Shown: positions 1 to 64,000 of the stretch, in pieces
Layout of the letters: each line of letters starts with the position of its first letter
How positions within the stretch are numbered: position 1 is the stretch's first letter
Assembly: GCF_027886475.1 (NCBI RefSeq)
Contig: NZ_CP115670.1
Coordinates: forward strand, 186,001 to 250,000
Direction of reading: 5' to 3'
Source of the DNA: Corynebacterium sp. SCR221107
GTDB lineage: Bacteria; Actinomycetota; Actinomycetes; Mycobacteriales; Mycobacteriaceae
DNA: 64,000 nt
Made by a program: the position numbers and the translations under genes
The notes under the pieces: generated by a model
Told to the model about the DNA's origin: nothing
Databases searched by the model: none
The model's input: only the letters and a program-made list of their open reading frames with translations

Positions 1-394
1 CCTCGTTGTCGATGAAGACGTCCGAGCCCTCCTTGATGCAGCCCGAGATGAAGTTCCACATGATCAGACCCACCGTCACGTGGGGCAGGAACTGTGCCAC
101 CGGGATCTTAAACAGCACCGAGTACAACAGGCCAAGGGCTGCCGCCATCACGCCGGTAGCAATGGTGATCCACAGCGGGCCGAGGACCGAGCGGCGATAG
201 CGCTGCTTGATGTCTTGCCAGCCTAGTTGCAGCCACAGCTCGTGCTGGTTGAAACCACGCACGAGGTCGCTCCAGGCGGCCTTGAGCGTCTTGGATTGCG
301 AGGGCTCCGGATCGTGGTCAGCGACCGCCGTGATGCGGCCGACCATCTCCTCGAGTGTCTCCTCGCGGTTGTTGTTCGGGACTTGTTCGTGCAC
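1..394 (-). CDS. wzm: ABC-2 type permease, probable galactan (lipid-linked polysaccharide) exporter, partial
   Basis: Only the N-terminal 131 residues lie in the window; the gene runs off the left edge. The reading frame shows a soluble lead of about 50 residues, then QLGWQDIKQRYRRSVLGPLW at the start of the first membrane span, a signature of the O-antigen/teichoic acid ABC-2 permeases. In Corynebacterium and Mycobacterium the family member beside Rv3777/Rv3778c-like genes is the Wzm subunit that moves lipid-linked galactan across the inner membrane, and those two genes follow here. The start is taken as GTG at 394 because an in-frame TAA lies four codons upstream (at 403-405). No Shine-Dalgarno is visible, but TAGGCT about 8 bases upstream could be the -10 of a leaderless transcript. 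The galactan role is inferred from context. Confidence 0.8.
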   Translation of the reverse strand, partial: MHEQVPNNNREETLEEMVGRITAVADHDPEPSQSKTLKAAWSDLVRGFNQHELWLQLGWQDIKQRYRRSVLGPLWITIATGVMAAALGLLYSVLFKIPVAQFLPHVTVGLIMWNFISGCIKEGSDVFIDNE

Positions 395-479
395 AAATAG
401 TTAGCCTAGCTGGCTGAGTGCAAACATTGAATCTGACAGGCATACTATTAGGGGTCTGTTGCGTGTGCGAGGAGTAGTC

Positions 480-1694
480 ATGGTCTTTGATGTAGCCAGC
501 GTTCGAGGGTTATATACCTCGTTGAGTGACGGCTGGACCTACCTCAATTCCGATCAGCGCCCACAGATCGCGGAGTCCGTTTCGGCCGCGGTTTCCCGCA
601 GTTTCCGCAGCGCCCCAGTGCTCGAACCGGTCGGTGAGGTGCTCAACGTCACCGGTACGCATTCGCTGTCGCCGCGCGCCGGGCGTCCGGTTGGCGAAAG
701 CTACATGGAATCCGCTCGCCGCGCGATTGCCGATCTCACCGGCGCCCCTACCCAGGCCGTCATCCTTGGGCCGAGCCTCGAGGTGCTTTATTCGCGCCTG
801 TCGCGGGCGTTGCGTCCGCTCATGCGCCGCGGCGCCGGCATCGTTCACTCCCGCGCGGATGTCTTGCGTATCGACGCCGCCCAGGCCGGCGCGTCCGAGG
901 AATCCTTTGCCGAGCCCGACCTTGGCACGGGGCTCGTGCCCGCGTTCCAATACCGCCAGCTGGTGTCGGGTTCGACCCGCTTGGTTGCGCTGTCCGGCGC
1001 GCACCGTCTCGTCGGCACCGTCAATCCGGTTGCTGAGATCGCAGACATCGTGCACTCTTCCTCGCGCGCGTGGGTGCTTGTCGACGTCACCAGCATGGCC
1101 GCCGCACGCCCCATCAACATCGATGAACTCGGGGCGGACATTCTGGGCCTCGACTGCGCGGGCCTTGGCGGCCCGGACGTGGCGGCCCTGGTGTTTAGGG
1201 ACGTCACCATGTTCCCACGCATCGACATTCGCCCCCTGGATCTGCACGTGGCCCCGGGGCTTGCCGGAGGGGTTGCGGCCTTGGTCGACCATCTCGCCGA
1301 TCTTGTTTCCTCGCGCCGCGGTACCCGCCGCACCCGGCTGGCCACGTCCCTTGCGGAAACGGAGAAGTACCTTGACCAGCTGGATACCTACCTCGTGGAC
1401 TCGCTGAGCTCGTTGCCTACCGTGCACCTGTTCGGGGTCACTGGCGAGGCCGCCGCGGGCGCGGAGGTGCCCCGCATCCCGCGCGCGAGCCTATGCATCG
1501 ACTCCGTGCCCGCCACGACTATCTATCAGCGCCTGCTATCCCACCGCGTGGTGACCACCATCGCCGGCGAGGATCCGCTGCTTGAGGCCATGGGTGCCGG
1601 TGACACCGAGGGTGTGGTCACCGTGGGGCTGTCCGCCTACAACACCACCAGCGACATCGACCAGCTGGTGCGCGCGGTGGCTTCCTTGGCCTAA
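480..1694 (+). CDS. Cysteine-desulfurase-like (aminotransferase class V fold) protein lacking the PLP lysine
   Basis: This 404-residue protein matches the Rv3778c-like class V aminotransferase family in length, N-terminal WTYLNSDQRPQIAE and overall layout. The start is ATG 480, preceded by GAGGAG at 469-474; TACTAT at 443-448 is a likely -10. In SufS/IscS-type enzymes a lysine forms the PLP Schiff base shortly after the VDxxQ/VDxxH segment. Here the segment reads VLVDVTSMAAARPINIDELG and is followed by LGLDCAGLGGPDVAALVF, with no lysine. Catalysis by the usual mechanism is therefore doubtful. It lies divergent from the wzm-like gene and convergent with the quinone-oxidoreductase-like gene, an order seen around Rv3777-Rv3783. 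Function is unknown; it may be a structural or regulatory relative of the enzymes. Confidence 0.75.
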   Translation: MVFDVASVRGLYTSLSDGWTYLNSDQRPQIAESVSAAVSRSFRSAPVLEPVGEVLNVTGTHSLSPRAGRPVGESYMESARRAIADLTGAPTQAVILGPSLEVLYSRLSRALRPLMRRGAGIVHSRADVLRIDAAQAGASEESFAEPDLGTGLVPAFQYRQLVSGSTRLVALSGAHRLVGTVNPVAEIADIVHSSSRAWVLVDVTSMAAARPINIDELGADILGLDCAGLGGPDVAALVFRDVTMFPRIDIRPLDLHVAPGLAGGVAALVDHLADLVSSRRGTRRTRLATSLAETEKYLDQLDTYLVDSLSSLPTVHLFGVTGEAAAGAEVPRIPRASLCIDSVPATTIYQRLLSHRVVTTIAGEDPLLEAMGAGDTEGVVTVGLSAYNTTSDIDQLVRAVASLA

Positions 1695-1727
1695 CGCACG
1701 GCGGACGCACCCACGAAGGCACCCGGC

Positions 1728-2678
1728 CTAGTCGACAGTCAAAACAACCTTGCCGGTGACCTCGCCGGAAGCCAGCATCGCATGGGCGCGGGCTGCGTCG
1801 GCAAGCGGCAGCGTGGAGTGCAGCTGGTGACGGATCGCACCGGATTCCAACAACGGCCACACATTCTCGACGGTGGAGGCGACAATGCGCGCCTTGTCGG
1901 CCTCGTCGCGGCTGCGCAGCGCGGTCGCGGAGATGGTGGCGCGCTTGGCCAGCAGCAACCCGATATTGAGCTCGCCTTTGACCCCGCCCTGTAGGCCGAT
2001 GGTGACCTGGTGGCCACCCGTGGCAAGCGCCTTGACGTTGCCCGGCAGGTATTTTGCCCCCATGATGTCGAGGATGCGGTCGCACTTGTTCTTCATGACC
2101 TCCGCGAAGTCCTCCTCGCGGTAGTTGATGAGGATATCCGCCCCCAGCTGGCGGCACGCCTCAAGCTTCTCCGGGGAACCGGCCGTCACCGCCACCGTGG
2201 CGCCGATGTGCTTGGCCAACTGGATGGCGAAGGTGCCAATGCCACCCGCACCGCCGTGGATGAGGATGGTCTGACCCGCCTCTAATCCGGTGAGCATGCC
2301 GATATTCGACCACACGGTGGTAGCCACCTCCACCACGGATGCCGCCTCCGCAAAGGAGTAACCGGCCGGGATGGGCATGAGCTGGCCTGCGGGCACAGCC
2401 ACGTACTCGGCGTAGCCGCCACCGGCCAGCAGGCAGGCGACCTGCTCGCCGACTTGACGGTCGGTGGTACCTGCATCGGCGATGAGGCCCGCGCACTCGA
2501 GGCCGAGGATCTCGGATGCGCCGGGTGGCGGCGGATAATGGCCGGCGGTTTGCAGGAGGTCGGCGCGGTTGACACCCGCGGCGTGGACGCGCACCAGCAC
2601 CTCGCCGTCCTTTAAGGTGGGCTTTTCGGTGTCAATGAGCTCGAGCGTGTGCTCGTCAGTGATATGTATGGCCTTCAT
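1728..2678 (-). CDS. NAD(P)H:quinone oxidoreductase, zinc-less MDR family
   Basis: A 316-residue medium-chain dehydrogenase/reductase of the QOR type. The N-terminal GroES-like half (to about residue 120) contains [20 protein letters not shown], the typical quinone-oxidoreductase substrate-side motif, and the second half has the Rossmann nucleotide-binding motif [20 protein letters not shown] at about 140-160. The cysteine and histidine ligands of zinc alcohol dehydrogenases are absent, as expected for QOR. It probably reduces quinones or enones with NADPH in the cytoplasm. It corresponds in place to Rv3777. It ends 33 bases from the stop of the class-V-like gene (convergent), and its start is 53 bases from a tRNA-Ser read outward. 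The specific substrate cannot be told. Confidence 0.85.
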
Positions 2679-2731
2679 GACACCCCACGTTAGAGGATTT
2701 TGGGACTCGTCGGGTACAATTCAAAAACGCT

Positions 2732-2819
2732 GGAGGTATGACAGAGCGGCCGAATGTACTGGTCTTGAAAACCAGCGTTGGGAAACCAACCCAGGGTTCA
2801 AATCCCTGTGCCTCCGCCA
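2732..2819 (+). tRNA. tRNA-Ser(TGA)
   Basis: The acceptor GGAGGTA-like stem closes with the 3' strand ending CCTCC, discriminator G and an encoded CCA. The anticodon loop is CTTGAAA (anticodon TGA), there is a long class II variable arm, and the T loop is TTCAAAT. Encoded CCA occupies 2817-2819. Confidence 0.95.
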
Positions 2820-2826
2820 CAAGATT

Positions 2827-2854
2827 AAAACCCCAGCTTATAAGCTGGGGTTTT
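2827..2854. terminator. Terminator after tRNA-Ser(TGA)
   Basis: The perfect inverted repeat AAAACCCCAGCTTA / TAAGCTGGGGTTTT ends in a T run in either direction, 8 bases after the tRNA. Confidence 0.85.
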
Positions 2855-2912
2855 AATCGTATCCCCGAGCCCTCGGCGGTGAGTGGGCTCCTCGCTTCGC
2901 GGAGGTCAGCGA

Positions 2913-2930
2913 CCGTAGGCGTCGGAAAGC
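2913..2930 (-). repeat. Dispersed intergenic motif, copy 1
   Basis: CCGTAGGCGTCGGAAAGC lies 65 bases beyond the pat stop codon. The same 18-mer occurs exactly at 41625-41642, and shorter variants occur at other gene ends. Confidence 0.6.
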
Positions 2931-2994
2931 ACGCAAATAAGCGGGGCACACGCCCGCCGCCTGCGGGAAAGCTATGCGGCGAGCGTGCGGTGGA

Positions 2995-4038
2995 CTAGGC
3001 GAAAGCGCGATCCCACGCGGCGATCAAAACGTCCATCTCTGCGGCATTCGTGATGGTAATGCGCACGCCCTCCGGGAAGGAGCGGACGATAACGCCCTCG
3101 GCGGCCAGGGTGGAAGCAATCTCTGCAGAGCGCTCCGGGGTCGTAGGTAGCCAGATGAAGTTCGCCTGGGAGTGTGCGGCGCCGATGTGGTCGGCAACGC
3201 GGTCGCGGATTGCCACCGTCTCCTTGATGCGCGCGAGCAGCTCGTCGCGGGCGTGAAGGGAAGCAATCGCACCGGCCTGGGCGGCGACATTGACGCCGAA
3301 AGGTAGCGCCACCTTGTTCAATGCGTCGATGATCTCGGCCGCGCCGAAGGCATACCCCACGCGCACACCAGCCAGACCATAGGCCTTGGAGAAAGTGCGC
3401 AAGCCCACCACATTCGCGTGCTTGCGCACATAATCGGTGGCCACCGGCGAGTTGTCGTCGCGGTTGAACTCGAAATAGGCCTCGTCGAGGGCGACGATGA
3501 TGTGCTTCGGGACGGACGCAAGGAAGGCGTCGAAATCGGCACGGGTAATCGTCGTGCCCGAAGGATTATTCGGATTGCACACGAAGATCAACTTCGTATT
3601 CTCATTCACCGCCGCGGCCATGGCCTCCAAGTCGTTGAAACCCTTGGCATCCAGCGGCACCGCAACCGGGGTGGCTCCGGTGACCTGGGTGAAGATCGGA
3701 TAAGCCTCGAAGCTGCGCCACGGAAACACCACCTCATCGCCGGGGCCTGCGGTGATCTGCACCAACTGCTGACACAGTGCCGAAGAACCAACGCCGACGG
3801 CAACCTGCTCCAAGGTCAAGCCCAGGTGCTCGGCAAGTGCGGAACGAAGCTCCACCGCGGCCAGATCCGGGTAGCGATTGGCGCCGGCGGTCGCTGCGGC
3901 CATTGCCTCCTTTGCTGCATCGAGCGGCTCAAAAGCAACCTCATTGGAGGAAAGCTTGAGGCTGTGATCGTCTCGCTTGCCGGGGACGTAGGACGGGAGG
4001 GTTTCCAAATCGGGACGGATGTAAGCAGTCGAGGTCAT
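2995..4038 (-). CDS. pat: Aromatic amino acid / histidinol-phosphate aminotransferase
   Basis: A 347-residue class I/II PLP aminotransferase. The start MTSTAYIRPDLETLPSYVPG is the conserved N-terminus of the Pat/HisC2 family, and NNPSGT and FSKAYGLAGVRVGYAFG carry the substrate-loop residues and the PLP lysine. In Corynebacterium Pat transaminates prephenate-pathway keto acids to phenylalanine or tyrosine and can overlap with HisC. Its neighbourhood (the Rv3772-Rv3783-like region) supports Pat rather than the his-operon HisC. It is a monocistronic minus-strand gene with its start about 115 bases from a tRNA-Ser read the other way. Confidence 0.9.
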   Translation of the reverse strand: MTSTAYIRPDLETLPSYVPGKRDDHSLKLSSNEVAFEPLDAAKEAMAAATAGANRYPDLAAVELRSALAEHLGLTLEQVAVGVGSSALCQQLVQITAGPGDEVVFPWRSFEAYPIFTQVTGATPVAVPLDAKGFNDLEAMAAAVNENTKLIFVCNPNNPSGTTITRADFDAFLASVPKHIIVALDEAYFEFNRDDNSPVATDYVRKHANVVGLRTFSKAYGLAGVRVGYAFGAAEIIDALNKVALPFGVNVAAQAGAIASLHARDELLARIKETVAIRDRVADHIGAAHSQANFIWLPTTPERSAEIASTLAAEGVIVRSFPEGVRITITNAAEMDVLIAAWDRAFA

Positions 4039-4153
4039 TGCACCAGTCTAACCCCCGGCCTTAATGGGCAAAACTGTGCCCCAACGTGTTGGTTTGTGAT
4101 GTGTCCGAACAGGGCTGTAATATGGTGCGAGATTCTTTTTAGAAAGAATTGCT

Positions 4154-4242
4154 GGAGACGTGCCAGAGCGGCCGAATGGGGCTCCCTGCTAAGGAGTTGA
4201 CTTGTTTACGCAGGTCCGGAGGTTCAAATCCTCTCGTCTCCG
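4154..4242 (+). tRNA. tRNA-Ser(GCT)
   Basis: The acceptor stem is GGAGACG/CGTCTCC, the anticodon loop CTGCTAA gives anticodon GCT, the variable arm is long, and the T loop is TTCAAAT. CCA is not encoded. Confidence 0.95.
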
Positions 4243-4246
4243 CTCA

Positions 4247-4264
4247 CTCCCACCGCGGTGGGAG
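4247..4264. terminator. Hairpin after tRNA-Ser(GCT)
   Basis: CTCCCACCGCGGTGGGAG is a perfect 9-bp palindrome directly after the tRNA. The T tract following it is weak. Confidence 0.5.
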
Positions 4265-4290
4265 CGTTTCACCGGGCCTGGTGGAACTTT

Positions 4291-4366
4291 GCGCCCGTAG
4301 CTCAACGGATAGAGCATCTGACTACGGATCAGAAGGTTGGGGGTTCGAATCCCTCCGGGCGCACCA
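4291..4366 (+). tRNA. tRNA-Arg(ACG), first copy
   Basis: The acceptor is GCGCCCG/CGGGCGC, the anticodon loop CTACGGA gives ACG, and the T loop is TTCGAAT. CCA is encoded at 4364-4366. The 73-nt body is identical to the copy at 4690. Confidence 0.95.
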
Positions 4367-4369
4367 GCA

Positions 4370-4408
4370 AAGACCCAGGTAAACACCATGTTTGCCTGGG
4401 TCTTTTTC
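4370..4408 (+). terminator. Terminator after first tRNA-Arg
   Basis: AAGACCCAGGTAAAC pairs with GTTTGCCTGGGTCTT (one G-U pair), and a T run follows. Confidence 0.85.
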
Positions 4409-4440
4409 GCGTTTTGGGGTCTTATTGTAGTAGCTACTTT

Positions 4441-4454
4441 TGCTTTCCGACGCC
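4441..4454 (+). repeat. Dispersed intergenic motif, copy 2
   Basis: TGCTTTCCGACGCC is the complement-strand form of the dispersed motif and lies between the two tRNA-Arg genes. Confidence 0.5.
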
Positions 4455-4496
4455 CCACGCAGCCTTTCCCTTCACCGCCCAGCTATCGTCGCGCCC

Positions 4497-4510
4497 TTGC
4501 TTTCCGACGT
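4497..4510 (+). repeat. Dispersed intergenic motif, copy 3
   Basis: TTGCTTTCCGACGT is a second, diverged copy in the same intergenic space, 56 bases from copy 2. Confidence 0.45.
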
Positions 4511-4689
4511 TCACAAAACCACCATCAGCCCCGAGCCCTTGTGCAGCCTGTCCGGCTGGCAATGGTGGGGAGCCTGGGTATGGGTATCGAAGGAAAAGCT
4601 ATGTGACCTGCTAATTTGCCATGGTCGTTCAACTGGGTGTAACTTTATATCTCGTTGCAAGGCGAGAGCCGAACAACAAACAACAAAAT

Positions 4690-4762
4690 GCGCCCGTAGC
4701 TCAACGGATAGAGCATCTGACTACGGATCAGAAGGTTGGGGGTTCGAATCCCTCCGGGCGCA
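4690..4762 (+). tRNA. tRNA-Arg(ACG), second copy
   Basis: This is identical in all 73 positions to the tRNA-Arg at 4291, but it has no encoded CCA (CAA follows) and a different 5' flank. Confidence 0.95.
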
Positions 4763-4769
4763 CAATACA

Positions 4770-4810
4770 AACCCCAGGTTAAATGACAAAAAGCCATTTG
4801 GCCTGGGGTT
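4770..4810 (+). terminator. Terminator after second tRNA-Arg
   Basis: AACCCCAGGTTAAATG pairs with CATTTGGCCTGGGGTT (two G-U pairs). The design resembles the terminator after the first copy but the sequence differs. Confidence 0.8.
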
Positions 4811-4898
4811 GTTTCGTGTTTGCGGGGCTTTCCACGGGTAGGCCCCCGATCGCCGTGCGAACGGATCTCATGCCTGTAACCGCGGTGCTCACATACGA

Positions 4899-4938
4899 AG
4901 GGATCCCACCGAGTTCCTTGCCCTCGGTGGGATCCCTT
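4899..4938. terminator. Strong bidirectional hairpin
   Basis: AAGGGATCCCACCGAG and CTCGGTGGGATCCCTT form a perfect 16-bp stem. It lies just past the stop of the minus-strand gene at 4946 and downstream of the tRNA-Arg genes, so it can serve both sides. Confidence 0.85.
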
Positions 4939-4945
4939 TGCTGGA

Positions 4946-5140
4946 TTATTTGTGATCCTTGGCTGGGGAGTCTGGCCTGGACGTCTGCCGGGACTTGACC
5001 TCCACGGCGTCCCAGAACGGGGTGCGTCTTTGTGCTGAATAAGTTGTCCAGGTCGAGGATTCAACCCCGCCGTGCTCCGCGCACTCCTTGACTTGCCAAA
5101 GCTCGCGCCCCGTTTCCTTATCAGTGACGATTGGGGTCAT
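4946..5140 (-). CDS. Small MerR/AlpA-type helix-turn-helix-like protein
   Basis: A 64-residue protein with the order GRELWQVKECAEHGGV - STWTTY - RRTPFWDAVEVKSRQ. This is the layout of short winged HTH proteins in actinobacteria that read a helix-turn-helix from the VKECAE part and end in a WDxxEVxxW/R segment. The middle appears shortened compared with relatives I recall, which carry a longer stretch between the SxW and the TPLWD parts. Its ATG overlaps the stop of the preceding 48-residue gene (ATGA), so the two are translationally coupled. The role is unknown, and it may be a remnant of a mobile-element regulator. Confidence 0.55.
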   Translation of the reverse strand: MTPIVTDKETGRELWQVKECAEHGGVESSTWTTYSAQRRTPFWDAVEVKSRQTSRPDSPAKDHK

Positions 5141-5283
5141 GCGCGCTCCTCGGAATAGATGTGGCGTGCGACGACAAACAGTAAAAGGAAGCCGCCCAGT
5201 GTGAGAAGCAACCCAAAGCCGGTAGGTGCGTAGAGCCCGATGGCGCCGAGTACAGAGACGGCGGCGGATTCAATGGGGCTCAT
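5137..5283 (-). CDS. Small membrane protein (48 residues)
   Basis: The start is ATG 5283 with GAGGGGC seven bases upstream on the minus strand. A longer upstream reading frame exists but has no ribosome site. The protein has one or two hydrophobic stretches (AVSVLGAIGLYAP, then GFGLLLTLGGFLLLFVVA) and a short charged C-terminus HIYSEERA, so it should lie in the cytoplasmic membrane. It overlaps the HTH-like gene by 4 bases. I do not recognise a family. Confidence 0.55.
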   Translation of the reverse strand: MSPIESAAVSVLGAIGLYAPTGFGLLLTLGGFLLLFVVARHIYSEERA

Positions 5284-5315
5284 TGCCCCTCTCGTTGCTG
5301 TGCAGAATGTTGGGG

Positions 5316-5364
5316 GTAAGCACCGGGTTCGGAATGATATGAGCATTTCGAACCCGGGGCTTAC
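5316..5364. repeat. Large imperfect inverted repeat
   Basis: GTAAGCACCGGGTTCGGAAT pairs with ATTTCGAACCCGGGGCTTAC (few mismatches, 9-base loop). It lies upstream of the small membrane-protein gene, where an operator or attenuator could be. Confidence 0.6.
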
Positions 5365-5384
5365 GTCTTGTGTTTCTTGGAGTC

Positions 5385-5437
5385 CTAGTAGGAGGCGTAG
5401 CACTTCCACGGCATATGGATAAGTGGCTTCCTACTAG
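5385..5437 (-). terminator. Inverted repeat at the end of the excalibur-domain gene
   Basis: CTAGTAGGA at 5385-5393 pairs with TCCTACTAG at 5429-5437, with further pairing inward (GCACTT/AAGTGGC). It overlaps the stop codon of the gene at 5434 and is a likely terminator. Confidence 0.55.
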
Positions 5438-6147
5438 CCTGGGTAATCTTCGCAGGCTACCTTGTCATTATCTCTGTCCAAACCGGGGCGATATTCTGGG
5501 TCTCCCTCGTAAACCTTGTGCCCGATGGACGCGCATCCGCCTCCGCCGCTGGCCGGTGCGGGCGTTTCAACGGGGGCCGGAACCTGCACGAAGTTCTGCA
5601 TCGCTGGTGCGGGTGCGTCGGGAACCACGGTGTTTTCTTCCACCGCCGGCGCAGGAGCCTCGGGAATTACGGCATTTTCCTCCACTGCTGGCGGGGTTTC
5701 AGGCTGCAACGACTGCTCGGGCAGAGCGGGGTCTGTGCTTTGCTCCAAACCAGGCTCAGTGGTTGGCTGCGTTGTTTCCGCAGTACTTGTTGCTGCAACG
5801 CTGCTGGTGCTCGTACTGGTGGAGGTTACAACTGAGGACGAAGGCGTAGGTTCTTCGTTCGCAGTGGGGTTAGTCGAATCCTTTGGCGCCAGTATGGAGC
5901 CGATGAAGAACATCACGATCGAAGCTCCCCAAACCCACCGCCACTGGCGTGGAAGCGGGGCGGCACCCTTCTTTTCCCTCCTTTGGTGGAGCAGCCACCA
6001 TGTTCCTGGAAGACCGAAAGCTAGGCCGAAGAAAAGCCCTGAAGCAGCAGATGCTATTGAGGTGCTGAGGGCGAAGAGCGCTGCCAAGATAGTCAAGAGC
6101 CCTATGCCTGCGGATGTCCAAGCCAGTATCTTTTTGAGCTGTTGCAT
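5434..6147 (-). CDS. Membrane protein with C-terminal excalibur calcium-binding domain
   Basis: A 237-residue protein. Residues 1-95 hold about three hydrophobic segments (KKILAWTSAGIGLLTILAAL, ASGLFFGLAFGLPGTWWLL, WVWGASIVMFFIGSILA). A Ser/Thr/Pro/Glu-rich linker follows (about 96-195) with the near-repeat AVEENAVIPEAPAP / AVEENTVVPDAPAP. The C-terminal 35 residues contain GCASIGHKVYEGDPEYRPGL and the Dx-D-x-D loop DRDNDKVACE, which is the excalibur motif found on extracellular Gram-positive proteins. The domain probably faces outside and binds calcium. The start is ATG 6147 with AAAGGA upstream. The biological role is unknown. Confidence 0.8.
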   Translation of the reverse strand: MQQLKKILAWTSAGIGLLTILAALFALSTSIASAASGLFFGLAFGLPGTWWLLHQRREKKGAAPLPRQWRWVWGASIVMFFIGSILAPKDSTNPTANEEPTPSSSVVTSTSTSTSSVAATSTAETTQPTTEPGLEQSTDPALPEQSLQPETPPAVEENAVIPEAPAPAVEENTVVPDAPAPAMQNFVQVPAPVETPAPASGGGGCASIGHKVYEGDPEYRPGLDRDNDKVACEDYPG

Positions 6148-6369
6148 GAGGAGATCCTTTCGTAAAATTCGTGGCCATACTTCGGTGAGAGCTGACAGTA
6201 GCGCCGAGTTCGAGGTGCTTTCTAGGTGTGAGTGGTTGTGGCGCCGCCGGCCGTGTGGGCGGCTGTGCCGGGGCGCGGATAGTGGGGATGGCCACGACTG
6301 CAGCAGTGGGTGCCAGTGGGTGACAGTCGGCGTCGGTGGGCGACTGTGCGCAGCGAATCGTGCTGCCAG

Positions 6370-6672
6370 CTAGCGAATCGGTGTATGTACGGTCACCAGC
6401 TTGGTACCGTCGGGAAAGGTGGCTTCGACCTGAACCTGGGTGAGCAGCTCAGGGACTCCCTCGAGCACGTCTTCGCGGCTGAGGATGGTGGTCCCAAACT
6501 CCATGAGCTCGGGCACGGTGCGCCCGTCGCGCGCGCCTTCGAGCAGCTCGTAGGAGATGATCGCCACCGCCTCGGGGTAGTTGAGCTTGAGACCGCGGGC
6601 CTGTCGTCTCCTGGCGAGGTCATTGGCAACGACGATCATGAGCTTTTCTTGTTCGCGGGGGAGTAAATGCAT
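6370..6672 (-). CDS. ureA: Urease gamma subunit, orphan
   Basis: The 100-residue product is a full-length Ure[21 protein letters not shown] at the start, [20 protein letters not shown] in the middle, and [20 protein letters not shown] at the end. The start is ATG 6672, the usual UreA N-terminus; a frame extension seven codons upstream is not conserved. UreA normally assembles with UreB and UreC into the nickel enzyme that hydrolyses urea. Here neither ureB, ureC nor any accessory gene follows; downstream is a 220-base gap and then the unrelated excalibur-domain gene. A 9-base direct repeat AGCGAATCG (6352-6360 and 6372-6380) spans the end of the gene and could mark a deletion point. Without partners it cannot form urease by itself. 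Confidence 0.92.
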
Positions 6673-6972
6673 CCCGAGGTCCTCGACTTCCAAAGCGAAA
6701 AAACTATTGATTAACCGATATTCTAGGGGAAGTGCATGGGGGGATAAAAAGCAACATCGGAGTGAGTTAGCTCATTGATGGGCCCAGTTTCGGTGGCATC
6801 GCTTTGCCGAGTAGATTAGTAGTTGGCTATATTTACGTTCGTCAATACAAGGCCTGGTTAAATTTATGGCCCTCTTAGTAATGTCTTTGCGTAAATTAAG
6901 CTATAAATTAGCTGGAAGTTAAGTTGTGGGGCGTAGTTGGACGATTGGCTTCGTGAATAAAAAGGAGTAAGG
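6673..6972. other. AT-rich divergent promoter region between ureA and a TetR gene
   Basis: This stretch of about 300 bases has no credible gene. It is much more AT-rich than its neighbours and must hold the promoters of ureA (minus) and the TetR gene (plus). I see no copy of the CATACGAA-type operator here. Confidence 0.6.
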
Positions 6973-7554
6973 ATGCCCAAACGGGAACGGCGGGTGCAAA
7001 TTGCCCGCGCTGCGTTGGAGCTTTTTGATGAACGTGGCTATAACGCGACCGGCATGAACGATGTTGCCAAGGTGATCGGCATCAGTGCTTCTTCCATCTA
7101 TAACCATTACTCCTCCAAGCAGGAGATTCTTGCTGATATCTCCATCGGCGTGCACGAAGACCTCCTGCGTTTTAACGCCGAAGAGCTTGCCTCGAAACAC
7201 GGGGTGATGGACAGGATGCGTACCGCCATGCGCGCCCATGTCATCTTCCATACGCGCCACGCCCAGGAGGTGCGTGTTGCCAACAAGGAGCTCGACAGCC
7301 TCGAAGAGCCGACCCGCGGGGTGGTGACCCAGCTGCGCCGCGACTATGTTGCCCGGTGGGAGGAGATCGTCGCCCGGGGTGTGGAGGAAGGGTTATTTCA
7401 CGTTCGTGACCTGCGCATCGCCTGCTGGTCGCTGATCGATATGGGGCTAGGGGTCAGCTTCTGGTTTAGCGAGGAGGGCAAATATAGCTCCGAAGAACTC
7501 GCCGACATGTATGCCGACATGGCGTTGCGGCAGCTGGGAGTTGAGACTGTATAG
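6973..7554 (+). CDS. TetR family regulator, copy 1 (fatty-acid/ketoacid catabolism cluster)
   Basis: A 193-residue one-domain TetR. The N-terminal HTH reads RRVQIARAALELFDERGYNA, MNDVAKVIGIS, SSIYNHYSSKQEIL, and the ligand-binding half is all helical. It is closely related over its full length to the TetR at 18728 (shared SLEEPTR/SRxVVTQLRRDYVARWE and LRIACWS.IDMG segments). The start ATG 6973 follows AAAGGAG. It lies directly upstream of the fadA-fadN pair, across a gap that contains a CATACGAA-N6-TTCGTATG palindrome. By guilt of association it is a repressor of the three operator-bearing promoters in this window, with an acyl-CoA as a plausible ligand; this is inference. Confidence 0.88.
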   Translation: MPKRERRVQIARAALELFDERGYNATGMNDVAKVIGISASSIYNHYSSKQEILADISIGVHEDLLRFNAEELASKHGVMDRMRTAMRAHVIFHTRHAQEVRVANKELDSLEEPTRGVVTQLRRDYVARWEEIVARGVEEGLFHVRDLRIACWSLIDMGLGVSFWFSEEGKYSSEELADMYADMALRQLGVETV

Positions 7555-8039
7555 GGTGCCGGGGAAGTGTAAAGACGGGATCGTAACGACGGATTGTAAA
7601 GGCTGATTCTTTGGGCTTTGGCGCAGGCTTTGGTGCGTTCACTGCGCATCAGGCTGTGTGCTAGGCGCTTTTTCGACGGCCCCCGCAACTGGCATGAACT
7701 ACTCGCTGTGGCCTGGATGTATCTCCTTGGGCTTAAGCGAGATGCCGGTGTGGGGGTCTTCTTGTGTCTGGGGGCCTTCTTGCGTCTTCAGTGTGGAATG
7801 AAAATTCGCATGAGTGTGCTTGAAGGGTGGGTGATATATGCGGTTTTCATGGTGAAATGGGGAATTTTCCCGTGATTGTGCCCAAATCCTTGCGCCAGAA
7901 CGTGACCTAGGCTACATTTTCACATACGAACCGTAATTCGTATGCGGCCGCGCTTTAAGTGCGGCAGGCGGCGTCGTGAAGCAAAACCCACAAACCACAA
8001 GCCGCCGACAGCTACTCGATAAAGGCAAAAGGAGCCCCC
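7555..8039. other. Gene-free stretch holding the fadA promoter
   Basis: No convincing gene is seen in these 485 bases. The right part holds a promoter-like pair (TTGCGC at 7890-7895, 17 bases, TACATT at 7913-7918), an operator palindrome at 7923-7944, and AAAGGAG ahead of fadA. The left part shows nothing I can name. Confidence 0.6.
7923..7944. promoter_or_regulatory. TetR-type operator, site 1 (fadA)
   Basis: CATACGAA-N6-TTCGTATG is a perfect palindrome. It starts 5 bases after the inferred -10, so a bound repressor would cover the transcription start. Confidence 0.75.
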
Positions 8040-9215
8040 ATGACCGACATCTTCATCGCATCCGCCGCGCGCCTGCCGATCGGGCGCTTCGGAGGAAGCC
8101 TCGCCAAGTTGCCCCCGCGCAAGCTGGGCACCCTCGCAGCCACCGAGGCCATCGCCCGCGCTGGTGTTGAGGCCGAGTCCATCGGCACCGCCGTCACCGG
8201 CAGCGTCGTCTCCACCGTGCCGGAGGACAAGTACATCGCGCGCACCATCGCCCTGGACTCCGGGCTGCCGTTTTCTTCCACCGCGCTGACCGTCAACCGC
8301 CTGTGCGGCTCCGGTCTGCAGGCGCTGGTGTCTGCAGCACAGGTGCTGCGCGACGGGGACTCCGACCTCGCACTGGTAAGCGGCGTGGAAAACATGTCCC
8401 AGGCGCCGTATTCCGTACAAAACGCCCGCTTCGGCCAGCGCATGGGCGACGGCGTCATGTATGACTGGCTCACCGGGGCGCTGACCTGCCCCATGCACAA
8501 GGTGCACATGGGTGTGACCGCCGAAACCGTCGCGCAGCGCTACGGCATCAGCCGCGAGCGCCAGGACGAGTTCTCCGCGCTGAGCCAGGCGCGCGCCATC
8601 GAGGCCATCGAGCAGGGCCGTTTCGACGAGCAGATTGTGCCGGTGACCCTCAGCTCCCGCGGCAAGGAGATCATCTTCGACCGCGATGAGCATCCGCGCG
8701 CCACCAGCGCCCAGGAGCTGGCAGGCCTGCGCCCGGTGTTTTCCAAGGACGGCACCGTCACCGCCGGCAATTCCTCCGGTCTCAACGACTCCGCGGGGGC
8801 CATCGTTTTGGCCACCGAGGCCACCGTCAATGCCCGCGACCTCAAGCCGCTGGCGCGCGTGGTCAGCTGGGGCATCGCCGGTGTGGACCCGGCAGTCATG
8901 GGCCTAGGCCCCATCGAGGCGGTCCCGCTTGCGCTGAAGAAGGCCGGTCTGAAGCTCGAGGACATCGACCTCATCGAGTCCAACGAGGCATTCGCCGCCC
9001 AGGCTTTGGCCGTGCAAGACGTCCTCGGTTTCGACCCGGATAAGACCAACGTTGACGGCGGAGCCATCGCGCTCGGCCACCCCATCGGCGCCACCGGCGT
9101 CATCATCGCCACCAAGCTCGTGCACCGCCTGCGCGCAAACGGCGGCCGCTACGGCCTGGCCACCATGTGCATCGGAGGCGGACAGGGCATCGCAGTAATC
9201 GTGGAGGCTTGCTAA
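8040..9215 (+). CDS. fadA: Acetyl-CoA acyltransferase (thiolase)
   Basis: A 391-residue thiolase with all three active-site signatures: VNRLCGSGLQALVSAAQ with the acyl-accepting cysteine near residue 87, GGAIALGHPIGATG with the catalytic histidine, and CIGGGQGIA with the second cysteine near the C-terminus. It cleaves 3-ketoacyl-CoA to acyl-CoA plus acetyl-CoA (or runs in reverse). The start ATG 8040 follows AAAGGAG. The fadN-like gene begins 2 bases after its stop, so the two form an operon under operator site 1. The pairing of a thiolase with a HAD-ECH fusion matches the Bacillus FadN-FadA arrangement, which favours beta-oxidation. An acetoacetyl-CoA thiolase role is the alternative. Confidence 0.92.
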   Translation: MTDIFIASAARLPIGRFGGSLAKLPPRKLGTLAATEAIARAGVEAESIGTAVTGSVVSTVPEDKYIARTIALDSGLPFSSTALTVNRLCGSGLQALVSAAQVLRDGDSDLALVSGVENMSQAPYSVQNARFGQRMGDGVMYDWLTGALTCPMHKVHMGVTAETVAQRYGISRERQDEFSALSQARAIEAIEQGRFDEQIVPVTLSSRGKEIIFDRDEHPRATSAQELAGLRPVFSKDGTVTAGNSSGLNDSAGAIVLATEATVNARDLKPLARVVSWGIAGVDPAVMGLGPIEAVPLALKKAGLKLEDIDLIESNEAFAAQALAVQDVLGFDPDKTNVDGGAIALGHPIGATGVIIATKLVHRLRANGGRYGLATMCIGGGQGIAVIVEAC

Positions 9216-9217
9216 CA

Positions 9218-11503
9218 ATGACGAACCAGACCATTAACCCCATCCAGCGCGCCGCCGTTATCGGCGCAGGCTCCATGGGCGCTGGCATCGCCGCGCACAT
9301 GGCCAACGCGGGCATTGACGTGCTGCTATTGGACATGCCAGCCGAAGGTGCCACCCACGCTGAGCGCAGCGCCCGGGCCCAGGCGGGCATCGACACCCAG
9401 CTCAAGCGCCGCGGATTCATGCGCCCGGAGTTTGCCTCCCGCGTGAGCGCCGGCAACACCGAGGATGACCTCGACAAGCTCGCCGAGGTGGACTGGGTGG
9501 TCGAGGCCATCTTCGAAAACCTCGACGCCAAGCGCGACCTGTATGCCCGCATCGAGCCGCACCTGAAGCCCGAGGCCTTGGTGACCTCCAATACCTCCAC
9601 CATCCCGCTCGAACAGCTCGTCGGTGGCATGCCCGCCTCGCGCCGCGAGCGTTTCGCCATCGTGCACTTCTTCAACCCGCCGCGCGTCATGCGCCTGGTG
9701 GAGCTGGTGCGCGGCCCGGAGACCAGCGAGGATGCGGTGGCAACGCTGCGGCGTGCCATCGAGCGGCAGCTGGGCAAGGTCGCACTCGATTGCCGTGATA
9801 CCCCAGGCTTTATCGCCAACCGCATCGGTAACCTCTGGATGGCCGCAGGAGCGCGCATTGCCATCGATAGCGGCCTGGCACCGGAAGTCGCCGACGCCTG
9901 CTTCGGCCGACAGTTCGGCATCCCGCGCACCGGCATCTTCGGCCTCTTTGACTACGTGGGTCTGCAGCTGGTCCCGCCGATCTGGGGCAGCCTGACCACC
10001 GCCTTGCCCGAGACGGACGCTTACCACCGTTATCCGATCCTCGACGATCCGATGTTTGCCGGCCTACTCGAGCGCGGCCTGACCGGACGCACCGGCCCCT
10101 CCGGTATCTACCGCGGGCGCGACGAGGTCATCGCCTCGACCACCGGCGAAAGCTTCGAGTATCGCCCGCGCGTGGCTATCACCGACCCCGCCGCGGGCGC
10201 AAAGACCGCGCTGCAGGTCATGGAGACCGACAGCGACGGTGGCCGTTTCGCCAAGGCAACCTTGCTTGCCACCCTGCGTTACTGCCTGGATACCGCCCCG
10301 GAGATCTGCGAGACCGTGGATGCCATCGACGCCGCCATGGAACTCGGCTATGCCTGGAAGCGTGGCCCGTTTAAGCTTGCCGACGCCATCGGCCTGCCGT
10401 GGTTGCGCGAGCAGTTCGCCGCCGACGAGCAGGGCGTCCCGCCGCTTCTCGACGCCGCCATCGCCGCAGGCGGGTTCTACCCCGCGCCCGGAAAGGTCCT
10501 GCGCTCCGACGGCACCGTGGGCAACGTGCCCGAGCGGGAGGGCGTGGTCACCGTCGCCGAGATTGTCGCCTCCCCGGGGGCGCGCGTGGTCGCCGAAAAC
10601 GAGGCTGCCCGCGTGCACCTTCTCGATAACGGCGTGGGCATCTTCGAGCTGATCACCACCCTAAACTGCCTGAGCGTCTCGGCGCTGGAGATGCTCGACC
10701 GCGTGGCACAAGAGGGCGCGGACTGGGGCGTGCGCGCCCTCGTGGTAGCCAATGACGAGGGGCGTGCGTTTAGCGCCGGTGCGGATCTCAACCGTCTGGC
10801 CGCCACCGCCGAGGCCAACGATCCGGTCGAAGTAGAGAAGTTCATCCGTGCCGGTTCCGAGCGCCTGCGCGCGCTGCGCAAGGCCCCATTCCCGGTGGTT
10901 GGCGCCGTCCGCGGCGTGGCCCTCGGCGGAGGCGCGGAGCTGCTCATGGCCTGCGACCGCACCGTCATCCACGCTGAGACCCGCATCGGCTTCCCGGAGC
11001 GCAACGTGGGCCTGTACCCGACCTGGTGCGGCATGGTGCGCACGCTCGAGCGCCTGGTTGCCCACGGCGTGGACAACCCTGTGGCCACCGCCTTCGGGCT
11101 GATCGCGGGCGCCGGTCAGCACTTGCCCTTCGACCTCGAAGCCCTGGGCGTGCTCGGTGAGCAAGACAGCATCGTCCAAAGCTTCGATCACGTTGTAGGC
11201 GATGCGGTGGCGCTGGCTGCCACGCTCATCGACGGCTACGTCGCCCCGGCCGATGTCACCCTGCCCACCTGGACCAGTGACACCCCGCTGATAGAGACGA
11301 TCGACTCCACGGATTTGACCGACAACGACATGGTCATCGTCAACGCCATCGCCAAGGTCTACACCGTCCCCGGGCAGGCGACCGTGGACTCCGAGACCCT
11401 TGCCGATCGCGAGATCGAGTTCTGCGTGCCGCTGCTATCGCTGCCCGCCAACCAGGCGCGCGCCCGCAGCATGGCTGATACCCGCAAGCCATTGCGCAAC
11501 TAG
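9218..11503 (+). CDS. fadN: 3-hydroxyacyl-CoA dehydrogenase / enoyl-CoA hydratase fusion (FadN-like)
   Basis: A 761-residue bifunctional beta-oxidation enzyme. Residues 10-190 form the NAD-binding half (AAVIGAGSMGAGIAAHMANA, then NTSTIPLEQL and HFFNPPRVMRLVELV), and two C-terminal HAD domains extend to about 430. Residues 480-700 form the crotonase domain (AFSAGADLNRL and VRGVALGGGAELLMACDRTV supply the oxyanion hole). The order HAD then ECH is that of Bacillus FadN, the reverse of E. coli FadB. The start is ATG 9218, two bases after the thiolase stop. It hydrates enoyl-CoA and oxidises the hydroxyacyl-CoA, feeding the adjacent thiolase. A terminator follows at 11533. Confidence 0.92.
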   Translation: MTNQTINPIQRAAVIGAGSMGAGIAAHMANAGIDVLLLDMPAEGATHAERSARAQAGIDTQLKRRGFMRPEFASRVSAGNTEDDLDKLAEVDWVVEAIFENLDAKRDLYARIEPHLKPEALVTSNTSTIPLEQLVGGMPASRRERFAIVHFFNPPRVMRLVELVRGPETSEDAVATLRRAIERQLGKVALDCRDTPGFIANRIGNLWMAAGARIAIDSGLAPEVADACFGRQFGIPRTGIFGLFDYVGLQLVPPIWGSLTTALPETDAYHRYPILDDPMFAGLLERGLTGRTGPSGIYRGRDEVIASTTGESFEYRPRVAITDPAAGAKTALQVMETDSDGGRFAKATLLATLRYCLDTAPEICETVDAIDAAMELGYAWKRGPFKLADAIGLPWLREQFAADEQGVPPLLDAAIAAGGFYPAPGKVLRSDGTVGNVPEREGVVTVAEIVASPGARVVAENEAARVHLLDNGVGIFELITTLNCLSVSALEMLDRVAQEGADWGVRALVVANDEGRAFSAGADLNRLAATAEANDPVEVEKFIRAGSERLRALRKAPFPVVGAVRGVALGGGAELLMACDRTVIHAETRIGFPERNVGLYPTWCGMVRTLERLVAHGVDNPVATAFGLIAGAGQHLPFDLEALGVLGEQDSIVQSFDHVVGDAVALAATLIDGYVAPADVTLPTWTSDTPLIETIDSTDLTDNDMVIVNAIAKVYTVPGQATVDSETLADREIEFCVPLLSLPANQARARSMADTRKPLRN

Positions 11504-11532
11504 GGCTTGAGCTGGGTTCTACCCGGCAGAGG

Positions 11533-11568
11533 AAAAGGACCGGCACCTCCGTGCCGGTCCTTTTCGTC
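11533..11568 (+). terminator. Terminator after fadN
   Basis: AAAAGGACCGGCAC pairs perfectly with GTGCCGGTCCTTTT around a CTCC loop. It can also stop the minus-strand operon that ends at 11644. Confidence 0.9.
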
Positions 11569-11643
11569 TGTCCTTCGTCTTCGGTGCCTTCGATGGCCCC
11601 GCAGGCACCCGCCTTTGCGTAGCCGCCGGGAAACGCTCAGGGA

Positions 11644-12042
11644 TTAGTTCTGCTGGCTGGCCCACTCAATAAGCTCGCTGATCTCCTGCTTGGCCAGCGG
11701 TGTCAGCGCCTTATTGTCGCGCAGCATCTCCTCGCCGCGCAGTTGGATGAACTGGAGATAGTCCTTGTTGCGTTCCTTCTTAAACATCTGCTTGGAGGCA
11801 CGCATCTGGCTGAGATCGGTGGTGACCTGGCGCAGGATGACCCACCTGCCCCACATGAGGATGATGGCGCAGGAAAGGACAACGATAGATGCCACGGGAG
11901 TCCAGTAGTAAAAGGCCCCAGCGAGCACCATGAGCGCGGTGACCGGGATGCCAACTGAATAGACGTAGTCCTGGCGTTGCTTGTTCTCCGGGGCGAGGCT
12001 GCGTCGGCCGACCTCGATGAAGGTTTCTTTAAAGGTGGTCAT
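11644..12042 (-). CDS. Small two-span membrane protein at the end of the man PTS operon
   Basis: The 132-residue product begins MTTFKETFIEVGRRSLAPEN; the start is ATG 12042, which overlaps the stop of the HAD gene by 4 bases. Two hydrophobic spans (YSVGIPVTALMVLAGAFYYW, ASIVVLSCAIILMWGRWVIL) are followed by a charged helical tail of about 60 residues. I do not recognise the family. Translational coupling to the HAD phosphatase and position at the end of the manX-Y-Z operon suggest a role with sugar uptake, but nothing in the sequence shows what it does. Confidence 0.65.
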   Translation of the reverse strand: MTTFKETFIEVGRRSLAPENKQRQDYVYSVGIPVTALMVLAGAFYYWTPVASIVVLSCAIILMWGRWVILRQVTTDLSQMRASKQMFKKERNKDYLQFIQLRGEEMLRDNKALTPLAKQEISELIEWASQQN

Positions 12043-12830
12043 GATTGTAGGGCCTTCCTGATGAATTCGGCGGCGGTAGGGGTGACCTGCTCGGTCGCAG
12101 CTTTGACCTCGGCAGGAGAGTAAGGGAAACAGATGGCGTGATCCGCCCAGTGGTGCATGTCCAAGTCGTTCCACGAATCACCGAGGGAGTAGGTCTCGAA
12201 GGTGGTTGCGTTGTCACCGCCAAGGTGGGGCAGCAGCCATTCCAGGCCGGTTGCCTTCGTGCAGTTGGGTGGAACGATGTCGAGGAAGTTCTGATTGCGG
12301 TGGCAATCGAGAACCTCTGGATAGGAGCCGAGGATCTGCTCGCGCAGGGCGTCGATCTTAGCGTCGGTCTCATCCAGCCAGAGCGGGATTCCGACGAAGG
12401 AGTGCTTCGGGATCTCTGAGAACTCGAGGGGCTCGAAGGTTTGGAGGATGCTCGTGCTCTTGCTCGGGTCGATGGTGCTCGAAAGCCGCAGGTCCGGGGT
12501 GTCTAAGGTGGTGGCAAAGACCGCGAGATTGTCGGTGTCGCGCAGCTGGTAGGCGATCTCGGATACCACCTCGTTGGGAAGGGTGTTGCTCATCATGACC
12601 TCGTAGTTGCTATCGGTGACTACGGCGCCCGTGTAGAGGACGTAGTAGTCGAACTCGAGGCCGGACTCCGCCAGCGCGTGCTTCGTGGCGGCGATCGACT
12701 TGCCGGTATTGCACACCGCGAGGTGGCCGGCTGCCTGCCATTCGCGGATGGCAGCAACCGCATCGGGATCAACCTTTCGCTCGAAAACAATGGTTCCGTC
12801 GAGGTCGATGCTGATGAGCTTGCGAGGCAT
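12039..12830 (-). CDS. HAD-superfamily sugar-phosphatase-like hydrolase (Cof type)
   Basis: A 263-residue HAD phosphatase with motif I SIDLDGTIV near the N-terminus (nucleophile aspartate), a Cof-type cap, and motif IV as LGDSWNDLDMHHWA near residue 210. Such enzymes dephosphorylate sugar phosphates. It lies 118 bases downstream of manZ in the same direction, so it probably acts on the phosphosugar delivered by that PTS or on a derivative. It overlaps the small membrane-protein gene by 4 bases. The substrate is unknown. Confidence 0.82.
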   Translation of the reverse strand: MPRKLISIDLDGTIVFERKVDPDAVAAIREWQAAGHLAVCNTGKSIAATKHALAESGLEFDYYVLYTGAVVTDSNYEVMMSNTLPNEVVSEIAYQLRDTDNLAVFATTLDTPDLRLSSTIDPSKSTSILQTFEPLEFSEIPKHSFVGIPLWLDETDAKIDALREQILGSYPEVLDCHRNQNFLDIVPPNCTKATGLEWLLPHLGGDNATTFETYSLGDSWNDLDMHHWADHAICFPYSPAEVKAATEQVTPTAAEFIRKALQS

Positions 12831-12948
12831 GTGCTTTCATCCTTCTGGCTGAGTGGGGTGCGAGGCTGTGACAGTACGGGCGCGCGCACAACCGGAGGGA
12901 CGAGAGGTCGCGGCGCGCGCCCAGCGCGGGCCCCTCGCAGACAGATCC

Positions 12949-13809
12949 CTATGGTGCCAAGATACCTGCCCAGTAGCCCAGGATGCCGATGGCGAACATG
13001 CCGAAGATGATCCAGATGGCGTTGACCTTCTTACGAAGCAGCCACATGCAGAGGAAGGTCAGCAGCAAGGCGGCCAGGCCAGGCAAAAGCGAATCGAGGA
13101 TGTCCTGGAGCGTGGTGACTACCTCTTGGCCTTCCTGGTCGGTGTAGGAGGAAATGACGGCCGGGAAGTTGATCGAGGTCCACTTCGATACCAGGGAACC
13201 CATGACGAACAAGCCCATGATGGAGGCGATCTGGGTCAGGCGCTGCAGGGTGTTGCCGCCTGCCTCGGAGACGATCTCGGTGCCCTTTTCGTAGCCGAAC
13301 TTGAAGCCGTACCAGCGGGTCGCCATGCGGATGATCATCAGTCCGAAGAAGAAGATGAGCGGGCCGAGGATGTTGCCCTTGAGCGCAAGGGAGGCGCCGA
13401 GTGCCGCGAGGACGGGTCGGGCAGTTCCCCAGAAGAGTGGGTCGCCCACGCCGGCAAGCGGACCCATGAGGCCGACCTTGACGTTGGTGATATCGGCCTC
13501 GCTGATGTCTTCGCCGGAGGCCTTGTTGCGCTCCATGGCGGCGGTGACTCCGAAGATGGAAGAGGAGATCCAGGGGTGGGTGTTGTAGAACTCCAGGTGG
13601 CGCGCGAGTGCGGCGGCCTGGTCTTCCTTCTTGGTATAGAAGCGCTTGATGGCGGGCATCATGGTCACGCACACGCCGATCGCCTGCATGCGCTCGAAGT
13701 TGAACGAGCCGAGCATGAAGGTGGAACGCAGGTAGGTGGAGACCATGTCGCGCTTGGTCAGTCCGGGCACCTTGTCAACTGGTGCGGGAGCGGTGTTGTG
13801 AGTGGTCAT
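12949..13809 (-). CDS. manZ: PTS mannose/fructose/sorbose family transporter subunit IID
   Basis: The product has 286 residues with the IID hallmarks: LTKRDMVSTYLRSTFMLGSF at the start, then RMQAIGVCVTMMPAIKRFY, and VGLMGPLAGVGDPLFWGT. The start is taken as ATG 13809, with GAAGG eight bases upstream; an ATG six codons earlier would place that ribosome site inside the gene. With IIC it forms the membrane channel of the mannose-family PTS, which couples uptake of a hexose, fructose or sorbose-type sugar to phosphorylation. It follows manY by 14 bases. Confidence 0.92.
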   Translation of the reverse strand: MTTHNTAPAPVDKVPGLTKRDMVSTYLRSTFMLGSFNFERMQAIGVCVTMMPAIKRFYTKKEDQAAALARHLEFYNTHPWISSSIFGVTAAMERNKASGEDISEADITNVKVGLMGPLAGVGDPLFWGTARPVLAALGASLALKGNILGPLIFFFGLMIIRMATRWYGFKFGYEKGTEIVSEAGGNTLQRLTQIASIMGLFVMGSLVSKWTSINFPAVISSYTDQEGQEVVTTLQDILDSLLPGLAALLLTFLCMWLLRKKVNAIWIIFGMFAIGILGYWAGILAP

Positions 13810-13823
13810 TGCATTGCCTTCTT

Positions 13824-14630
13824 TCACTCAAGTTCGTTGTCGTAGTTCGGGCCGACCTTGGCGAGGCGGGCGCCTGCCGGAGCTTGAATGCTGTCGTGGA
13901 ACCGGGGGTTGAGCTGGACGTAGATGATGGCGAGGCAGGCACCGAGGATGCCCAAGCCAACGAGGTTGAAGTCAGGGACGAAGGTAGCCAGGACGAAGCC
14001 GAGGAAGAAGAATGGCATCAGGGCGCGGGCCTTCATCATGTTGATAACCATGGCGTAACCGACGACGACGATGAATCCGCCGGCGACCTGCAGGCCCGAG
14101 GAGATGACATCGGGGATGCTGTTGAGCCAGTTTTCAACGAGGTCGGTTCCCGCCGCCGCGGCCACGACCGCGGTGGGGATGGCTACGCGCAAGCCTTGGA
14201 GCAACAGCGCACTAAAGTGCATGAACTCGATGCCCCGGAAGTTGGCGTCCTTGGCGAACTTATCTGCTTGGTGTTGGAAGAAGACGGCGATCGTGCGCAC
14301 GAAGATGGTGAGCACCTGCCCGGCGGCGGCCAGCGGAATGGCGATTGCGGTACCAGTGTTGATGGGCTGATCGCCGACGATGACGACGACCGCGGCGACG
14401 GTGGAGGCCAGCGCCGCGTCTGGCGCCATGGCGGCGCCGACGTTCATCCATCCGAGCGCGATAAGCTCGAGGGTTCCGCCCAGGATGACGCCGGTCTTCC
14501 AATCTCCCAAAGCGATGCCCATGAGGGTACAGGCCACCAGGGGGCGGTGGAATTGGCGTTCATCGAGCACTGAGGCCATGCCGGCTACGAGTGCGATGAG
14601 GATGACGAGAATGAGTTGGATGGCGCTCAT
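13824..14630 (-). CDS. manY: PTS mannose/fructose/sorbose family transporter subunit IIC
   Basis: A 268-residue polytopic membrane protein with the IIC pattern: DERQFHRPLVACTLMGIALG, WMNVGAAMAPDAALAS and GDQPINTGTAIAIPLAAAGQ. It is the sugar-translocating subunit and pairs with IID. Its start overlaps the manX stop by 4 bases, so the two are coupled. The sugar specificity cannot be read from the sequence. Confidence 0.92.
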   Translation of the reverse strand: MSAIQLILVILIALVAGMASVLDERQFHRPLVACTLMGIALGDWKTGVILGGTLELIALGWMNVGAAMAPDAALASTVAAVVVIVGDQPINTGTAIAIPLAAAGQVLTIFVRTIAVFFQHQADKFAKDANFRGIEFMHFSALLLQGLRVAIPTAVVAAAAGTDLVENWLNSIPDVISSGLQVAGGFIVVVGYAMVINMMKARALMPFFFLGFVLATFVPDFNLVGLGILGACLAIIYVQLNPRFHDSIQAPAGARLAKVGPNYDNELE

Positions 14631-15646
14631 TTCACGAGTCCCTTCTCCTTGAGCTTGCTCATCATGTCTGTCCGGGAGCTGTTCGGGACCTGTTGCAAGG
14701 TCATCTTCACGCCCAGATCATTAATTGCTTTGTAGGCAGCGACGTGCTCGTCGTTGACGGAAACCGCCTCCGTGATCAGCGTCATGCCGGTTTTATAGGT
14801 GACTCCGCCGACGTTGACCTCGTCGACCTTGATGCCTGCCTGCAGCAGCTTTAAGGCATCCATGGGGCTTTCCACCACAATCATGGTGCGCATTCCCTGG
14901 TAGTCGGGGTTGAAGTACACGCGGATTGTCTTGTCCACGGTGAGGACGTTGGTCCGTGCGGACGCGGGGCCGACCTGAAGCAGGAGCGTCTTGCGAAGGT
15001 GGTCGTGGGCCGCGTCGTCGCAGGCCGCGATGAGAGTGTCAGGTGCGACATTGTTGACCCACGATCCTGCGACCTGGCCGTGAATGAGGCGGGAATCGAT
15101 GCGCAGGAAAGCCACGTTCATGTGGACGTTCGGATCGCGCGGGAAATTCGGATCAATCTCAGCGCTTGCCGTACCTGCAGCGCTGGCAGTGCCGTCGGCG
15201 TCATTCGTTGCGGAGGGCTGCTCCGCCTTCGGCTTGCTTGCCGACGCCTTCGGTGCCTGACCTTGCTTGAAGGAGCGAACGCTTGCGCTGCCCGCCTTGA
15301 GCGCGCGCTTGACGATTTTCTCGACCGTCGCGTTGGGGCGCTTCGAAGCTTCGAAGACATCCATGAGCATAGGGATGTTAACGCCGGAAATGACGTCGGC
15401 ATTGTCGCGTTCTGCAACAAAGCGGGCACCAGCGTTATAAGGGCTTCCACCAAAAAGATCCACGAGGATGAGAACTTCCTCCGCTTGGCCTGCAGCCTTT
15501 TCATAGGCTTCTAGCAGGTCGTCGGGACCCTGACCTGGGAGAAAGGTCACGGTATGAACGTTTTCGACCTCGCCGTGGATCATGATGGCAGAATCCAGCA
15601 GCGCCGGGGCAGATTCCCCATGTGCCGCGATAATTATTGAGACCAT
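14627..15646 (-). CDS. manX: PTS mannose/fructose/sorbose family subunit IIAB
   Basis: The 339-residue fused IIA-IIB protein has MVSIIIAAHGES at the N-terminus (phospho-accepting His9) and LVDLFGGSPYNAG in the IIA fold. An Ala/Ser/Lys/Pro linker (about 130-172) follows, then the IIB domain with FLRIDSRLIHGQVAGSW, whose histidine takes the phosphate. It passes phosphate from HPr to the incoming sugar in the cytoplasm. It is the first gene of manX-manY-manZ-HAD-small membrane protein. A CAAACGTTTG palindrome 68-77 bases upstream of the start resembles a LacI-family or catabolite operator. Confidence 0.93.
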   Translation of the reverse strand: MVSIIIAAHGESAPALLDSAIMIHGEVENVHTVTFLPGQGPDDLLEAYEKAAGQAEEVLILVDLFGGSPYNAGARFVAERDNADVISGVNIPMLMDVFEASKRPNATVEKIVKRALKAGSASVRSFKQGQAPKASASKPKAEQPSATNDADGTASAAGTASAEIDPNFPRDPNVHMNVAFLRIDSRLIHGQVAGSWVNNVAPDTLIAACDDAAHDHLRKTLLLQVGPASARTNVLTVDKTIRVYFNPDYQGMRTMIVVESPMDALKLLQAGIKVDEVNVGGVTYKTGMTLITEAVSVNDEHVAAYKAINDLGVKMTLQQVPNSSRTDMMSKLKEKGLVK

Positions 15647-16470
15647 CTGTTTCTCCGTACTAGCGGTGAACTAACTTTCTGAAGATCAGCCCAAGGCCCT
15701 CAATAGTGTTGTGCAAACGTTTGAATGCCCTGCGCGTGAGGCTCATGCTATGCCCGTTTTGTGGGGTTGCGCAATCGGCTGTGACCTAGGAAATACACAA
15801 GATTGCTTGAATAAGGTACGGCTGGGAAGATGTCGATAATGGGCGATTTACAGCTGATACATGTTCGTATTCGTTTCTAAAAGACAAAAAGAATGACCCC
15901 TAATGAGGGTATTTTAGACTGTCTCAAAAACCACAAATGTGGATGTGGAAACACTTACCAGTCCCATGAAAGGGGGTGTTAAATTTCCGAACGGAAGTGG
16001 GAATGTGGCAAAAGTATGAAAAATGGCACACCGCTGAGGGGCGAAAAAGGGCGCGCCCGAGGCTGGTGGGGGCCGGGATTTCTGCGCTTGTGGGTGCCTC
16101 GTCGATTGGGTAAGAGGGCTCAGAATGAGGCCTTTGTGGTGTCGCCAACGTCGCTTGCCGTCTTCGTTGTGTCAAGGCTGGTGGGCCTGGCGCAAGCTTG
16201 AGTCACCATTGAGTCGGCGACGGGTTCTGGCGCCGTCGGCCGTTGACGTTTCGGATGAGAGAATACGGCTGAAATCGACGAATCGACCTCAGGCGAGGGG
16301 GAGATAACGGCCGACAGTGCAGGCAAGGTGATGGTGGGGCAAGTGGTCGGTGCGCTGGGAAAGGTGGCGGTCGGCGGCAGCCAAGGCTGTAGATAGGGCA
16401 AGGCGTGGTGCCTGCCCGAAGGTAGGTGGCGGCTTGGGCGCAGACGCGCTCATGACGGTGATTGTTCGTG
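15647..16470. other. Gene-free stretch upstream of the man PTS operon
   Basis: These 824 bases lie between manX and a GNAT gene. The left 280 bases are AT-rich and hold the PTS promoter and a LacI-type palindrome. The right part is GC-rich and has only weak, unsupported reading frames. I see no RNA gene or repeat I can name there. Confidence 0.5.
15714..15723. promoter_or_regulatory. LacI-type operator half-sites upstream of manX
   Basis: CAAACGTTTG, in the context TGCAAACGTTTGAA, has the central CG typical of LacI/GalR-family operators. No LacI gene is in the window. Confidence 0.5.
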
Positions 16471-17181
16471 CTACTGAAGCTTCGTCTTGAAATGCTGCAG
16501 CGATTCCACCTGCACTCCTTCGCGGAAATTGGCCGGATCAAGCCACGCCTCGAATGCGCGTTTGTGTGCGGGCCATTCGCTATCGAGGAGGGAGAACCAG
16601 GCGGTATCACGATTGCGCCCTTTGTACACGGTGGCCTGACGGAAGGTTCCCTCGTGGCTGAAGCCAAGGCGTTCGGCCGCGCGGCAGGAGGCGGCGTTGA
16701 GGCTATCGCACTTCCACTCATAACGCCTATAGCCCAAGGTGTCGAAGACGTAGGCCATCGCAAGGTACTGCGCCTCGGTGGCGGCGATGGTGCGCTTGAG
16801 CAAGGGCGAATACATCACCCATCCCATCTCAATCACGCCGTGGCGTGGGTCATGACGCATGAGCGCGAAAGTTCCCCTTGCCTTGCCGGTTTGCTTATCG
16901 ACGATGGCCATATGCAACGGATCCTTCGACTGGGCGTGGGCGTGGAGAAGCTCGCGGAACTGGGTGGTTGATTCGAAGGGGCCTACGGGCAGGTACGTCC
17001 AGAGATCGCCGTGCAAAGCGGCGCTGAAGGCGTCGGCAAGCTGGTCGAAGTGAGCGTGACCCAGCGGTTCAATGCGGCAGTAGCGGCCCTCGAGCGTAAC
17101 CGGCTGCGGCGGGCGTGCGGGAAGAAAATCCGGCAATGCCTGGCCAATGGGTTGCCCATATTCATTGAACTGGGAAGACAT
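16471..17181 (-). CDS. GNAT family N-acetyltransferase (RimJ/RimL-like)
   Basis: The product of about 236 residues begins MSSQFNEYGQPIGQALPDFL and has the RimJ/RimL layout: LEGRYCRIEPLGHAHFDQLA, then YRRYEWKCDSLNAASCRAAE (acetyl-CoA-binding and substrate core), and LGFSHEGTFRQATVYKGRNR with D-TAWFSLLDSEW. The family acetylates N-termini or small molecules such as amino acids and antibiotics. ATG 17181 is chosen over GTG 17190 because of a GGGG stretch before it; this is uncertain. It is monocistronic. Confidence 0.85.
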   Translation of the reverse strand: MSSQFNEYGQPIGQALPDFLPARPPQPVTLEGRYCRIEPLGHAHFDQLADAFSAALHGDLWTYLPVGPFESTTQFRELLHAHAQSKDPLHMAIVDKQTGKARGTFALMRHDPRHGVIEMGWVMYSPLLKRTIAATEAQYLAMAYVFDTLGYRRYEWKCDSLNAASCRAAERLGFSHEGTFRQATVYKGRNRDTAWFSLLDSEWPAHKRAFEAWLDPANFREGVQVESLQHFKTKLQ

Positions 17182-17232
17182 GGACCCCACGGTAGCACGC
17201 GGGCGAAAGCGGGCTTCGGGGCATAAAGAAAT

Positions 17233-17260
17233 CCCCAGGCGTGATACGCCCGGGGTTGTT
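17233..17260. terminator. Hairpin between the GNAT gene start and the acyl-CoA dehydrogenase stop
   Basis: CCCCAGGCGTGATACGCCCG closes with GGGG, then TTGTT. It lies 15-42 bases after the stop of the acyl-CoA dehydrogenase (minus strand). Confidence 0.65.
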
Positions 17261-17274
17261 GCGTGGGATCGTGC

Positions 17275-18465
17275 TTAGCGGTAGGCGGACATGCCGGTGA
17301 TCTTCTTACCGATGATCAGCGACTGCATCGTGTCGGTGCCCTCATAGGTGTGGATGGCCTCCACGTCGGCCATGTGGCGCACCACGTGGTTTTCTAGCAG
17401 GATGCCCGAACCGCCCAGCATGTCGCGGGCGTCGGCGGCCACGCGGCGAGCCATGCGGGTGGCGCGCACCTTTGCCATCGACGCCTGCTCCGGGCGCATT
17501 TCGCCGCGAATGTCGCGCTCGGTGAGATGCCGGATGAGCACCGCGATCTCCGTGATATCGCCGAGCATGTCGGCCAGGCGCTGCTGGATGATCTGGTTAG
17601 CGGCCAGCGGGCGGCCGAACTGCACGCGGGTCAAGGCGTGCTCGCGGGCGGCCTCATAGCAAGCGATGGCATGGCCAAGCGCCATCCACGCCACCGAGGT
17701 ACGCGTAGCTGTGAGCACGCGGGCGGTATCGCGGAAGCTCCTCGCCCCGGGCAGCTGGGCATCCAGCGGGACGCGGACATCCTCGAGCTTGATCAGTGCC
17801 TGATGAATGGAACGCAGTGCCACCTTGCCGGTGATCGTCTCGGCATTGTAGCCGGGAGTGTCCTGCGGGACGATAAAGCCGGAGACCTCGCCGTCTTCCG
17901 TGCGCGCCCACACGATCGAGATGTCGCCGCAGGAGCCGTTGCCGATCCAGCGCTTGGCGCCGTTGATGACCCACTCGTCACCCTCGCGGCGAGCGGAGGT
18001 CTCCAGCGCGATGGAGTCGGAGCCGTGATCGGGCTCAGTCAAGGCGAATGCGCCCAGAATTTCGCCACGCGCCATGGGCTCAAGGTACTTCGCCTTTTGC
18101 TCCTCGGAGCCGCAGTAGGCGATGGAGCGCATGGCCAGACCCGCCTGCACGGCGATGACGGTGGCCATCGAGCCGTCGATGCGGGCCATCTCCATGGTGA
18201 CCAAGCCTGCGGCCAGGGTGCTGAGCTTTTGGTGTCCTTCGACCTCCAGGCCGTCGGTCATGAGATCGAGCTCGCCGAGGCGCTTGACCAGGTCCATGGG
18301 GTACTCGCCCTTCTCCCAGGCCTCGTTGATCACCGGCAGGCAGTCCTCGGCGAAGGAGGCTGCGCGCTGCCACGCCTCAAGGTCGGGGCCGGTGACATCA
18401 TCGAAGACGTTGTAGAAGTCCGTGGTGGGTGCCAGCAGTGCGGCGGTGTTCTCGGCTGCAGACAT
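17275..18465 (-). CDS. Acyl-CoA dehydrogenase, glutaryl-CoA-dehydrogenase-like group
   Basis: The 396-residue flavoprotein shows FALTEPDHGSDSIALETSA (FAD and substrate contacts), WVINGAKRWIGNG, RVQFGRPLAANQIIQ and ARDMLGGSGI. The catalytic base is in IHTYEGTDTMQSLIIG, the GCDH/FadE7-type position. The arginine that holds the glutaryl carboxylate in true GCDH is not evident near residue 90 (ARIDGSMATVIAVQAGLAMR), so a general acyl-CoA substrate is more likely. It would introduce the 2,3 double bond for the fadN-fadA enzymes. Its promoter carries operator site 2, and a paralogous TetR gene stands divergently upstream. Confidence 0.88.
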   Translation of the reverse strand: MSAAENTAALLAPTTDFYNVFDDVTGPDLEAWQRAASFAEDCLPVINEAWEKGEYPMDLVKRLGELDLMTDGLEVEGHQKLSTLAAGLVTMEMARIDGSMATVIAVQAGLAMRSIAYCGSEEQKAKYLEPMARGEILGAFALTEPDHGSDSIALETSARREGDEWVINGAKRWIGNGSCGDISIVWARTEDGEVSGFIVPQDTPGYNAETITGKVALRSIHQALIKLEDVRVPLDAQLPGARSFRDTARVLTATRTSVAWMALGHAIACYEAAREHALTRVQFGRPLAANQIIQQRLADMLGDITEIAVLIRHLTERDIRGEMRPEQASMAKVRATRMARRVAADARDMLGGSGILLENHVVRHMADVEAIHTYEGTDTMQSLIIGKKITGMSAYR

Positions 18466-18519
18466 GATCGAGCGCCTTTCGTGGGATTGGTTCGGTAGCG
18501 GTGACCCGCGCCCTCATAG

Positions 18520-18541
18520 GGTGCGAATCGTGATTCGTATG
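18520..18541. promoter_or_regulatory. TetR-type operator, site 2 (acyl-CoA dehydrogenase)
   Basis: On the minus strand this is CATACGAA-N6-TTCGCACC, one perfect half-site and one diverged. It lies just past a TTGACG ... ACACTA promoter-like pair. Confidence 0.65.
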
Positions 18542-18727
18542 CAATAGTGTGTCCGATATCTCACCAATCGTCAAGGTGTGGGGGCGATTACGAGGTCGCG
18601 ACTTTTGCGGAATCAACAAAGGGATGGTTATTCTCGCAGGTAGTTAAGTGTCAGCCCCTGGCAACCGGCCACCTCAAAGTGGGTGGAGGGCAAGGGGTAA
18701 TTCTTTTGAGACGGATGGGGAGCGTTC

Positions 18728-19306
18728 ATGGCTAAATCTTCGCGCCGGGTGCAGATCGCGGCGGCTGCCCTCGAGCTTTTCGACGAGCGCGGCTACTACG
18801 GTGCGGGCATGGGGGACGTGGCCAAGGCTGTTGGAATGGGGACATCTTCCCTGTATAACCACTATTCCTCGAAGCAGGAGATCCTCGCCGAGATCGCGGT
18901 TGGGGTGATGGAAGACCTTCTGCGAATCAATGCCACCCGCCTGGCAGGGGTGGAAGGTCCCACGGCGCGGCTGCGCGAATCGATGTGCGCTCATGTGGAG
19001 TTTCATGCCAATCAGCGCCAGGCGGTTCGGGTGGTGAACAAGGAGATCGACAGCCTTGAGGAGCCCTCGCGCAGCGTGGTTACCCAGCTGCGCCGCGACT
19101 ATGTCGCCCGCTGGGAAACCATCCTGAAAGAGGGGGTTGAGCAGGGGGTTTTTCAGGTGGAGAACCTGCGGATCGCCTGCTGGTCGATCATCGACATGGG
19201 TATTGGAGTCAGCGCGTGGTTTAGTCCCGAAGGACCGCTGAGTGCCGAGGATTTGGGAGGGATGTATGCCCGGCTGGCACTACGCCAGTTGGGGGTGGAG
19301 GGTTAA
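18728..19306 (+). CDS. TetR family regulator, copy 2
   Basis: A 192-residue TetR protein, a close paralogue of the one at 6973 (KSSRRVQIAAAALELFDERG, then SSLYNHYSSKQEILAEIAVG). The HTH recognition segments SSIYNHYS and SSLYNHYS are nearly identical, which suggests both proteins see the same operator. The start ATG 18728 follows GGGGAG. It is divergent from the acyl-CoA dehydrogenase and upstream of the CoA-transferase, each of which has a site of the CATACGAA type. Its own upstream region has no clear copy. It is probably a repressor responding to an acyl-CoA or ketoacid. Confidence 0.88.
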   Translation: MAKSSRRVQIAAAALELFDERGYYGAGMGDVAKAVGMGTSSLYNHYSSKQEILAEIAVGVMEDLLRINATRLAGVEGPTARLRESMCAHVEFHANQRQAVRVVNKEIDSLEEPSRSVVTQLRRDYVARWETILKEGVEQGVFQVENLRIACWSIIDMGIGVSAWFSPEGPLSAEDLGGMYARLALRQLGVEG

Positions 19307-19344
19307 CCCTGCCCAGTAGCTGTAGTCGCAGGTCAATGCCTTTT

Positions 19345-19373
19345 AAGGGGCCCCACGGGGCCCCCTTTTGTCA
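19345..19373 (+). terminator. Terminator after TetR copy 2
   Basis: AAGGGGCCCC and GGGGCCCCCTTTT form a GC-rich stem followed by T residues. Confidence 0.8.
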
Positions 19374-19432
19374 TGTTTTTGTGGCTGTGGGCCTTGACGT
19401 GGCAACGAATTGGGGTAGTCTGTGACCCAACC

Positions 19433-19454
19433 CACACGAACCACGGTTCGTATC
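19433..19454. promoter_or_regulatory. TetR-type operator, site 3 (CoA-transferase)
   Basis: CACACGAA-N6-TTCGTATC is a near-perfect palindrome. It lies 12 bases after the promoter pair TTGACG (19394-19399) and TAGTCT (19416-19421). Confidence 0.72.
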
Positions 19455-19496
19455 GCGTATCACTATATTCCCCACAATCTTCACGGAGGCTTTCCG

Positions 19497-20984
19497 ATGG
19501 TTAACAAAATTGTCACCACCGAGCAGGAGGCGCTCGAGGGCCTGGAGTCCGGCATGAGCCTGGCTGTTGGCGGCTTTGGTATCTGCGGCAATCCGGTCGT
19601 TCTCATCGACGCCATCGTCGAGAAGGGTACCGACGAGCTCGAGATCTACTCCAACAACCCGGGCACCCAGATCGGTGACGATCACATGGGCTTGGCAAAG
19701 CTCTTTATCAACCAGCGTGCCCGCAAGTTCGGCGGCTCCTACATCGGCTTAAACAAGGAGTTTGAGCGGCAGTTCCTCGCCGGCGAGCTGGAGGTGGAGC
19801 TTATCCCGCAGGGCACCCTGGCGGAGAAGATGCGCGCCGGTGGGGCGGGCATCCCGGCGTTTTTCACCGCTACCGGTGCCGGCACGATGGTGGCCGACGG
19901 CGGCCTGCCCGTGCGCTATGACGGCAACGGCACCGCCGTGGTGGTGTCCGCGCCGAAGGAGACTCGCGTGATGAGCCATCGTGGTAAGGAGCAGACCTAC
20001 GTGCTCGAGGAGTCGATCACCACCGACTTTGCCCTGGTGCGCGCCGCCAAGGCTGACCGCGAGGGTAACCTGGTCTTTAATCTCACCGCGGCCAACTTCA
20101 ATGCGAACGTGGCCATGTGTGGCGGTATTACCGTGGTGGAGGCCGAGGAGATCGTGGAGGTGGGCGAGCTTAGCCCCGACGAGATTCACCTGCCGGGTAT
20201 CTTCGTCGACCGGGTCCTGCCGCTGACCCGTGAACAGGCGGAGAACAAGCGCATCGAGCGCATTATCATTCGCGATGACGCCGAAGAGATGCCCGAGGCG
20301 CCGCGCCCCGAGGGACGCCTCGGCTGGACCCGTGAGCAGATGGCCGCCCGCGCCGCCCGTGAGCTGCACGATGGCGAGTATGTCAACCTTGGCATCGGGA
20401 TGCCCACCATGGTTCCGGACTACCTGCCCAAGGGGGTCAACGTGATCCTCCAATCCGAAAATGGCCTGCTCAAGACCGGCCCGAGCCCACGCGCTCACGA
20501 GGTGCACCCGGACGTGATCAATGCCGGCAAGGCCACCGTGACCATCCTGCCGGGCGGCTCCACCTTTGACTCTGCCACCAGCTTCGCCATGATCCGCGGC
20601 GGCTATGTGGACACGGCCATCCTGGGTGCGCTGCAGGTTTCGGCCACGGGGGATATTGCCAACTGGGGTATTCCGGGCAAGAAGTTCACCGGCATGGGCG
20701 GGGCCATGGACCTGGTCAAGGGAGCCAACCGCGTGGTGGTCATGCTGGACCACACCAGCGTCGATGGCGACTCCAAGGTGCTCAACTCCTGCACCTATCC
20801 GCTGACGGCGGAGGCAGCGGTGGACCTCATCATTACCAACCTCGCGGTCTTCGAGGTCACCCCTTCCGGCCTCGTGCTGTGCGAGTTGGCTCCGGGGGTT
20901 ACCCTGGCCGAGGTCGAGGCGGCCACCGAAGCCGATTTCATTGTGCGCGATGATCTCACGGAGCAGGAATTGGTTTACGCATAG
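19497..20984 (+). CDS. Succinyl-CoA:3-ketoacid CoA-transferase, fused alpha-beta
   Basis: The product has 495 residues with both subunits in one chain, as in mitochondrial SCOT. The alpha half (1-240) has VGGFGICGNPVVLIDAIVEK and GAGIPAFFTATGAGTMVADG. The beta half (about 275-495) has the catalytic glutamate in LQSENGLLKTGPSP and the SxGDIANWxIPGKK segment. It activates acetoacetate or other 3-oxoacids with CoA, which the thiolase can then split. The start ATG 19497 follows ACGGAGG; the frame is open further upstream but has no ribosome site. Operator site 3 precedes it. The last 29 bases overlap the end of the convergent pab fusion gene. Confidence 0.9.
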   Translation: MVNKIVTTEQEALEGLESGMSLAVGGFGICGNPVVLIDAIVEKGTDELEIYSNNPGTQIGDDHMGLAKLFINQRARKFGGSYIGLNKEFERQFLAGELEVELIPQGTLAEKMRAGGAGIPAFFTATGAGTMVADGGLPVRYDGNGTAVVVSAPKETRVMSHRGKEQTYVLEESITTDFALVRAAKADREGNLVFNLTAANFNANVAMCGGITVVEAEEIVEVGELSPDEIHLPGIFVDRVLPLTREQAENKRIERIIIRDDAEEMPEAPRPEGRLGWTREQMAARAARELHDGEYVNLGIGMPTMVPDYLPKGVNVILQSENGLLKTGPSPRAHEVHPDVINAGKATVTILPGGSTFDSATSFAMIRGGYVDTAILGALQVSATGDIANWGIPGKKFTGMGGAMDLVKGANRVVVMLDHTSVDGDSKVLNSCTYPLTAEAAVDLIITNLAVFEVTPSGLVLCELAPGVTLAEVEAATEADFIVRDDLTEQELVYA

Positions 20985-23517
20985 CATCGAGCCGGGCGCG
21001 CCAATACTGAAGGCGCGCCTGGTCGAAGGGCGGCCGTGGCTGGCCGCCCACTTGCGTGACCGGGGTGATGCCGTGCAGCGCGTTAAGCGTCCATAGCTCG
21101 CATTCGGCAAGATCCGACAGGAGTAGCTTTTGCTTGCCGACGTCCACCCCGTCCGCGCGGGCCGCTGTTACCAGCGCCGTCTCGGTCACCGAGGCAAGCC
21201 GCGGCGCGTTCATCGTGATCAGGCGTTCGCCATCCCAGGCGACGAGCGCCGCGGTGGCTGTTTCGCATACGAAGCCATCGCCGTCCAGCAGCACGACGTC
21301 GTCGACGTCGCCTTGCCGAAGCGATCCCAACCGCGCCAGATCTGGCCCCTTGATAGTGGGGTAGGCCAGGCTGGCGTGGGTAACGCCGAGGGTGGTGGTG
21401 GTTCTGCGGGGTGGCGCTGGGCGCAGCCGGAGGGCAAAGCCATGCTCGCTTGCTTCCAAGCGCGGGAACCACCAGCCCGAGGTGGGCAGGCGTGCAAGCA
21501 TGGCCGCTACGAACGCGTCTGGGTTATCTAAGCCCATCGCGGCGCACCCGGCCCGGAAGCGTGCGAGGTGGTCGTGGAGATTGCGCACGTGGCCGTCGGC
21601 AAGCAAGAAGCTATCGATGACCAGCGGCTGTGGCCAGGAGGAGCACGCGCGCAGGGCATTGTTCGAGAAACTAAAGACCTGCTCGCCGGGAAACTCCTGG
21701 CCGCACAGACGCAGCAATGGCGCCGACTTGGTGATGATCTCCTGCCATTCGGCGTCCGGATCCGATAGCGCAACGATGGCCCCGCCGATGCCATAACTGA
21801 GCGTGTCGTCGCGCACAACCACGGTGCGGATGCTCATCGCCAAGTCCAGGCTGTCGCGGCCCACGAAGCCGATCGCGCCCGAATACACCCCGCGGGGCGC
21901 GCGCTCGAGCTCGTCGATGATCCGCATGGTGCGCACCTTCGGCGCCCCCGTCATGGAACCGCCGGGAAAACTTGCGCGCAATAGTGTTGAAAATGTGGTG
22001 TCCGGGGCCAGCCGGGCGCGCACCGTGCTGACCAACTGGTGGACGGTGGGAAAGCTGCGCACCTCAAAGGCCGGATCAACCCGCACAGTGCCGGGAATGG
22101 CGACCCGGGCGAAGTCGTTGCGGACCAAGTCCACGATCATGAGGTTTTCGGCGCGGTCCTTGGGGTTGGTGGCCAAGTCCGCGGCAAGGCAGGCATCGGC
22201 TGCCGGGGTGGCTCCGCGTGCGCGAGTGCCCTTGATCGGCTCCGAGGTTGCCTCGCCGGCCTCGACCTTGAGGAAGCGTTCCGGGGAGGCGCTGATGACC
22301 GACACGTCCTCATAGACCACCAGCGAGCGCATGGGCGCCGGAAGCTCCTCGCGTAGCAGGCGGTAGGCGTCAAGCGGGCTAAAATCGGGAGTCACCGGCG
22401 CGCTGAGCTGGGTGGTCAGGCACACCTCATAGGTCTCGCCCGCAGTGATCAGCGCCTTGGCGCGGGCGATCGCGTCCCGGTAAGACGTGGCATTATCGCG
22501 ACTAGAAAGCGTGCCGACGCTGCCCGGATCGAAGGTGGTTTCGCTGGCGCCGCCCGCTACGGCCAACGCCTGCCAGGTGCGGGCGCACCACTTCGCATCG
22601 GCGCCGATCACTTGCACCTCGGTGCCGCGGATGGCCACGACCCGGTCGGTGTGGAACATACCCAGCCGCTCGTGCGCGGGAAGGTCGTCTTCCAGCGCTT
22701 CGTAGGTGAGAAAGCCATACCAACCCGGCGTGGCCCAGGCATCTTGTGGTGCGCGCGTGTCAACTGAGAGGAGATCCTCCACGGCCGCGGCCCACCGCGG
22801 GGAGGCCGGAAGGGGTGCGATCACCGCGGTGCCCTCGAATTCGAGGAGTACCCCGCGCCCGCCCAGCGCGGAAAAAGCCGTCAGCGGGTCGATAGCGAGG
22901 CTGCGCTGCTGGACGGAAACGGCGCTGGAGGCGTCGGCAAGCGAGGAAGCGATCTGGAGGAAGTTATCCAGCACCGTGAGGCCGTGCTCGCTGCTGAAGG
23001 ACTCCGGGTGATACTGCACTCCCCACCACGGCCGGTCGGTGCAGCGGGCGGCCATGATGAGGCCGTCGTCGGTGGTGGCCAGAAGCCTCATCTGTGGCGG
23101 TAGTTCCTTGACTATGAGCGAGTGATAGCGCACCACCTGGTGACGGGCGGGAATACCCGCAAACAGCGGATCGGGCGCGCAGGTGATCTCATCAACAAGT
23201 CCGTGGACTGGCTGCGGCGCGGGCACGACCTCGGCGCCCAAGTGATGCGCCATGGCCTGGAAACCCAGGCATACCCCGAGCACCGGGACCTGCGCACTGC
23301 GTAAAACCTCCGCGCAAAAGCCGAGGTCGGCGGGGTTGTCCGGGGATCCCGGGCCGGGGGATAGGACGATGGCATCGAAATTATTGTGCGCAATCGTCAT
23401 GGTGTTGGTGATGACCGTAACCTCTGCCCCTAAGCGCGAGAGGTAATCCACGAGGTTGTAGGTGAAGGAATCGAAATTATCCACCACCAACACCCGTACA
23501 CGTCGGGCTAGGCCCAC
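20956..23517 (-). CDS. pabAB: Aminodeoxychorismate synthase/lyase, fused PabA-PabB-PabC
   Basis: The 853-residue protein has three parts. Residues 7-195 are the glutamine amidotransferase (VLVVDNFDSFTYN, GVCLGFQAMAHH with nucleophile Cys83, VQYHPESFSSEHG). Residues about 230-590 are the chorismate-binding PabB domain (PERFLKVEAGEA, EPIKGTRARGATPA, NLMIVDLVRNDFAR, GSMTGAPKVRTMRII). Residues about 600-853 are a PLP fold IV lyase (FSNNALRACSSW, LLDGDGFVCETATAALV). Together they make 4-aminobenzoate for folate. The start is GTG 23517, which overlaps the tyrA stop by one base, with GAGGTG eight bases before it. Two- and three-domain Pab fusions are known in actinobacteria. Confidence 0.92.
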   Translation of the reverse strand: MGLARRVRVLVVDNFDSFTYNLVDYLSRLGAEVTVITNTMTIAHNNFDAIVLSPGPGSPDNPADLGFCAEVLRSAQVPVLGVCLGFQAMAHHLGAEVVPAPQPVHGLVDEITCAPDPLFAGIPARHQVVRYHSLIVKELPPQMRLLATTDDGLIMAARCTDRPWWGVQYHPESFSSEHGLTVLDNFLQIASSLADASSAVSVQQRSLAIDPLTAFSALGGRGVLLEFEGTAVIAPLPASPRWAAAVEDLLSVDTRAPQDAWATPGWYGFLTYEALEDDLPAHERLGMFHTDRVVAIRGTEVQVIGADAKWCARTWQALAVAGGASETTFDPGSVGTLSSRDNATSYRDAIARAKALITAGETYEVCLTTQLSAPVTPDFSPLDAYRLLREELPAPMRSLVVYEDVSVISASPERFLKVEAGEATSEPIKGTRARGATPAADACLAADLATNPKDRAENLMIVDLVRNDFARVAIPGTVRVDPAFEVRSFPTVHQLVSTVRARLAPDTTFSTLLRASFPGGSMTGAPKVRTMRIIDELERAPRGVYSGAIGFVGRDSLDLAMSIRTVVVRDDTLSYGIGGAIVALSDPDAEWQEIITKSAPLLRLCGQEFPGEQVFSFSNNALRACSSWPQPLVIDSFLLADGHVRNLHDHLARFRAGCAAMGLDNPDAFVAAMLARLPTSGWWFPRLEASEHGFALRLRPAPPRRTTTTLGVTHASLAYPTIKGPDLARLGSLRQGDVDDVVLLDGDGFVCETATAALVAWDGERLITMNAPRLASVTETALVTAARADGVDVGKQKLLLSDLAECELWTLNALHGITPVTQVGGQPRPPFDQARLQYWRARLDAMRKPIPAP

Positions 23518-24533
23518 TAGAACACCTCGATGCGCGCGCCGAGATTCTCCGCCTGGATCAGCTGCCCGGTCCAATTCGGCGCACCGGGATGCACGCGGAA
23601 GACGGGGCGGTTGGACAGCTTGGTGGGGCTGACGGAATCGGTATCGCGGAATCCGGCCCGGGCCTCGTAGCGGATACGCGAGCGGTAGCCGGAGTCGGCG
23701 AGCTCTTGCAGGTTGGGGTGCTTCTCGTCGAGATGGGCGCGGGCATCGTTGAGGATCACCAGCGCCTCGTCGAGGGCGTTGAGCAGCGCCGCGGAGTTGG
23801 TCTCACACATAGCTCGCACCAGTGACGGCGCGGTGCCGGCCACGCGGGTGCCGTCGCGGAAGCTGCCTGCGGCCAGCGAAAGCGACAAGGCGCCACCGTT
23901 ATCGCCGACGATGGCCAGGGCCTCGGCCAGGATGTGCGGCAGGTGGGACACGCGCGCCACGGCGGCATCATGCTGCGCCACGCGCGAGGGGATGACCTCC
24001 GCGCCCACGCTGAGCGCCATGGCGACCACGTCGAGCCACAGGTCGATCCAGTCCTGACTCGGCTCGGCGTCGATGGCGTGATCGAAAGTGATCACCCAGG
24101 CGGCGCCGTGGAACAGGTCGACGTGGGAGGCACCCCAGCCGGAGTCGGCGGTGCCGGCCATCGGGTGCCCGCCGACGTACTTGTCCTCCAGCCCCCGCTC
24201 GCGCACAAGGGCATAGACCTCGCTCTTTACACTGACGACATCGGTAAAGCCGCAGCTGGGGGCGTGCTCGGTGATGGAATCAAGCAGGCTGGCGATGGCT
24301 GGCATCGGGGTGGCGAGGACGATGAGCGCGCCTTCTTTCTCGGCGCGCTGCAACGTGGCGACGAGGTCGAAGCTGGCGTCGAAGCCCTCCTTCATGGCAT
24401 TCTTCGCCCCGGAGGGGGAGCGGTTAAAGCCGAAGGCCGAAACACCCTGTTCGCGCAGGGCGCGTAGCAGAGAGCCTCCGATGAGGCCGAGACCAAGGAT
24501 GCATACTGGGCGGGAAACTTGAACATTGCTCAC
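23517..24533 (-). CDS. tyrA: Prephenate dehydrogenase
   Basis: A 338-residue TyrA with the NAD(P)-binding motif VCILGLGLIGGSLLRALREQ, VSVKSEVYALV and the GHPMAGTADSGWGAS segment that holds the catalytic and substrate residues. It converts prephenate (or arogenate) to the tyrosine precursor. The start is GTG 24533. The pab fusion gene follows by a one-base overlap, so aromatic and folate branches from chorismate are co-transcribed. It is divergent from the tadA-associated gene. Confidence 0.92.
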   Translation of the reverse strand: MSNVQVSRPVCILGLGLIGGSLLRALREQGVSAFGFNRSPSGAKNAMKEGFDASFDLVATLQRAEKEGALIVLATPMPAIASLLDSITEHAPSCGFTDVVSVKSEVYALVRERGLEDKYVGGHPMAGTADSGWGASHVDLFHGAAWVITFDHAIDAEPSQDWIDLWLDVVAMALSVGAEVIPSRVAQHDAAVARVSHLPHILAEALAIVGDNGGALSLSLAAGSFRDGTRVAGTAPSLVRAMCETNSAALLNALDEALVILNDARAHLDEKHPNLQELADSGYRSRIRYEARAGFRDTDSVSPTKLSNRPVFRVHPGAPNWTGQLIQAENLGARIEVF

Positions 24534-24570
24534 CTGACAAGTTTGTCATACGCACACTACTGTTAGCAGT

Positions 24571-25050
24571 ATGAAGCACGATTTTGCAGTGACCGTCGCC
24601 CGAGTGGGCGCCTCGTGGGAGGTCCGCACGTTCCAGGATGACTACTCTTCTACTTCCACCGCGGTTGCCGCTGTCCGTAATCTCCGCGCCGAGGAGGCCG
24701 CATTTGCGCTGCTGAGCGTGGAAGATGATTATTTCGTCATTGTCCGTCCGACGCCGCAAGGTGTGCGGTATGTGCTTTCCGACGCCACCGCTGCGGTCGA
24801 GGATGATTTTGCCGCCGACATCCTGGATGAAATGGACGTGGAGATCCCCGATATCGACCCCGAGGAGCTCGATGGGATCGAGCCGTGGGCGGAAGGTGAC
24901 TTCGATATCCTCGCCGATCTGGGCTTGAGCGAGGAAGTGTTGGCCGTCATCTGTGGGGAGACCGACTGGTGGGCCAGCGAGCAGTTGCAGCGCATCGCCG
25001 AGGAGCTCGGTTTCGAAGAGGAGCTGGCCCGGGCGGTGGGGCTGGATTAG
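24571..25050 (+). CDS. tRNA adenosine deaminase-associated protein
   Basis: The 159-residue acidic protein belongs to the actinobacterial family that always precedes tadA: it begins MKHDFAVTVARVGASWEVRT and contains LRAEEAAFALLSVEDDYFVI, then a strongly acidic segment DEMDVEIPDIDPEELDGIEP. Its stop codon shares one base with the GTG start of tadA, so the genes are coupled. Its function is unknown; a helper or partner of TadA is the usual guess. Confidence 0.88.
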   Translation: MKHDFAVTVARVGASWEVRTFQDDYSSTSTAVAAVRNLRAEEAAFALLSVEDDYFVIVRPTPQGVRYVLSDATAAVEDDFAADILDEMDVEIPDIDPEELDGIEPWAEGDFDILADLGLSEEVLAVICGETDWWASEQLQRIAEELGFEEELARAVGLD

Positions 25051-25568
25051 TGGCACCAGTTTTGCCGCAACCCGACTATGAGGCGGTGGCCGAAGCCCGC
25101 ATGCGGGCGGCCATCGCCTTGGCGCGTAGCACCCCGGAAGGCGATGTGCCGGTGGGTGCGATTATCTATGGCCCGGACGGGGAGGTGCTCGGCCGGGGCG
25201 TGAATCGTCGTGAAGCTGACGGCGATCCGTTGGCCCACGCTGAGATTCTGGCCATTCGCCAAGCACTGACCCACCGCGTGGATGGGTGGCGCTTGACCGA
25301 CTGCACGCTTGTCGTCACCTTAGAGCCCTGCACCATGTGCGCGGGTGCCTTGGTGGGCGCGCGCATCGGAAAGATCATCTTTGGCGCCTATGAGCCGAAG
25401 ACCGGTGCGGTGGGGTCCGTCTTCGACGTGGTTCGCGATCCGCAGGTGCTTCACCGCATCGAAGTCCAGGGTGGTGTTCTCAAGCGGGAGTGTCAACAGC
25501 TGCTGCGTGACTTCTTCGGCACCCTGCGCCAAGACGCTGATTTGGATTCCGTGCGGGGTATTCGATAG
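25050..25568 (+). CDS. tadA: tRNA-specific adenosine deaminase
   Basis: The 172-residue zinc deaminase makes inosine at position 34 of tRNA-Arg(ACG), two copies of which are in this window. Zinc ligands and catalytic glutamate are seen as HAEI (His63, Glu65) and PCTMC (Cys94, Cys97). The start is GTG 25050, overlapping the stop of the associated gene. A tRNA-Ser follows 10 bases after the stop. Confidence 0.93.
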   Translation: MAPVLPQPDYEAVAEARMRAAIALARSTPEGDVPVGAIIYGPDGEVLGRGVNRREADGDPLAHAEILAIRQALTHRVDGWRLTDCTLVVTLEPCTMCAGALVGARIGKIIFGAYEPKTGAVGSVFDVVRDPQVLHRIEVQGGVLKRECQQLLRDFFGTLRQDADLDSVRGIR

Positions 25569-25578
25569 TCTGGTTCGC

Positions 25579-25669
25579 GGTAGCGTGTCCGAGCGGCCGA
25601 AGGTGCTCGCCTCGAAAGCGAGTGTTGGGTAATCCCCAACCGCGGGTTCAAATCCCGCCGCTACCGCCA
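25579..25669 (+). tRNA. tRNA-Ser(CGA)
   Basis: The acceptor is GGTAGCG/CGCTACC, the anticodon loop CTCGAAA gives CGA, there is a long variable arm, the T loop is TTCAAAT, and CCA is encoded at 25667-25669. Confidence 0.95.
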
Positions 25670-26045
25670 TGAGATGTCCCGCAGCCTAAGCTGCGGGACA
25701 TTTTTTCATCCCAGGCAACGAGGACCACAAATCACATAACTGAATGATAAAAGGGGCGCCGCAAAAGTGGCGCCCCTTGTGGATTAGTGCCTATGAGAGC
25801 TCGAGCTCATCGATGAAGTTGCCGGTCTCCAGTAGATCCTTGGTCGTGGTGGTGAAGCCTCCGGCATCTGCACGGTCATGGGCCGCACGTTTCCCAGGGG
25901 TGGGCGTGATGAGGAGACCAAGCAGGTATGCTGTCGACTTTGTGGTGAAAAGGGGTAGCGCAGGCGGCCGGTCTATTGTAAAAGTTCATATCGAAGCTTG
26001 TAGATTTTGAAGCGAGCTTGAAAAGGTCGAGACCGGGAGTCCTGA
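25670..26045. other. Intergenic stretch with two hairpins and a possible coding remnant
   Basis: These 376 bases hold the tRNA terminator, a second perfect stem at 25751-25778 (AAGGGGCGCC / GGCGCCCCTT), and on the minus strand (about 25792-25980) a frame that reads like a protein C-terminus (LLETGNFIDELELS then stop at 25792). It has no start codon. It may be the tail of a lost gene whose terminator remains; this is weak evidence. Confidence 0.35.
25675..25706 (+). terminator. Terminator after tRNA-Ser(CGA)
   Basis: TGTCCCGCAG pairs with CTGCGGGACA, then a T6 run. Confidence 0.9.
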
Positions 26046-26498
26046 ATGAACGAATCCGCTTCAGCCGGAGGCCTTGAGGAGGAGATACTTGCCCGCCTTG
26101 GACAGGGGGCGTCGCTGACGCATGCCGAGATCGTGGCCATGTTCCCGGACGCTACCGAGCGTGAAGTGGGCAAGGCGCTGGCGCGGCTGCGGCAAGCGGA
26201 ACAGATCAGTGCCGATAGGGGCGTGTATTGGGTCGGGCACGTAGCCCCCGACGCCCACACGCAGCCGCAACCGCAGGCGGCGGAGGTGGCCGTCGGCAAG
26301 CTAGGCGAACACGCGCAGCAGGTGTATACAGCGCTCAAGCACGGCGGGCGGGAAGCAGGCACCGTGGCGAGCATCATCGCGGCGACCGGGCTATCGGATG
26401 CGCAGGTGCGCTACGCCATCAGCAGGCTGCTCATGGCTGAGGCCATCGTCATGGTAGGTGGCCGCGGGCGACGCGGAACCTATTACGAACCGGCCTAG
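26046..26498 (+). CDS. Winged-helix DNA-binding-like protein, unknown role
   Basis: The 150-residue protein seems to hold two short winged-helix units. Residues 8-65 are LEEEILARLGQGASLTHAEI ... VGKALARLRQAEQISADRGV. Residues 85-148 are AQQVYTALKHGGREAGTVAS ... VRYAISRLLMAEAIVMVGGR, then a YYEP end. A Gln/Pro/Ala hinge (PQPQAAEVAV) joins them. The start ATG 26046 follows GGGAG. It stands alone before the MMPL gene. I do not know a named family; a transcription or recombination accessory role is possible. Confidence 0.6.
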   Translation: MNESASAGGLEEEILARLGQGASLTHAEIVAMFPDATEREVGKALARLRQAEQISADRGVYWVGHVAPDAHTQPQPQAAEVAVGKLGEHAQQVYTALKHGGREAGTVASIIAATGLSDAQVRYAISRLLMAEAIVMVGGRGRRGTYYEPA

Positions 26499-26604
26499 CC
26501 ATGGAGGCGAGTAGGACTTCGGGCTTCGGATAAATCCGCCCGGGCAGGTAGGCTTAAAAATCTCAAAGCCCTGCACGCATATTCCAAGGAGAGCTGCCAG
26601 CCCC

Positions 26605-29049
26605 ATGGCCCAACTGTTGTATCGCATCGGTAAGTGGTCCTTCCGCGCCAAGTGGGTGGTCATCACGGCGTGGCTCATTATCCTGGCGGCTATCGGTGGT
26701 TCCGCCATGGCCTTCCAGGCGGGCTATTCGGACGTGTTCAGTATCAAGGACACCCCGGCGCAGAAGGCAACGGAGCTCTACACCAAAAACTTCCCGGATC
26801 TGAAGAATCCGCTGCAAGGCACGGGTGTCAACATCGTCTTCGAGGCCCCGGAGGGCGAGACCCTCGACGACGCGGACAACACCGCCGCCATCCAAGAGGT
26901 CATCGATCATCTCGATGAGAACTTCCCGTGGATGACCAACACCACCCGCTACGGCAACCCGATCACGCTCAACCCCGAGCTGCAGGAGATGATCAAGGCG
27001 CAGACGGTCAGCGCGGGCCTGCCGGAGTCGCTGGCCGAGGAGGACGCGGAGAATCTCTCGCTGGTCAGCGAGGACCGCACGATCGCCTACACCACCTTCG
27101 ACATCGACGTGGAAACCTCGGCCGACGTCACCGATGAACAACGCTCGGTCATCACTGAGGCGATGAACATCGGCCGCGAGGAGGGGCTGACGGTGGAGGC
27201 CGGCGGCGCGGGCTTCGGCGACCCCATCGTGATCGAGGAGACCTCCGAGATCATCGGCGTCGGCGTTGCCGCCATCATCTTGATCTTTACTTTCGGCTCG
27301 CTGGTGGCGGCGGGCATGCCGCTGGTGGCGGCGATCGTGGGCGTGGCCATCGGTTCCCTCGGCACCACCCTGGCCACGGCCTGGGCCCCGCTCAACAACG
27401 TCACCCCGGTCCTGGCCGTCATGATCGGCCTGGCCGTGGGCATCGACTACTCGCTGTTTATCATCTTCCGCTACCGCAAGGAGCTGGAGCGGATGAACCG
27501 CGAGGAGGCCATCGGCATGGCGGTGGGAACCGCGGGCTCGGCGGTGGTGTTCGCGGGCCTGACAGTGATCATCGCGCTGGTCGCGCTGGCGGTTGCCAAC
27601 ATCACCTTCCTGACCTACATGGGCCTGTCGGCGGCGTTTACCGTGCTCATGTCCGTGCTGGTGGCCTTGACGTTGCTGCCCGCGATCATCGGCGTGGCAG
27701 GCAAGCGTTCCTTTGCCGGGCAGATGAAGTGGTACGCGCGCCGCCAGTCCCGGCGCGAAGGCTTGCCGACGATGGGCGAGAAGTGGGTCAAGGTGGTGCA
27801 CAAGGCGCCCGGCCTGGTCATCGCCGTGGTGATCTTCGCCCTCGGGGCGCTGACGATCCCCGCCGGGCAGCTGCACTTGTCCCTGCCCAGCGATACCCAG
27901 TCCAACCTGGATACCACCCAGCGCAAGCAGGCGGACCTCATGGCCAAGGGCTTCGGCGAGGGTATTAACTCGCCCTTCCTCGTCGTGGTGGATGCCCACG
28001 ACGTCAATCCCGATTCCGAGGCGCTCAAGCCCCTGATTGAGGCGCAGAAAGTCAGCGCCGAGGCGGCCGGGGAGGCCTTCGATGAGAAGAAGGCGGCGGC
28101 CGGTTCCGCTTACTTGTACCTGCTGCAGAACTTCTCCACCACCGTTGATGTCAAGCACATCCAGATGGTCGGCCAGTCGGAGGACGGCTACGCGGTGCAG
28201 ATGCTGCTGACACCAGAGTCCTCGCCGGAGGACTACGCCACCAACGACCTCATCTCCTCCCTGCGTATAAAGCAGGAGGAGGTCGACGCGGTCACCGGCA
28301 TCTCCTCCGGCATTACCGGGCTGGTGCCCATCCAGCAGGACATCACCAACCGACTATCCGGCGTGATGCCGCTGTACCTGGCGATCGTGGTGGGCCTGGC
28401 CATTATCTTGCTGATGATCATCTTCCGCTCGCTCATGGTGCCGATCGTGGCCGGCGTCGGCTTCCTGCTGTCGGTGGGCGCGGCCTTCGGCGTAACCGTG
28501 CTGTTTTGGCAAGAGGGCCTGTGGGGCCTGGTGAATACCCCAGGCCCGATCATCGCGTTCATGCCGATCTTCCTGATCGGCGTGTGCTTCGGCCTGGCGA
28601 TGGACTACCAGGTTTTCCTCGTCTCGGCGATGCGCGAGCATTACACGCATGGCGGCGGGAAGGCGCAGCCGGGCTCGCCTTATAACGCGGTCGAGGAGTC
28701 CATCATCGCCGGCTTCACGCACTCCGCCCGCGTGGTCACCGCCGCGGCGCTGATCATGATCGCGGTGTTTATCGCCTTCATCGGCCAGCCGCTGCCGTTT
28801 ATCAAAATCTTCGGCTTCGCCCTCGGTGCCGGCGTGTTCTTCGACGCCTTCTTCATCCGCATGGGATTTGTGCCTGCGGCGATGTTCCTGCTGGGGCGGG
28901 CCACCTGGTGGATGCCGCGCTGGCTGGATAAGATCTTGCCGCACCTCGACGTCGAGGGTGCCTCGCTGGACAAGGCATGGGCCGCCCAGCACGAGGCGCG
29001 CAGCCTCGATGCGTCCTCCTCCGCCGTGCTTTCCGACGTTGACAGGTAG
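26605..29049 (+). CDS. MMPL family RND transporter
   Basis: The 814-residue polytopic protein has two MMPL halves: a first span (WVVITAWLIILAAIGGSAMA), a large outside domain (about 40-200), a bundle of spans containing GLAVGIDYSLFIIFRYRKEL, then after a short cytoplasmic part a second span, outside loop and bundle with GVCFGLAMDYQVFLVSAMRE. The paired GIDY/AMDY motifs carry the proton-relay aspartate-tyrosine pairs typical of MmpL proteins. The family exports lipids or drugs in mycolate bacteria. The start ATG 26605 follows AAGGAG. The cargo cannot be named. Confidence 0.9.
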   Translation: MAQLLYRIGKWSFRAKWVVITAWLIILAAIGGSAMAFQAGYSDVFSIKDTPAQKATELYTKNFPDLKNPLQGTGVNIVFEAPEGETLDDADNTAAIQEVIDHLDENFPWMTNTTRYGNPITLNPELQEMIKAQTVSAGLPESLAEEDAENLSLVSEDRTIAYTTFDIDVETSADVTDEQRSVITEAMNIGREEGLTVEAGGAGFGDPIVIEETSEIIGVGVAAIILIFTFGSLVAAGMPLVAAIVGVAIGSLGTTLATAWAPLNNVTPVLAVMIGLAVGIDYSLFIIFRYRKELERMNREEAIGMAVGTAGSAVVFAGLTVIIALVALAVANITFLTYMGLSAAFTVLMSVLVALTLLPAIIGVAGKRSFAGQMKWYARRQSRREGLPTMGEKWVKVVHKAPGLVIAVVIFALGALTIPAGQLHLSLPSDTQSNLDTTQRKQADLMAKGFGEGINSPFLVVVDAHDVNPDSEALKPLIEAQKVSAEAAGEAFDEKKAAAGSAYLYLLQNFSTTVDVKHIQMVGQSEDGYAVQMLLTPESSPEDYATNDLISSLRIKQEEVDAVTGISSGITGLVPIQQDITNRLSGVMPLYLAIVVGLAIILLMIIFRSLMVPIVAGVGFLLSVGAAFGVTVLFWQEGLWGLVNTPGPIIAFMPIFLIGVCFGLAMDYQVFLVSAMREHYTHGGGKAQPGSPYNAVEESIIAGFTHSARVVTAAALIMIAVFIAFIGQPLPFIKIFGFALGAGVFFDAFFIRMGFVPAAMFLLGRATWWMPRWLDKILPHLDVEGASLDKAWAAQHEARSLDASSSAVLSDVDR

Positions 29050-29081
29050 CCTTCCGACTCAGGCAGGTAGCATGGTCAAAC

Positions 29082-30326
29082 ATGGATACAACCTTCACCC
29101 TTGGTACGAGGCTGCACGATTCCGGGGAACCCGGCAAGCACGGGCGCACCGGCACCATTCATACCCCGCACGGTGACATCAACACCCCGGCGTTCATTCC
29201 GGTGGGCACCAAGGCCACGGTGAAGACCTTGACCCCGGAGCAGGTCCGGGAGACCGGCGCCCAGGCGGTGCTGTCGAATGCCTATCACCTCTACCTGCAG
29301 CCCGGGCCCGACGTGGTCGACGAGGCCGGTGGCGTGGCCGCCTTTGAGAATTGGCACGGCCCCACCTACACCGACTCCGGCGGATTCCAGGTCATGAGCC
29401 TGGGCGTGGGCTTCAAGAAGGTCCTGGCCATGGACACCAAGGGCCTGGCCGAGGGCGACATCCGCGCTAAGAAGAAGGACCGTTACGCCCAGGTCGACGA
29501 AGACGGCGTGGACTTCCGCTCCGTTATCGACGGCTCCAGGCACCGCTTCACCCCTGAGGTGAGCATGCAGATCCAGCACCAGCTGGGCGCGGACATCATC
29601 TTCGCCTTCGACGAGCTGACCACCCTGGTAGATACCCGCCTCTACCAGGAGCAGTCGGTGCAGCGCACCCACCGCTGGGCCAAGCGCTGCCTCGATGAGC
29701 ATGACCGGCTGACCCGGGAGCGGGTGGGCAAGCCCCTGCAGTCGCTGTGGGGCGTGGTCCAGGGCGCGCAGTACGAGGACCTGCGTCGGCAAGCAATCCG
29801 CGGACTGCTGGAACTATCCACGCAGGCCGAGGACGCGGGCAAGCGTGGCTTCGGCGGTTTCGGCATCGGCGGCGCCTTGGAAAAGGAAAACCTGGGCACG
29901 ATCGTCGGCTGGGTGTGCGACGAGATCCCCGAGCACAAGCCACGCCACCTGCTGGGCATCTCCGAGCCGGATGACCTATTTACCGCCATCGAGGCCGGCG
30001 CAGACACCTTCGACTGCGTGGCTCCCACCCGCCTGGGGCGCCGCGGTGGCGTCTATACCCTCGACGGGCGCTTGAATATCACCGCCGCCCGCTTTAAGCG
30101 GGACTTTAATCCGGTCGATGCGGAGTTCGGCGGCTACGTCAGCGAAAACTACACCCGCGCCTACCTGCATCACCTGTTTAAGGCGAAGGAGTTTCTGGGA
30201 CAGACGCTGTGCACCATGCACAACGTCACCTTCATGATCCGGCTGGTGGACAACATCCGCGCCGCCATCGACAACGGCACCTACTGGGAGTTCAAGGAGG
30301 AGTTTCTGGGCAGGTACTACGCCTAG
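29082..30326 (+). CDS. tgt: tRNA-guanine(34) transglycosylase, with zinc-ligand cysteines replaced
   Basis: The 414-residue TGT exchanges guanine 34 of GUN-anticodon tRNAs for a queuosine precursor. Catalytic residues are present: TDSGGFQ (Asp98), FAFDELTTL (Asp177) and FDCVAPTRLGRRGGVYT (Asp311, nucleophile). The C-terminal zinc site of bacterial TGT, normally CxCxxC before NY(S/T)RAYLHHL, reads here DAEFGGYVSENYTRAYLHHL: all three cysteines are gone. Pocket positions that select preQ1 in well-studied bacterial enzymes are also changed (DEL rather than DEC, GGALE rather than GGLAV). The gene is convergent with a YhhQ-type transporter. The start ATG 29082 lies 33 bases after the MMPL gene. 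Confidence 0.9.
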   Translation: MDTTFTLGTRLHDSGEPGKHGRTGTIHTPHGDINTPAFIPVGTKATVKTLTPEQVRETGAQAVLSNAYHLYLQPGPDVVDEAGGVAAFENWHGPTYTDSGGFQVMSLGVGFKKVLAMDTKGLAEGDIRAKKKDRYAQVDEDGVDFRSVIDGSRHRFTPEVSMQIQHQLGADIIFAFDELTTLVDTRLYQEQSVQRTHRWAKRCLDEHDRLTRERVGKPLQSLWGVVQGAQYEDLRRQAIRGLLELSTQAEDAGKRGFGGFGIGGALEKENLGTIVGWVCDEIPEHKPRHLLGISEPDDLFTAIEAGADTFDCVAPTRLGRRGGVYTLDGRLNITAARFKRDFNPVDAEFGGYVSENYTRAYLHHLFKAKEFLGQTLCTMHNVTFMIRLVDNIRAAIDNGTYWEFKEEFLGRYYA

Positions 30327-30327
30327 C

Positions 30328-30347
30328 TTGCTTATCGACGCCTACGG
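30328..30347 (+). repeat. Dispersed intergenic motif, copy 4
   Basis: TTGCTTATCGACGCCTACGG is directly after the tgt stop. It is the longest match on this strand to the motif complement. Confidence 0.5.
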
Positions 30348-30377
30348 CGGGTGTCCCTAAGCCCCGCCAACGCGCAA

Positions 30378-30462
30378 ACCCGACTTCACTCACTAGACTT
30401 CACTCCAAAAATACCCCTGCCGGGTATTGAAATCGGGTGAAGTCTAGTGAGTGAAGTCGGGT
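30378..30462. terminator. 26-bp perfect inverted repeat between tgt and yhhQ
   Basis: The arms are 30378-30403 and 30437-30462, exactly complementary over 26 bases (starting ACCCGACTTCAC, ending GTGAAGTCGGGT). The 33-base loop contains a smaller hairpin ATACCC/GGGTAT (30411-30427). It separates two convergent genes, so a bidirectional terminator is likely, but it is far longer than needed. Confidence 0.75.
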
Positions 30463-30477
30463 CTGGGATCGGGACTG

Positions 30478-31140
30478 CTAGGCGTAGTAGTCCTCGCGCT
30501 TTTTCACCCACGCGATGACCGTGTAGGTGATCGGCATGACGATGACCTCCACCAGGGTCTTCCAGATGAACCCCACCACGACGTAGTTGACGGTGTCGGA
30601 GACCGTGGTGATCCCGATGACCGGGGCCGCGATGAGGCAGAAGATGAGGGTGTCGCCGAACTCGCCGACGATGGTGGATCCGATGAGCCGCTGCCACAGC
30701 GACTTCTCGCCGGTGCGGCGCTTGATGAGCGTCAGCGTCCACGCGTTGAGAATCTGGCCCACGGCGTAGCCGCACAGCGAGGCGAAAACGATGCGCGGCA
30801 CAAGTCCCAGGATGGCGCTGAACGCGTCCTGGTTCTCGTAGAAGTCGGCGGCGGGTAGCCAGATCGCCACGTAGAAGGCGATCACGGCCATGATCGTGGT
30901 GAAAAAGCCCGCCCAGATGGCGCGCCGGGCCGCCTTGAACCCGTAGCACTCGGCGAGGACGTCGCCGATGACGTAGGCGGCGGGGAAGAGGAAGAAGGCG
31001 CCGTCGGTGACGAGCGGTCCGATCGTCACGCCCTTCGTCGAAGTGATATTTGAGATCATGAACACCGCCACGAAGAGCGAGAGCAGGATCGGGTACAGGC
31101 TGTCTTGGACGCGGATAAAGCGCGGTTGAGTATTTGTCAC
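30478..31140 (-). CDS. VUT-family queuosine precursor transporter (YhhQ-like)
   Basis: The 220-residue membrane protein has about six spans and the VUT (COG1738) hallmarks: [40 protein letters not shown] and [16 protein letters not shown]. The E. coli member imports queuosine precursors. Its location between tgt and the GluQ-RS gene supports that use. The start is GTG 31140; TAGGAT lies 6 bases upstream on the minus strand, fitting a leaderless transcript. Confidence 0.9.
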
Positions 31141-31142
31141 CC

Positions 31143-31154
31143 GTAAATCCTACG
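31143..31154. promoter_or_regulatory. Overlapping divergent leaderless promoters of yhhQ and gluQ
   Basis: Only 14 bases separate the two start codons. TAAATC (31144-31149, plus) and TAGGAT (31152-31147, minus) sit about 6 bases from each start and overlap each other, so RNA polymerase should not occupy both at once. No convincing -35 is seen for either. Confidence 0.45.
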
Positions 31155-32051
31155 ATGGATGCCATGAGTTCCCCACGCGGCGCTGGCCGCTATGCCCCCA
31201 GCCCCTCCGGCGACCTGCACTTTGGAAACCTGCGCACGGCGCTGCTCGCGTGGCTGTTCGCGCGCTCGACGGGGCGGGAATTTTACATCCGGGTCGAGGA
31301 TGTTGACACGCAGCGCTCCTCGCAAGAGTCTGCCGCCCGCCAGCTTGAGGACCTCGCCGCGATCGGGCTCGACTGGGACGGGGAGGTGCTCTACCAGCAC
31401 GAGCGCTTCGCCGCCTACGAGCAGGCGCTTTCCACGCTTCCGGTCTACGAGTGCTACTGCTCCCGCCGCGACATTCAGGAGGCGTCCAGCGCCCCGCACG
31501 TGATCCCCGGCCATTACCCCGGCACGTGCCGAAAGCTTTCCGACGCTACGCGCGCGGCCAAACGGGCGGAGCTTGCCGCCCAGGGCCGGGTCCCCGCGCT
31601 GCGGCTCAAAGCCGAGGTCGCCGAGTGGCCCATCCATGACTTCTACGCGGGCGAGGTTGTCGGCGAGGTCGACGACATGATCCTGCGCCGCGGCGGGCAG
31701 CAGCCCGACTGGGCCTACAACCTCGCCGTTGTGGTCGACGACGCCTTCCAGGGTGTGGATCAGGTGGTCCGCGGCGATGATCTGCTGAGTTCCGCCGCGC
31801 GCCAGGGCTACCTCGCCCACCTGCTGGGGGTCCCCACCCCGGAGTTCGTGCACGTCCCGCTGGTTCTGAACGAGCAGGGCAGGAGGCTGGCCAAGCGGGA
31901 TGGGGCCGTCACTCTCCGGGAGATGGGCGAGCCTTTGGCCGTCGTCAAGCAGCTTGCAACCTCGCTCGGAATGGAAGCGGGATCGGCGCGGGAGATGCTG
32001 GGGCGCTTCGACCCGGCCGCGCTGAGCAGGAAGCCGTGGGTGTGGAAGTGA
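31155..32051 (+). CDS. gluQ: Glutamyl-Q tRNA(Asp) synthetase
   Basis: The 298-residue enzyme resembles the catalytic half of glutamyl-tRNA synthetase and lacks the anticodon-binding part, which defines GluQ-RS. The HIGH-like motif is [13 protein letters not shown], the zinc site is YECYCSRRD ... PGTCRKL, and the KMSKS-like loop is [12 protein letters not shown]. It attaches glutamate to the queuosine base of tRNA-Asp, so it needs queuosine-modified tRNA. ATG 31155 fits a leaderless start; ATG 31164 is an alternative. Its stop overlaps the Nudix start. Confidence 0.92.
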
Positions 32052-32596
32052 GCGAGCTCTTCGACGTCATCGACGCGAACCGGCAACCGACCGGCGAGCG
32101 CAAGGAGCGCGGCAGCCTGTTTGAGGAGGGAAAGTTCCGGCAGGTGGTGCACGTGTGCCTTATCGACGAAGGCGGCCGCATGCTGCTGCAACGCCGCGCA
32201 AACGACAAGGCGACTTGGCCAGGCAAGTGGGACGTCTCGGTGGGCGGCAGCGTCATCGCGGGCGAGACCAGCGCGCAGGGGGCGGCGCGCGAGGCGAGAG
32301 AAGAGCTCGGCGTCGAGCTGGACCCGGCAGCGCTGCGCCCGGCGATGAGCTTCAGCTTCCCCTACGGCTACGACGACTTCTACCTCATCCCGTGGACGGG
32401 CGGTCACGACGGCTTCCGCGTGCTGAACGACGAGGTCAGCGAGGTGAGGTGGGCAACCGAGCGGGAGGTGATGGCGCTGCACGCGGCGGGCGAGTTCGTC
32501 ACCTTCCGTGAGTCCGCGCTGCACATGGCCTTCGACCTGGCGGGCAAGCGATCGATCCTCGACGGCGGGGAGGAGCATCTGGGGACCTATGGGTAG
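32048..32596 (+). CDS. Nudix hydrolase
   Basis: A 182-residue Nudix protein. The box reads [20 protein letters not shown] followed by ELG, matching GX5EX7REUXEEXGU. The N-terminus [20 protein letters not shown] is that of the IPP-isomerase-like/YfcD group. GTG 32048 is chosen because it overlaps the gluQ stop as GTGA; GTG 32036 is possible. Its coupling to gluQ raises the chance that it acts on a nucleotide or nucleoside diphosphate in queuosine salvage, but nothing proves that. Confidence 0.85.
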
Positions 32597-32617
32597 ACTT
32601 TGATCATTGTGACCTGC

Positions 32618-32657
32618 CATGTTCACTAAAAATGAATGTTCATTTTTAGTGAACATG
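32618..32657. promoter_or_regulatory. 40-bp perfect palindrome before the AbiEi-like antitoxin gene
   Basis: Two 19-base arms (outer part CATGTTCACTAAAAATGAA) around TG are exactly complementary. It ends 17 bases before the antitoxin start and overlaps the likely promoter. AbiEi-type antitoxins bind inverted repeats in their own promoter, so this is the probable autoregulatory operator. Confidence 0.75.
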
Positions 32658-32674
32658 TTGCTATTGTGGTGTGC

Positions 32675-33802
32675 ATGGATCAGAAATTATTGGCGAAGTG
32701 GAACGAGACGTTTCGTCTAACAGATACCCCCTTCGCCATTGCGCCCAATGAACTCGAATCTCCGAGGGAGGGAGCCGACGGGATCCTCAGATGCCCTGTT
32801 CTACTCAACGTTATTCAGTCAAGGACACTAGGTCCTTGGCCGGTAAGCGTTATGGAAATTGAGGAACATTCCCAGCTAAAGGAGTTCCTTTCGCGTGTCG
32901 AACAGGAACAGCCTAGAGATTTGCTGCTTCTGATCCCTGAGATTCGTCCGTCGGAAGCAGCAAAGCTCAGAAAACAGGGAGCTGCATTTGCTGATGCTAG
33001 GGGAAACTGCTTCCTTCGCCGAGATGGAGTCATGATTGATGTCCGAGGCAGGTTTCCGAAAGCAAAGGACAAGACAAGCAGTTCATCACCGGGGGCATCT
33101 AGAACCTTTTCACCGTTTACAGCGCGTCGAGCTCAGGTATCAGCGATGCTGCTCTCATATCCGGCGCTATTGAACGCAACGATTCGGGAGATCGGGATCG
33201 CAGCCCGGGTATCAACGGGGACGGCGGCTTCAGCTATGAAGCTGCTCGTCGATGTTGGATATCTTCATAAATTAAGCAGCCGTTACTACTTCGCAGAAGC
33301 CGAGCCCCTTCTCCGCGAATGGGCACGTGTCTACCCTGCAGGCTTGGGTCGTCAACTGTTGAAATTCCAGGGAACTACCGGGGTCCTAGAGGACATCGCA
33401 ATGGGAGAAACCCTCGCCTGGTTGAGTGGAGAAGCGGCTGCAGGTGATCTCATTCGTGGTGGAAACAGCGCGAATTTTTACGTTCCCGGCGAGACAGAGA
33501 TGCGCCAGTTGATTCGGGCTGGTCGTATGCGCAGGAACCAAGGTGCTGCCGAAGGAAGCGCCGATGCATCGCAAGGAAAGGTGTCGATTAGCAAAGCCTT
33601 TTGGGCTGGGCACATATGGCAACAACTCGAGTACGAATTGCCATCTCCCTCGTTTCGTCAACGTGGCCCATGGGCGAGTTGGGATGCTGCACCATTGGCG
33701 ATTATTTATGCTGACCTACTTTCTCACGAAGACCCGCGGGTCAACGAGATAGCTGCAGAAATCAAGGAAACAATGATCAAGCGCTGGGGGACCAAGGGAT
33801 AA
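32675..33802 (+). CDS. AbiEi-family antitoxin of a type IV-like toxin-antitoxin system
   Basis: The 375-residue protein has the AbiEi layout. A middle winged-helix segment (about 145-205) reads RRAQVSAMLLSYPALLNATI ... AARVSTGTAASAMKLLVDVG ... LHKLSSRYYF. The C-terminal domain has FYVPGETEMRQL and DAAPLAIIYADLLSHEDPRV. The start ATG 32675 fits a leaderless transcript with TATTGT seven bases upstream. It is directly followed by a nucleotidyltransferase toxin gene that an IS5 element has split. Base composition is more AT-rich than flanking genes, a sign of transfer. The antitoxin itself looks intact. Confidence 0.82.
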   Translation: MDQKLLAKWNETFRLTDTPFAIAPNELESPREGADGILRCPVLLNVIQSRTLGPWPVSVMEIEEHSQLKEFLSRVEQEQPRDLLLLIPEIRPSEAAKLRKQGAAFADARGNCFLRRDGVMIDVRGRFPKAKDKTSSSSPGASRTFSPFTARRAQVSAMLLSYPALLNATIREIGIAARVSTGTAASAMKLLVDVGYLHKLSSRYYFAEAEPLLREWARVYPAGLGRQLLKFQGTTGVLEDIAMGETLAWLSGEAAAGDLIRGGNSANFYVPGETEMRQLIRAGRMRRNQGAAEGSADASQGKVSISKAFWAGHIWQQLEYELPSPSFRQRGPWASWDAAPLAIIYADLLSHEDPRVNEIAAEIKETMIKRWGTKG

Positions 33803-33902
33803 TCATTTCTCGGAGATCATCACCGTTATCAATCGCTTGGAAACGGTCGTCGATACCTCCCGAATCATGCTCGTCGGTGCACGTTGTCGTGATATTCATC
33901 AG

Positions 33903-34541
33903 CTAGGGCGTGTCTCCTAAAGCTCGGAGCCAGGTGATAATCGCGCATAGCACCGCCGCACCCCGGTACACCACGGCAAGTTTGTCGTACCGGGTCGCAA
34001 GACCACGCCACTGCTTCGCCAACGCGAACGAGCGTTCCACCACGTTCCGGCCCCGGTAGGCCACCGCATCAAACGCCGGCGGCCGGCCACCGGTGCTGCC
34101 GCGGCGTTTCCGGGCGGCGACACTGTCGCGCTTTTCCGGGATCACCGCCTTGATACCCCGACGGCGCAACTGCCGGCGGATCACACCGCTGGCATACCCA
34201 CGATCAGCCAGCACCGCATCCGGGCGAGTCCTTGCCCGTCCCGGCCCCAGGCGCGGAACGTGGATCTCTTCCAGCACGGTCTGAAGCATCGCCCCGTCGT
34301 TGCGCTGGCCGCCGGTGACCACCAGCGACAGGAAACGGCCGTGCCCGTCGACGGCGGCATGGATCTTGCTTGATAACCCACCGCGCGAGCGTCCGATGCC
34401 GTGACCTGCCGGTTCAAGCAACGACAGCGGCAGATTCTTGTGATTTACTCGAGCCCCCTGTGTCCTGCTCCGGGCGGGTGGTGTTCGTCGCGTGCTGGTG
34501 AGCACGCGTGATGGAGGCGTCGACGGAGACGTTCCAGTCAA
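33903..34541 (-). CDS. IS5-family transposase, downstream frame
   Basis: The second part of the transposase holds GLSSKIHAAVDGHGRFLSLV, AVLADRGYASGVIRRQLRRR (second aspartate) and VERSFALAKQWRGLATRYDK (glutamate). Only the part after about 34455 is likely translated, by +1 frameshift from the upstream frame. Its stop codon TAG (33903-33905) lies outside the inverted repeat and is supplied by the CTA of the target site. Confidence 0.85.
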   Translation of the reverse strand: MTGTSPSTPPSRVLTSTRRTPPARSRTQGARVNHKNLPLSLLEPAGHGIGRSRGGLSSKIHAAVDGHGRFLSLVVTGGQRNDGAMLQTVLEEIHVPRLGPGRARTRPDAVLADRGYASGVIRRQLRRRGIKAVIPEKRDSVAARKRRGSTGGRPPAFDAVAYRGRNVVERSFALAKQWRGLATRYDKLAVVYRGAAVLCAIITWLRALGDTP

Positions 34542-34879
34542 TCTTTCCGGCGGCGTCGGCCTGGGTGAGCAGGTAGGTCAAAAGGGTGTCCCAGGTGCCG
34601 TCGGCGGCGTAGCGGCGGTGGCGTTTCCACACCGTTTGCCAGGGGCCGAACTGTTCGCGGGGCAGATCCCGCCAGGCGATACCGGTGCGGTAACGGAAGA
34701 TGATGCCTTCGACGATCTGGCGGCTGTTGCGAAACGGCCTGCCCCGTCGGCCGGTACTGGTGGGCAGCAAAGGCTCAATCTTCTGCCACTGCTGGTCAGT
34801 CAGTACCTGGTACCGGCTGCGTTTATTACTCACTGAGCAATTATCGCTGACGGGCCCAACTTATTTAGGAGACACGCCC
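33906..34879 (-). mobile_element. IS5-family (IS427-like) insertion sequence, 974 bp
   Basis: The ends GGGCGTGTCTCCTAA and TTAGGAGACACGCCC are perfect 15-bp terminal inverted repeats, flanked on both sides by TA (33904-33905 and 34880-34881), giving a 2-bp target duplication within a CTAG site. It carries two overlapping minus-strand frames (34414-34833 and 33903-34541) that together make a DDE transposase. Confidence 0.93.
34414..34833 (-). CDS. IS5-family transposase, upstream frame
   Basis: The 139-residue N-terminal part begins MSNKRSRYQVLTDQQWQKIE, with FRYRTGIAWRDLPREQFGPW, then VSVDASITRAHQHATN, which holds the first catalytic aspartate. The frame must shift to join the second part. 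The G5 run at 34454-34458 (plus-strand C run) lies in the overlap, and the downstream frame is +1 relative to this one. The intact length and inverted repeats suggest the element can still move. Confidence 0.88.
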   Translation of the reverse strand: MSNKRSRYQVLTDQQWQKIEPLLPTSTGRRGRPFRNSRQIVEGIIFRYRTGIAWRDLPREQFGPWQTVWKRHRRYAADGTWDTLLTYLLTQADAAGKIDWNVSVDASITRAHQHATNTTRPEQDTGGSSKSQESAAVVA

Positions 34880-35664
34880 TAGAACGTATGAAGGTACCTG
34901 CGGCTCGAATGACCGAAGACATTGATCTCGCGATTGCCGTGGATTCTTGGGATAACTTCGAGGAACTAAAGACAGCGTTCCCTTCTTCTTCTGGGGCCTG
35001 GCAGGAAATCTGTGTAGGTGGTATCCGGGTCGATGTGGTGCCGTTCGGCACCATCGAGAAGCCTCCGGGTAAAATCGCTCCGGTTGATGGATTTGTGCTC
35101 AACGTTGCGGGTATGCAACAGGTTTTTACTGCTGCTGAGCCGTACCAACTAGACAGCGAGACGGAGATCCTGCTCCCGACTGTTCCGGGACTTGGCGCCA
35201 TGAAGCTGCACTCGTGGCTTGACCGGAGGGAAAAAGGGATCAGTAAAGACGCCGCAGATGTAGCACTGATCTTCACTTGGTTAGAGGATGACGAAGTTAT
35301 TCTTTGGAGAGAATACCTGGAGGTCGGGCCGTCGGAATTCGAAGGTGAACCAGAGGTCATGGCTGCCTTCCTACTAGGAAACCAAGTCGGCAGATTATTG
35401 GGAACCGAGCAAGGTTGCCTGCTCTTGAAAAGGTTTGAAGTAGCAGATGAAGAAGTTCTTGAGCTGCTAGCTCAAGAACTTGGGACCCTTGAAGGGTCGT
35501 CTCTGGGAAAGAAGATAAGGATGCGACAAGTAGAAGCGATGGTAGAAGGGCTACGAAGCGCAGTCAAAGAATGACCGACCCCCTAGCCCCAGAAACCGAG
35601 TACGTTGTGCGCGATACTAGGAGGGCTTCCGATCAATCTCCGCTAGTAGCGGCTTCGTCCGAGG

Positions 35665-37473
35665 CTAGGCGTTCGTCCCAGAAGTGCTTCCCTGCCTCCC
35701 GGGCATGCCCATTCCGCCGCCCATGCCTCCGGGGCCCATCATGGACTGCGTCGCCTCACCGGCGGTGACGGAGGTGTCTGTGCCGTTGACGCTCACGGTG
35801 TAGGACTTGCCGTTGGTGATCTTCGAGGAGGAGAACTGCACCAGCCCGAAGTCCTTGGTGGCCGTGAACTCGGCGATCGTGTTGCCGGAGGAGTCCTTGA
35901 CGGTGATGGTGTCGCCCGCGCTGCCGGGGGCGGCGGCGGAGATCCAGCCCTGGCCGTCGGTGCTGGTCGGGTCGGCGGCCATGCCGTTGGAGCCTACGCC
36001 GATGAGCGTGCCGCCGGTGATCGTGTAGTCGCCCGCGTAGTCGATGGTGCCGTTGCCGCCGTTGGTCGGGCCCCAGACGGTGACGGTGCCGCCGCTGATG
36101 GACAGGTCGCCGTTGGAGTCGAGGCCGTCGCCGCCCGCGTTGACGGTGACCGTGCCGCCGGTGATGTTAACCTGCTCGCCGGTGGACTGGTCGCCGCCGC
36201 CCATGCCGCCGCCGGGGCCGCCCTGCGGCATCTGCGAGCCGTCGGAAGGCATCTGCATGCCGGTCGGCGGGGTCATACCCTGCTGATCCTGCTGGCCCTG
36301 CTGCCCGGCTGCACCGGGATCGGTGCTGGTGGTGTCGTCGGTCGACTCCTCCGAGGAGGCGGCGAGGCCGTCCTCGACGGTGGTGGAGCCGGAGCCGTTG
36401 ACGCCGTCGTCGGTGGAGGTGACCTCGACCTGGCCGTCGGAGATCGTGATGAGGCCGCCCTCCAGGCCCTCGTTGGACTTGGTGACGTTGACGTTGGCGC
36501 CGTCGAGGACGAGCGCGACCTCGGCGTGGACGCCGTCGTCGGAGGTGGCAGCGGTGATGTCGCCGCCGGTCAGGCGGGCAGCGCCCTTGGAGTGGATCGC
36601 GTCGTCGGCGGAGGAGATGTTGATGGTGCCGCCCTCGATGATGACGTAGGTGTCGGCCTTGATGCCCTTGGCGGAGGTCTCCGTCTTGGAGGCGTCCGAG
36701 CCGCCGCCGGCGTTGAGGTCAAGGCTGCCGCCGGTGACGATGACGTCGGTGTAGCCGTAGACGGCGTCGCCGGTGGAGGTGACCTTGATGGTGCCGCCGG
36801 AGATGTCGACGTAGCCCTTGGTCTCGTCGTCGTCCTTGTCGGACTTGATGCCGTCGCCGCCGGCCTCGACCGTGACGGTGCCGTCCTTGATCACGAGGGC
36901 GTCGTTGCCCTGGATACCGTCGTCGGAGGCCTTGACGTTGATGGTGCCGGACTCGATGACGAGGTCGTCAGAGGAGGTGATGCCGTCGGCGTCGGAGGTG
37001 ACGTTCAGCGTGCCGGATCCCATGAGCGTGAGGTCGGAGGAGGCGGTGATGGCGCCGGTGGAGTTGGTGCCCGTCGTGGAGATGGCAACGTCGTCTGCGG
37101 CGGTGACGGTAATCGTTCCGCTGACGGTGGCGTTGTCGAGGATCAGCGCGACCTGGGCGCCGTCGGCGTTGATCGTCACGGAATTGTAGTCGCCGCTGAG
37201 CTTGTACACGCCGCCCGAGGTGATCTCCACGTTCTTGTCGGTCACGGTGGTGGCGTCCGACTCGTTCCACTCGGTGTAGGCCGAGGCGTCGGAGTTGTCG
37301 GCGAGCGCCTGCTCGGCGGTCGGCGGGTTGGTCGTGTCGTGGCTGCCGGAGGTCGACGCCGACTGGCTCACCGAGGTTGAAGTCGAGGAGATGGAATCGG
37401 TGCCGGTGGAGCATGCGCCGAGAGCCAAGGTGGTGGCGAGGAGCGCTGCGGAGAGGGTCCTTTTCAGGTTCAT
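35665..37473 (-). CDS. Carbohydrate-binding-domain lipoprotein (DUF4353-like)
   Basis: The 602-residue lipoprotein has a signal peptide MNLKRTLSAALLATTLALGA with lipobox LGAC near Cys21, then a Ser/Thr linker. A long repetitive beta-rich region (about 60-580) is built from units such as ISGGTIKVTSTGDAVYGY, the pattern of calcium-dependent carbohydrate-binding proteins. A low-complexity part about 370-440 is rich in Gly/Gln/Met/Pro. The C-terminus is GPGGMGGGMGMPGRQG. It is anchored outside the membrane. It follows the VTC and DUF4956 genes on the same strand, a grouping seen in many bacteria whose role is unknown. Confidence 0.82.
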   Translation of the reverse strand: MNLKRTLSAALLATTLALGACSTGTDSISSTSTSVSQSASTSGSHDTTNPPTAEQALADNSDASAYTEWNESDATTVTDKNVEITSGGVYKLSGDYNSVTINADGAQVALILDNATVSGTITVTAADDVAISTTGTNSTGAITASSDLTLMGSGTLNVTSDADGITSSDDLVIESGTINVKASDDGIQGNDALVIKDGTVTVEAGGDGIKSDKDDDETKGYVDISGGTIKVTSTGDAVYGYTDVIVTGGSLDLNAGGGSDASKTETSAKGIKADTYVIIEGGTINISSADDAIHSKGAARLTGGDITAATSDDGVHAEVALVLDGANVNVTKSNEGLEGGLITISDGQVEVTSTDDGVNGSGSTTVEDGLAASSEESTDDTTSTDPGAAGQQGQQDQQGMTPPTGMQMPSDGSQMPQGGPGGGMGGGDQSTGEQVNITGGTVTVNAGGDGLDSNGDLSISGGTVTVWGPTNGGNGTIDYAGDYTITGGTLIGVGSNGMAADPTSTDGQGWISAAAPGSAGDTITVKDSSGNTIAEFTATKDFGLVQFSSSKITNGKSYTVSVNGTDTSVTAGEATQSMMGPGGMGGGMGMPGRQGSTSGTNA

Positions 37474-37505
37474 GGGAGTTAGGGAGGTCCTTGCGTTTGT
37501 GCTTT

Positions 37506-37520
37506 TTGCTTATCGACGCC
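37506..37520 (+). repeat. Dispersed intergenic motif, copy 5
   Basis: TTGCTTATCGACGCC lies between the VTC-domain gene and the lipoprotein gene. Confidence 0.45.
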
Positions 37521-37555
37521 CACCGCTTCGCGGTGGGGTACTACGTGGGAAAGGT

Positions 37556-38356
37556 TTAGTCGTGGAAGTACTCGTTGAGGACGCGATTCCAGCGATTGTG
37601 GGGGAGCGAAGGATCAAGGGCAGCCATGCCGGTGCCGAACTTGGAGATCTTCGCCGGCCGGTGGCCGGAGGCCCACAGGAGCCGGTCGATCTGGCTTGGC
37701 TGCGCGCCGGACTTGGTCTCGACGATGACCATGTTGGGGCGCTCGATGTAGCCCTGGCGGCTAGCCCAGTCGAGCTCGGTGTCCACGGTGGCGCGGCCGG
37801 AGCCGTCGGCCATGAGCAAGGTGATGCGGTTGTAGGTGCCCCACATGGAGGCCTCGAGCCGCTCGCTGATGCCTTCGGGTTGCCCGGCCTTGACCAGCTC
37901 GTGCTCCAGCCAGTCGCGGATGCTGTTGTCGAGCTCGCCCGTACTGGCCAGCTCAGGCGCATAGGGGATGCGCTGCTTCACGGTCACCCCGCGCGGCCCC
38001 TTGGCCTTGACCTCGAGGAAGGAGGTGTCGGAATCGACATAGGTGCGGGTGCGGACCTTGAACTTGCGGCGGCGCTTGTGGGCCGCCAGGTAAAAGCTGC
38101 GGTGGTCGTCGGTGTCGAAGTAGATGGAGCGGTAGGGCTGTGGGGCCTTGCCGTTGATCTTGAGCACCTTGGTGTGCGGATCCAGCCCGCCGAGCGCCTG
38201 TGCAAGATCCTGCCGGTGCAGGACGTACTTGCGGTCGATGCGAGTGAGCATGGCGGCCTCTGCGACGAGGTCATCGAGGCTAATCGGTTCGAGGTTGACG
38301 TAAAAATCCATGGCGTTGCGGTGGCGGACGGACAATTGGCGGACGGGGGTGCTCAT
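37556..38356 (-). CDS. VTC-domain protein (polyphosphate polymerase-like)
   Basis: The 266-residue protein has the VTC tunnel-fold residues: TRIDRKYVLHRQDLAQAL, PYRSIYFDTDDHRSFYLAAH, KFKVRTRTYVDSDTSFLEVK and MVIVETKSGAQPSQIDRLLW. The yeast relative makes polyphosphate. Bacterial copies linked to a DUF4956 membrane protein have not been assigned a firm role as far as I know. The start is ATG 38356, 9 bases after the DUF4956 gene, so they are an operon, with the lipoprotein 82 bases further on. Confidence 0.85.
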   Translation of the reverse strand: MSTPVRQLSVRHRNAMDFYVNLEPISLDDLVAEAAMLTRIDRKYVLHRQDLAQALGGLDPHTKVLKINGKAPQPYRSIYFDTDDHRSFYLAAHKRRRKFKVRTRTYVDSDTSFLEVKAKGPRGVTVKQRIPYAPELASTGELDNSIRDWLEHELVKAGQPEGISERLEASMWGTYNRITLLMADGSGRATVDTELDWASRQGYIERPNMVIVETKSGAQPSQIDRLLWASGHRPAKISKFGTGMAALDPSLPHNRWNRVLNEYFHD

Positions 38357-38365
38357 TTGGGGCTC

Positions 38366-38974
38366 CTAGTGAGTAAGCGAGTTGATGGATTCGCGCTGCG
38401 GGTTTTCCTGGACGACGGGGGCCTCGGGGTCACGGTGGAGGCTGACCTCGACGAGCGTGAGGTCGTTGACAAGGTCGAGCTTGATCACCTTGACCGACTC
38501 GACGTGCGCACCGGTCAGATCCTCGAGCTCGCGGCGCAGCTCGTGCGGCTCAGCGATGGCCCGGTCGAGCTGGATGGTGGAGCGCTCGACGCCACGGCGG
38601 GCGATGAGGTCGGTGTCGGCAATCGCGATGATCACCAGCGGGAGCGCGATCATCACGAGGTCGAGGATCGTGACGGAGCTGGTCATGCCGGCGATGAGAC
38701 CGATAGCGAGCGAGGTGAAATAGTAGGCAACCTCGCGCTGGCTGATCTCCGAGGAGCGCAGGCGGATGATGGACAGGACACCGAAAAGGCCGAGTCCGAG
38801 TCCGGCGCCGACGGTGGAGGTTGCAAGCACCGACGTGACGGCGAGGACGCCGATGTTGACGCCGAGGAAGGCGACGGCGAGATCGGAACGTCGGTGCCTA
38901 GGGAAGTAGATGCCAAAAGTCAGGATGGCGATGGCAACGAGATCGACGGCGATCATCGGAAAGGTGGCGTTCAT
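38366..38974 (-). CDS. DUF4956 membrane protein
   Basis: The 202-residue protein has about four spans in the N-terminal half (VDLVAIAILTFGIYFPRHRR, GVNIGVLAVTSVLATSTVGA, SLAIGLIAGMTSS, LDLVMIALPLVIIAIAD) with the conserved LFGVLSIIRLRSSEISQREV between them, and a soluble C-terminal half. The start ATG 38974 follows GAAAGG; a longer frame upstream lacks a ribosome site. It is first in the operon with the VTC protein. Function is unknown; an export or assembly partner of the VTC product is plausible. Confidence 0.82.
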   Translation of the reverse strand: MNATFPMIAVDLVAIAILTFGIYFPRHRRSDLAVAFLGVNIGVLAVTSVLATSTVGAGLGLGLFGVLSIIRLRSSEISQREVAYYFTSLAIGLIAGMTSSVTILDLVMIALPLVIIAIADTDLIARRGVERSTIQLDRAIAEPHELRRELEDLTGAHVESVKVIKLDLVNDLTLVEVSLHRDPEAPVVQENPQRESINSLTH

Positions 38975-39219
38975 GGTGGGGCCTTTCGGGGATAGGGGCG
39001 ACGTATTCGAAGTGAGAAGACGAAGTTTCGTGTGTCTCTCACCGGCGTTGGAATCAACTATCGCGAGCGAACCTGTGGAGGCCCTAGAAAAACCTAGCGA
39101 GGAGCGTCGGAAGTGGCGCAAAACTAATGCAATCTGAAGCCACGTTTTCAATAAAACAGACATATTCCCAGTTCGGAGGTGAATACTGGGTGTCCTTTCC
39201 ATGAATATCGGATACGCCG

Positions 39220-39236
39220 CCGTAGGCGTCGGCAAG
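39220..39236 (-). repeat. Dispersed intergenic motif, copy 6
   Basis: CCGTAGGCGTCGGCAAGC-type copy (one substitution), 10 bases from the benE stop. Confidence 0.5.
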
Positions 39237-39245
39237 CGAAAACCG

Positions 39246-40382
39246 CTAGCGCTTGCGCAAAACCGCAAGGAGAACAAGACCCGCGACCAGCGCCCACATC
39301 GCCTGGCTGACGCCGAAAAAGGAGACGCCGGACGCGGCGACGACGAAGGTGCCCACGACCGGCAGGCGCGCCGATTCGTCCTTCCAAGCGCCCGCAACGG
39401 ACGAGCCGAACGTGCCCAGCAGCGCGAGGTCGGCGACCGCCGCGATGACGCCCGCGGGCGCGACCGTGGCCACCGCTACCACCGCCGCGCAGGTCACGGC
39501 GAGCACCACGTAGGACGCGCCGGAGAACAGCGCCGCTAGGTAGCGCTTCTCCTTGGAGACCCCCGTCTCGGGCGCTGCCGCCAGCGCCGCAGAGATCGCC
39601 GCGAGGTTGACCGACAGGCCGCCGCCTGCGGCCGCGAGGGCCGAGCCCAACCCCGTGACCAGCATCGATGCGCGCCAGTTCGCGTCATAACCGTAGGCCT
39701 TGAGTACCGCCAGGCCCGGCAGGTTTTGCGAGGCCATCGTGACGATGAACAGCGGCAGCGCCACGCCGATGATCCCCGCCACGCTAAACCGTGGGGAGAC
39801 CAGCTCGAGGTGCGGCAGCAGCTGAGCGGCGTCGATGCCGCGGGTCTGCGCGCCGATGACCACGACGGCAATCCCGAAGGCCGCGGGCACCGCCCACTGC
39901 GGGAAGTACCGCATGCCCGCGACCCACACCACGACGACCGGCGCGACCGGCCTCGGGTTCACCTTGAGGCCCGTGACCACCTGCGCGCACAGGGGGAGCA
40001 GCACGCCCGCGAGCATCGCCTGGGCGATGGAGGCGGGGATGTGTGCCACGAGGTCGGCCAGCGGCCGCCGCAGGCCCGAGGCGACGATGAGCGCCGCGCA
40101 GACGAGGAAGGCACTCACGGCCTCGCCGAAGCTGCCAGCCGCCGCGCCCACGCCGCCGAGCAGGGCCGCGCCGGGTGTGGACCACGCCGCGGTGGTGGGG
40201 ATGCGGGTGCGCCACGCGAGGACGAGCGTGCTCAGCCCTACCGCGAGGCACAGGAGAGTTAGCCCGCCGGCGGCCTGGCCGGGGGTCGCGCCCACCGCCT
40301 AGAGCCCGGTGAGCACGATCGTGAACGAGGAGCAAAAGCCCACGAGCGTGGTGATGAGTCCTGCGGCGGCGGCGCGTGTCAT
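39246..40382 (-). pseudogene. benE: Benzoate:H+ symporter (BenE), interrupted by an amber codon
   Basis: From ATG 40382 (AAAGG upstream) the frame reads MTRAAAAGLITTLVGFCSSF then TIVLTGL, a TAG at 40299-40301, and resumes in the same frame with AVGATPGQAAGGLTLLCLAV through to the end. The rest is a full BenE-type permease with many spans (for example SVNLAAISAALAAAPETGVS). A CAG to TAG change would explain the stop. A GTG at 40295 could give a 349-residue protein lacking the first span, but with no clear ribosome site. Palindromes at 40415-40442 may be its operator. Confidence 0.8.
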
Positions 40383-40597
40383 GGCTGTTACCTTTCGATT
40401 CTTCCTGAGTGAAAGGTATCACGTTACCTATCGGGCAATAGGTGACGAGGTAAGGCGTAATGGACTCATTGTTGAGGAAACGAAAGCCAGTTTCTTTTGA
40501 TTTTCTAGAAGGCTCTCAGCAGCCCCATGGGTACCTGACTGGAGACAGTCTGGCGCCTAGTGGCCGTCAGTGACCGTATCAGCCACTTTTCGGCCGC

Positions 40598-40672
40598 GTG
40601 ACCACCCGAAGAATCTATTTCCTCGCCCTAGCGCTCATCGCGGGCGCTGCTGCAGCGCGCAGGAAGAAGTAG
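40598..40672 (+). CDS. Possible tiny membrane peptide (24 residues)
   Basis: GTG starts a frame reading TTRRIYFLALALIAGAAAAR then RKK and stop: a positively charged start, one hydrophobic stretch, and a basic end, like known very small actinobacterial membrane peptides. There is no clear ribosome site and the length is marginal, so this may be chance. Confidence 0.25.
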   Translation: MTTRRIYFLALALIAGAAAARRKK

Positions 40673-40682
40673 GGTTTTGCCC

Positions 40683-40697
40683 TTGCTTTCCGACGCC
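40683..40697 (+). repeat. Dispersed intergenic motif, copy 7
   Basis: TTGCTTTCCGACGCC, 27 bases past the stop of the exported-protein gene at 40724. Confidence 0.5.
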
Positions 40698-40723
40698 AAG
40701 GCCACGAGCCTTACGCCGGAAAG

Positions 40724-41563
40724 CTAGCGCTTGGTGGCGAGCGTCGTCACGCCGAGCGTCGCGAGGATCGCGACGATGAGCGCGGTGGCCAGCCAGCCGA
40801 TCTGTTGCGCGGCGCTGACGGTGTTCTCCACCTTCGGCGCCGCCGTGACCGGCGCGGCCTGCGTCGACGAGGGCGCGGGTGGCGCGGGAACCGGGGCTGG
40901 GCTAGACGTCAGCGACGTAGCGGGCTCGGACGAGGCGGTCGGTGCCGCCGTGCTGCTGGGGGCCGGCACGGCGGTCGAGGACTCGCTCGCGCCCAACAGA
41001 TCCGCGCAGTCCTCGACGGCAGCGTTGAAGTCGGCGGCGAAGTAGTCGATCTCGTCCGCCTCGAGCAGCCCCTCGAAGTAGGCGCGTGCCGCCTGGGTGT
41101 GCACATACTCGGCCGCGATGGAGGCCGCCGACTGCTTCTTCGCAGCGAGGTTCATGAGATCCGCGTTCGTGATTGACAGCGGCTTGTCGTAGAAGCCGGT
41201 CATGCCCGCGTAGATCGCCGCGCGCAGCATGGTCTCCGCCTCGCCCGAGTCAAAGCCCGCCGAAGCGGTGGCCTTGTCTATAGCCGCCTGCGAGTTGGTC
41301 GGGATTGGCTGGGTCGGGCTTTCCTTGGTGGCGGTGGCCAGCTCGTTGAACTGCTGGGCGGCCTGCGGGAAGTCGCTGACTAGGGCGGCCAGCACGCGGT
41401 CGCCGTGGCCGGAGGAGTTCCACGAGGATCGGTCGGCGGTGATGTAGCACTGCAGTTGGCCGGTGCCGTCGTCCTCGAGGCTCGCGGTCGCTGCTTGTGC
41501 GAGTGCCGCCGCGGCCAGCGCCGCGGCGGCAACAACCCCCAAGAGAGCGATTCGTGTGCGCAT
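40724..41563 (-). CDS. Exported protein with C-terminal membrane anchor, unknown family
   Basis: The 279-residue protein starts at ATG 41563 after GGAGGTCACC. Its signal peptide is RIALLGVVAAAALAAAALAQ with likely cleavage after AQA or ATA. A mostly helical middle (about 30-185, with single Cys32 and Cys177) is followed by a Pro/Ser/Thr/Ala linker (about 190-245) and a final hydrophobic span (WLATALIVAILATLGVTTLA) before a KR end. It should stand on the outer face of the membrane. I do not recognise the middle domain. Confidence 0.7.
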   Translation of the reverse strand: MRTRIALLGVVAAAALAAAALAQAATASLEDDGTGQLQCYITADRSSWNSSGHGDRVLAALVSDFPQAAQQFNELATATKESPTQPIPTNSQAAIDKATASAGFDSGEAETMLRAAIYAGMTGFYDKPLSITNADLMNLAAKKQSAASIAAEYVHTQAARAYFEGLLEADEIDYFAADFNAAVEDCADLLGASESSTAVPAPSSTAAPTASSEPATSLTSSPAPVPAPPAPSSTQAAPVTAAPKVENTVSAAQQIGWLATALIVAILATLGVTTLATKR

Positions 41564-41624
41564 GGTGACCTCCTCGCGGCCGAGACGGGTTCTTACTGCC
41601 ACTCTAACCCCTTAAGATGGCTGG

Positions 41625-41642
41625 CCGTAGGCGTCGGAAAGC
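41625..41642 (-). repeat. Dispersed intergenic motif, copy 8
   Basis: CCGTAGGCGTCGGAAAGC, identical over 18 bases to copy 1. Confidence 0.6.
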
Positions 41643-41668
41643 GAACTGCAATCGGGAAACGCAAAAAT

Positions 41669-41697
41669 CCCCTTGACCTGTAAAAGTCAAGGGGACG
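41669..41697 (-). terminator. Hairpin left of attL, original tRNA-Ser terminator
   Basis: CCCCTTGAC pairs with GTCAAGGGG; read on the minus strand a T run follows. It closely resembles the hairpin at 52896-52922. Confidence 0.75.
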
Positions 41698-41700
41698 AAC

Positions 41701-41726
41701 TGCGGAGGATGTGGGATTTGAACCCA
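41701..41726. repeat. attL of the integrated element
   Basis: The 26 bases TGCGGAGG ... GAACCCA are identical to 52928-52953, the 3' end of tRNA-Ser(GGA). Sequence diverges immediately on the inner side. Confidence 0.9.
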
Positions 41727-41818
41727 AATCAGCCCCAGGCCAGCTAGGTGTACATGTCGGTTTAGCTGGTCTTTTACCTATTTTCAATCACGTGGAATAA
41801 GCCGGAATTTTGTCCCAT

Positions 41819-41848
41819 TGTGTCCAAAACGTGTCCAAAAAACACCAC
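41819..41848. promoter_or_regulatory. Probable integrase arm-binding repeats, left arm
   Basis: Two direct GTGTCCAAAA units (with spacer C) are followed by ACACCAC. The same 30-base block with one change is at 52851-52880, at the other end of the element. Confidence 0.7.
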
Positions 41849-42148
41849 CCGCACCGGCACTATTCCCATGAACAAGTCCCCAACTTGAAAACTCCACTTG
41901 GCTACAACCCCCACTACCACCACACCACGTAGGCACCCCTGGTGGCCTCTAGAAACGTCTCAATGCCTCCCGCTGGCACAATCACCCACCCATGGGGAGA
42001 GAGAGAAGTTGACGGGCGCCAAGCAGGGAGGGGTCATCTACCCTACCCCTCTAAGATTTTTAGGGGTACCTAAGGTGGGTGGTGTGGTGGTGAATCTTCA
42101 TTATGATTGCACGCAATTAGAAGTTATGTTGTGTCATAAAACACGTGT

Positions 42149-42174
42149 GACCTCCCGCTATGTGGCGAGAGGTC
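42149..42174 (-). terminator. Terminator of the capsid operon
   Basis: GACCTCCCGC and GCGAGAGGTC form a 10-bp stem with one mismatch, 15 bases past the last minus-strand gene. Confidence 0.65.
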
Positions 42175-42188
42175 AACTTGTGTGGTGG

Positions 42189-42860
42189 TTATCTTACCCA
42201 GCCTCGAACTTCTGGATTGCCTTCTACTTCGTCTTCGAAGCTCGGGTCATGTTCGTAGCCGATCTCAAGCCGGGGTATTTCCTGCGCCCGGTTGAGTGCT
42301 ACGAGGGTGCGCTGCTTGTCCAAAAGGTAGGACTGAATCCATTTTTCACGCAATCCTGGGGTGGCGCGTGAGAGGCGGATTGCCTGGTCAACTACTTGTT
42401 CCGCTTCCAAGCGGCCGGTCTGCTTCTTAGCACGCAAACCGATCTCGAGTGGTTCCTGCATTTGCTCCCACACGTCCTGGTCGACAACGACGTCGCCGGG
42501 GGCGGTGACCGCGCTGGAGAGTTGGGTTGCCCTGTTGGGTGTGGGGGACTTGAGGGTTACCGCGCTCCTCATTTGCTCCCACATGTAGGCGTCAATGTGG
42601 GTGGCGCCTAAGGCTAGGGCGTTAGCTACCTCACCTTCTTGGTCTGTGCTGGCAGGGTCGAGTAGTTCGGTGATCTTCGCAACGAGTTCGTCGGTGGTGG
42701 CTGTTTCAGCGTCCAGGCCGGTGATGGAACACAGGGTGTCCCACTGGTCGGGGCTTAGGGTGTAGCCGTCTTGTGTTGGGGTGTCGGTGGTGGGTTGGTC
42801 GATGGGGGTGGCGGCCATGTGGACGACAGTGCGCCCGTTGCGCCTGTTAAGTAGACCCAT
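42189..42860 (-). CDS. Phage scaffold-like protein at the end of the capsid operon
   Basis: The 223-residue protein begins MGLLNRRNGRTVVHMAATPI; ATG 42860 follows AGGAG. It contains WDTLCSITGLDAETATTDEL and a charged helical C-terminal part (AEQVVDQAIRLSRATPGLRE ... KWIQSYLLDKQRTLVALNRA). That end resembles the C-terminal scaffold section of Mu gpI-type protease/scaffold proteins, though here it is separate from the protease gene at 45762. It is last in the minus-strand capsid operon. The assignment rests on pattern and place only. Confidence 0.5.
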   Translation of the reverse strand: MGLLNRRNGRTVVHMAATPIDQPTTDTPTQDGYTLSPDQWDTLCSITGLDAETATTDELVAKITELLDPASTDQEGEVANALALGATHIDAYMWEQMRSAVTLKSPTPNRATQLSSAVTAPGDVVVDQDVWEQMQEPLEIGLRAKKQTGRLEAEQVVDQAIRLSRATPGLREKWIQSYLLDKQRTLVALNRAQEIPRLEIGYEHDPSFEDEVEGNPEVRGWVR

Positions 42861-43019
42861 GGTGTTTCTCCTGTCAGTATGCGAGGGATACGAGGGCGTC
42901 GGTGCCTGCGTCGGCGTTGTTTGCGGCGTAGCCAACGATCGCGGCCTGGTCGACTGCTTTCGTGAGGCGGCCTGAAGTGATCGGAGACTAGGTTTTACCC
43001 TAGGAGGACGATCAGCATC

Positions 43020-43352
43020 ATGGCACGACCCAGTCAGTACGACGCAGCTACGCAGGACCGCGCGGTGCGCATGTACTTCGAGCGCCTCGAGGAAGGCGAC
43101 ATCTCCAAGGCCGGCGCCCGCCGGGAGATCGGCGAGTTGCTCGGCGTGAAGGAATCGACGCTGCGCAACTGGATCCGCAGGCACGAGCAGCAGTCGCAGG
43201 CCCCGGAGCCCGGTTCCCTGTCCTACGAGCAACTCCAGGCCGCTTACGACGAGCAGGCCAAGGAAGTGGCCAAGCTGCGTCGGGCCAATGAGATCTTGAA
43301 GACGGCGTCGGCTTTTTTCGCCCAGGCGGAGCTCGACCGCAAACTTCGGTAA
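43020..43352 (+). CDS. IS3-family transposase OrfA
   Basis: The 110-residue protein begins MARPSQYDAATQDRAVRMYF, with an HTH (EIGELLGVKESTLRNWIRRH) and a leucine-zipper-like end (SYEQLQAAYDEQAKEVAKLR, RANEILKTASAFFAQAELDR). It binds IS ends and can be fused to OrfB by frameshifting. The ATG follows AGGAGG. Confidence 0.92.
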   Translation: MARPSQYDAATQDRAVRMYFERLEEGDISKAGARREIGELLGVKESTLRNWIRRHEQQSQAPEPGSLSYEQLQAAYDEQAKEVAKLRRANEILKTASAFFAQAELDRKLR

Positions 43353-43354
43353 TC

Positions 43355-44284
43355 GTGGACTTCATCCGCACCTACCGCCACCGCTTCGGAGTCGAGCCAA
43401 TCTGCGAAACACTCACCGCCCATGGCATCGCGATTGCCCCAAGCACCTTTTACGCCCACCAGGCCCGCGGGTTCGGCCCTTCGGACGCCGAGTTGGATCA
43501 GGCCTATGCCGCTCACCGCATCTACCGGCTATGGGAGGCCAACCGCAAGGTCTACGGCCGCCGTAAACTCTGGAAGGCCGCTGTCCGCGACGGCATGAGC
43601 ATCGGTCGTGACCAGGTCGAACGGCTGATGAAGATCACCGGCATCCGCGGTGTCTCACGCGGGATGCACCGTAAGAAAACGACGGTGGCCAACCCCGCTC
43701 ACCGCCGGCACCCGGACCGGATCAACCGCAGATGGACGTACCCGTCGCACCCGGATCAGTGGTGGATCGCGGACTTCACCTACGTGTGGACCCGCCAGGG
43801 CTTTTGTTACGTCGCCTTCATCGTCGACGCCTATTCGCGGATGATCCTCGGCTGGGTGGTCACCACGGTCATGGACACCCGGATGGTGCTCATGGCCCTG
43901 GAACACGCCCTGTTTTCCCGCCGGCGCACCCGCATGGACTTCACCTCCACCGGCATCGTCCACCACTCGGACGCGGGAGCCCAGTACACCTCGCTGGCGT
44001 TCACGGACGCGCTGACAGAGGCCGGGTTGCAGGGCTCGATCGGCTCGGCCGGTGACGCCTTGGATAACGCGATGATGGAGTCGACGATCGGGCTCTACAA
44101 GACTGAGCTCATCGACTTCGACCCTGCACGGACATGGAGGGATGCCCAGGAGGTCGAAACGGAAACGGCCTCGTGGGTCTACTGGTATAATCACCAGCGT
44201 CTGCATTCGTCGATCGGTGACGTTCCCCCGATCGAATACGAGCAGGACTACGAGGAATTCAACATCATCAGAAGAGCCCAGTAA
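43355..44284 (+). CDS. IS3-family transposase OrfB (DDE integrase)
   Basis: The 309-residue protein starts MDFIRTYRHRFGVEPICETL. Catalytic residues are in WWIADFTYVWTRQGFCYVAF (Asp), VHHSDAGAQYTSLAFTDAL (Asp) and AMMESTIGLYKTELI (Glu). It lies 2 bases after OrfA and is normally made as OrfAB by -1 frameshift. All three acidic residues are present, so the element may be active. Confidence 0.93.
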   Translation: MDFIRTYRHRFGVEPICETLTAHGIAIAPSTFYAHQARGFGPSDAELDQAYAAHRIYRLWEANRKVYGRRKLWKAAVRDGMSIGRDQVERLMKITGIRGVSRGMHRKKTTVANPAHRRHPDRINRRWTYPSHPDQWWIADFTYVWTRQGFCYVAFIVDAYSRMILGWVVTTVMDTRMVLMALEHALFSRRRTRMDFTSTGIVHHSDAGAQYTSLAFTDALTEAGLQGSIGSAGDALDNAMMESTIGLYKTELIDFDPARTWRDAQEVETETASWVYWYNHQRLHSSIGDVPPIEYEQDYEEFNIIRRAQ

Positions 44285-44635
44285 GGCTTTTACCCGTAGT
44301 CTCCGAAAAACTCAGGCCGATTCATTCGTTGCTTTACCTGCTGTGCCTACGGCGATGGGGTCACCTGCTACCAGTTGGGTTTCTGCTGTCACTGTGACGA
44401 TACGACCGGCGCCCCTGGCTACACCTACCAGTGTGTTTGTGTCGGCGTCGTACTTGGCTACCCCAGCGGTGGGCTTACCGGCGGTGGCGGTGGTGACGGT
44501 GATTAGGTCACGGGTCATTGCCCCGGCGTAACCGAGAAACGTTTTACCGGTGACAGCGGTGGCGGTCACGGCGGTAAGGTCGGTTCCTGGGTTGAAGCGG
44601 TCGAGCATTTGGTTTGTGTACATGTGAGGTTCCCC

Positions 44636-45523
44636 TTATTCTGCGATTCCGGAAATCTTGGCGATGGCGGCGGGCATGGTGACACCGATCACGGGCATGG
44701 CGTAGCCTTGCACCCACGTCTGTCGGTGATGTTCGTCACGCCAGGTGGTGATGGTTAGTGGTTCCTCGTAGCGCACGAAACCGGCTTTACCTGGGTCAAC
44801 GAGGTAGGCGGCGTCTGCGTCAACATAGTTGGAGGTCAACAGTTCCAGACCTAGGTCGGTGAGCATGGGGGCAAGGTCAGCGCCGTAGATCATGCGAAGG
44901 GTTGCCTTCGTGAGCGGGTTAACAATCGCATTCTGGTAGGTGATACCTAGGTCTTTGACCTCTGCAAGTGCGATGGCGTCGGCGAGGTTGGTTAGGGGGC
45001 GCTGGGCTGGTGGGGTCACTGCAACGGGGTCGGCGAGGACTACCTGGCTCCAGGGCAAGGTGGCCACGACCTGGATAGCGTGGGCTTCGGCGGCCTTGAT
45101 GGTTTCCATTGCCCGCTGGTTGAGTTTGCGGGTAATCGTGTTCGCCAAGGTTTGAACGTCGTTGTCGAAATCAACGGCCTGGTTGCGGCGGCGCGCCTCG
45201 TCCGAAACGGCGAACTTGCCACCGTAATCTTCGACTTTTGCCAGCTTGGCCTCGGGCTTTTCGCGGTAGACGACCGCGTACTCGTCGCCGGGTTGCCGCT
45301 GCGTCACATCGTTTTGGGTGTAAAAGTTCTTTTCGGTGATTTCCGAGTAGATCACGGCGCCACCCTCAACTGGTTGCGCGTCGCTTGCGAAAACCGCGTC
45401 GATCAACAGGTTCTTTGAGGCGACTTCGGCGACGCGCTCTTCGATGGTGGTTGGATTGTTCAGCGCCTGCTCAATGGTGATTACACCCTTATTGAGGTCG
45501 GCGGCTCCAGGGTAAAAGCCCAT
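44636..45523 (-). CDS. Phage major capsid protein (HK97-like)
   Basis: The 295-residue protein begins MGFYPGAADLNKGVITIEQA; ATG 45523 follows GGAGAGGAG. It has the actinophage capsid pattern: an N-arm (VAEVASKNLLIDAVFASDAQ), YGGKFAVSDEARRRNQAVDF, a long spine helix (TITRKLNQRAMETIKAAEAH), NAIVNPLTKATLRMIYGADL and a C-terminal PVIGVTMPAAIAKI. It lies between a small gene and the decoration protein in the order protease - small gene - capsid - decoration. I judge it from composition and context. Confidence 0.72.
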   Translation of the reverse strand: MGFYPGAADLNKGVITIEQALNNPTTIEERVAEVASKNLLIDAVFASDAQPVEGGAVIYSEITEKNFYTQNDVTQRQPGDEYAVVYREKPEAKLAKVEDYGGKFAVSDEARRRNQAVDFDNDVQTLANTITRKLNQRAMETIKAAEAHAIQVVATLPWSQVVLADPVAVTPPAQRPLTNLADAIALAEVKDLGITYQNAIVNPLTKATLRMIYGADLAPMLTDLGLELLTSNYVDADAAYLVDPGKAGFVRYEEPLTITTWRDEHHRQTWVQGYAMPVIGVTMPAAIAKISGIAE

Positions 45524-45526
45524 GGT

Positions 45527-45757
45527 TTACTCCTCTCCTTCGTTGGTGGTTGTGGTTTCATGTTCGGCCTGGGCGGTGATGTAGCCCAGTGTCCAGGCGG
45601 CGAGGAATGCTAGATTCTCGTAGGCGGGGACGTGGCCGTTAATGCCAGGCACCTTAGCTAGGGTGTGGGCGACTGGGCTGTCGCCGGGGTTGAGCTTCCG
45701 GTCAATGGGGAGTTGGCTCATGGTTTCCATGAAGCCGTGTTCAATGATTTGTGTCAC
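45527..45757 (-). CDS. Small capsid-operon protein (76 residues)
   Basis: The start is GTG 45757 after AAAGGAGC; it begins 4 bases after the protease stop and ends 3 bases before the capsid start. The sequence (TQIIEHGFMETMSQLPIDRK ... VPAYENLAFLAAWTLGYITA ... HETTTTNEGEE) shows no motif I know. It is probably a head-assembly helper by place. Confidence 0.6.
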   Translation of the reverse strand: MTQIIEHGFMETMSQLPIDRKLNPGDSPVAHTLAKVPGINGHVPAYENLAFLAAWTLGYITAQAEHETTTTNEGEE

Positions 45758-45761
45758 AGTT

Positions 45762-46241
45762 TTAGCTCCTTTCCAGGAGGTCTTGGAGGGATTGAAGGTC
45801 GGTGACCGCTGGCCACGTTTCGCCAAGCAGGGCTAGGCCGGTGAGTGCACACCGGTAGGTGCGCCCCTGGTCACGAAGTCCGAAGTGAAGTTCGACACTG
45901 CGTTGCGGGTAGGCGTTGACAATGTGGTCAGCCAGCCACCCGGGTAGGTTCTCGAGGTCACCAACGAGGGATTGCCCCCGGTTAGCTAGGCGAAGGTTGG
46001 TGACCTGCCCAAGGTTGGGTGACCCGTCGAACTGGCTGCCAGGGTTGAACCTGGGGTCTTGGTGCCCCAGTTTGATGGTTGGTGGTGGTAGGTGCTTGGA
46101 GGCGGCGACGATTGCTGCGAGGTCGGCGGTGGTGTAGCGGCGTCTGCCACCTACCGCACCTTGCCACACACCAGTGGTGAGCAGTTCGACGCCCTCAATG
46201 ACGCTGCGATCAGTGGCGATAGTCGCGGAAGGTTTCGACAT
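45762..46241 (-). CDS. Phage capsid protease, Mu gpI-like N-terminal domain
   Basis: A protein of about 159 residues: VELLTTGVWQGAVGGRRRYT, LAAIVAASKHLPPPTIKLGH, then GSPNLGQVTNLRLANRGQSL, LPGWLADHIVNAYPQRSVEL, and RCALTGLALLGETWPAVTDL. This is the order in the gpI/COG4388 protease family, where the KLGH and (R)SVE/ALLG parts form the active core. The scaffold C-terminus of that family is missing here. ATG 46241 overlaps the end of the upstream HTH gene by 32 bases; no better start is seen. Confidence 0.68.
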   Translation of the reverse strand: MSKPSATIATDRSVIEGVELLTTGVWQGAVGGRRRYTTADLAAIVAASKHLPPPTIKLGHQDPRFNPGSQFDGSPNLGQVTNLRLANRGQSLVGDLENLPGWLADHIVNAYPQRSVELHFGLRDQGRTYRCALTGLALLGETWPAVTDLQSLQDLLERS

Positions 46242-46578
46242 CGCTGCGGTCGAACCACCACTTGCCTTGCTGTTTCCAGCCGGGGAGGCGTTGTCTGCCC
46301 GCGAGGGTGCGGACGTTTCGAGTGGAACAACCCAGAATCTTTGCTGCGCTGGTGGCGTCGATCTGCTCATATTCAAGATTGTCTTCTTCGGCCTGGGGTG
46401 GGGGTTCCGGATTTCCGCAAATGGAAACAATTTCTCCGGCGAGCTTCATAATTCCAGGGTTGACCCGTTGCCCACGCCCTTTGCAAAAGTCCGCAAGGGC
46501 GAAGACTGTTTTGGCCAGGCGCCGGGCGTCGGCATAGGTCAAGGTCACGCCATGGCCCGGTAGGTGTGTGACGTTCAC
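46210..46578 (-). CDS. Helix-turn-helix protein of the element
   Basis: The 122-residue protein starts at GTG 46578, overlapping the previous stop as GTGA. Residues 1-60 are helical (YADARRLAKTVFALADFCKG, MKLAGEIVSICGNPEPPPQA). Residues 72-120 form an excisionase/MerR-like HTH: EYEQIDATSAAKILGCSTRN, VRTLAGRQRLPGWKQQGKWW, FDRSDVETFRDY. A regulator of the capsid operon is a reasonable guess because it is placed between replication and capsid genes. Confidence 0.65.
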   Translation of the reverse strand: MNVTHLPGHGVTLTYADARRLAKTVFALADFCKGRGQRVNPGIMKLAGEIVSICGNPEPPPQAEEDNLEYEQIDATSAAKILGCSTRNVRTLAGRQRLPGWKQQGKWWFDRSDVETFRDYRH

Positions 46579-46781
46579 GCACCGCCTCCTTCTATCTGGT
46601 CGGCGATCTGGTTAATGAAGGCAATGGCGCGTCCTAGCTGCATTTCAATCCTGGTGCCATCGTCGAGGTGAAGAACAAGACGGCGGCCGGTGCTAGTGCC
46701 TGTCTGCACTTCTGTAGCGATGTGGGTTGTTACCCATTTCCGGTAGGGGGTGCATATGCGTGCGCGGATAAGTTGACTCAT
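46575..46781 (-). CDS. Small element protein (68 residues)
   Basis: MSQLIRARICTPYRKWVTTH ... GRRLVLHLDDGTRIEMQLGR ... INQIADQIEGGGA. The start ATG 46781 follows AAGGAG; it is 12 bases after the replication gene and overlaps the HTH gene by 4. The small beta-rich core has no motif I can name. Confidence 0.6.
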   Translation of the reverse strand: MSQLIRARICTPYRKWVTTHIATEVQTGTSTGRRLVLHLDDGTRIEMQLGRAIAFINQIADQIEGGGA

Positions 46782-46793
46782 GGCGAAGGCTCC

Positions 46794-49019
46794 TTAAGGG
46801 CGGAAATATTTTTCGTTTCGGTAGATCAGTGCCCCGTCTTCAACGAGGGCGGCAAGAATGGTGCGCACCGTGTCCTGGTCGGCTGTTTTGGTGGGCACGC
46901 AACCGAGTAGCACTCTCTCGCTAAGCCCAACTTCGGTGCTGGTTGAGTCAACGAGGGCGTGCTTGACTTCTTCTTCCCGTGGGTGCGGAATGGGGGATAC
47001 TGTGGGGGTAGTTGGGGTGTTGGTTTCCCAGCCATTGTGTTGGTTGTGGGGGTGGCCTCCAGTTGTGCCACTGCCTTTTTCACCGTCTCCGGTTGTGCCA
47101 CTGTGTTTTTGCAGGTCAGTCCCAGTCGTGCCAGTCGTGCCAGTCGTGCCATGTGTAAGGGTTGCGACGGTTGTGCCACCAGTTGTGCCACATTCCTGGG
47201 GTGTGGCATAACTGGAAAAATCAAGCGTTTTTTGGGCTTGTTTTTGCAGGTCAGTTCCAGTCGTGCCAGTCGTGCCACTAGTGTGATTCCTGTGGCTATC
47301 TAGTGGCACGACTGTAGCGGGGGTAGGAAGTGCCCATGTAGCTACACGTGGAAACCCAGAAACGGACGAAACGCCACCTAGTTTCTTGAACGCACGAGCA
47401 AGGCTACGTTCGGCAATCCCTACCTTCTTCGCGGCGGTGACGATCGTCTGCCTAGGGCATGCCCCACGCTCTGTGAGGTAGTCATGAAGCCACAATTCCG
47501 TCTCCGTCTTCGACCCTTGTTCTTCGCCACCCTGCCTGTCGAGAAATTCGGTTGCCACCTCGTCGGTGAAATCTCCCCACACGAGCGCCCCAACATTGGT
47601 GAGATCACCATCATAAAGTTGCACGGGGCGTGATTCGATATGTGCACGCCTGGAGACAATGCCCGTGGCGAGATTCGCCTTCGTGTTGGACACGATCAGG
47701 TTGCCGTCATCGTCAACTGCGGCGGATATCACGCTACGGGCGATCTGTGACCATGCGATCGACCCCAACAGTAGGCGTCCAGTGTCTTTGCCTTCGGCCT
47801 TACCGAAGTGAGCCAGCCCCAGCACAGTGATTTTGTGCTTGTCGGCGGCGGCTGCCAGTGGCTCCAGGAACTGTCGAACGTGGTCATCTTTGTAGCCGTC
47901 CAACTTGGAGTCCATGGCGGACTTTGCTGCGTCGAGTACAACAAATTCCACGCCCTTTGCCGCTAGCGCCTCGAACAACAGGGTGGTGTCTTGTGGTAGC
48001 TTCAGGTGCCCTTCGGTACCTTCTGCTGTTTGCACATCAACGAAAAACAGCCGGTTGAGGTCGGCGCCTGCGGCCTGGAGGCGTGGTTTCACCGTGAAAC
48101 TACGTGAGTCTTCGGTATTCAGGTAGGCGGCGTTCATGCCCCGGCGGGTAAATTCTGCAACCCACGAACACGCAATTGTTGACTTACCGATACCTTCGCG
48201 CCCTGCCAGCAAGGTAAGCATGTTTCGTGGTATCCACTGGTCAACCAACCAGTCGACTTTCTCCGTTTTCACGGAACAAGCTGGGGTTAGCACGATGTGA
48301 CGGCGCCCCACGGTGGGTTCAACTTCTACGAGTTCGTCGAGGCCATACCCGGCGGCGACATGATCGGAAAAGTCATTGCCCACTTTCGCGGCCATGACCG
48401 AGATCGACGCGGGCGGCGTGGACATGGCCTGAAGGTGGTTTTTCACCTTCGCGGCGCGAGTCATGCCCGGTGTGTCAGCGTCCTGGACAATAATGACGTC
48501 ACGGCCTGCAAGGGGTGCCCAATCAGCCTTACTAGGTGGCGTGCTGGCACCCTGTGCCTGCGACACAGCGGGAACACCTAGCACGTTGACGGCGGTGTTG
48601 ACGTCCTTCTCACCCTCAACCACGAGCACAGTGGTGTTAGGCCAGCGGTTGAGCGTGTCCTGCCCGTATAGGGCGGTGCCCTTCTTGTTTCCAGCTTGGG
48701 TGAAGGTTTTTTTCCCTTCCTTCGTGAAGAACCGGGTGACACTTCGGCCATCTGGGTATGTGTAGGTGGTGCGTGGTTGGTCGTAGAGATCGGCATATGT
48801 CAGCCCGAGTGCGTCGAGGACGTCGCCTTTATCAGCGTTGAAAGTGTGAACGAGAATAGAGTCACCGGTGTAGGTGACACTGGTTCCTCGGTCTTCGGCG
48901 GAATGGTTGGGTGTTTGGAAACTAGCCCGCTTCCCCCGCTCCAGTTCCTTCCAGATCAACCCGTGGTTTTCTACTGCCTGTCGTAGTCGTTCGTATGAAT
49001 TTAGACCGTTGCTTGGCAA
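46794..49019 (-). CDS. TOPRIM primase / RecA-fold helicase replication protein
   Basis: The 741-residue protein has an N-terminal part (1-125) like phage primases, a TOPRIM domain (VLVVEGEKDVNTAVNVLGVP, RDVIIVQDADTPGM), then a RepA/RecA-type ATPase (Walker A LAGREGIGKSTIACSW near 265-285; Walker B VEFVVLDAAKSAMDS; ITVLGLAHFGK). A GTT-rich repeated segment (about 575-655, units GTTGTTGTDLQK) and a C-terminal winged-helix-like end follow. It starts replication of the excised element. The start is TTG 49019 after AAAGGAG. The repeated segment is also a cluster of GTYGTGCCA motifs on the plus strand. Confidence 0.88.
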   Translation of the reverse strand: MPSNGLNSYERLRQAVENHGLIWKELERGKRASFQTPNHSAEDRGTSVTYTGDSILVHTFNADKGDVLDALGLTYADLYDQPRTTYTYPDGRSVTRFFTKEGKKTFTQAGNKKGTALYGQDTLNRWPNTTVLVVEGEKDVNTAVNVLGVPAVSQAQGASTPPSKADWAPLAGRDVIIVQDADTPGMTRAAKVKNHLQAMSTPPASISVMAAKVGNDFSDHVAAGYGLDELVEVEPTVGRRHIVLTPACSVKTEKVDWLVDQWIPRNMLTLLAGREGIGKSTIACSWVAEFTRRGMNAAYLNTEDSRSFTVKPRLQAAGADLNRLFFVDVQTAEGTEGHLKLPQDTTLLFEALAAKGVEFVVLDAAKSAMDSKLDGYKDDHVRQFLEPLAAAADKHKITVLGLAHFGKAEGKDTGRLLLGSIAWSQIARSVISAAVDDDGNLIVSNTKANLATGIVSRRAHIESRPVQLYDGDLTNVGALVWGDFTDEVATEFLDRQGGEEQGSKTETELWLHDYLTERGACPRQTIVTAAKKVGIAERSLARAFKKLGGVSSVSGFPRVATWALPTPATVVPLDSHRNHTSGTTGTTGTDLQKQAQKTLDFSSYATPQECGTTGGTTVATLTHGTTGTTGTTGTDLQKHSGTTGDGEKGSGTTGGHPHNQHNGWETNTPTTPTVSPIPHPREEEVKHALVDSTSTEVGLSERVLLGCVPTKTADQDTVRTILAALVEDGALIYRNEKYFRP
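47061..47313. repeat. GTYGTGCCA repeat cluster inside the replication gene
   Basis: On the plus strand the 9-10 base unit (A/G)GT(T/C)GTGCC(A) occurs at 47061, 47091, 47124, 47133, 47142, 47169, 47181, 47259 and 47268, and inverted at 47304. A block of about 38 bases (TGTTTTTGCAGGTCAGT... on) is duplicated near 47105 and 47240. It could be an iteron-type origin or a simple coding repeat. Confidence 0.55.
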
Positions 49020-49170
49020 CTCCTTTACCCAGCCTTCCTTTGGTGTGCGACGTTTGACTATTCAGTTGTGCACTATTCAGTTGTTCCCGTTTCCGGTTGT
49101 GCGCGCCCTGGACTCGAACCAGGGTGTAGGCCGTTCGCGCTCCCACCTCCCCTATCAGGGGGGCGTCATG

Positions 49171-49407
49171 TTACTGCTCTTCTTCGGCGCGCAGGTAGGC
49201 CGTGATATCGGTCTTCGCAAGCTGCTTCCACGCGGCGTCTGCAATATCGGACGCGAGAGTTTCGACGTCGATATCCTCTTCGTCGAACCAGTCGGTGAAG
49301 ACTTCGCGGATTGCAGATTCCAACGACTCACTCAAGGTGTAGCCATTGCGGTTGACTGCCCGCGCAAGATCGGGGATTGTGGTTGCACTGTAGATTCGAT
49401 CGCTCAT
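49171..49407 (-). CDS. Small element protein (78 residues)
   Basis: MSDRIYSATTIPDLARAVNR ... YTLSESLESAIREVFTDWFD ... DIADAAWKQLAKTDITAYLR. ATG 49407 follows GAAAGGAG. It is acidic and helical. It is the last gene of the early group before the replication gene. No family is recognised. Confidence 0.6.
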   Translation of the reverse strand: MSDRIYSATTIPDLARAVNRNGYTLSESLESAIREVFTDWFDEEDIDVETLASDIADAAWKQLAKTDITAYLRAEEEQ

Positions 49408-49455
49408 GAGCGGTCTCCTTTCAGGGTGTGGGTGAATGAAAAAGGTGGTTGGGGG

Positions 49456-49668
49456 TTACTGGTCGAGGGCGTGGGTTTCAACGATCGCCCAGAACTCTTC
49501 CGGTGTAAGCCCCCTGCGAAGGCGATAGCCATAGCTGATTCCCGCACCAACGGTTTCGAGTACTTCGTCGGCGATTGCCTCAACATCGAACGCGTCCTCG
49601 TTTGGGGCGATGGTGCCGATGATCTCAACTTCGATCGCCTCACGGCGGGTGCTGTGGACGGCGTTCAT
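49456..49668 (-). CDS. Small element protein (70 residues)
   Basis: MNAVHSTRREAIEVEIIGTI ... DVEAIADEVLETVGAGISYG ... LTPEEFWAIVETHALDQ. ATG 49668 overlaps the stop of the 34-residue gene (ATGA). It is an acidic alpha/beta protein without a known motif. Confidence 0.6.
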   Translation of the reverse strand: MNAVHSTRREAIEVEIIGTIAPNEDAFDVEAIADEVLETVGAGISYGYRLRRGLTPEEFWAIVETHALDQ

Positions 49669-49769
49669 GCCGCTACCTGCCCTTCGTCGGCACTTAGGTG
49701 CTCAATGGCGTAGGCCAGCAGGATTTGGTCGGCCTGTTCGAGTAGCTGGGTCACTTCGATGGCGTTCAT
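49665..49769 (-). CDS. Very small element protein (34 residues)
   Basis: MNAIEVTQLLEQADQILLAY then AIEHLSADEGQVAA. It is joined on both sides by 4-base ATGA overlaps (49766-49769 and 49665-49668), which is strong evidence that it is translated. One amphipathic helix is likely. The role is unknown. Confidence 0.6.
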   Translation of the reverse strand: MNAIEVTQLLEQADQILLAYAIEHLSADEGQVAA

Positions 49770-50488
49770 GCTTGGCCACCTCGTTCGCCTGCCCACATGG
49801 CGCGCTCTTCCTCAATCCTTTCCACGAGCAAGCGGGTGCCCTCCTCGAAGGTCATGGTGTTGACCAGGGCGGCTACATCGTTGAGGTGCCTGGCGAGGTC
49901 ACCGTCTAGGGAGTCAGCGCTGGCTACTTGGCCTCGAGAAATGACGCGGGCGAGTTCGTCGAACAGGTCAGCCTCAACGTCGGTGCTGTCGTCATTGCTC
50001 CAGGTGGTGAGTCCGAGGCGGTCGAGTTCGGCCTGGTCAATGGCAACCATCGCCGCAACTAGGCGGCTGTAGTCGCGCCCATCACGCTTAGCGGCGATCA
50101 GCTGGGTTTTCAGATCGGCGGCGCCGAAGACCTGACCTAGGGTGGCTTCGCGGGCGATACGGTCTTTCGTGTCCTCCCACTCACGCTCTCGGCGCTGTTT
50201 CTTAGCTTCGCGCAGGTAGCGGGCGTGTTCAATCTCGCGGCAATCCTGGCAGATGGTGACGGTGATATGGCCAGCGGCGGCGCGTTTAACGTCTTCGTCT
50301 GTCAGGGCGAACACTCGAGATCGGCGGGGCATTCGACTTCCGTCTTTCATGACGAACGATTCACCGGTGCTGTTTCGGTGGTCAATGAGGTGTAGACTTA
50401 CTGGTTGCATGACATTCTCCTTCTCATAGGTGGTGTTTCCCTCGTTGGACGCGGCAACGTCCACGGGGGTTTTCTTCGCTCTTGGCAT
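49766..50488 (-). CDS. Element protein of unknown function (240 residues)
   Basis: The protein begins MPRAKKTPVDVAASNEGNTT. A Cys pair (ITVTICQDCREIEHARYLRE) suggests a small metal knuckle, and a strongly charged coiled-coil-like part follows (AKKQRREREWEDTKDRIARE), then helices (SRLVAAMVAIDQAELDRLGL, ARHLNDVAALVNTMTFEEGT). ATG 50488 follows GAAGGAG. It lies between the early HTH gene and the small genes. No family is known to me. Confidence 0.6.
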   Translation of the reverse strand: MPRAKKTPVDVAASNEGNTTYEKENVMQPVSLHLIDHRNSTGESFVMKDGSRMPRRSRVFALTDEDVKRAAAGHITVTICQDCREIEHARYLREAKKQRREREWEDTKDRIAREATLGQVFGAADLKTQLIAAKRDGRDYSRLVAAMVAIDQAELDRLGLTTWSNDDSTDVEADLFDELARVISRGQVASADSLDGDLARHLNDVAALVNTMTFEEGTRLLVERIEEERAMWAGERGGQA

Positions 50489-50501
50489 GGTGGTGTCTCC
50501 T

Positions 50502-50774
50502 TCAGGGTCGGATGGTTTTGTGTGTGACCTGGCACATCATGAGTGCTTCCTCGAGGTAATCGTCCACGTCGGCGCGCTCTAGCGAAGCACCATCACTGTC
50601 CAGGTACGCGAGGACGCGGACGGCCTCGTGTGCGTCCGAGAACACGAGCAGGGGTTCACCGAGCACTGAAAGTGCAACCCACTCCTCTTCGACCGCGCCC
50701 AAGTAATCGAAACCGGTGGTCACAACCGCGTTGCTTAGCGTGAAAACGTCCTTGATTCGTTGAAGTGTCGCCAC
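50502..50774 (-). CDS. Small element protein (90 residues)
   Basis: GTG 50774 follows AAGGAG. ATLQRIKDVFTLSNAVVTTG ... WVALSVLGEPLLVFSDAHEA ... LEEALMMCQVTHKTIRP. It is mixed alpha/beta and unassigned. It is the second gene of the early minus-strand operon, 11 bases after the AlpA-like gene. Confidence 0.6.
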   Translation of the reverse strand: MATLQRIKDVFTLSNAVVTTGFDYLGAVEEEWVALSVLGEPLLVFSDAHEAVRVLAYLDSDGASLERADVDDYLEEALMMCQVTHKTIRP

Positions 50775-50785
50775 GGTGACGCTCC

Positions 50786-50983
50786 TTAAGCCGCAGGGAT
50801 TTCGTCAGTACGAGTTTTGATTTGGCTTTCAACCCATTCGTCAACGTCTTGAGGACGGTAAAACACGCGGCGCCCAACCTTGTAGAACTTCGGACCAGTG
50901 CCGTCGTAGCGCTTCTGCGCCCAGGTTTGGCGAGTGGTATTTGGAAACCTCTTAATCATGTCGTCTGGGGTGTAGTCCGACAT
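50786..50983 (-). CDS. AlpA/excisionase-like helix-turn-helix protein
   Basis: The 65-residue protein is a single winged HTH: MSDYTPDDMIKRFPNTTRQT, WAQKRYDGTGPKFYKVGRRV, FYRPQDVDEWVESQ. This is the AlpA/Xis-type fold used by P4-like satellites and many integrated elements to turn on excision and early genes. ATG 50983 follows AAGGAGGTTCC. It is divergent from the XRE repressor, so 50984-51092 is the switch region. Confidence 0.82.
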   Translation of the reverse strand: MSDYTPDDMIKRFPNTTRQTWAQKRYDGTGPKFYKVGRRVFYRPQDVDEWVESQIKTRTDEIPAA

Positions 50984-51092
50984 GGGAACCTCCTTATCTC
51001 ACAGTATCGAGCACCTGTAAACTGTGCCCAAGACAGATATAACCACCACCCACCAAATTTGTCAATATCTAAAATCTTGTAGACTGTGCTTC
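50984..51092. promoter_or_regulatory. Divergent switch region between AlpA-like and XRE genes
   Basis: Direct repeats TGTAAACTGTGC (51016-51027) and TGTAGACTGTGC (51078-51089) are likely repressor sites; the second overlaps the -10 of a leaderless XRE transcript (TAGACT, 7 bases, ATG). Confidence 0.55.
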
Positions 51093-51776
51093 ATGACTAG
51101 TCAGCACCCAACCCTTGCCGAAGTAGTCGGGGAAAATGCCCGCAAATTCCGAGGTAGCCACACACTTCAGGAAATAGCCGTCGCGGGAAAAACCTTTGGA
51201 ATGAGTTGGTCAAGTGGGTCTGTCCAAGCGATCGAGAGAGGAAACTTCAAACCAACAATTGAGACGGTAGCCGCGCTTCTTTTCGCGATCAGCACCGCGA
51301 CAGGCAACCATGAAATTCGACTTACAGACCTATTTGCGCATGACGGGTCAATAAGAATCAGCGAGAAAATACTTTCCTCGTCCGCACATATTGCCCGCTG
51401 GCTTAAGCATGGCACACCCGAAGGAATTGTCGATCGACAAGCCACTTATCCAACTTTGGACGAAGTAATCGCATTGGCGAAACACAGGGCTAAGCGATAC
51501 GAGGAACTCAACCTACCCCCGATCAGTATTGAGGAATTGGCAAGCCTCGAAAGAAAACCGGCGACCCCAACCGAGGAACGGCTGGCGGGTAAGGAAAACA
51601 TGGACGTTCTCGAGCTACGCGCTTGGTCACAGTTTCTTTGGCAAACCACCCTTGAAGATCACCGCAACAAATTGTCCGGACAAAATGCAACGCCCCAAAA
51701 AAAAGGGCGCGTGACCAGGACACTATTAGACGAAATTCTCAAAGCACGAGCAAAGGAACAACATGTCGGCGATTAA
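51093..51776 (+). CDS. XRE-family repressor of the element
   Basis: A 227-residue protein. An N-terminal HTH spans about 8-75 (GENARKFRGSHTLQEIAVAG, WSSGSVQAIERGNFKPTIET), followed by a long helical C-terminal part. The start ATG 51093 has no ribosome site and fits a leaderless transcript from the switch region, as in many phage repressors. It ends inside the integrase gene (14-base overlap), so repressor and integrase are co-expressed. Confidence 0.8.
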   Translation: MTSQHPTLAEVVGENARKFRGSHTLQEIAVAGKTFGMSWSSGSVQAIERGNFKPTIETVAALLFAISTATGNHEIRLTDLFAHDGSIRISEKILSSSAHIARWLKHGTPEGIVDRQATYPTLDEVIALAKHRAKRYEELNLPPISIEELASLERKPATPTEERLAGKENMDVLELRAWSQFLWQTTLEDHRNKLSGQNATPQKKGRVTRTLLDEILKARAKEQHVGD

Positions 51777-52893
51777 GCGCTACGACGTCAAAGGGGGGCG
51801 CGGCTACAAATGGGAAGTACGCTACCGCACCCCAGACCGGAGTACCACCCGGAGACGTGGCTTCTCATCACGCCGCGACGCTCAAAACTTCCTTGACAAA
51901 CTCAACGCAGAAATGCGAGCAGGGGAATATGTGCGCCCCATCGACGGGCGGGTCACGGTAGGCGAACTTGGAAAAGAATGGCTCAAGAAGAAGCAAGTTT
52001 CCGCTGCACCATCACACTACCGGCCACTCGAAAGTGCTTGGCGGCTACACGTGAAACCACGATGGGGAAACACTCCCGTATCAGCTATAACCACCGGGGC
52101 AGTCGAAGACTGGATAACTGACCTACAAACCGGCGAGAAAAAAACCAGCGCCACCCACATTTTGCGTCTCGTTGGCGTCCTCCAGGGCGTGCTAGACGAC
52201 GCCGTGATAAAGAAGTGCCTTCCAAGAAATCCAGCACGCGGCGTGACGAATCTACCGAAAAAGCACGGCAAACGCCACATATACCTAGAGGCCACAGACG
52301 TGCGACGCATTGCCAATGCGACCGGCAATTCCACGCATGAAACGATCGTTTATGTGCTTGCTTACGCAGGGCTTAGATGGTCGGAACTCGTGGCATTACA
52401 AGTGGGAGACGTCGACTTTGAAAAGCGGCGATTAACAATCTCCAAGAACGCTCCAGAGCGAAACCTACGAGAGACTACCAAATCCGGAAAAATCCGATCT
52501 GTTCCTATTCCACAATTCCTAGCCGACATGCTCCAGGAACAGTGCGCAGGTCGAGGAAATGAAGCCCTTGTATTCCCAGGACGCAATGGTTCATTCTTGA
52601 CGCGCCCCAAAACGGAAACTGGGTGGTTTGAAAAGGCTGTAATCGCGGCTGGAGTTCAGCGAATCACACCACATGACCTAAGGCACACCTGTGCCTCGTT
52701 GGCGGTTCATGCGGGGGCAAACGTTCTTGCCCTCCAGCGCATGCTGGGGCATGCGTCGGCTGCAATGACGCTTGACCGCTATGCAGACCTTCTAGATAGC
52801 GATCTTGATAGCGTAGCGGAGGCTCTCAATACTGTTCATTCTCGGACAAATGTGTCCAAAACGTGTCCAAAAGACACCACTGAGGAAAAGTAA
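51763..52893 (+). CDS. int: Tyrosine site-specific integrase
   Basis: The 376-residue phage integrase has an N-terminal arm-binding domain (about 1-55, YDVKGGRGYKWEVRYRTPDR), a core-binding SAM-like domain (60-155), and a catalytic domain with the RHRY set: AYAGLRWSELVALQVG (Arg), ITPHDLRHTCASLAVHAG (His, Arg), MLGHASAAMTLDRYADLLDS (His, Tyr). It joins the element to tRNA-Ser(GGA). The last codons contain the right arm repeats. It is intact. Confidence 0.95.
   Translation: MSAIKRYDVKGGRGYKWEVRYRTPDRSTTRRRGFSSRRDAQNFLDKLNAEMRAGEYVRPIDGRVTVGELGKEWLKKKQVSAAPSHYRPLESAWRLHVKPRWGNTPVSAITTGAVEDWITDLQTGEKKTSATHILRLVGVLQGVLDDAVIKKCLPRNPARGVTNLPKKHGKRHIYLEATDVRRIANATGNSTHETIVYVLAYAGLRWSELVALQVGDVDFEKRRLTISKNAPERNLRETTKSGKIRSVPIPQFLADMLQEQCAGRGNEALVFPGRNGSFLTRPKTETGWFEKAVIAAGVQRITPHDLRHTCASLAVHAGANVLALQRMLGHASAAMTLDRYADLLDSDLDSVAEALNTVHSRTNVSKTCPKDTTEEK
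52851..52880. promoter_or_regulatory. Probable integrase arm-binding repeats, right arm
   Basis: Two GTGTCCAAAA units as at 41819-41848, here overlapping the C-terminal codons of int. Confidence 0.7.
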
Positions 52894-52895
52894 AA

Positions 52896-52922
52896 CCCTC
52901 TGACCTGCAAAAAGTCAGAGGG
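52896..52922. terminator. Hairpin between int and tRNA-Ser(GGA), element-supplied
   Basis: CCCTCTGAC pairs with GTCAGAGGG. It ends int on the plus strand and, read on the minus strand, gives the tRNA a terminator like the one displaced to 41669. Confidence 0.8.
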
Positions 52923-52927
52923 TTTGT

Positions 52928-52953
52928 TGCGGAGGATGTGGGATTTGAACCCA
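52928..52953. repeat. attR of the integrated element
   Basis: The second copy of the 26-bp attachment core; it forms the 3' end of the functional tRNA-Ser(GGA). Confidence 0.9.
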
Positions 52954-53015
52954 CGAGGGTCGTGAAACCCGCACGCGTTCCAGGCGTGTGACATAGGCCG
53001 CTAGTCGAATCCTCC
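52930..53015 (-). tRNA. tRNA-Ser(GGA), integration target
   Basis: The acceptor is GGAGGAT/ATCCTCC, the anticodon loop CTGGAAC gives GGA, the variable arm is long, and the T loop is TTCAAAT. CCA is not encoded. The element restores its 3' end. Confidence 0.95.
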
Positions 53016-53117
53016 AGCGTTCACAGGTGTTCACCTGCGTACTCGGAACACAATACACAAGCGCCACAAAAAACTGCAAATCGCGCCTTGAGTGCGCGTT
53101 TTTGCATGTCATGCTGC

Positions 53118-53133
53118 TTTTGCTTGTCGACGA
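53118..53133 (+). repeat. Dispersed intergenic motif, weak copy
   Basis: TTTTGCTTGTCGACGAC differs at several positions from the motif; listed because it lies at the same kind of place, near a tRNA gene. Confidence 0.3.
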
Positions 53134-53254
53134 CTAAAGCTATGACCGCTGCTACATCGCGGGGTGAAAACGGTGACGTACCACACTGGCTATTGACCTC
53201 GATAGGGCAGTGATTCAAAGTCGACTCAAGCGCTTACCCCACGAGGTAGGCCCT

Positions 53255-53288
53255 GGATTGTAACCCCGTTCGAATCGGGGGCAAGACC
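53255..53288 (+). promoter_or_regulatory. RNA antiterminator (RAT) of the bgl operon
   Basis: GGATTGTAACCCC ... GGGGGCAAGACC matches the BglG/LicT RAT consensus (GGATTGTTAC ... GGCAAAACC), and CCCCG/CGGGG forms the stem. BglG-type protein binding here would block the terminator that shares its 3' bases. Confidence 0.85.
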
Positions 53289-53332
53289 TGAGAAACGAGT
53301 CGACGATGTCGGCCCGTGGCTCGGGTCTTTTT
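53285..53332 (+). terminator. Terminator overlapping the bgl RAT
   Basis: GACCTGAG pairs with CTCGGGTC, then TTTTT. The first bases overlap the RAT end, the standard arrangement for antitermination. Confidence 0.8.
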
Positions 53333-53402
53333 GCATTTCTAGGGCCTGACCTCCTTGTTTGTTCAATTACAACGGCACACAAACTCGGAAGGAGCCATCA
53401 CG

Positions 53403-54768
<1,366 letters not shown>

Positions 54769-54804
54769 GCCAACCGTCCCATCCGCGAAGAAAGGAAGCA
54801 CCTC

Positions 54805-55649
54805 GTGAAGGTCCTCCGCGTTCTCAATGACGACGTGGTGCTCTCCACCCGTCCGGATGGGGCGGAGGTCGTGCTCACCGGCTGGGGCGTCGGTTTCAAG
54901 ATGAAGCCGGGGCAGCTTGTCGACGAAACCAAGGTGACGCAGGTCTTCGTCCCCGAAAACAGCCGCGACGTGGACAACATGGCCCAGCTGCTCGCCGCGA
55001 TCGACCCTGACTACCTCGAGCTCGTGGGCACGCTGCTGGCCAAGCACAAGGACGCCTTCGACGAGGAGTTCGGCTCGCCGACCACCTCCAAGTCGCCGTC
55101 AAGCGCAACGGCATCGACCCAGATCTCAGCGCGCGGCCGAACCCGCTCGAGGCCGAGGTGCGCAACCTCTACCCAGAGGAGTACCGCATTGTCGCGGAGA
55201 TGCTGGGCGCGACCAACTCGTGGTTGGTGAGGCGGGACACGCCGCCGCTGCCGGACTCTGAGGCCACCGCCATCGCGCTGCACCTCGTCAACGCCGGTTT
55301 CCGCACAGAGGACCTCGCCGAGACCTACAAGATGACGGGCCTGTTCAGCCAGCTTTTCGACGTCATCGACTCCGCCCTCGGCATCACCATCGACCGACAC
55401 TCCGTCAACGCCGCCCGGTTCATCACCCACATGCGCTACTTCTTCGTGCGTGTGAACCGGCACAAGCAGTTCGACGAGGGCATGTCGGTGCTGCGCTCGA
55501 GTCTCGAGATTTCCCACCCGGAGGCGGTGATGTGTGCCCACCGCCTCAAGAGCGTGCTCGAGCTGCGGCTGGAGACCGAGCTGCTCGACGACGAGGTGGC
55601 CTACCTCGCCCTGCACGTCGCGCGGCTGGCCAGCGAGGTAGAACGGTAG
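54805..55649 (+). pseudogene. bglG: BglG-family transcriptional antiterminator, frameshifted
   Basis: The first 75-80 codons are good BglG: an RNA-binding CAT domain (KVLRVLNDDVVLSTRPDGAE, LTGWGVGFKMKPGQLVDE) and the start of PRD1 to DAFDEEFG near 55070. The frame is then lost. Sequence in another frame resumes LADHLQVAVKRNGIDPDLSA, EAEVRNLYPEEYRIVAEML and PRD2 (FITHMRYFFVRVNRHKQFDE) to a stop at 55649. A small indel near 55072 is the simplest cause. The surviving CAT domain alone could still bind the RAT. Confidence 0.85.
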
Positions 55650-55722
55650 GGGCCGAGTAGTAGGGGAGCGCCGTGCCCTTAGCCTTTGGGGTTTTCCCGA
55701 ACATGGGTTAGTCTTTATGGCA

Positions 55723-55808
55723 GGACTTCGCATGGCGTTTATCCCGTGAACTCCCCCAGGGCAGGAATGCAGCAAGGGTCAGCGGGCTCTGGCGGGTGTG
55801 CGGAGTCC
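55723..55808 (+). ncRNA. ffs: Signal recognition particle RNA (4.5S type)
   Basis: GGACTTCGCA at the 5' end pairs with TGCGGAGTCC at the 3' end. Between them is the conserved apical part with AGGGCAGGAATGCAGCAAGG and GGGTCAGCGGGCTCTGGCGG. It lies just before aspT, as in mycobacteria where ffs is near the same aminotransferase and dnaX. The exact ends are uncertain by a few bases. Confidence 0.88.
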
Positions 55809-55906
55809 CCTTAACGTTTTGAGGTGTTTTTTCACCGGCGTGGTGTCCAACCTCGGGGAAGTTGGCTAAAGTCAAAGAGACTCTATTGTTCCAAGTCCCC
55901 CGAAGG

Positions 55907-57181
55907 GTGAAAGATTTGTCTCTGCTTGATTTTGACGCCGAGCGCCTCGCACAGTTCAACGCGGAAATCACCGCGAAGTACGAGGACCTGAAGGCTAAGA
56001 ACCTCAATCTGAATCTCACCCGAGGCAAGCCTTCGGCGGAGCAGCTCGATTTCGCCACCCCGCTGCTGTCCCTGCCGGGTGAGAACTACCGAGCCGCCGA
56101 CGGCACCGACTGCCGCAACTACGGCGGACTGACCGGCATCGCCGACATCCGCACCATCTGGTCCGAGGTCATCGGCGTGCCGGCGGACAACATCTACGCG
56201 GGCGATGCCTCCAGCCTCAACATCATGTTCGACCTGATCTCCTGGTCCTACATCTTCGGCAACAATGATTCCCCCCGCCCGTGGAAGGACGAGGAGACGG
56301 TCAAGTGGATCTGCCCGGTCCCAGGCTATGACCGCCACTTCACCATCACCGAGCACCTCGGCTTCGAGATGATCACCGTGCCGATGACCGAGGAAGGCCC
56401 AGACCTCGACGCCGTGCGCGCGCTGGTCGCTGACCCGCAGGTCAAGGGGATGTGGACGGTGCCGGTGTTCGGTAACCCCACCGGCATCTCCTTCAGCGAG
56501 GCCACCTGCCGCGCGCTGGCCGAGATGGAGACCGCGGCACCGGACTTCCGCATCGTGTGGGACAACGCCTATGCCGTACACACCCTCACCGACGAATTCC
56601 CGGCCAACTACAACGTGCTGCAGTTCGCCGAGGAGGCCGGTAACCCGAATCGCTTCTGGTTCATGAGCTCCACCTCGAAGATCACCCTGGCCGGTGCCGG
56701 CGTGTCCTTCTTCGCCTCCTCCAAGGACAACCTCGCGTGGTATGCCTCCCACGCTAATGTCCGCGGCATCGGCCCGAACAAGATCAACCAGCTCGCCCAC
56801 GCCCAGTTCTTCGGCGATGCCGAGGGCGTCCGTGCCCAGATGCGCAAGCATGCCGGTTCCTTGGCCCCGAAGTTCGCCCGCGTGCTGGAGATCCTGGATT
56901 CTCGCCTGAGCGAATATGGCGTGGCAACGTGGACCAAGCCGGAAGGCGGCTACTTCATCTCCCTCGACGTCGTCGACGGCACCGCCTCGCGTGTGGTGGA
57001 GCTGGCCAAGGAGGCAGGCATTGCGCTGACCGGCGCCGGTTCTTCCTTCCCGCTGCACAAGGATCCGAACAACCGCAACATCCGTCTGGCGCCTTCGCTG
57101 CCGCCGGTAGAAGAGCTTGAGGTGGCCATGGATGGCGTGGCTACCTGCGTGCTGCTTGCCGCCTGCGAGAAGCTCGCTTAA
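55907..57181 (+). CDS. aspT: Aspartate aminotransferase, MocR-like subgroup
   Basis: The 424-residue PLP enzyme closely matches the C. glutamicum AspT pattern: LLDFDAERLAQFNAEITAKY, LTRGKPSAEQLDFATPLL, RNYGGLTGIADIRTIW, WICPVPGYDRHFTITE, VPVFGNPTGISFSE, FMSSTSKITLAGAGVSF (PLP lysine), RLAPSLPPVEELEVAMDGVA. It makes aspartate from oxaloacetate. GTG 55907 is chosen because it gives the family N-terminus; no ribosome site is clear, and the open frame reaches 46 bases further up. Confidence 0.9.
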   Translation: MKDLSLLDFDAERLAQFNAEITAKYEDLKAKNLNLNLTRGKPSAEQLDFATPLLSLPGENYRAADGTDCRNYGGLTGIADIRTIWSEVIGVPADNIYAGDASSLNIMFDLISWSYIFGNNDSPRPWKDEETVKWICPVPGYDRHFTITEHLGFEMITVPMTEEGPDLDAVRALVADPQVKGMWTVPVFGNPTGISFSEATCRALAEMETAAPDFRIVWDNAYAVHTLTDEFPANYNVLQFAEEAGNPNRFWFMSSTSKITLAGAGVSFFASSKDNLAWYASHANVRGIGPNKINQLAHAQFFGDAEGVRAQMRKHAGSLAPKFARVLEILDSRLSEYGVATWTKPEGGYFISLDVVDGTASRVVELAKEAGIALTGAGSSFPLHKDPNNRNIRLAPSLPPVEELEVAMDGVATCVLLAACEKLA

Positions 57182-57195
57182 TTTGCTTTCCGACG
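57182..57195 (+). repeat. Dispersed intergenic motif, copy 9
   Basis: TTTGCTTTCCGACG directly after the aspT stop. Confidence 0.45.
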
Positions 57196-57313
57196 ATCAA
57201 GGGGCGCGCCGCAACAACCGGCGCGCCCCTTGAGTCTGCCTACGGTGGCTAGACTAAACAACAATGACACACACCTGTCGAGGGCTAGCAAAAGCAGTGA
57301 GGGCTATTTTCTG

Positions 57314-57865
57314 GTGAATGCAACTGAAATCGCGGCATGGATCGACCAGCTCGTTCCAGGCGAGCTGGTCATCCACACCCCGGTCGACAATGACGATGCG
57401 TTGGACATGGGCACCGTCAACCTGGGGGCGGAGGTATTAGCCACCACCCTGGAATTTAGCGCGGTCGACACCGGGCTGTCCTTCGAAGGCAAAGATGTCC
57501 GCTCGGAGCTTTTCACTGTTGCCCGGGTCTCCGCCGAGACCGCGCTGCTAGCGGTCAGCGGGGCAGCGGAGCTCTTCCGCCGCATGGAGGGCACCCTCCC
57601 CGCCCAGCCGGGCACCTTGGTCCCCGGCATCGGCGATTTCGTGAGCCTGCCGTCAGACATCACCGTGCGGCATGGCCTTTGCGTCGTGCCCTACGTGTGG
57701 GAGGGACAGGTACCGCAGCTCGATGAGCAGGATCGGCTGACCGTTTTGCTGCAGATCCTCATGCTCACCCAGGAGGAGTATGAATATGCAGTGACCTACG
57801 GCATCGAAGTGCTGCAGGAGGAGCTGATGAAGGCTGAGGTCGATATCAACGACTGGTCGCGTTAA
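57314..57865 (+). CDS. Suppressor-of-fused-domain (SUFU-like) protein
   Basis: The product of about 183 residues starts at GTG 57314 after GAGGG; the open frame continues upstream without a ribosome site. It has VARVSAETALLAVSGAAELF, FVSLPSDITVRHGLCVVPYV, LTVLLQILMLTQEEYEYAVT and GIEVLQEELMKAEVDINDWS, as in bacterial SUFU-domain proteins (LMLT(D/E)EE, G(V/I)EALQ). It is placed between aspT and dnaX, as in relatives. Function is unknown; some SUFU proteins are immunity-like. Confidence 0.75.
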   Translation: MNATEIAAWIDQLVPGELVIHTPVDNDDALDMGTVNLGAEVLATTLEFSAVDTGLSFEGKDVRSELFTVARVSAETALLAVSGAAELFRRMEGTLPAQPGTLVPGIGDFVSLPSDITVRHGLCVVPYVWEGQVPQLDEQDRLTVLLQILMLTQEEYEYAVTYGIEVLQEELMKAEVDINDWSR

Positions 57866-57958
57866 GGACCTCGCGCAGGCGCTGGCCGCGATCGTGGCTG
57901 CTACCTGCTTAAACAATCGATGATCGCCTATGTCGCACCCCGTGGGTAGGCTTAGAGC

Positions 57959-60900
57959 GTGGCTTTATATCGCAAGTATCGCCCCGGCTCTTTCGCGGAG
58001 CTGGTTGGCCAAGAACAGGTAACCAAGCCGCTGTCTACTGCATTGGACAGCGGTCGCATTAATCACGCCTATCTGTTTTCGGGCCCTCGTGGCTGCGGCA
58101 AAACCTCTTCAGCCCGCATCCTTGCGCGAAGCCTGAACTGCGTCAATGGCCCCACCTCCACCCCCTGCGGGGTCTGCCCATCGTGCGTGGCACTGGCACC
58201 CAACGGCCCAGGCTCCCTCGATGTCACCGAGCTAGATGCTGCCAGCCACAACGGCGTCGATGACATGCGTGAGCTGCGTGATCGCGCGGCATTCGCTCCG
58301 GCGGAGTCGCGCTACCGCATCTTCATCATCGACGAGGCGCACATGATCACCTCATCGGGCGCCAACGCCTTGCTGAAGGTGGTGGAGGAGCCGCCAGCGC
58401 ACCTGATTTTTATTTTCGCCACCACGGAGCCGGAAAAGGTCATCCCCACCATCCGCTCGCGCGTGCACCATTACCCATTCCGCCTGCTGACCCCGGGTGC
58501 CATGCGCCAAGTGATCGACAACGCCATCCGCGGTGAGGGCATCCCGGTGGAGGAGGCCGCCTACCCGCTGGTCATTCGCGCGGGCAACGGTTCGCCACGT
58601 GATACCCTTTCGGTCCTCGACCAGCTCCTCGCCGGTGCCGGGCCGGGGGGATTGACCTATGATCTCGCGCGCCTGCTGCTGGGAATTACCGATGATTCCT
58701 ACCTGGACGCAGCCGTTGCCGCGTTGTCCTCCAATGATGCGGCAACGCTATTCCAGGTGGTCGATGATCTCATCGAGAATGGCGTTGAAGCCCTCCGTTT
58801 TGCCAACGACCTCCTCGATCGCCTGCGCGACCTCTTGGTCTTGCAGACGGTTCCGCAGGCACTCGACATGGGGTTGGTGGACGTTCCCTCTGATCGCGGG
58901 GGCGTGCTCATGGAACAGGCGGCCACCTTCGCGCCGGGTGCGTTGGCGCACATCGCCACCACGCTTTCCGACGGCCGCCGTGACCTGAAGGGGGCGACCT
59001 CCCCGCGCCTGCTTCTGGAGATCTTGTGCACCAAGTTGCTGCTGTCGACCAGCCAACCAGCACCAGCCCAGCCCGGTTCTTTCGTACCCACCACCCCCGG
59101 CCAGGGAATCGGTGCGGCCACAGCTTCACAGACCCAACCCGGCGCACAGGCTGCGCAAGCTCCGGCAAAGTATGAGCGCAAGTCCGTGCGCCTGGCGCGT
59201 GAGAAGGCGGAGCGGGAACGCGCCGCCCAATTGGCTGCGCAGCAGCAGGCCGCAGCTCAGCAGCCTGCGGCACAGCAGACCACCGAGCAGGCCACGCCAC
59301 CGGCAGCACCGCAGCAGGAAACCCTGCAACAACAAGACGTTGCACCCACGGGACAGCCGTCCCCAGCCGAGGCTCCTCACGCAGCGCGTCCAGCACAGCA
59401 AGCTCAGGCGACTCCAGTGACGCAGTCGGCTCAACCGGATCAGCCTCAGCCGACTGCGCAGCCCGATCAGCCTCGACGTGTCAACTCGCAGGTGGAGCAC
59501 CCTGTTGAGCCGCAACACCAGCCCGACACGGAGGCGCAGCCGGCTGCGCCTCAGTCGGTACCGAGCCCGACCCCAGAGGTTGTTTTCGAGGAAGCTCCAG
59601 CCGAACCTACTCCAGGCGAGCCAGAGTCCTCTTACTCGGCGCCGGAAAAGCCCGGTGCTGAGTCGAACTCTTCGCCCACGCCGTCGGAGGATCCTTTCGA
59701 AGCCATCCGTTCGGCATGGCCGCGGCTACGCGCGGCGGTGCAGCGCGCCGACCTGGCAGCGGGGATACTCTTGGCCGAGGCCCGCCCGCTGGGCATGCGC
59801 GATGGAACCTTGATCCTCGGGCACAACACGGGTGCGCTGGCAGCAAGCTTGAATACACCCGAGCACAACAAGACGGTCACGGAGACTCTCAACGCCGAAA
59901 CCGGCAGGCGCTTTGGTGTTCAATGCGTCATCGGCACCGACCCGGTGGCCGCCGGGTTCAGCGTGCCTGCACAACCCACGGTGTGGAACCCCAGTCACGT
60001 GCCAACCGCCGCGCGCGAGTCAAGCGGCGAGTCACCTCAGGAGCCTGAGAGACCCGCTGACACGACGCCTCGTAATCCGCAACCGGCAGCCCCCGAGCAC
60101 GCGCAGGCGTCGGTGACGCAGGCCGCTGGGGTGCCAGCTTCCGCAATGCCGTCGAGCGTGCCGCTTTCGCATGACCCCAATGTCAGTGCACCTGCGCGAC
60201 GGTCCGCGGTGGAGCAGGCGGCCGAGCAAGCCGTGAATGCCCGGCCGATTGAACCCGCGCAGCCGCCGGTGCAAGCGCAGCCGGAGGAGTATCACCCGCG
60301 CACCTACGTCGAAGATGGTTGGGGTGAACCCGCGCCCATCGGCCAGGCGCTTCCCAAGCCGAAGCCGCAGCGGGTGGATCCGCCCAAGCCGCAAAACGCA
60401 GACGCAATCTGGGGCGAGCCTGCACCTATTGGCCAACAATTGCTCAACAAGGATGCAGAGCATCAGCCTGCGCAGCAGGAACAGGTGGTGCCACCGCAGG
60501 CAGATCACAGTGCGACCCAGATGCCGCCGGCGCAGGCGCATCAGGCGCAGGACTATGCACCTGAGCCTGGCCCAGCGCAGGCAGAGGAGTCAGCGCAGTA
60601 TGCCCCAACGGAGCCGGAACCAGCCGACACCTGGCCCTCGCGCATGCCCGAACCGGCAGCTCAGGCGGTAGAACCTACTGCGGCCTCCCCTGAGGAAAGC
60701 TCGCCGCAACCGGCGGCGCAGCAGCAGGCCGCGCCTGCGCCGAAGCGTCGCTGGCAGGAGGCCGCCGAACGAGGAGCGGCCAGCCTGGCAAAGAAGGCCA
60801 CGGAGCCAACGTTTGCCGATGGTGCCCCACTGCCACCGGAGCCCGACTGGGACGAGCCACCCGCGCCGGATCCCTACGGTTACCCGCCGGATGAGGGGAT

Positions 60901-61366
60901 CCCGGAGCCAGTACCGACCACGATGCGGGAGCCGGATGTCGAACCTGTACCACCCGCGGATGCCGTGCCGAGCCAGCCGGTGGGGGGAGCTGAGGTGCCC
61001 GCGGCACCGACTACGCCTGTGGTGACACAACGGCAAGCCCCAAGGCCTGCGCCGACGCATCCGTCGGACACCCCCGCAGTCGAAGCAGAACGAGCGCCGC
61101 AAGCGCAGGCTTCCGGGCAGCAGGCGGCCGAAAACCAGCCGGTTTCCCGGATGGAACGCTTCCGGCAGCTTCAGGCAGAGGCCGCCGAGGCTGCGAAGCA
61201 CGCACCGGCACAGTCGATGGAACCGAGTGGCGATGTCGACCGTCAATCGGAGGAGGAAGAGATGATGGCTGCCGCTGCCGCCGAGCCCGGCAATCATGAT
61301 CACCGCGATGCGATGAGTGTGGCCATTGATCTTCTGACTCAAGAGCTCGGGGCGCGTCGCCTCTAA
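57959..61366 (+). CDS. dnaX: DNA polymerase III gamma/tau subunit with a very long low-complexity tail
   Basis: The 1135-residue protein. Residues 1-370 form a normal clamp-loader subunit (Walker A GPRGCGKTSSARILARSLNC, zinc knuckle CGVCPSC, Walker B FIIDEAHMIT, sensor ATTEPEKVIPTIRSR). Residues 370-590 are Gln/Ala/Pro-rich, 590-680 are a small folded domain (FEAIRSAWPRLRAAVQRADL, RFGVQCVIGTDPVA), and 690-1110 are again Pro/Ala/Glu/Gln-rich with the repeat WGEPAPIGQ. A helical end closes it (DAMSVAIDLLTQELGARRL). GTG 57959 is 6 bases after TAGGCT, fitting a leaderless start. It is much longer than the C. glutamicum protein as I recall it. Confidence 0.93.
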   Translation: MALYRKYRPGSFAELVGQEQVTKPLSTALDSGRINHAYLFSGPRGCGKTSSARILARSLNCVNGPTSTPCGVCPSCVALAPNGPGSLDVTELDAASHNGVDDMRELRDRAAFAPAESRYRIFIIDEAHMITSSGANALLKVVEEPPAHLIFIFATTEPEKVIPTIRSRVHHYPFRLLTPGAMRQVIDNAIRGEGIPVEEAAYPLVIRAGNGSPRDTLSVLDQLLAGAGPGGLTYDLARLLLGITDDSYLDAAVAALSSNDAATLFQVVDDLIENGVEALRFANDLLDRLRDLLVLQTVPQALDMGLVDVPSDRGGVLMEQAATFAPGALAHIATTLSDGRRDLKGATSPRLLLEILCTKLLLSTSQPAPAQPGSFVPTTPGQGIGAATASQTQPGAQAAQAPAKYERKSVRLAREKAERERAAQLAAQQQAAAQQPAAQQTTEQATPPAAPQQETLQQQDVAPTGQPSPAEAPHAARPAQQAQATPVTQSAQPDQPQPTAQPDQPRRVNSQVEHPVEPQHQPDTEAQPAAPQSVPSPTPEVVFEEAPAEPTPGEPESSYSAPEKPGAESNSSPTPSEDPFEAIRSAWPRLRAAVQRADLAAGILLAEARPLGMRDGTLILGHNTGALAASLNTPEHNKTVTETLNAETGRRFGVQCVIGTDPVAAGFSVPAQPTVWNPSHVPTAARESSGESPQEPERPADTTPRNPQPAAPEHAQASVTQAAGVPASAMPSSVPLSHDPNVSAPARRSAVEQAAEQAVNARPIEPAQPPVQAQPEEYHPRTYVEDGWGEPAPIGQALPKPKPQRVDPPKPQNADAIWGEPAPIGQQLLNKDAEHQPAQQEQVVPPQADHSATQMPPAQAHQAQDYAPEPGPAQAEESAQYAPTEPEPADTWPSRMPEPAAQAVEPTAASPEESSPQPAAQQQAAPAPKRRWQEAAERGAASLAKKATEPTFADGAPLPPEPDWDEPPAPDPYGYPPDEGIPEPVPTTMREPDVEPVPPADAVPSQPVGGAEVPAAPTTPVVTQRQAPRPAPTHPSDTPAVEAERAPQAQASGQQAAENQPVSRMERFRQLQAEAAEAAKHAPAQSMEPSGDVDRQSEEEEMMAAAAAEPGNHDHRDAMSVAIDLLTQELGARRL

Positions 61367-61461
61367 GTGCAACTACAGGTAGACTCGAACGGGATTAACC
61401 GCGCCGCCCACATGCCCAGGTGCGCAACCACGGGGCGGCGACACAACGAAAGGTATAAGAG

Positions 61462-61776
61462 ATGACCCAACCAGATATGGCACAGATCCTCGCCCAGGCT
61501 CAGGAGATGCAGGTACGCCTGCAGCAGGCTCAGGCTGAGATCATGGCTGCGACCATCACCGGTACCGCTGGCAATGGCTTGGTCAATGTTGACCTTCGCG
61601 GTGACGGCAAGGTTGCTGCCGTGCGCATCGATCCGCAGGTCGTTGACCCGGAAGACGTTGACACCCTCCAGGATCTGCTGGTTGGCGCCTTCGTTGACGC
61701 ACACTCCAAGCTGACCACTCTTGCCGAGGAGAAGATGGGCCCGCTGTCCCAGGGCTTGGGTGACTTGGGCCTCTAA
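61462..61776 (+). CDS. YbaB/EbfC family nucleoid-associated protein
   Basis: The 104-residue protein begins MTQPDMAQILAQAQEMQVRL; the ATG follows GAAAGG. It has the YbaB core VNVDLRGDGKVAAVRIDPQV and DLLVGAFVDAHSKLTTLAEE. The family forms dimers that bind DNA. The order dnaX - ybaB - recR is conserved in bacteria. Confidence 0.92.
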   Translation: MTQPDMAQILAQAQEMQVRLQQAQAEIMAATITGTAGNGLVNVDLRGDGKVAAVRIDPQVVDPEDVDTLQDLLVGAFVDAHSKLTTLAEEKMGPLSQGLGDLGL

Positions 61777-61987
61777 GGCTTGAGAACAAAGCTGGCACAA
61801 CAGTAAGAAGGCTGGCTTTGACAAGGCGGTGCCTGCTGCGCATAGGATGCGTGTTGCATGGCACCGCTTCTTCGCGTGTCAACCGCATTCAGATCTAGGC
61901 TCCGCATAGGAGCGAATAAACGTCAGTCGGGGCGTGGCTGCGGGGTTGTCCTGTAGCCGCGTGTGCCCGATGGAGAAAGGTTTCCTG

Positions 61988-62644
61988 GTGTTCGAAGGTC
62001 CCCTGCAAGATCTCATCGATGAGCTCTCGCGTTTGCCTGGGGTTGGTCCCAAGAGCGCCCAAAGGATCGCCTTCCATCTCCTCCACGTGGAGCCCACCGA
62101 CATCACGCGCCTGCAGGAGGCACTTGGTGCGGTGCGCGACGGCGTGACGTTTTGCCGTATTTGCTGCAATATCTCCAGGGAATCGGTGTGTCGCATCTGC
62201 GCTGATTCCGGGCGCGATCGTGGAGTGGTGTGCGTGGTCGAAGAGCCTAAGGACATCCAGGTCATCGAGCGCACCGGTGAGTACAACGGCCGCTATCACG
62301 TCTTAGGCGGCGCCCTTGACCCCTTGGCCAACATCGGCCCCCGCGAGCTTAATATCTCCCAGCTCTTGCAGCGCATCGGCGGCGTGCTGCCCGACCGCGA
62401 GTTGGCTGATTCGACTCCTGAGCACCCCATTTACGACGATGCCCCCACGATCCGTGAGGTCATCCTCGCCACCGACCCCAACACCGAGGGTGAGGCCACC
62501 GCCAGCTATCTGGCGCGACTGCTCAAGGATTTCCCCGATCTGGTGGTCTCCCGCCTGGCCTCCGGCATGCCCTTGGGCGGGGACCTGGAATTCGTCGATG
62601 AGCTCACCCTTTCGCGCGCACTCAACGGGAGGTTGGTGCTGTAG
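61988..62644 (+). CDS. recR: Recombination protein RecR
   Basis: The 218-residue protein starts at GTG 61988 after GGAGAAAGG. It has the HhH part [20 protein letters not shown], the zinc finger [16 protein letters not shown], and the TOPRIM part [20 protein letters not shown] with [18 protein letters not shown]. It works with RecF and RecO to load RecA at gaps. The length equals the C. glutamicum protein. Confidence 0.95.
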
Positions 62645-62684
62645 CAGCACTCGTCGATGCCGGCGTCTGATGGCGGTGGCAACC

Positions 62685-62701
62685 TATGGACGTCGGAAAG
62701 C
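62685..62701 (-). repeat. Dispersed intergenic motif, copy 10
   Basis: TATGGACGTCGGAAAGC, a diverged copy, 40 bases past recR. Confidence 0.45.
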
Positions 62702-62723
62702 ACAAGCAAGAAGACCAGCGGAA

Positions 62724-62778
62724 AACGGCCTGCACCCGGTAGCCGCCCCTTAGGTGGGGACGACGGGTGCAGGCCGTT
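62724..62778. terminator. Bidirectional terminator between recR and gntP
   Basis: AACGGCCTGCACCCG (62724-62738) and CGGGTGCAGGCCGTT (62764-62778) form a perfect 15-bp stem with a small inner hairpin (CCCC/GGGG). Confidence 0.9.
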
Positions 62779-62806
62779 GTTATCGGAGGTGACCGCTAGG
62801 CGGCAG

Positions 62807-64000
62807 CTAGATGATGGTGTAGACCAGCCACGTCAACAAGAAACCAGAGACGCCGAAGACGGTGGACAACGCCGTCCAGGTCTTTAGCCCCTGCTTGACG
62901 CTCAAGCCTAGGTACTTGGTGACGATCCAGAAGCCCGAATCGTTGATGTGGGAAAGCCCCAGCGCACCAAAGCCGATGGCAAGCATGATGAGGGTGGTGT
63001 GGATGCCGTTCAATCCGGCCGCAGCGATTGGCTGAGTAAGCAAGCCCGCCGTGGTCAACATGGCTACCGTTGCCGAACCCTGGGAGGCGCGCAGCGCGAG
63101 GGAAAGCAGGAAGGCCATGAGGATTATCGGCATGTGGGCCGCCACCAGCATGTCCGATAGCACCTTGCCGATGCCGGACTCCACCAAAACATTCGCGAAG
63201 CCACCACCGGCGCCGGTGACGAAGATGATGACCGCAACCGCGGGCAGCGCCGAATCGAGGATGCCGGAAGAATACTCGCGATCCCACTTCTGCTGGCGGC
63301 CGATGGTGATCCAAGCAACCACCACGGCGACGAGCAAGGCCACCGGGGAGGAGCCGATGAAGCTGACCAGGCTGTGCATGGTGGTGCCCTCTTCGCTGAG
63401 CATCGCGCCGGTGGTACCGACCATGATCAAAACAATAGGGAGCAGGATCAGTCCCAGGACGGTAAAAGGAGAAGGGGCGCGGCCTGTCGGACCGGAATCG
63501 GAAAGCTCGACCGGGGAGGCGGCGCGCTCAACGCCCTCGACCTTGAGCGCCTTCGCCGCGAAATAACCAATCACGCAGGTGGCCGCAGCAATCGGAAGGC
63601 CGATGGTGAGCATGAGACCAGGGTCGGACTCGAGGACACCAGCCACGGCAACCGGGCCGGGGTGTGGTGGGAGGGTGACATGCACCGTGAGCATCGCACC
63701 GGCGACCGGGAGGCCGATCTTGAGCGGGTTGATCTTGGCCACGGCAGCAAAGCCGAAGACAATTGGGGCCAAGATAATGAAGCCGACATCGAAGAAGACC
63801 GGGATGCCCAACACGAATGCCGCGATGGTTACCGCGGCCGCGATCCGGTGCGGGCCGAGCTTCTCAGTGAAGTATTGGGCTACGGCCTCCGCACCGCCGG
63901 AGACCTCGATGATGCGACCGAGCATCGCGCCGAGGCCCACGACCACCGCCACCGAGCCGAGCGTCTTACCCACGCCGTTTGTGACGGTGCTCACGGAATC
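62807..64000 (-). CDS. GntP-family gluconate/organic acid permease, partial
   Basis: About 398 residues of a GntP/DsdX-type transporter are present; the N-terminus is beyond the right edge, since the frame is open to 64000 and family members have about 450 residues. Visible family parts include GVGKTLGSVAVVVGLGAMLG, HPGPVAVAGVLESDPGLMLT, FVTGAGGGFANVLVESGIGK, SQGSATVAMLTTAGLL and NDSGFWIVTKYLGLSVKQGL. It is a proton symporter for gluconate or a similar acid; the substrate is not certain. Confidence 0.88.
   Translation of the reverse strand, partial: DSVSTVTNGVGKTLGSVAVVVGLGAMLGRIIEVSGGAEAVAQYFTEKLGPHRIAAAVTIAAFVLGIPVFFDVGFIILAPIVFGFAAVAKINPLKIGLPVAGAMLTVHVTLPPHPGPVAVAGVLESDPGLMLTIGLPIAAATCVIGYFAAKALKVEGVERAASPVELSDSGPTGRAPSPFTVLGLILLPIVLIMVGTTGAMLSEEGTTMHSLVSFIGSSPVALLVAVVVAWITIGRQQKWDREYSSGILDSALPAVAVIIFVTGAGGGFANVLVESGIGKVLSDMLVAAHMPIILMAFLLSLALRASQGSATVAMLTTAGLLTQPIAAAGLNGIHTTLIMLAIGFGALGLSHINDSGFWIVTKYLGLSVKQGLKTWTALSTVFGVSGFLLTWLVYTII

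Follow-up and report, generated by a model that had tools for sequence, protein, structure and literature searches.

A putative helper-dependent satellite of Corynebacterium with its own capsid genes and a cos-like block that also occurs in prophages from a different capsid lineage

The window, that is, the whole 64,000-nucleotide stretch of Corynebacterium sp. SCR221107 DNA that was analysed, holds an integrated element with the clean ends in tRNA-Ser(GGA) that had been predicted, the right repeat falling in the tRNA gene at 52929-53015 (minus strand). The element's 15 ORFs were searched with profiles against Pfam and PHROGs, and the integrase, primase-ATPase, protease, capsid and decoration genes were found at the expected places. 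The features are as follows.

41701..52953, no strand: whole element, attL to attR, 11,253 bp, between 26-bp identical repeats, at tRNA-Ser
41701..41726, no strand: left att repeat, identical to the 26-bp copy at the other end
41990..42076, minus: cos-like block that follows the scaffold gene
42148..42175, minus: terminator-like hairpin past the scaffold stop, distinct from the cos-like block
42189..42818, minus: scaffold gene (phrog_3894 C-terminal half, E 9e-13; 13/13 elements)
about 42964..44324, plus: IS3-type insertion (rve and HTH_Tnp_1), ends set by comparison with the sister copy L028
43020-43352 and 43355-44284, plus: transposase ORFs of the IS3-type element
44312..44623, minus: decoration gene, cut by the IS (phrog_673, E 9e-13)
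44636..45523, minus: major capsid protein, HK97 fold (phrog_1650, E 2e-57; Phage_capsid_4, E 2e-14)
45527..45826, minus: small protein (11/13 elements)
45762..46430, minus: maturation protease (phrog_3894 N-terminal half, E 8e-46)
46210..46578, minus: HTH protein preceding the protease (HTH_17, E 6e-7; 12/13 elements)
46575..46781, minus: small conserved gene (8/13 elements)
46794..49019, minus: primase-ATPase (AAA_25, E 5e-27; DNA primase/helicase PHROGs)
49171..50774, minus: early genes (49171-49407, 49456-49668, 49766-50488, 50502-50774)
50786..50983, minus: AlpA-like HTH gene (HTH_17, E 8.5e-5, below the family cut-off; phrog_66, excisionase and regulator, E 7e-4)
51024..51776, plus: putative repressor, transcribed away from the AlpA-like gene, named from its position and a relative in L032
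51763..52893, plus: tyrosine integrase (Phage_integrase, E 8e-28)
52928..52953, no strand: right att repeat, within tRNA-Ser(GGA)

The ORF at 42189, described earlier as scaffold-like, is a scaffold gene, which resembles the C-terminal half of a protease-scaffold protein of phages; its frame is open upstream to 43232, with a probable start of its own at about 42818-42860. The protease ORF overlaps the HTH gene, and its true start is internal to the ORF. The predicted structure of the capsid protein is HK97-fold, as had been supposed. Of the proposed XRE/AlpA switch, the AlpA-like half stood, whereas no Pfam family matched the XRE half at E 1 in the window copy; the XRE label is kept because of the gene's position and of HTH_3 matches among relatives. 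The operon spacing is not unbroken, as was first thought: the IS3-type element, flanked by a 5-bp target duplication (comparison with L028), leaves a decoration protein of 103 aa (127 aa in the sister copy) and cuts the scaffold gene off from the rest of the capsid operon. Plasmid records, among the best 10 of 16 matches, matched the IS region alone.

Integrase, divergent regulators (the repressor without Pfam backing) and a replication gene lie in an att-flanked island, as in PICIs in the wide sense, and the terminase, portal, tail and lysis genes of an intact prophage were not found. Indeed, none of the 15 ORFs gave a convincing match to a terminase, portal, connector, tail or lysis family, in agreement with the original prediction; the sole terminase-like matches were a weak PHROG (E 0.033) on the putative repressor and several on the HTH ORF of the IS. 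No portal, head-tail connector or recognizable TerS, TerL or HNH gene was found in the element, although a small divergent TerS may escape profiles.

Capsid relatives occupy 26 places in the genus, of which 20 were analysed, that of the window among them (G166, G183, G172, G085, G057 and G147 were left out). Twelve other elements, one of them in the same genome, have capsids 49-93% identical to that of the window and share both the capsid block and the lack of packaging and tail genes. Gene set, order and size are the same throughout the 13, and the nine uninterrupted elements with tRNA-anchored ends measure 9.5-10.5 kb. At none of these 13 elements of at least 49% capsid identity, window included, was a TerL or portal match located; the close relatives are compact and not full-length prophages. 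The profile search of their non-core ORFs covered 100 of 227 candidates, mainly of at least 140 aa and with several ORFs inside insertions omitted, and refers to the best 25 of 26 Pfam and the best 25 of 47 PHROG families. Each of the 13 has a protease, of one of two unrelated types; short protease matches in L029, L032 and L038 were rejected, as they coincide with the HTH gene but are read in a different frame. Among the more distant loci, L042, L043, L045 and L046 were classed as phages by ORF lengths and L041 and L044 by PHROG, while L040 is unclassed. Compact relatives also occur in other genera of the family (36 loci, five of them unclassed on contigs below 9 kb), and the viral contigs of IMG/VR held no relative of the element.

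A block of about 87 bp, which these elements carry close to the scaffold gene and which had escaped the original prediction, recurs in 11 prophages of another capsid lineage, where it lies directly after an HNH gene and ahead of TerS-TerL-portal. This sharing of a block between satellites and TerS-TerL-portal prophages is the new observation here. A model trained on satellites (R1) recovers the prophage sites and adds nine further prophages in which the block comes immediately after HNH. Models trained without the window find a single site within its 64 kb, at 41994-42066, whether trained on prophage sites only (R2, E 2.4e-9) or on other satellites only (R3, E 5.3e-7); R2 is partly dependent, as 9 of its 11 training sites were found via R1, whose training satellites included the window. 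In the isolated phage phi16 the published cohesive end falls inside the block, and the published cohesive ends of CL31 lie at the matching place. Both corynephages have the order HNH/endonuclease-cos-TerS-TerL-portal; unlike the element they are full phages, and we propose their lineage as the helper. The window block is 52-55% identical (median to best) to single helper sites. Nucleotide searches of phage records with the downstream region of the window or of L033 gave no match, nor does the window block match any phage record. A search of the genus with the window's region returned its two own copies; every other match had an E-value of 0.001 or worse, and at E 1 the matches spanned 143 of 201 genomes. 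L037 has the block upstream of its capsid operon. From these sequence comparisons the block is very probably a cos site, so that a phi16/CL31-like phage would be expected to act as helper, loading the satellite's DNA into the shell that the satellite makes and providing terminase, portal and tail.

Only two satellites co-reside with a cos-matched prophage; in these pairs the satellite and prophage blocks, which are non-coding, are about 91-92% and 88-89% identical. Corynebacterium hylobatis YIM 101343 is a genome that holds both a satellite and a cos-matched prophage. In G189 a satellite accompanies a TerL locus and the cos hit is absent. The window's own genome contains no resident helper by phrog_9, phrog_104 or the cos model. 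Matches to phrog_2 occurred in 9 of 12 satellite genomes, strong at two TerL loci of G028 and otherwise at 2.5e-5 to 9e-4; the own genome has one weak match, at 2,228,021, and none of the matches lies at an element. The weak ones were discounted as TerL, since a control matched in 11 of 14 genomes. The expectation of a helper with related capsid genes did not hold, because the cos-bearing prophages belong to another, only remotely related capsid lineage and no cos hit fell in the 20-kb stretches L040-L046, whose capsids are kin.

We consider, with a probability of about 0.75, that the element is a phage satellite which depends on a helper but builds the shell of the head itself; this agrees with the proposal that it supplies shell and replication and takes portal, terminase and tail from a helper. 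It would excise from the tRNA gene by its own integrase and replicate by its own primase-ATPase, and one operon would encode protease and scaffold besides the capsid and decoration proteins, which should suffice for a small head. The helper terminase would cut satellite DNA at the phi16/CL31-type cos and pump it through a portal of the helper into the shell made by the satellite; connectors and a tail, also from the helper, would be added. This reading draws on sequence: which genes are present, the recurrence of this architecture, the block shared with TerL/portal prophages and its position at physical phage ends. Induction by the helper, particle formation and transfer would be expected from it. 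The satellite's own shell would have to accept a helper portal, perhaps through the scaffold domain, which profiles find in the satellites and in 11 of 11 helper prophages; this kinship is visible by profiles alone, the scaffold gene having 0 tblastn matches in phage records. Searching PDB sequences with the profiles of capsid and scaffold gave nothing meaningful; the low E-values between the scaffold profile and protein A constructs were attributed to similarity of helices.

An unlikely account is redirection of the kind known from SaPIbov5, in which satellite and helper capsid proteins would build mosaic smaller heads, the helper providing most of the shell, around a shared cos. There is a precedent: in the excerpts of PMC8569155, Ccm, a capsid homologue 24% identical to that of the helper, forms the pentamers of a T=4 shell whose hexamers come from the helper, and SaPIbov5 is a cos-type satellite that, as we propose for the element, brings an HK97-fold capsid protein and depends on the helper for portal and tail proteins. 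Moreover, the capsids of our satellites and of the cos-sharing prophages are remote homologues. However, according to the same excerpts, SaPIbov5 has no identified protease, and Ccm replaces pentamers only and alone forms no shell, whereas the element has a fuller shell set, its capsid gene being accompanied by scaffold, protease and decoration genes. The capsid kin are, in addition, phages of a different lineage: the satellite capsid matches Gordonia phage Schnabeltier, the closest in phage records (40%), at E 1e-102, against 3e-12 to 0.1 for the helper prophages.

It is very improbable that the conserved block is a terminator or replication origin, in which case helper packaging would not be implied. 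The block holds an inverted repeat, with a run of T in some copies (L038, L036), and 4 of 10 folded copies beat shuffles (z of -2 or below); but the window block folds no better than shuffles (z 0.5) and is not called as a terminator, a separate one standing at 42148-42175, its letters are conserved together with a second motif at near-fixed distance, elements of different primase types share it, and phi16 DNA ends within it.

Equally improbable is a prophage that lost its packaging and tail genes and is now decaying. The IS in the decoration gene of the window copy and the interrupted integrase of the sister copy speak for it, and the single window copy could be damaged, but this reading is refuted for the family, and the window element is not a recent deletion derivative, because 12 other elements share its capsid block and its absences. 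Against it also stands the sameness of gene set, order and size in 13 elements. In a capsid tree of 36 compact elements and 17 phages, the two groups are nearly separate (two label changes needed, against 14.6 in shuffles; one compact element, L178, sits among phages, and the split has weak support). In the elements, protease and scaffold are encoded apart and in another order than in phages such as Schnabeltier, a full phage with the order TerS-TerL-portal-protease-scaffold protein-capsid. Finally, between the two own copies, dN/dS of capsid, decoration, scaffold and protease is 0.13-0.45, below 1, with an opposite trend for the HTH gene on six changes.

Satellites described in the excerpted literature borrow a capsid, alter one, or carry one together with portal and terminase. 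Like the element, cfPICIs (Alqurainy 2023) are integrated, encode capsid and protease and lack tail genes, but the excerpts also list portal, head-tail connectors, TerS, TerL and HNH (PMC10690885, PMC11389934), none of which we found in the window element. The Streptomyces phage satellites MulchRoom and MiniFlayer are likewise actinomycete satellites with their own capsid genes; in the text excerpted they encode terminase, portal and adapter proteins but lack an obvious replicase (PMC10690885). P4-like satellites also have a cos recognised by the helper terminase but, per the same excerpts, borrow the capsid protein and merely resize the head (PMC10690885). By description, phiRv1, phiRv2 and candidate PICIs of Mycobacterium are also similar, at 9-12 kb with integrase and capsid; the functions named for phiBN42_1 are integrase, excisionase, primase, protease and capsid, while phiBN44_1 and phiMCAN_1 differ in having terminase, portal and HNH listed, and the excerpts describe no helper or cos for phiRv-type elements (PMC10654092, PMC3986857).

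There may, at about even odds, be a third class of satellites that encode a capsid, "shell-only", which is old and widespread, combines one lineage's full shell set with another's cos, helper terminase and portal filling a foreign shell, and includes the mycobacterial phiRv-type elements. The same block is also found on capsid-less elements and on one integrase-primase element whose protease-capsid fusion is unrelated, and users of one helper packaging system would thus have gained shell genes at least twice. If this is true, the phage head would be divided at the portal, the satellite providing the shell and the helper motor and portal, and a helper portal would be able to enter the shell of a different lineage. 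The phi16/CL31 lineage, whose cohesive ends are mapped, names testable helpers, and the 10-kb elements of mycobacteria and their kin, long called prophage-like or defective, would have a possible function.

We read the 11,253-bp element as a helper-dependent satellite, one of a conserved family, which would supply its own shell and carry the cos of its helpers, prophages with terminase large subunit (TerL) and portal genes; we put the probability of this full mechanism at about 0.75. The layout is as follows:

41701-41726, left 26-bp repeat
41990-42076, minus strand, cos-like block of about 87 bp, near the scaffold gene
42148-42175, terminator, separate from the cos-like block
about 42964-44324, IS3-type element
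minus strand, in order: AlpA-like gene, small early genes, primase-ATPase, HTH, protease, 99-aa protein, capsid, decoration, scaffold
plus strand: putative repressor, tyrosine integrase
52928-52953, right repeat, identical to the left, inside tRNA-Ser(GGA)

The IS3-type element cuts the decoration gene and is accompanied by a 5-bp duplication; subtracting the insertion and one duplication leaves about 9.9 kb. Two 30-bp repeats (97%) inside the element near its two ends, at 41819-41848 and 52851-52880, each contain TGTCCAAAA twice and are likely integrase arm sites. Adjoining the tRNA, at 53355-54768, a PTS-like start passes into a glycosidase-like part with overlapping frames (by eye), as if by internal deletion in a sugar-uptake operon.

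Both Pfam and PHROGs assign the 295-aa element protein to phage capsids or major head proteins; among phage records, the closest is that of Gordonia phage Schnabeltier (40%). When compared with the PDB, a structure model built from ten sequences (pLDDT 70, pTM 0.69, residues 50-104 poor) pairs with encapsulins and phage capsids, the best hit having E 1.1e-9 and probability 1.00. The lack of packaging, connector, tail and lysis genes claimed in the original prediction was borne out, as no convincing family of these kinds was found among the 15 element ORFs. Of the 12 satellite-carrying genomes, three (G018, G028, G189) contain matches to the TerL profile phrog_9 and two (G028, G189) to the portal profile phrog_104, none of these matches being at any element or in the window's genome. 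The 13 compact elements described below hold 227 further candidate ORFs of at least 90 aa, of which 100 were scanned: 25 of the 26 Pfam families are of the HTH, transposase, recombinase and primase/helicase kinds, plus isolated weak ones, with no packaging or tail family among them, and likewise none among 25 of 47 PHROG families.

Within the genus, the element capsid has matches at 26 places, spread over 24 of the 201 genomes searched. The 13 places with at least 49% identity (12 genomes) are all compact, while of the 13 with 25-33% identity, seven were opened, and six of these look like full prophages and one is unclassed. Ten compact elements besides that of the window have tRNA-anchored repeats of 25-51 bp; the search for ends found only a 16-bp repeat in L038 and none in L037. 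Nine uninterrupted elements span 9,487-10,511 bp (mean 9,976), and the sister copy in the window's own genome, L028, is 14.3 kb long. Its integrase is interrupted, apparently by an insertion at 11104-16652 that carries IS21-like genes, judging from the sizes of the ORFs and a single IstB match in a pooled scan. Named carriers are C. minutissimum, C. hylobatis, C. sputi, C. dentalis, C. marambiense, two further Corynebacterium species and two Dietzia. In L034, an att sequence is common to two tRNA-Leu-like copies 2.7 kb apart (5902-8664), as if another element or remnant lay beside the satellite.

Profiles of capsid, decoration and scaffold match in 13/13 compact elements, HTH and integrase in 12 each and the small protein in 11; replication genes vary from element to element. 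All 13 aligned scaffolds carry WVR at the end or one residue before it. A single phage family, phrog_3894 (protease-scaffold), resembles the element protease in its N-terminal half and the element scaffold in its C-terminal half. Four scaffold ORFs (L029, L032, L035, L038) have an N-terminal domain, read from the alignment as a ClpP-like protease, and a full-length upstream protease is absent from exactly these four among the 13; a protease is therefore present in 13/13, in two unrelated types. Between the window and L028, identity is 93% for the capsid and 100% for the small protein, and dN/dS is 0.37 for capsid, 0.45 for decoration, 0.13 for scaffold and 0.14 for protease; the value of 3.5 for the HTH gene rests on six changes.

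The cos-like block emerged from a BLAST comparison of 13 satellites with 18 prophage and phage stretches, which gave two strong non-genic matches, L033 (G018; 91% over 100 bp) and L038 (G028; 89% over 102 bp), each with a prophage in the satellite's own genome. They lie downstream of the scaffold gene in the satellite, and between an HNH gene and TerS-TerL-portal in the prophage. By eye, the block is seen in 12 satellites and consists of a AAATCTTAG-type motif, CTGACTC, a C-rich centre, AGTCAG, then TTTCTCTCTC or a T-rich variant. Second, inverted partial copies lie near the first in L034 (8898-8976), L035 (12474-12535) and L039 (8473-8536).

A sequence-only model of these 12 blocks, R1 (E-values of this and the two later models are rough), recovers both prophage sites, which were outside its training set (1e-15, 4e-11), and finds a site in L037 upstream of the capsid operon (1e-8); it gives weak rows in L068 and L085 and no match in L040-L046. 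Over the 201 genomes it adds 16 loci at E 5.5e-5 or better, of which one (L141) is unclassed and nine are prophages with the order HNH, block, TerS, TerL, portal, protease/scaffold, capsid. In 11/11 prophages the distance from HNH to the start of the block is 0-44 bp. Beyond the block, the TerS ORF begins at 19-68 bp in eight prophages and at about 1 kb in two; in the remaining one the TerS ORF and the block overlap. Trained on these 11 prophage sites, nine of them first found with R1, model R2 has a single match in the 64-kb window, 41994-42066 on the minus strand (E 2.4e-9); R3, from ten satellites with the window and L028 left out, gives the same single match (5.3e-7). Folding of the window block is no better than that of shuffles. 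Each satellite with a cos-matched prophage in its genome (n=2) has a block closest to that prophage's (92%, next 59%; 88%, next 62%); in G189 a satellite coexists with a TerL locus that has no cos match, and the window block is at best 55% identical to any single helper site.

Two corynephages, phi16 and CL31, stand for the proposed helper lineage and give the grounds for reading the block as cos. For phi16, 14-nt 3' cohesive ends are reported (PMC5506516), and the last 14 nt of its record are this published end; across the joined ends the satellite profile aligns with E 2e-5 in 440 residues and the helper profile with 0.001, and the cut falls at the right arm of the block's repeat. For CL31, which shares 75.5% TerL identity with prophage L151, PhageTerm gave a 16-nt 3' overhang (PMC8002715). 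The CL31 record ends between an endonuclease-domain gene and TerS, where the block's left motif is found (E 6e-5 and 5e-4); the letters of the overhang are absent from the record's ends as seen.

Taken beyond the genus, a search with the capsid profile gives matches in 43/401 genomes and 13/31 genera, satellites and phages counted together. Among 36 loci opened from other genera, nine carry both TerL and portal, 22 carry an integrase but neither of those two, and five are on short contigs. R1 rows up to E 0.1 occur in 11 of the 27 loci without TerL (ten at 0.02 or better), some outside the usual place, and in 0/9 of the phages with TerL and portal. In a tree of 59 capsid rows, 36 carry the label satellite, 17 the label phage and six none, and two label changes are needed against a shuffled mean of 14.6; the satellite/phage split has support 73, and L178, on a long branch, is a misfit. 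L186 (G264:C2) carries two elements in tandem whose capsids, at 5280 and at 14537 (a distance of 9,257 bp), are identical in sequence; in each element an HNH match adjoins a weak cos-like row.

According to the text available for each source, cfPICIs bring a terminase as well as a portal and connectors (PMC10690885); in Mycobacterium, elements that combine an integrase with a capsid, phiRv1/phiRv2 included, are termed candidate PICIs (PMC10654092); an older list holds 9-12 kb elements, some with a named terminase and some without (PMC3986857); small actinobacterial prophage-like elements are suspected to be satellites (PMC10023795); and the nearest precedent is SaPIbov5 Ccm (PMC8569155). Shell-only or Corynebacterium satellites are described in none of the titles or abstract openings listed by the literature searches, a coverage with few subscription papers.

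The remaining R1 loci extend the use of the block. L145 (G072:C10), a second element in G072 with an integrase and a window-type primase, encodes at 5857-7653 a 598-aa prohead-protease/capsid fusion (Peptidase_S78, Phage_capsid) with the block at 7853; it has no TerL or portal match, its ends were sought and not found, and its shell is a second, unrelated one. Five others (the near-identical L137 and L138, L142, L144, L150), four with an integrase and part with a primase, have no TerL or capsid match within 10-16 kb and share a protein of about 140 aa (by eye); they look like capsid-less satellites using the same helpers. In a small set, the satellite scaffold profile matches 11/11 helper protease-scaffold proteins (7e-15 or better), and the satellite capsid profile gives E 1e-102 with Schnabeltier but values between 3e-12 and 0.1 with the capsids of the helpers. 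Having this scaffold domain in common may allow a helper portal to enter the satellite shell; that the element is a satellite with a helper's cos is, taken alone, highly probable.
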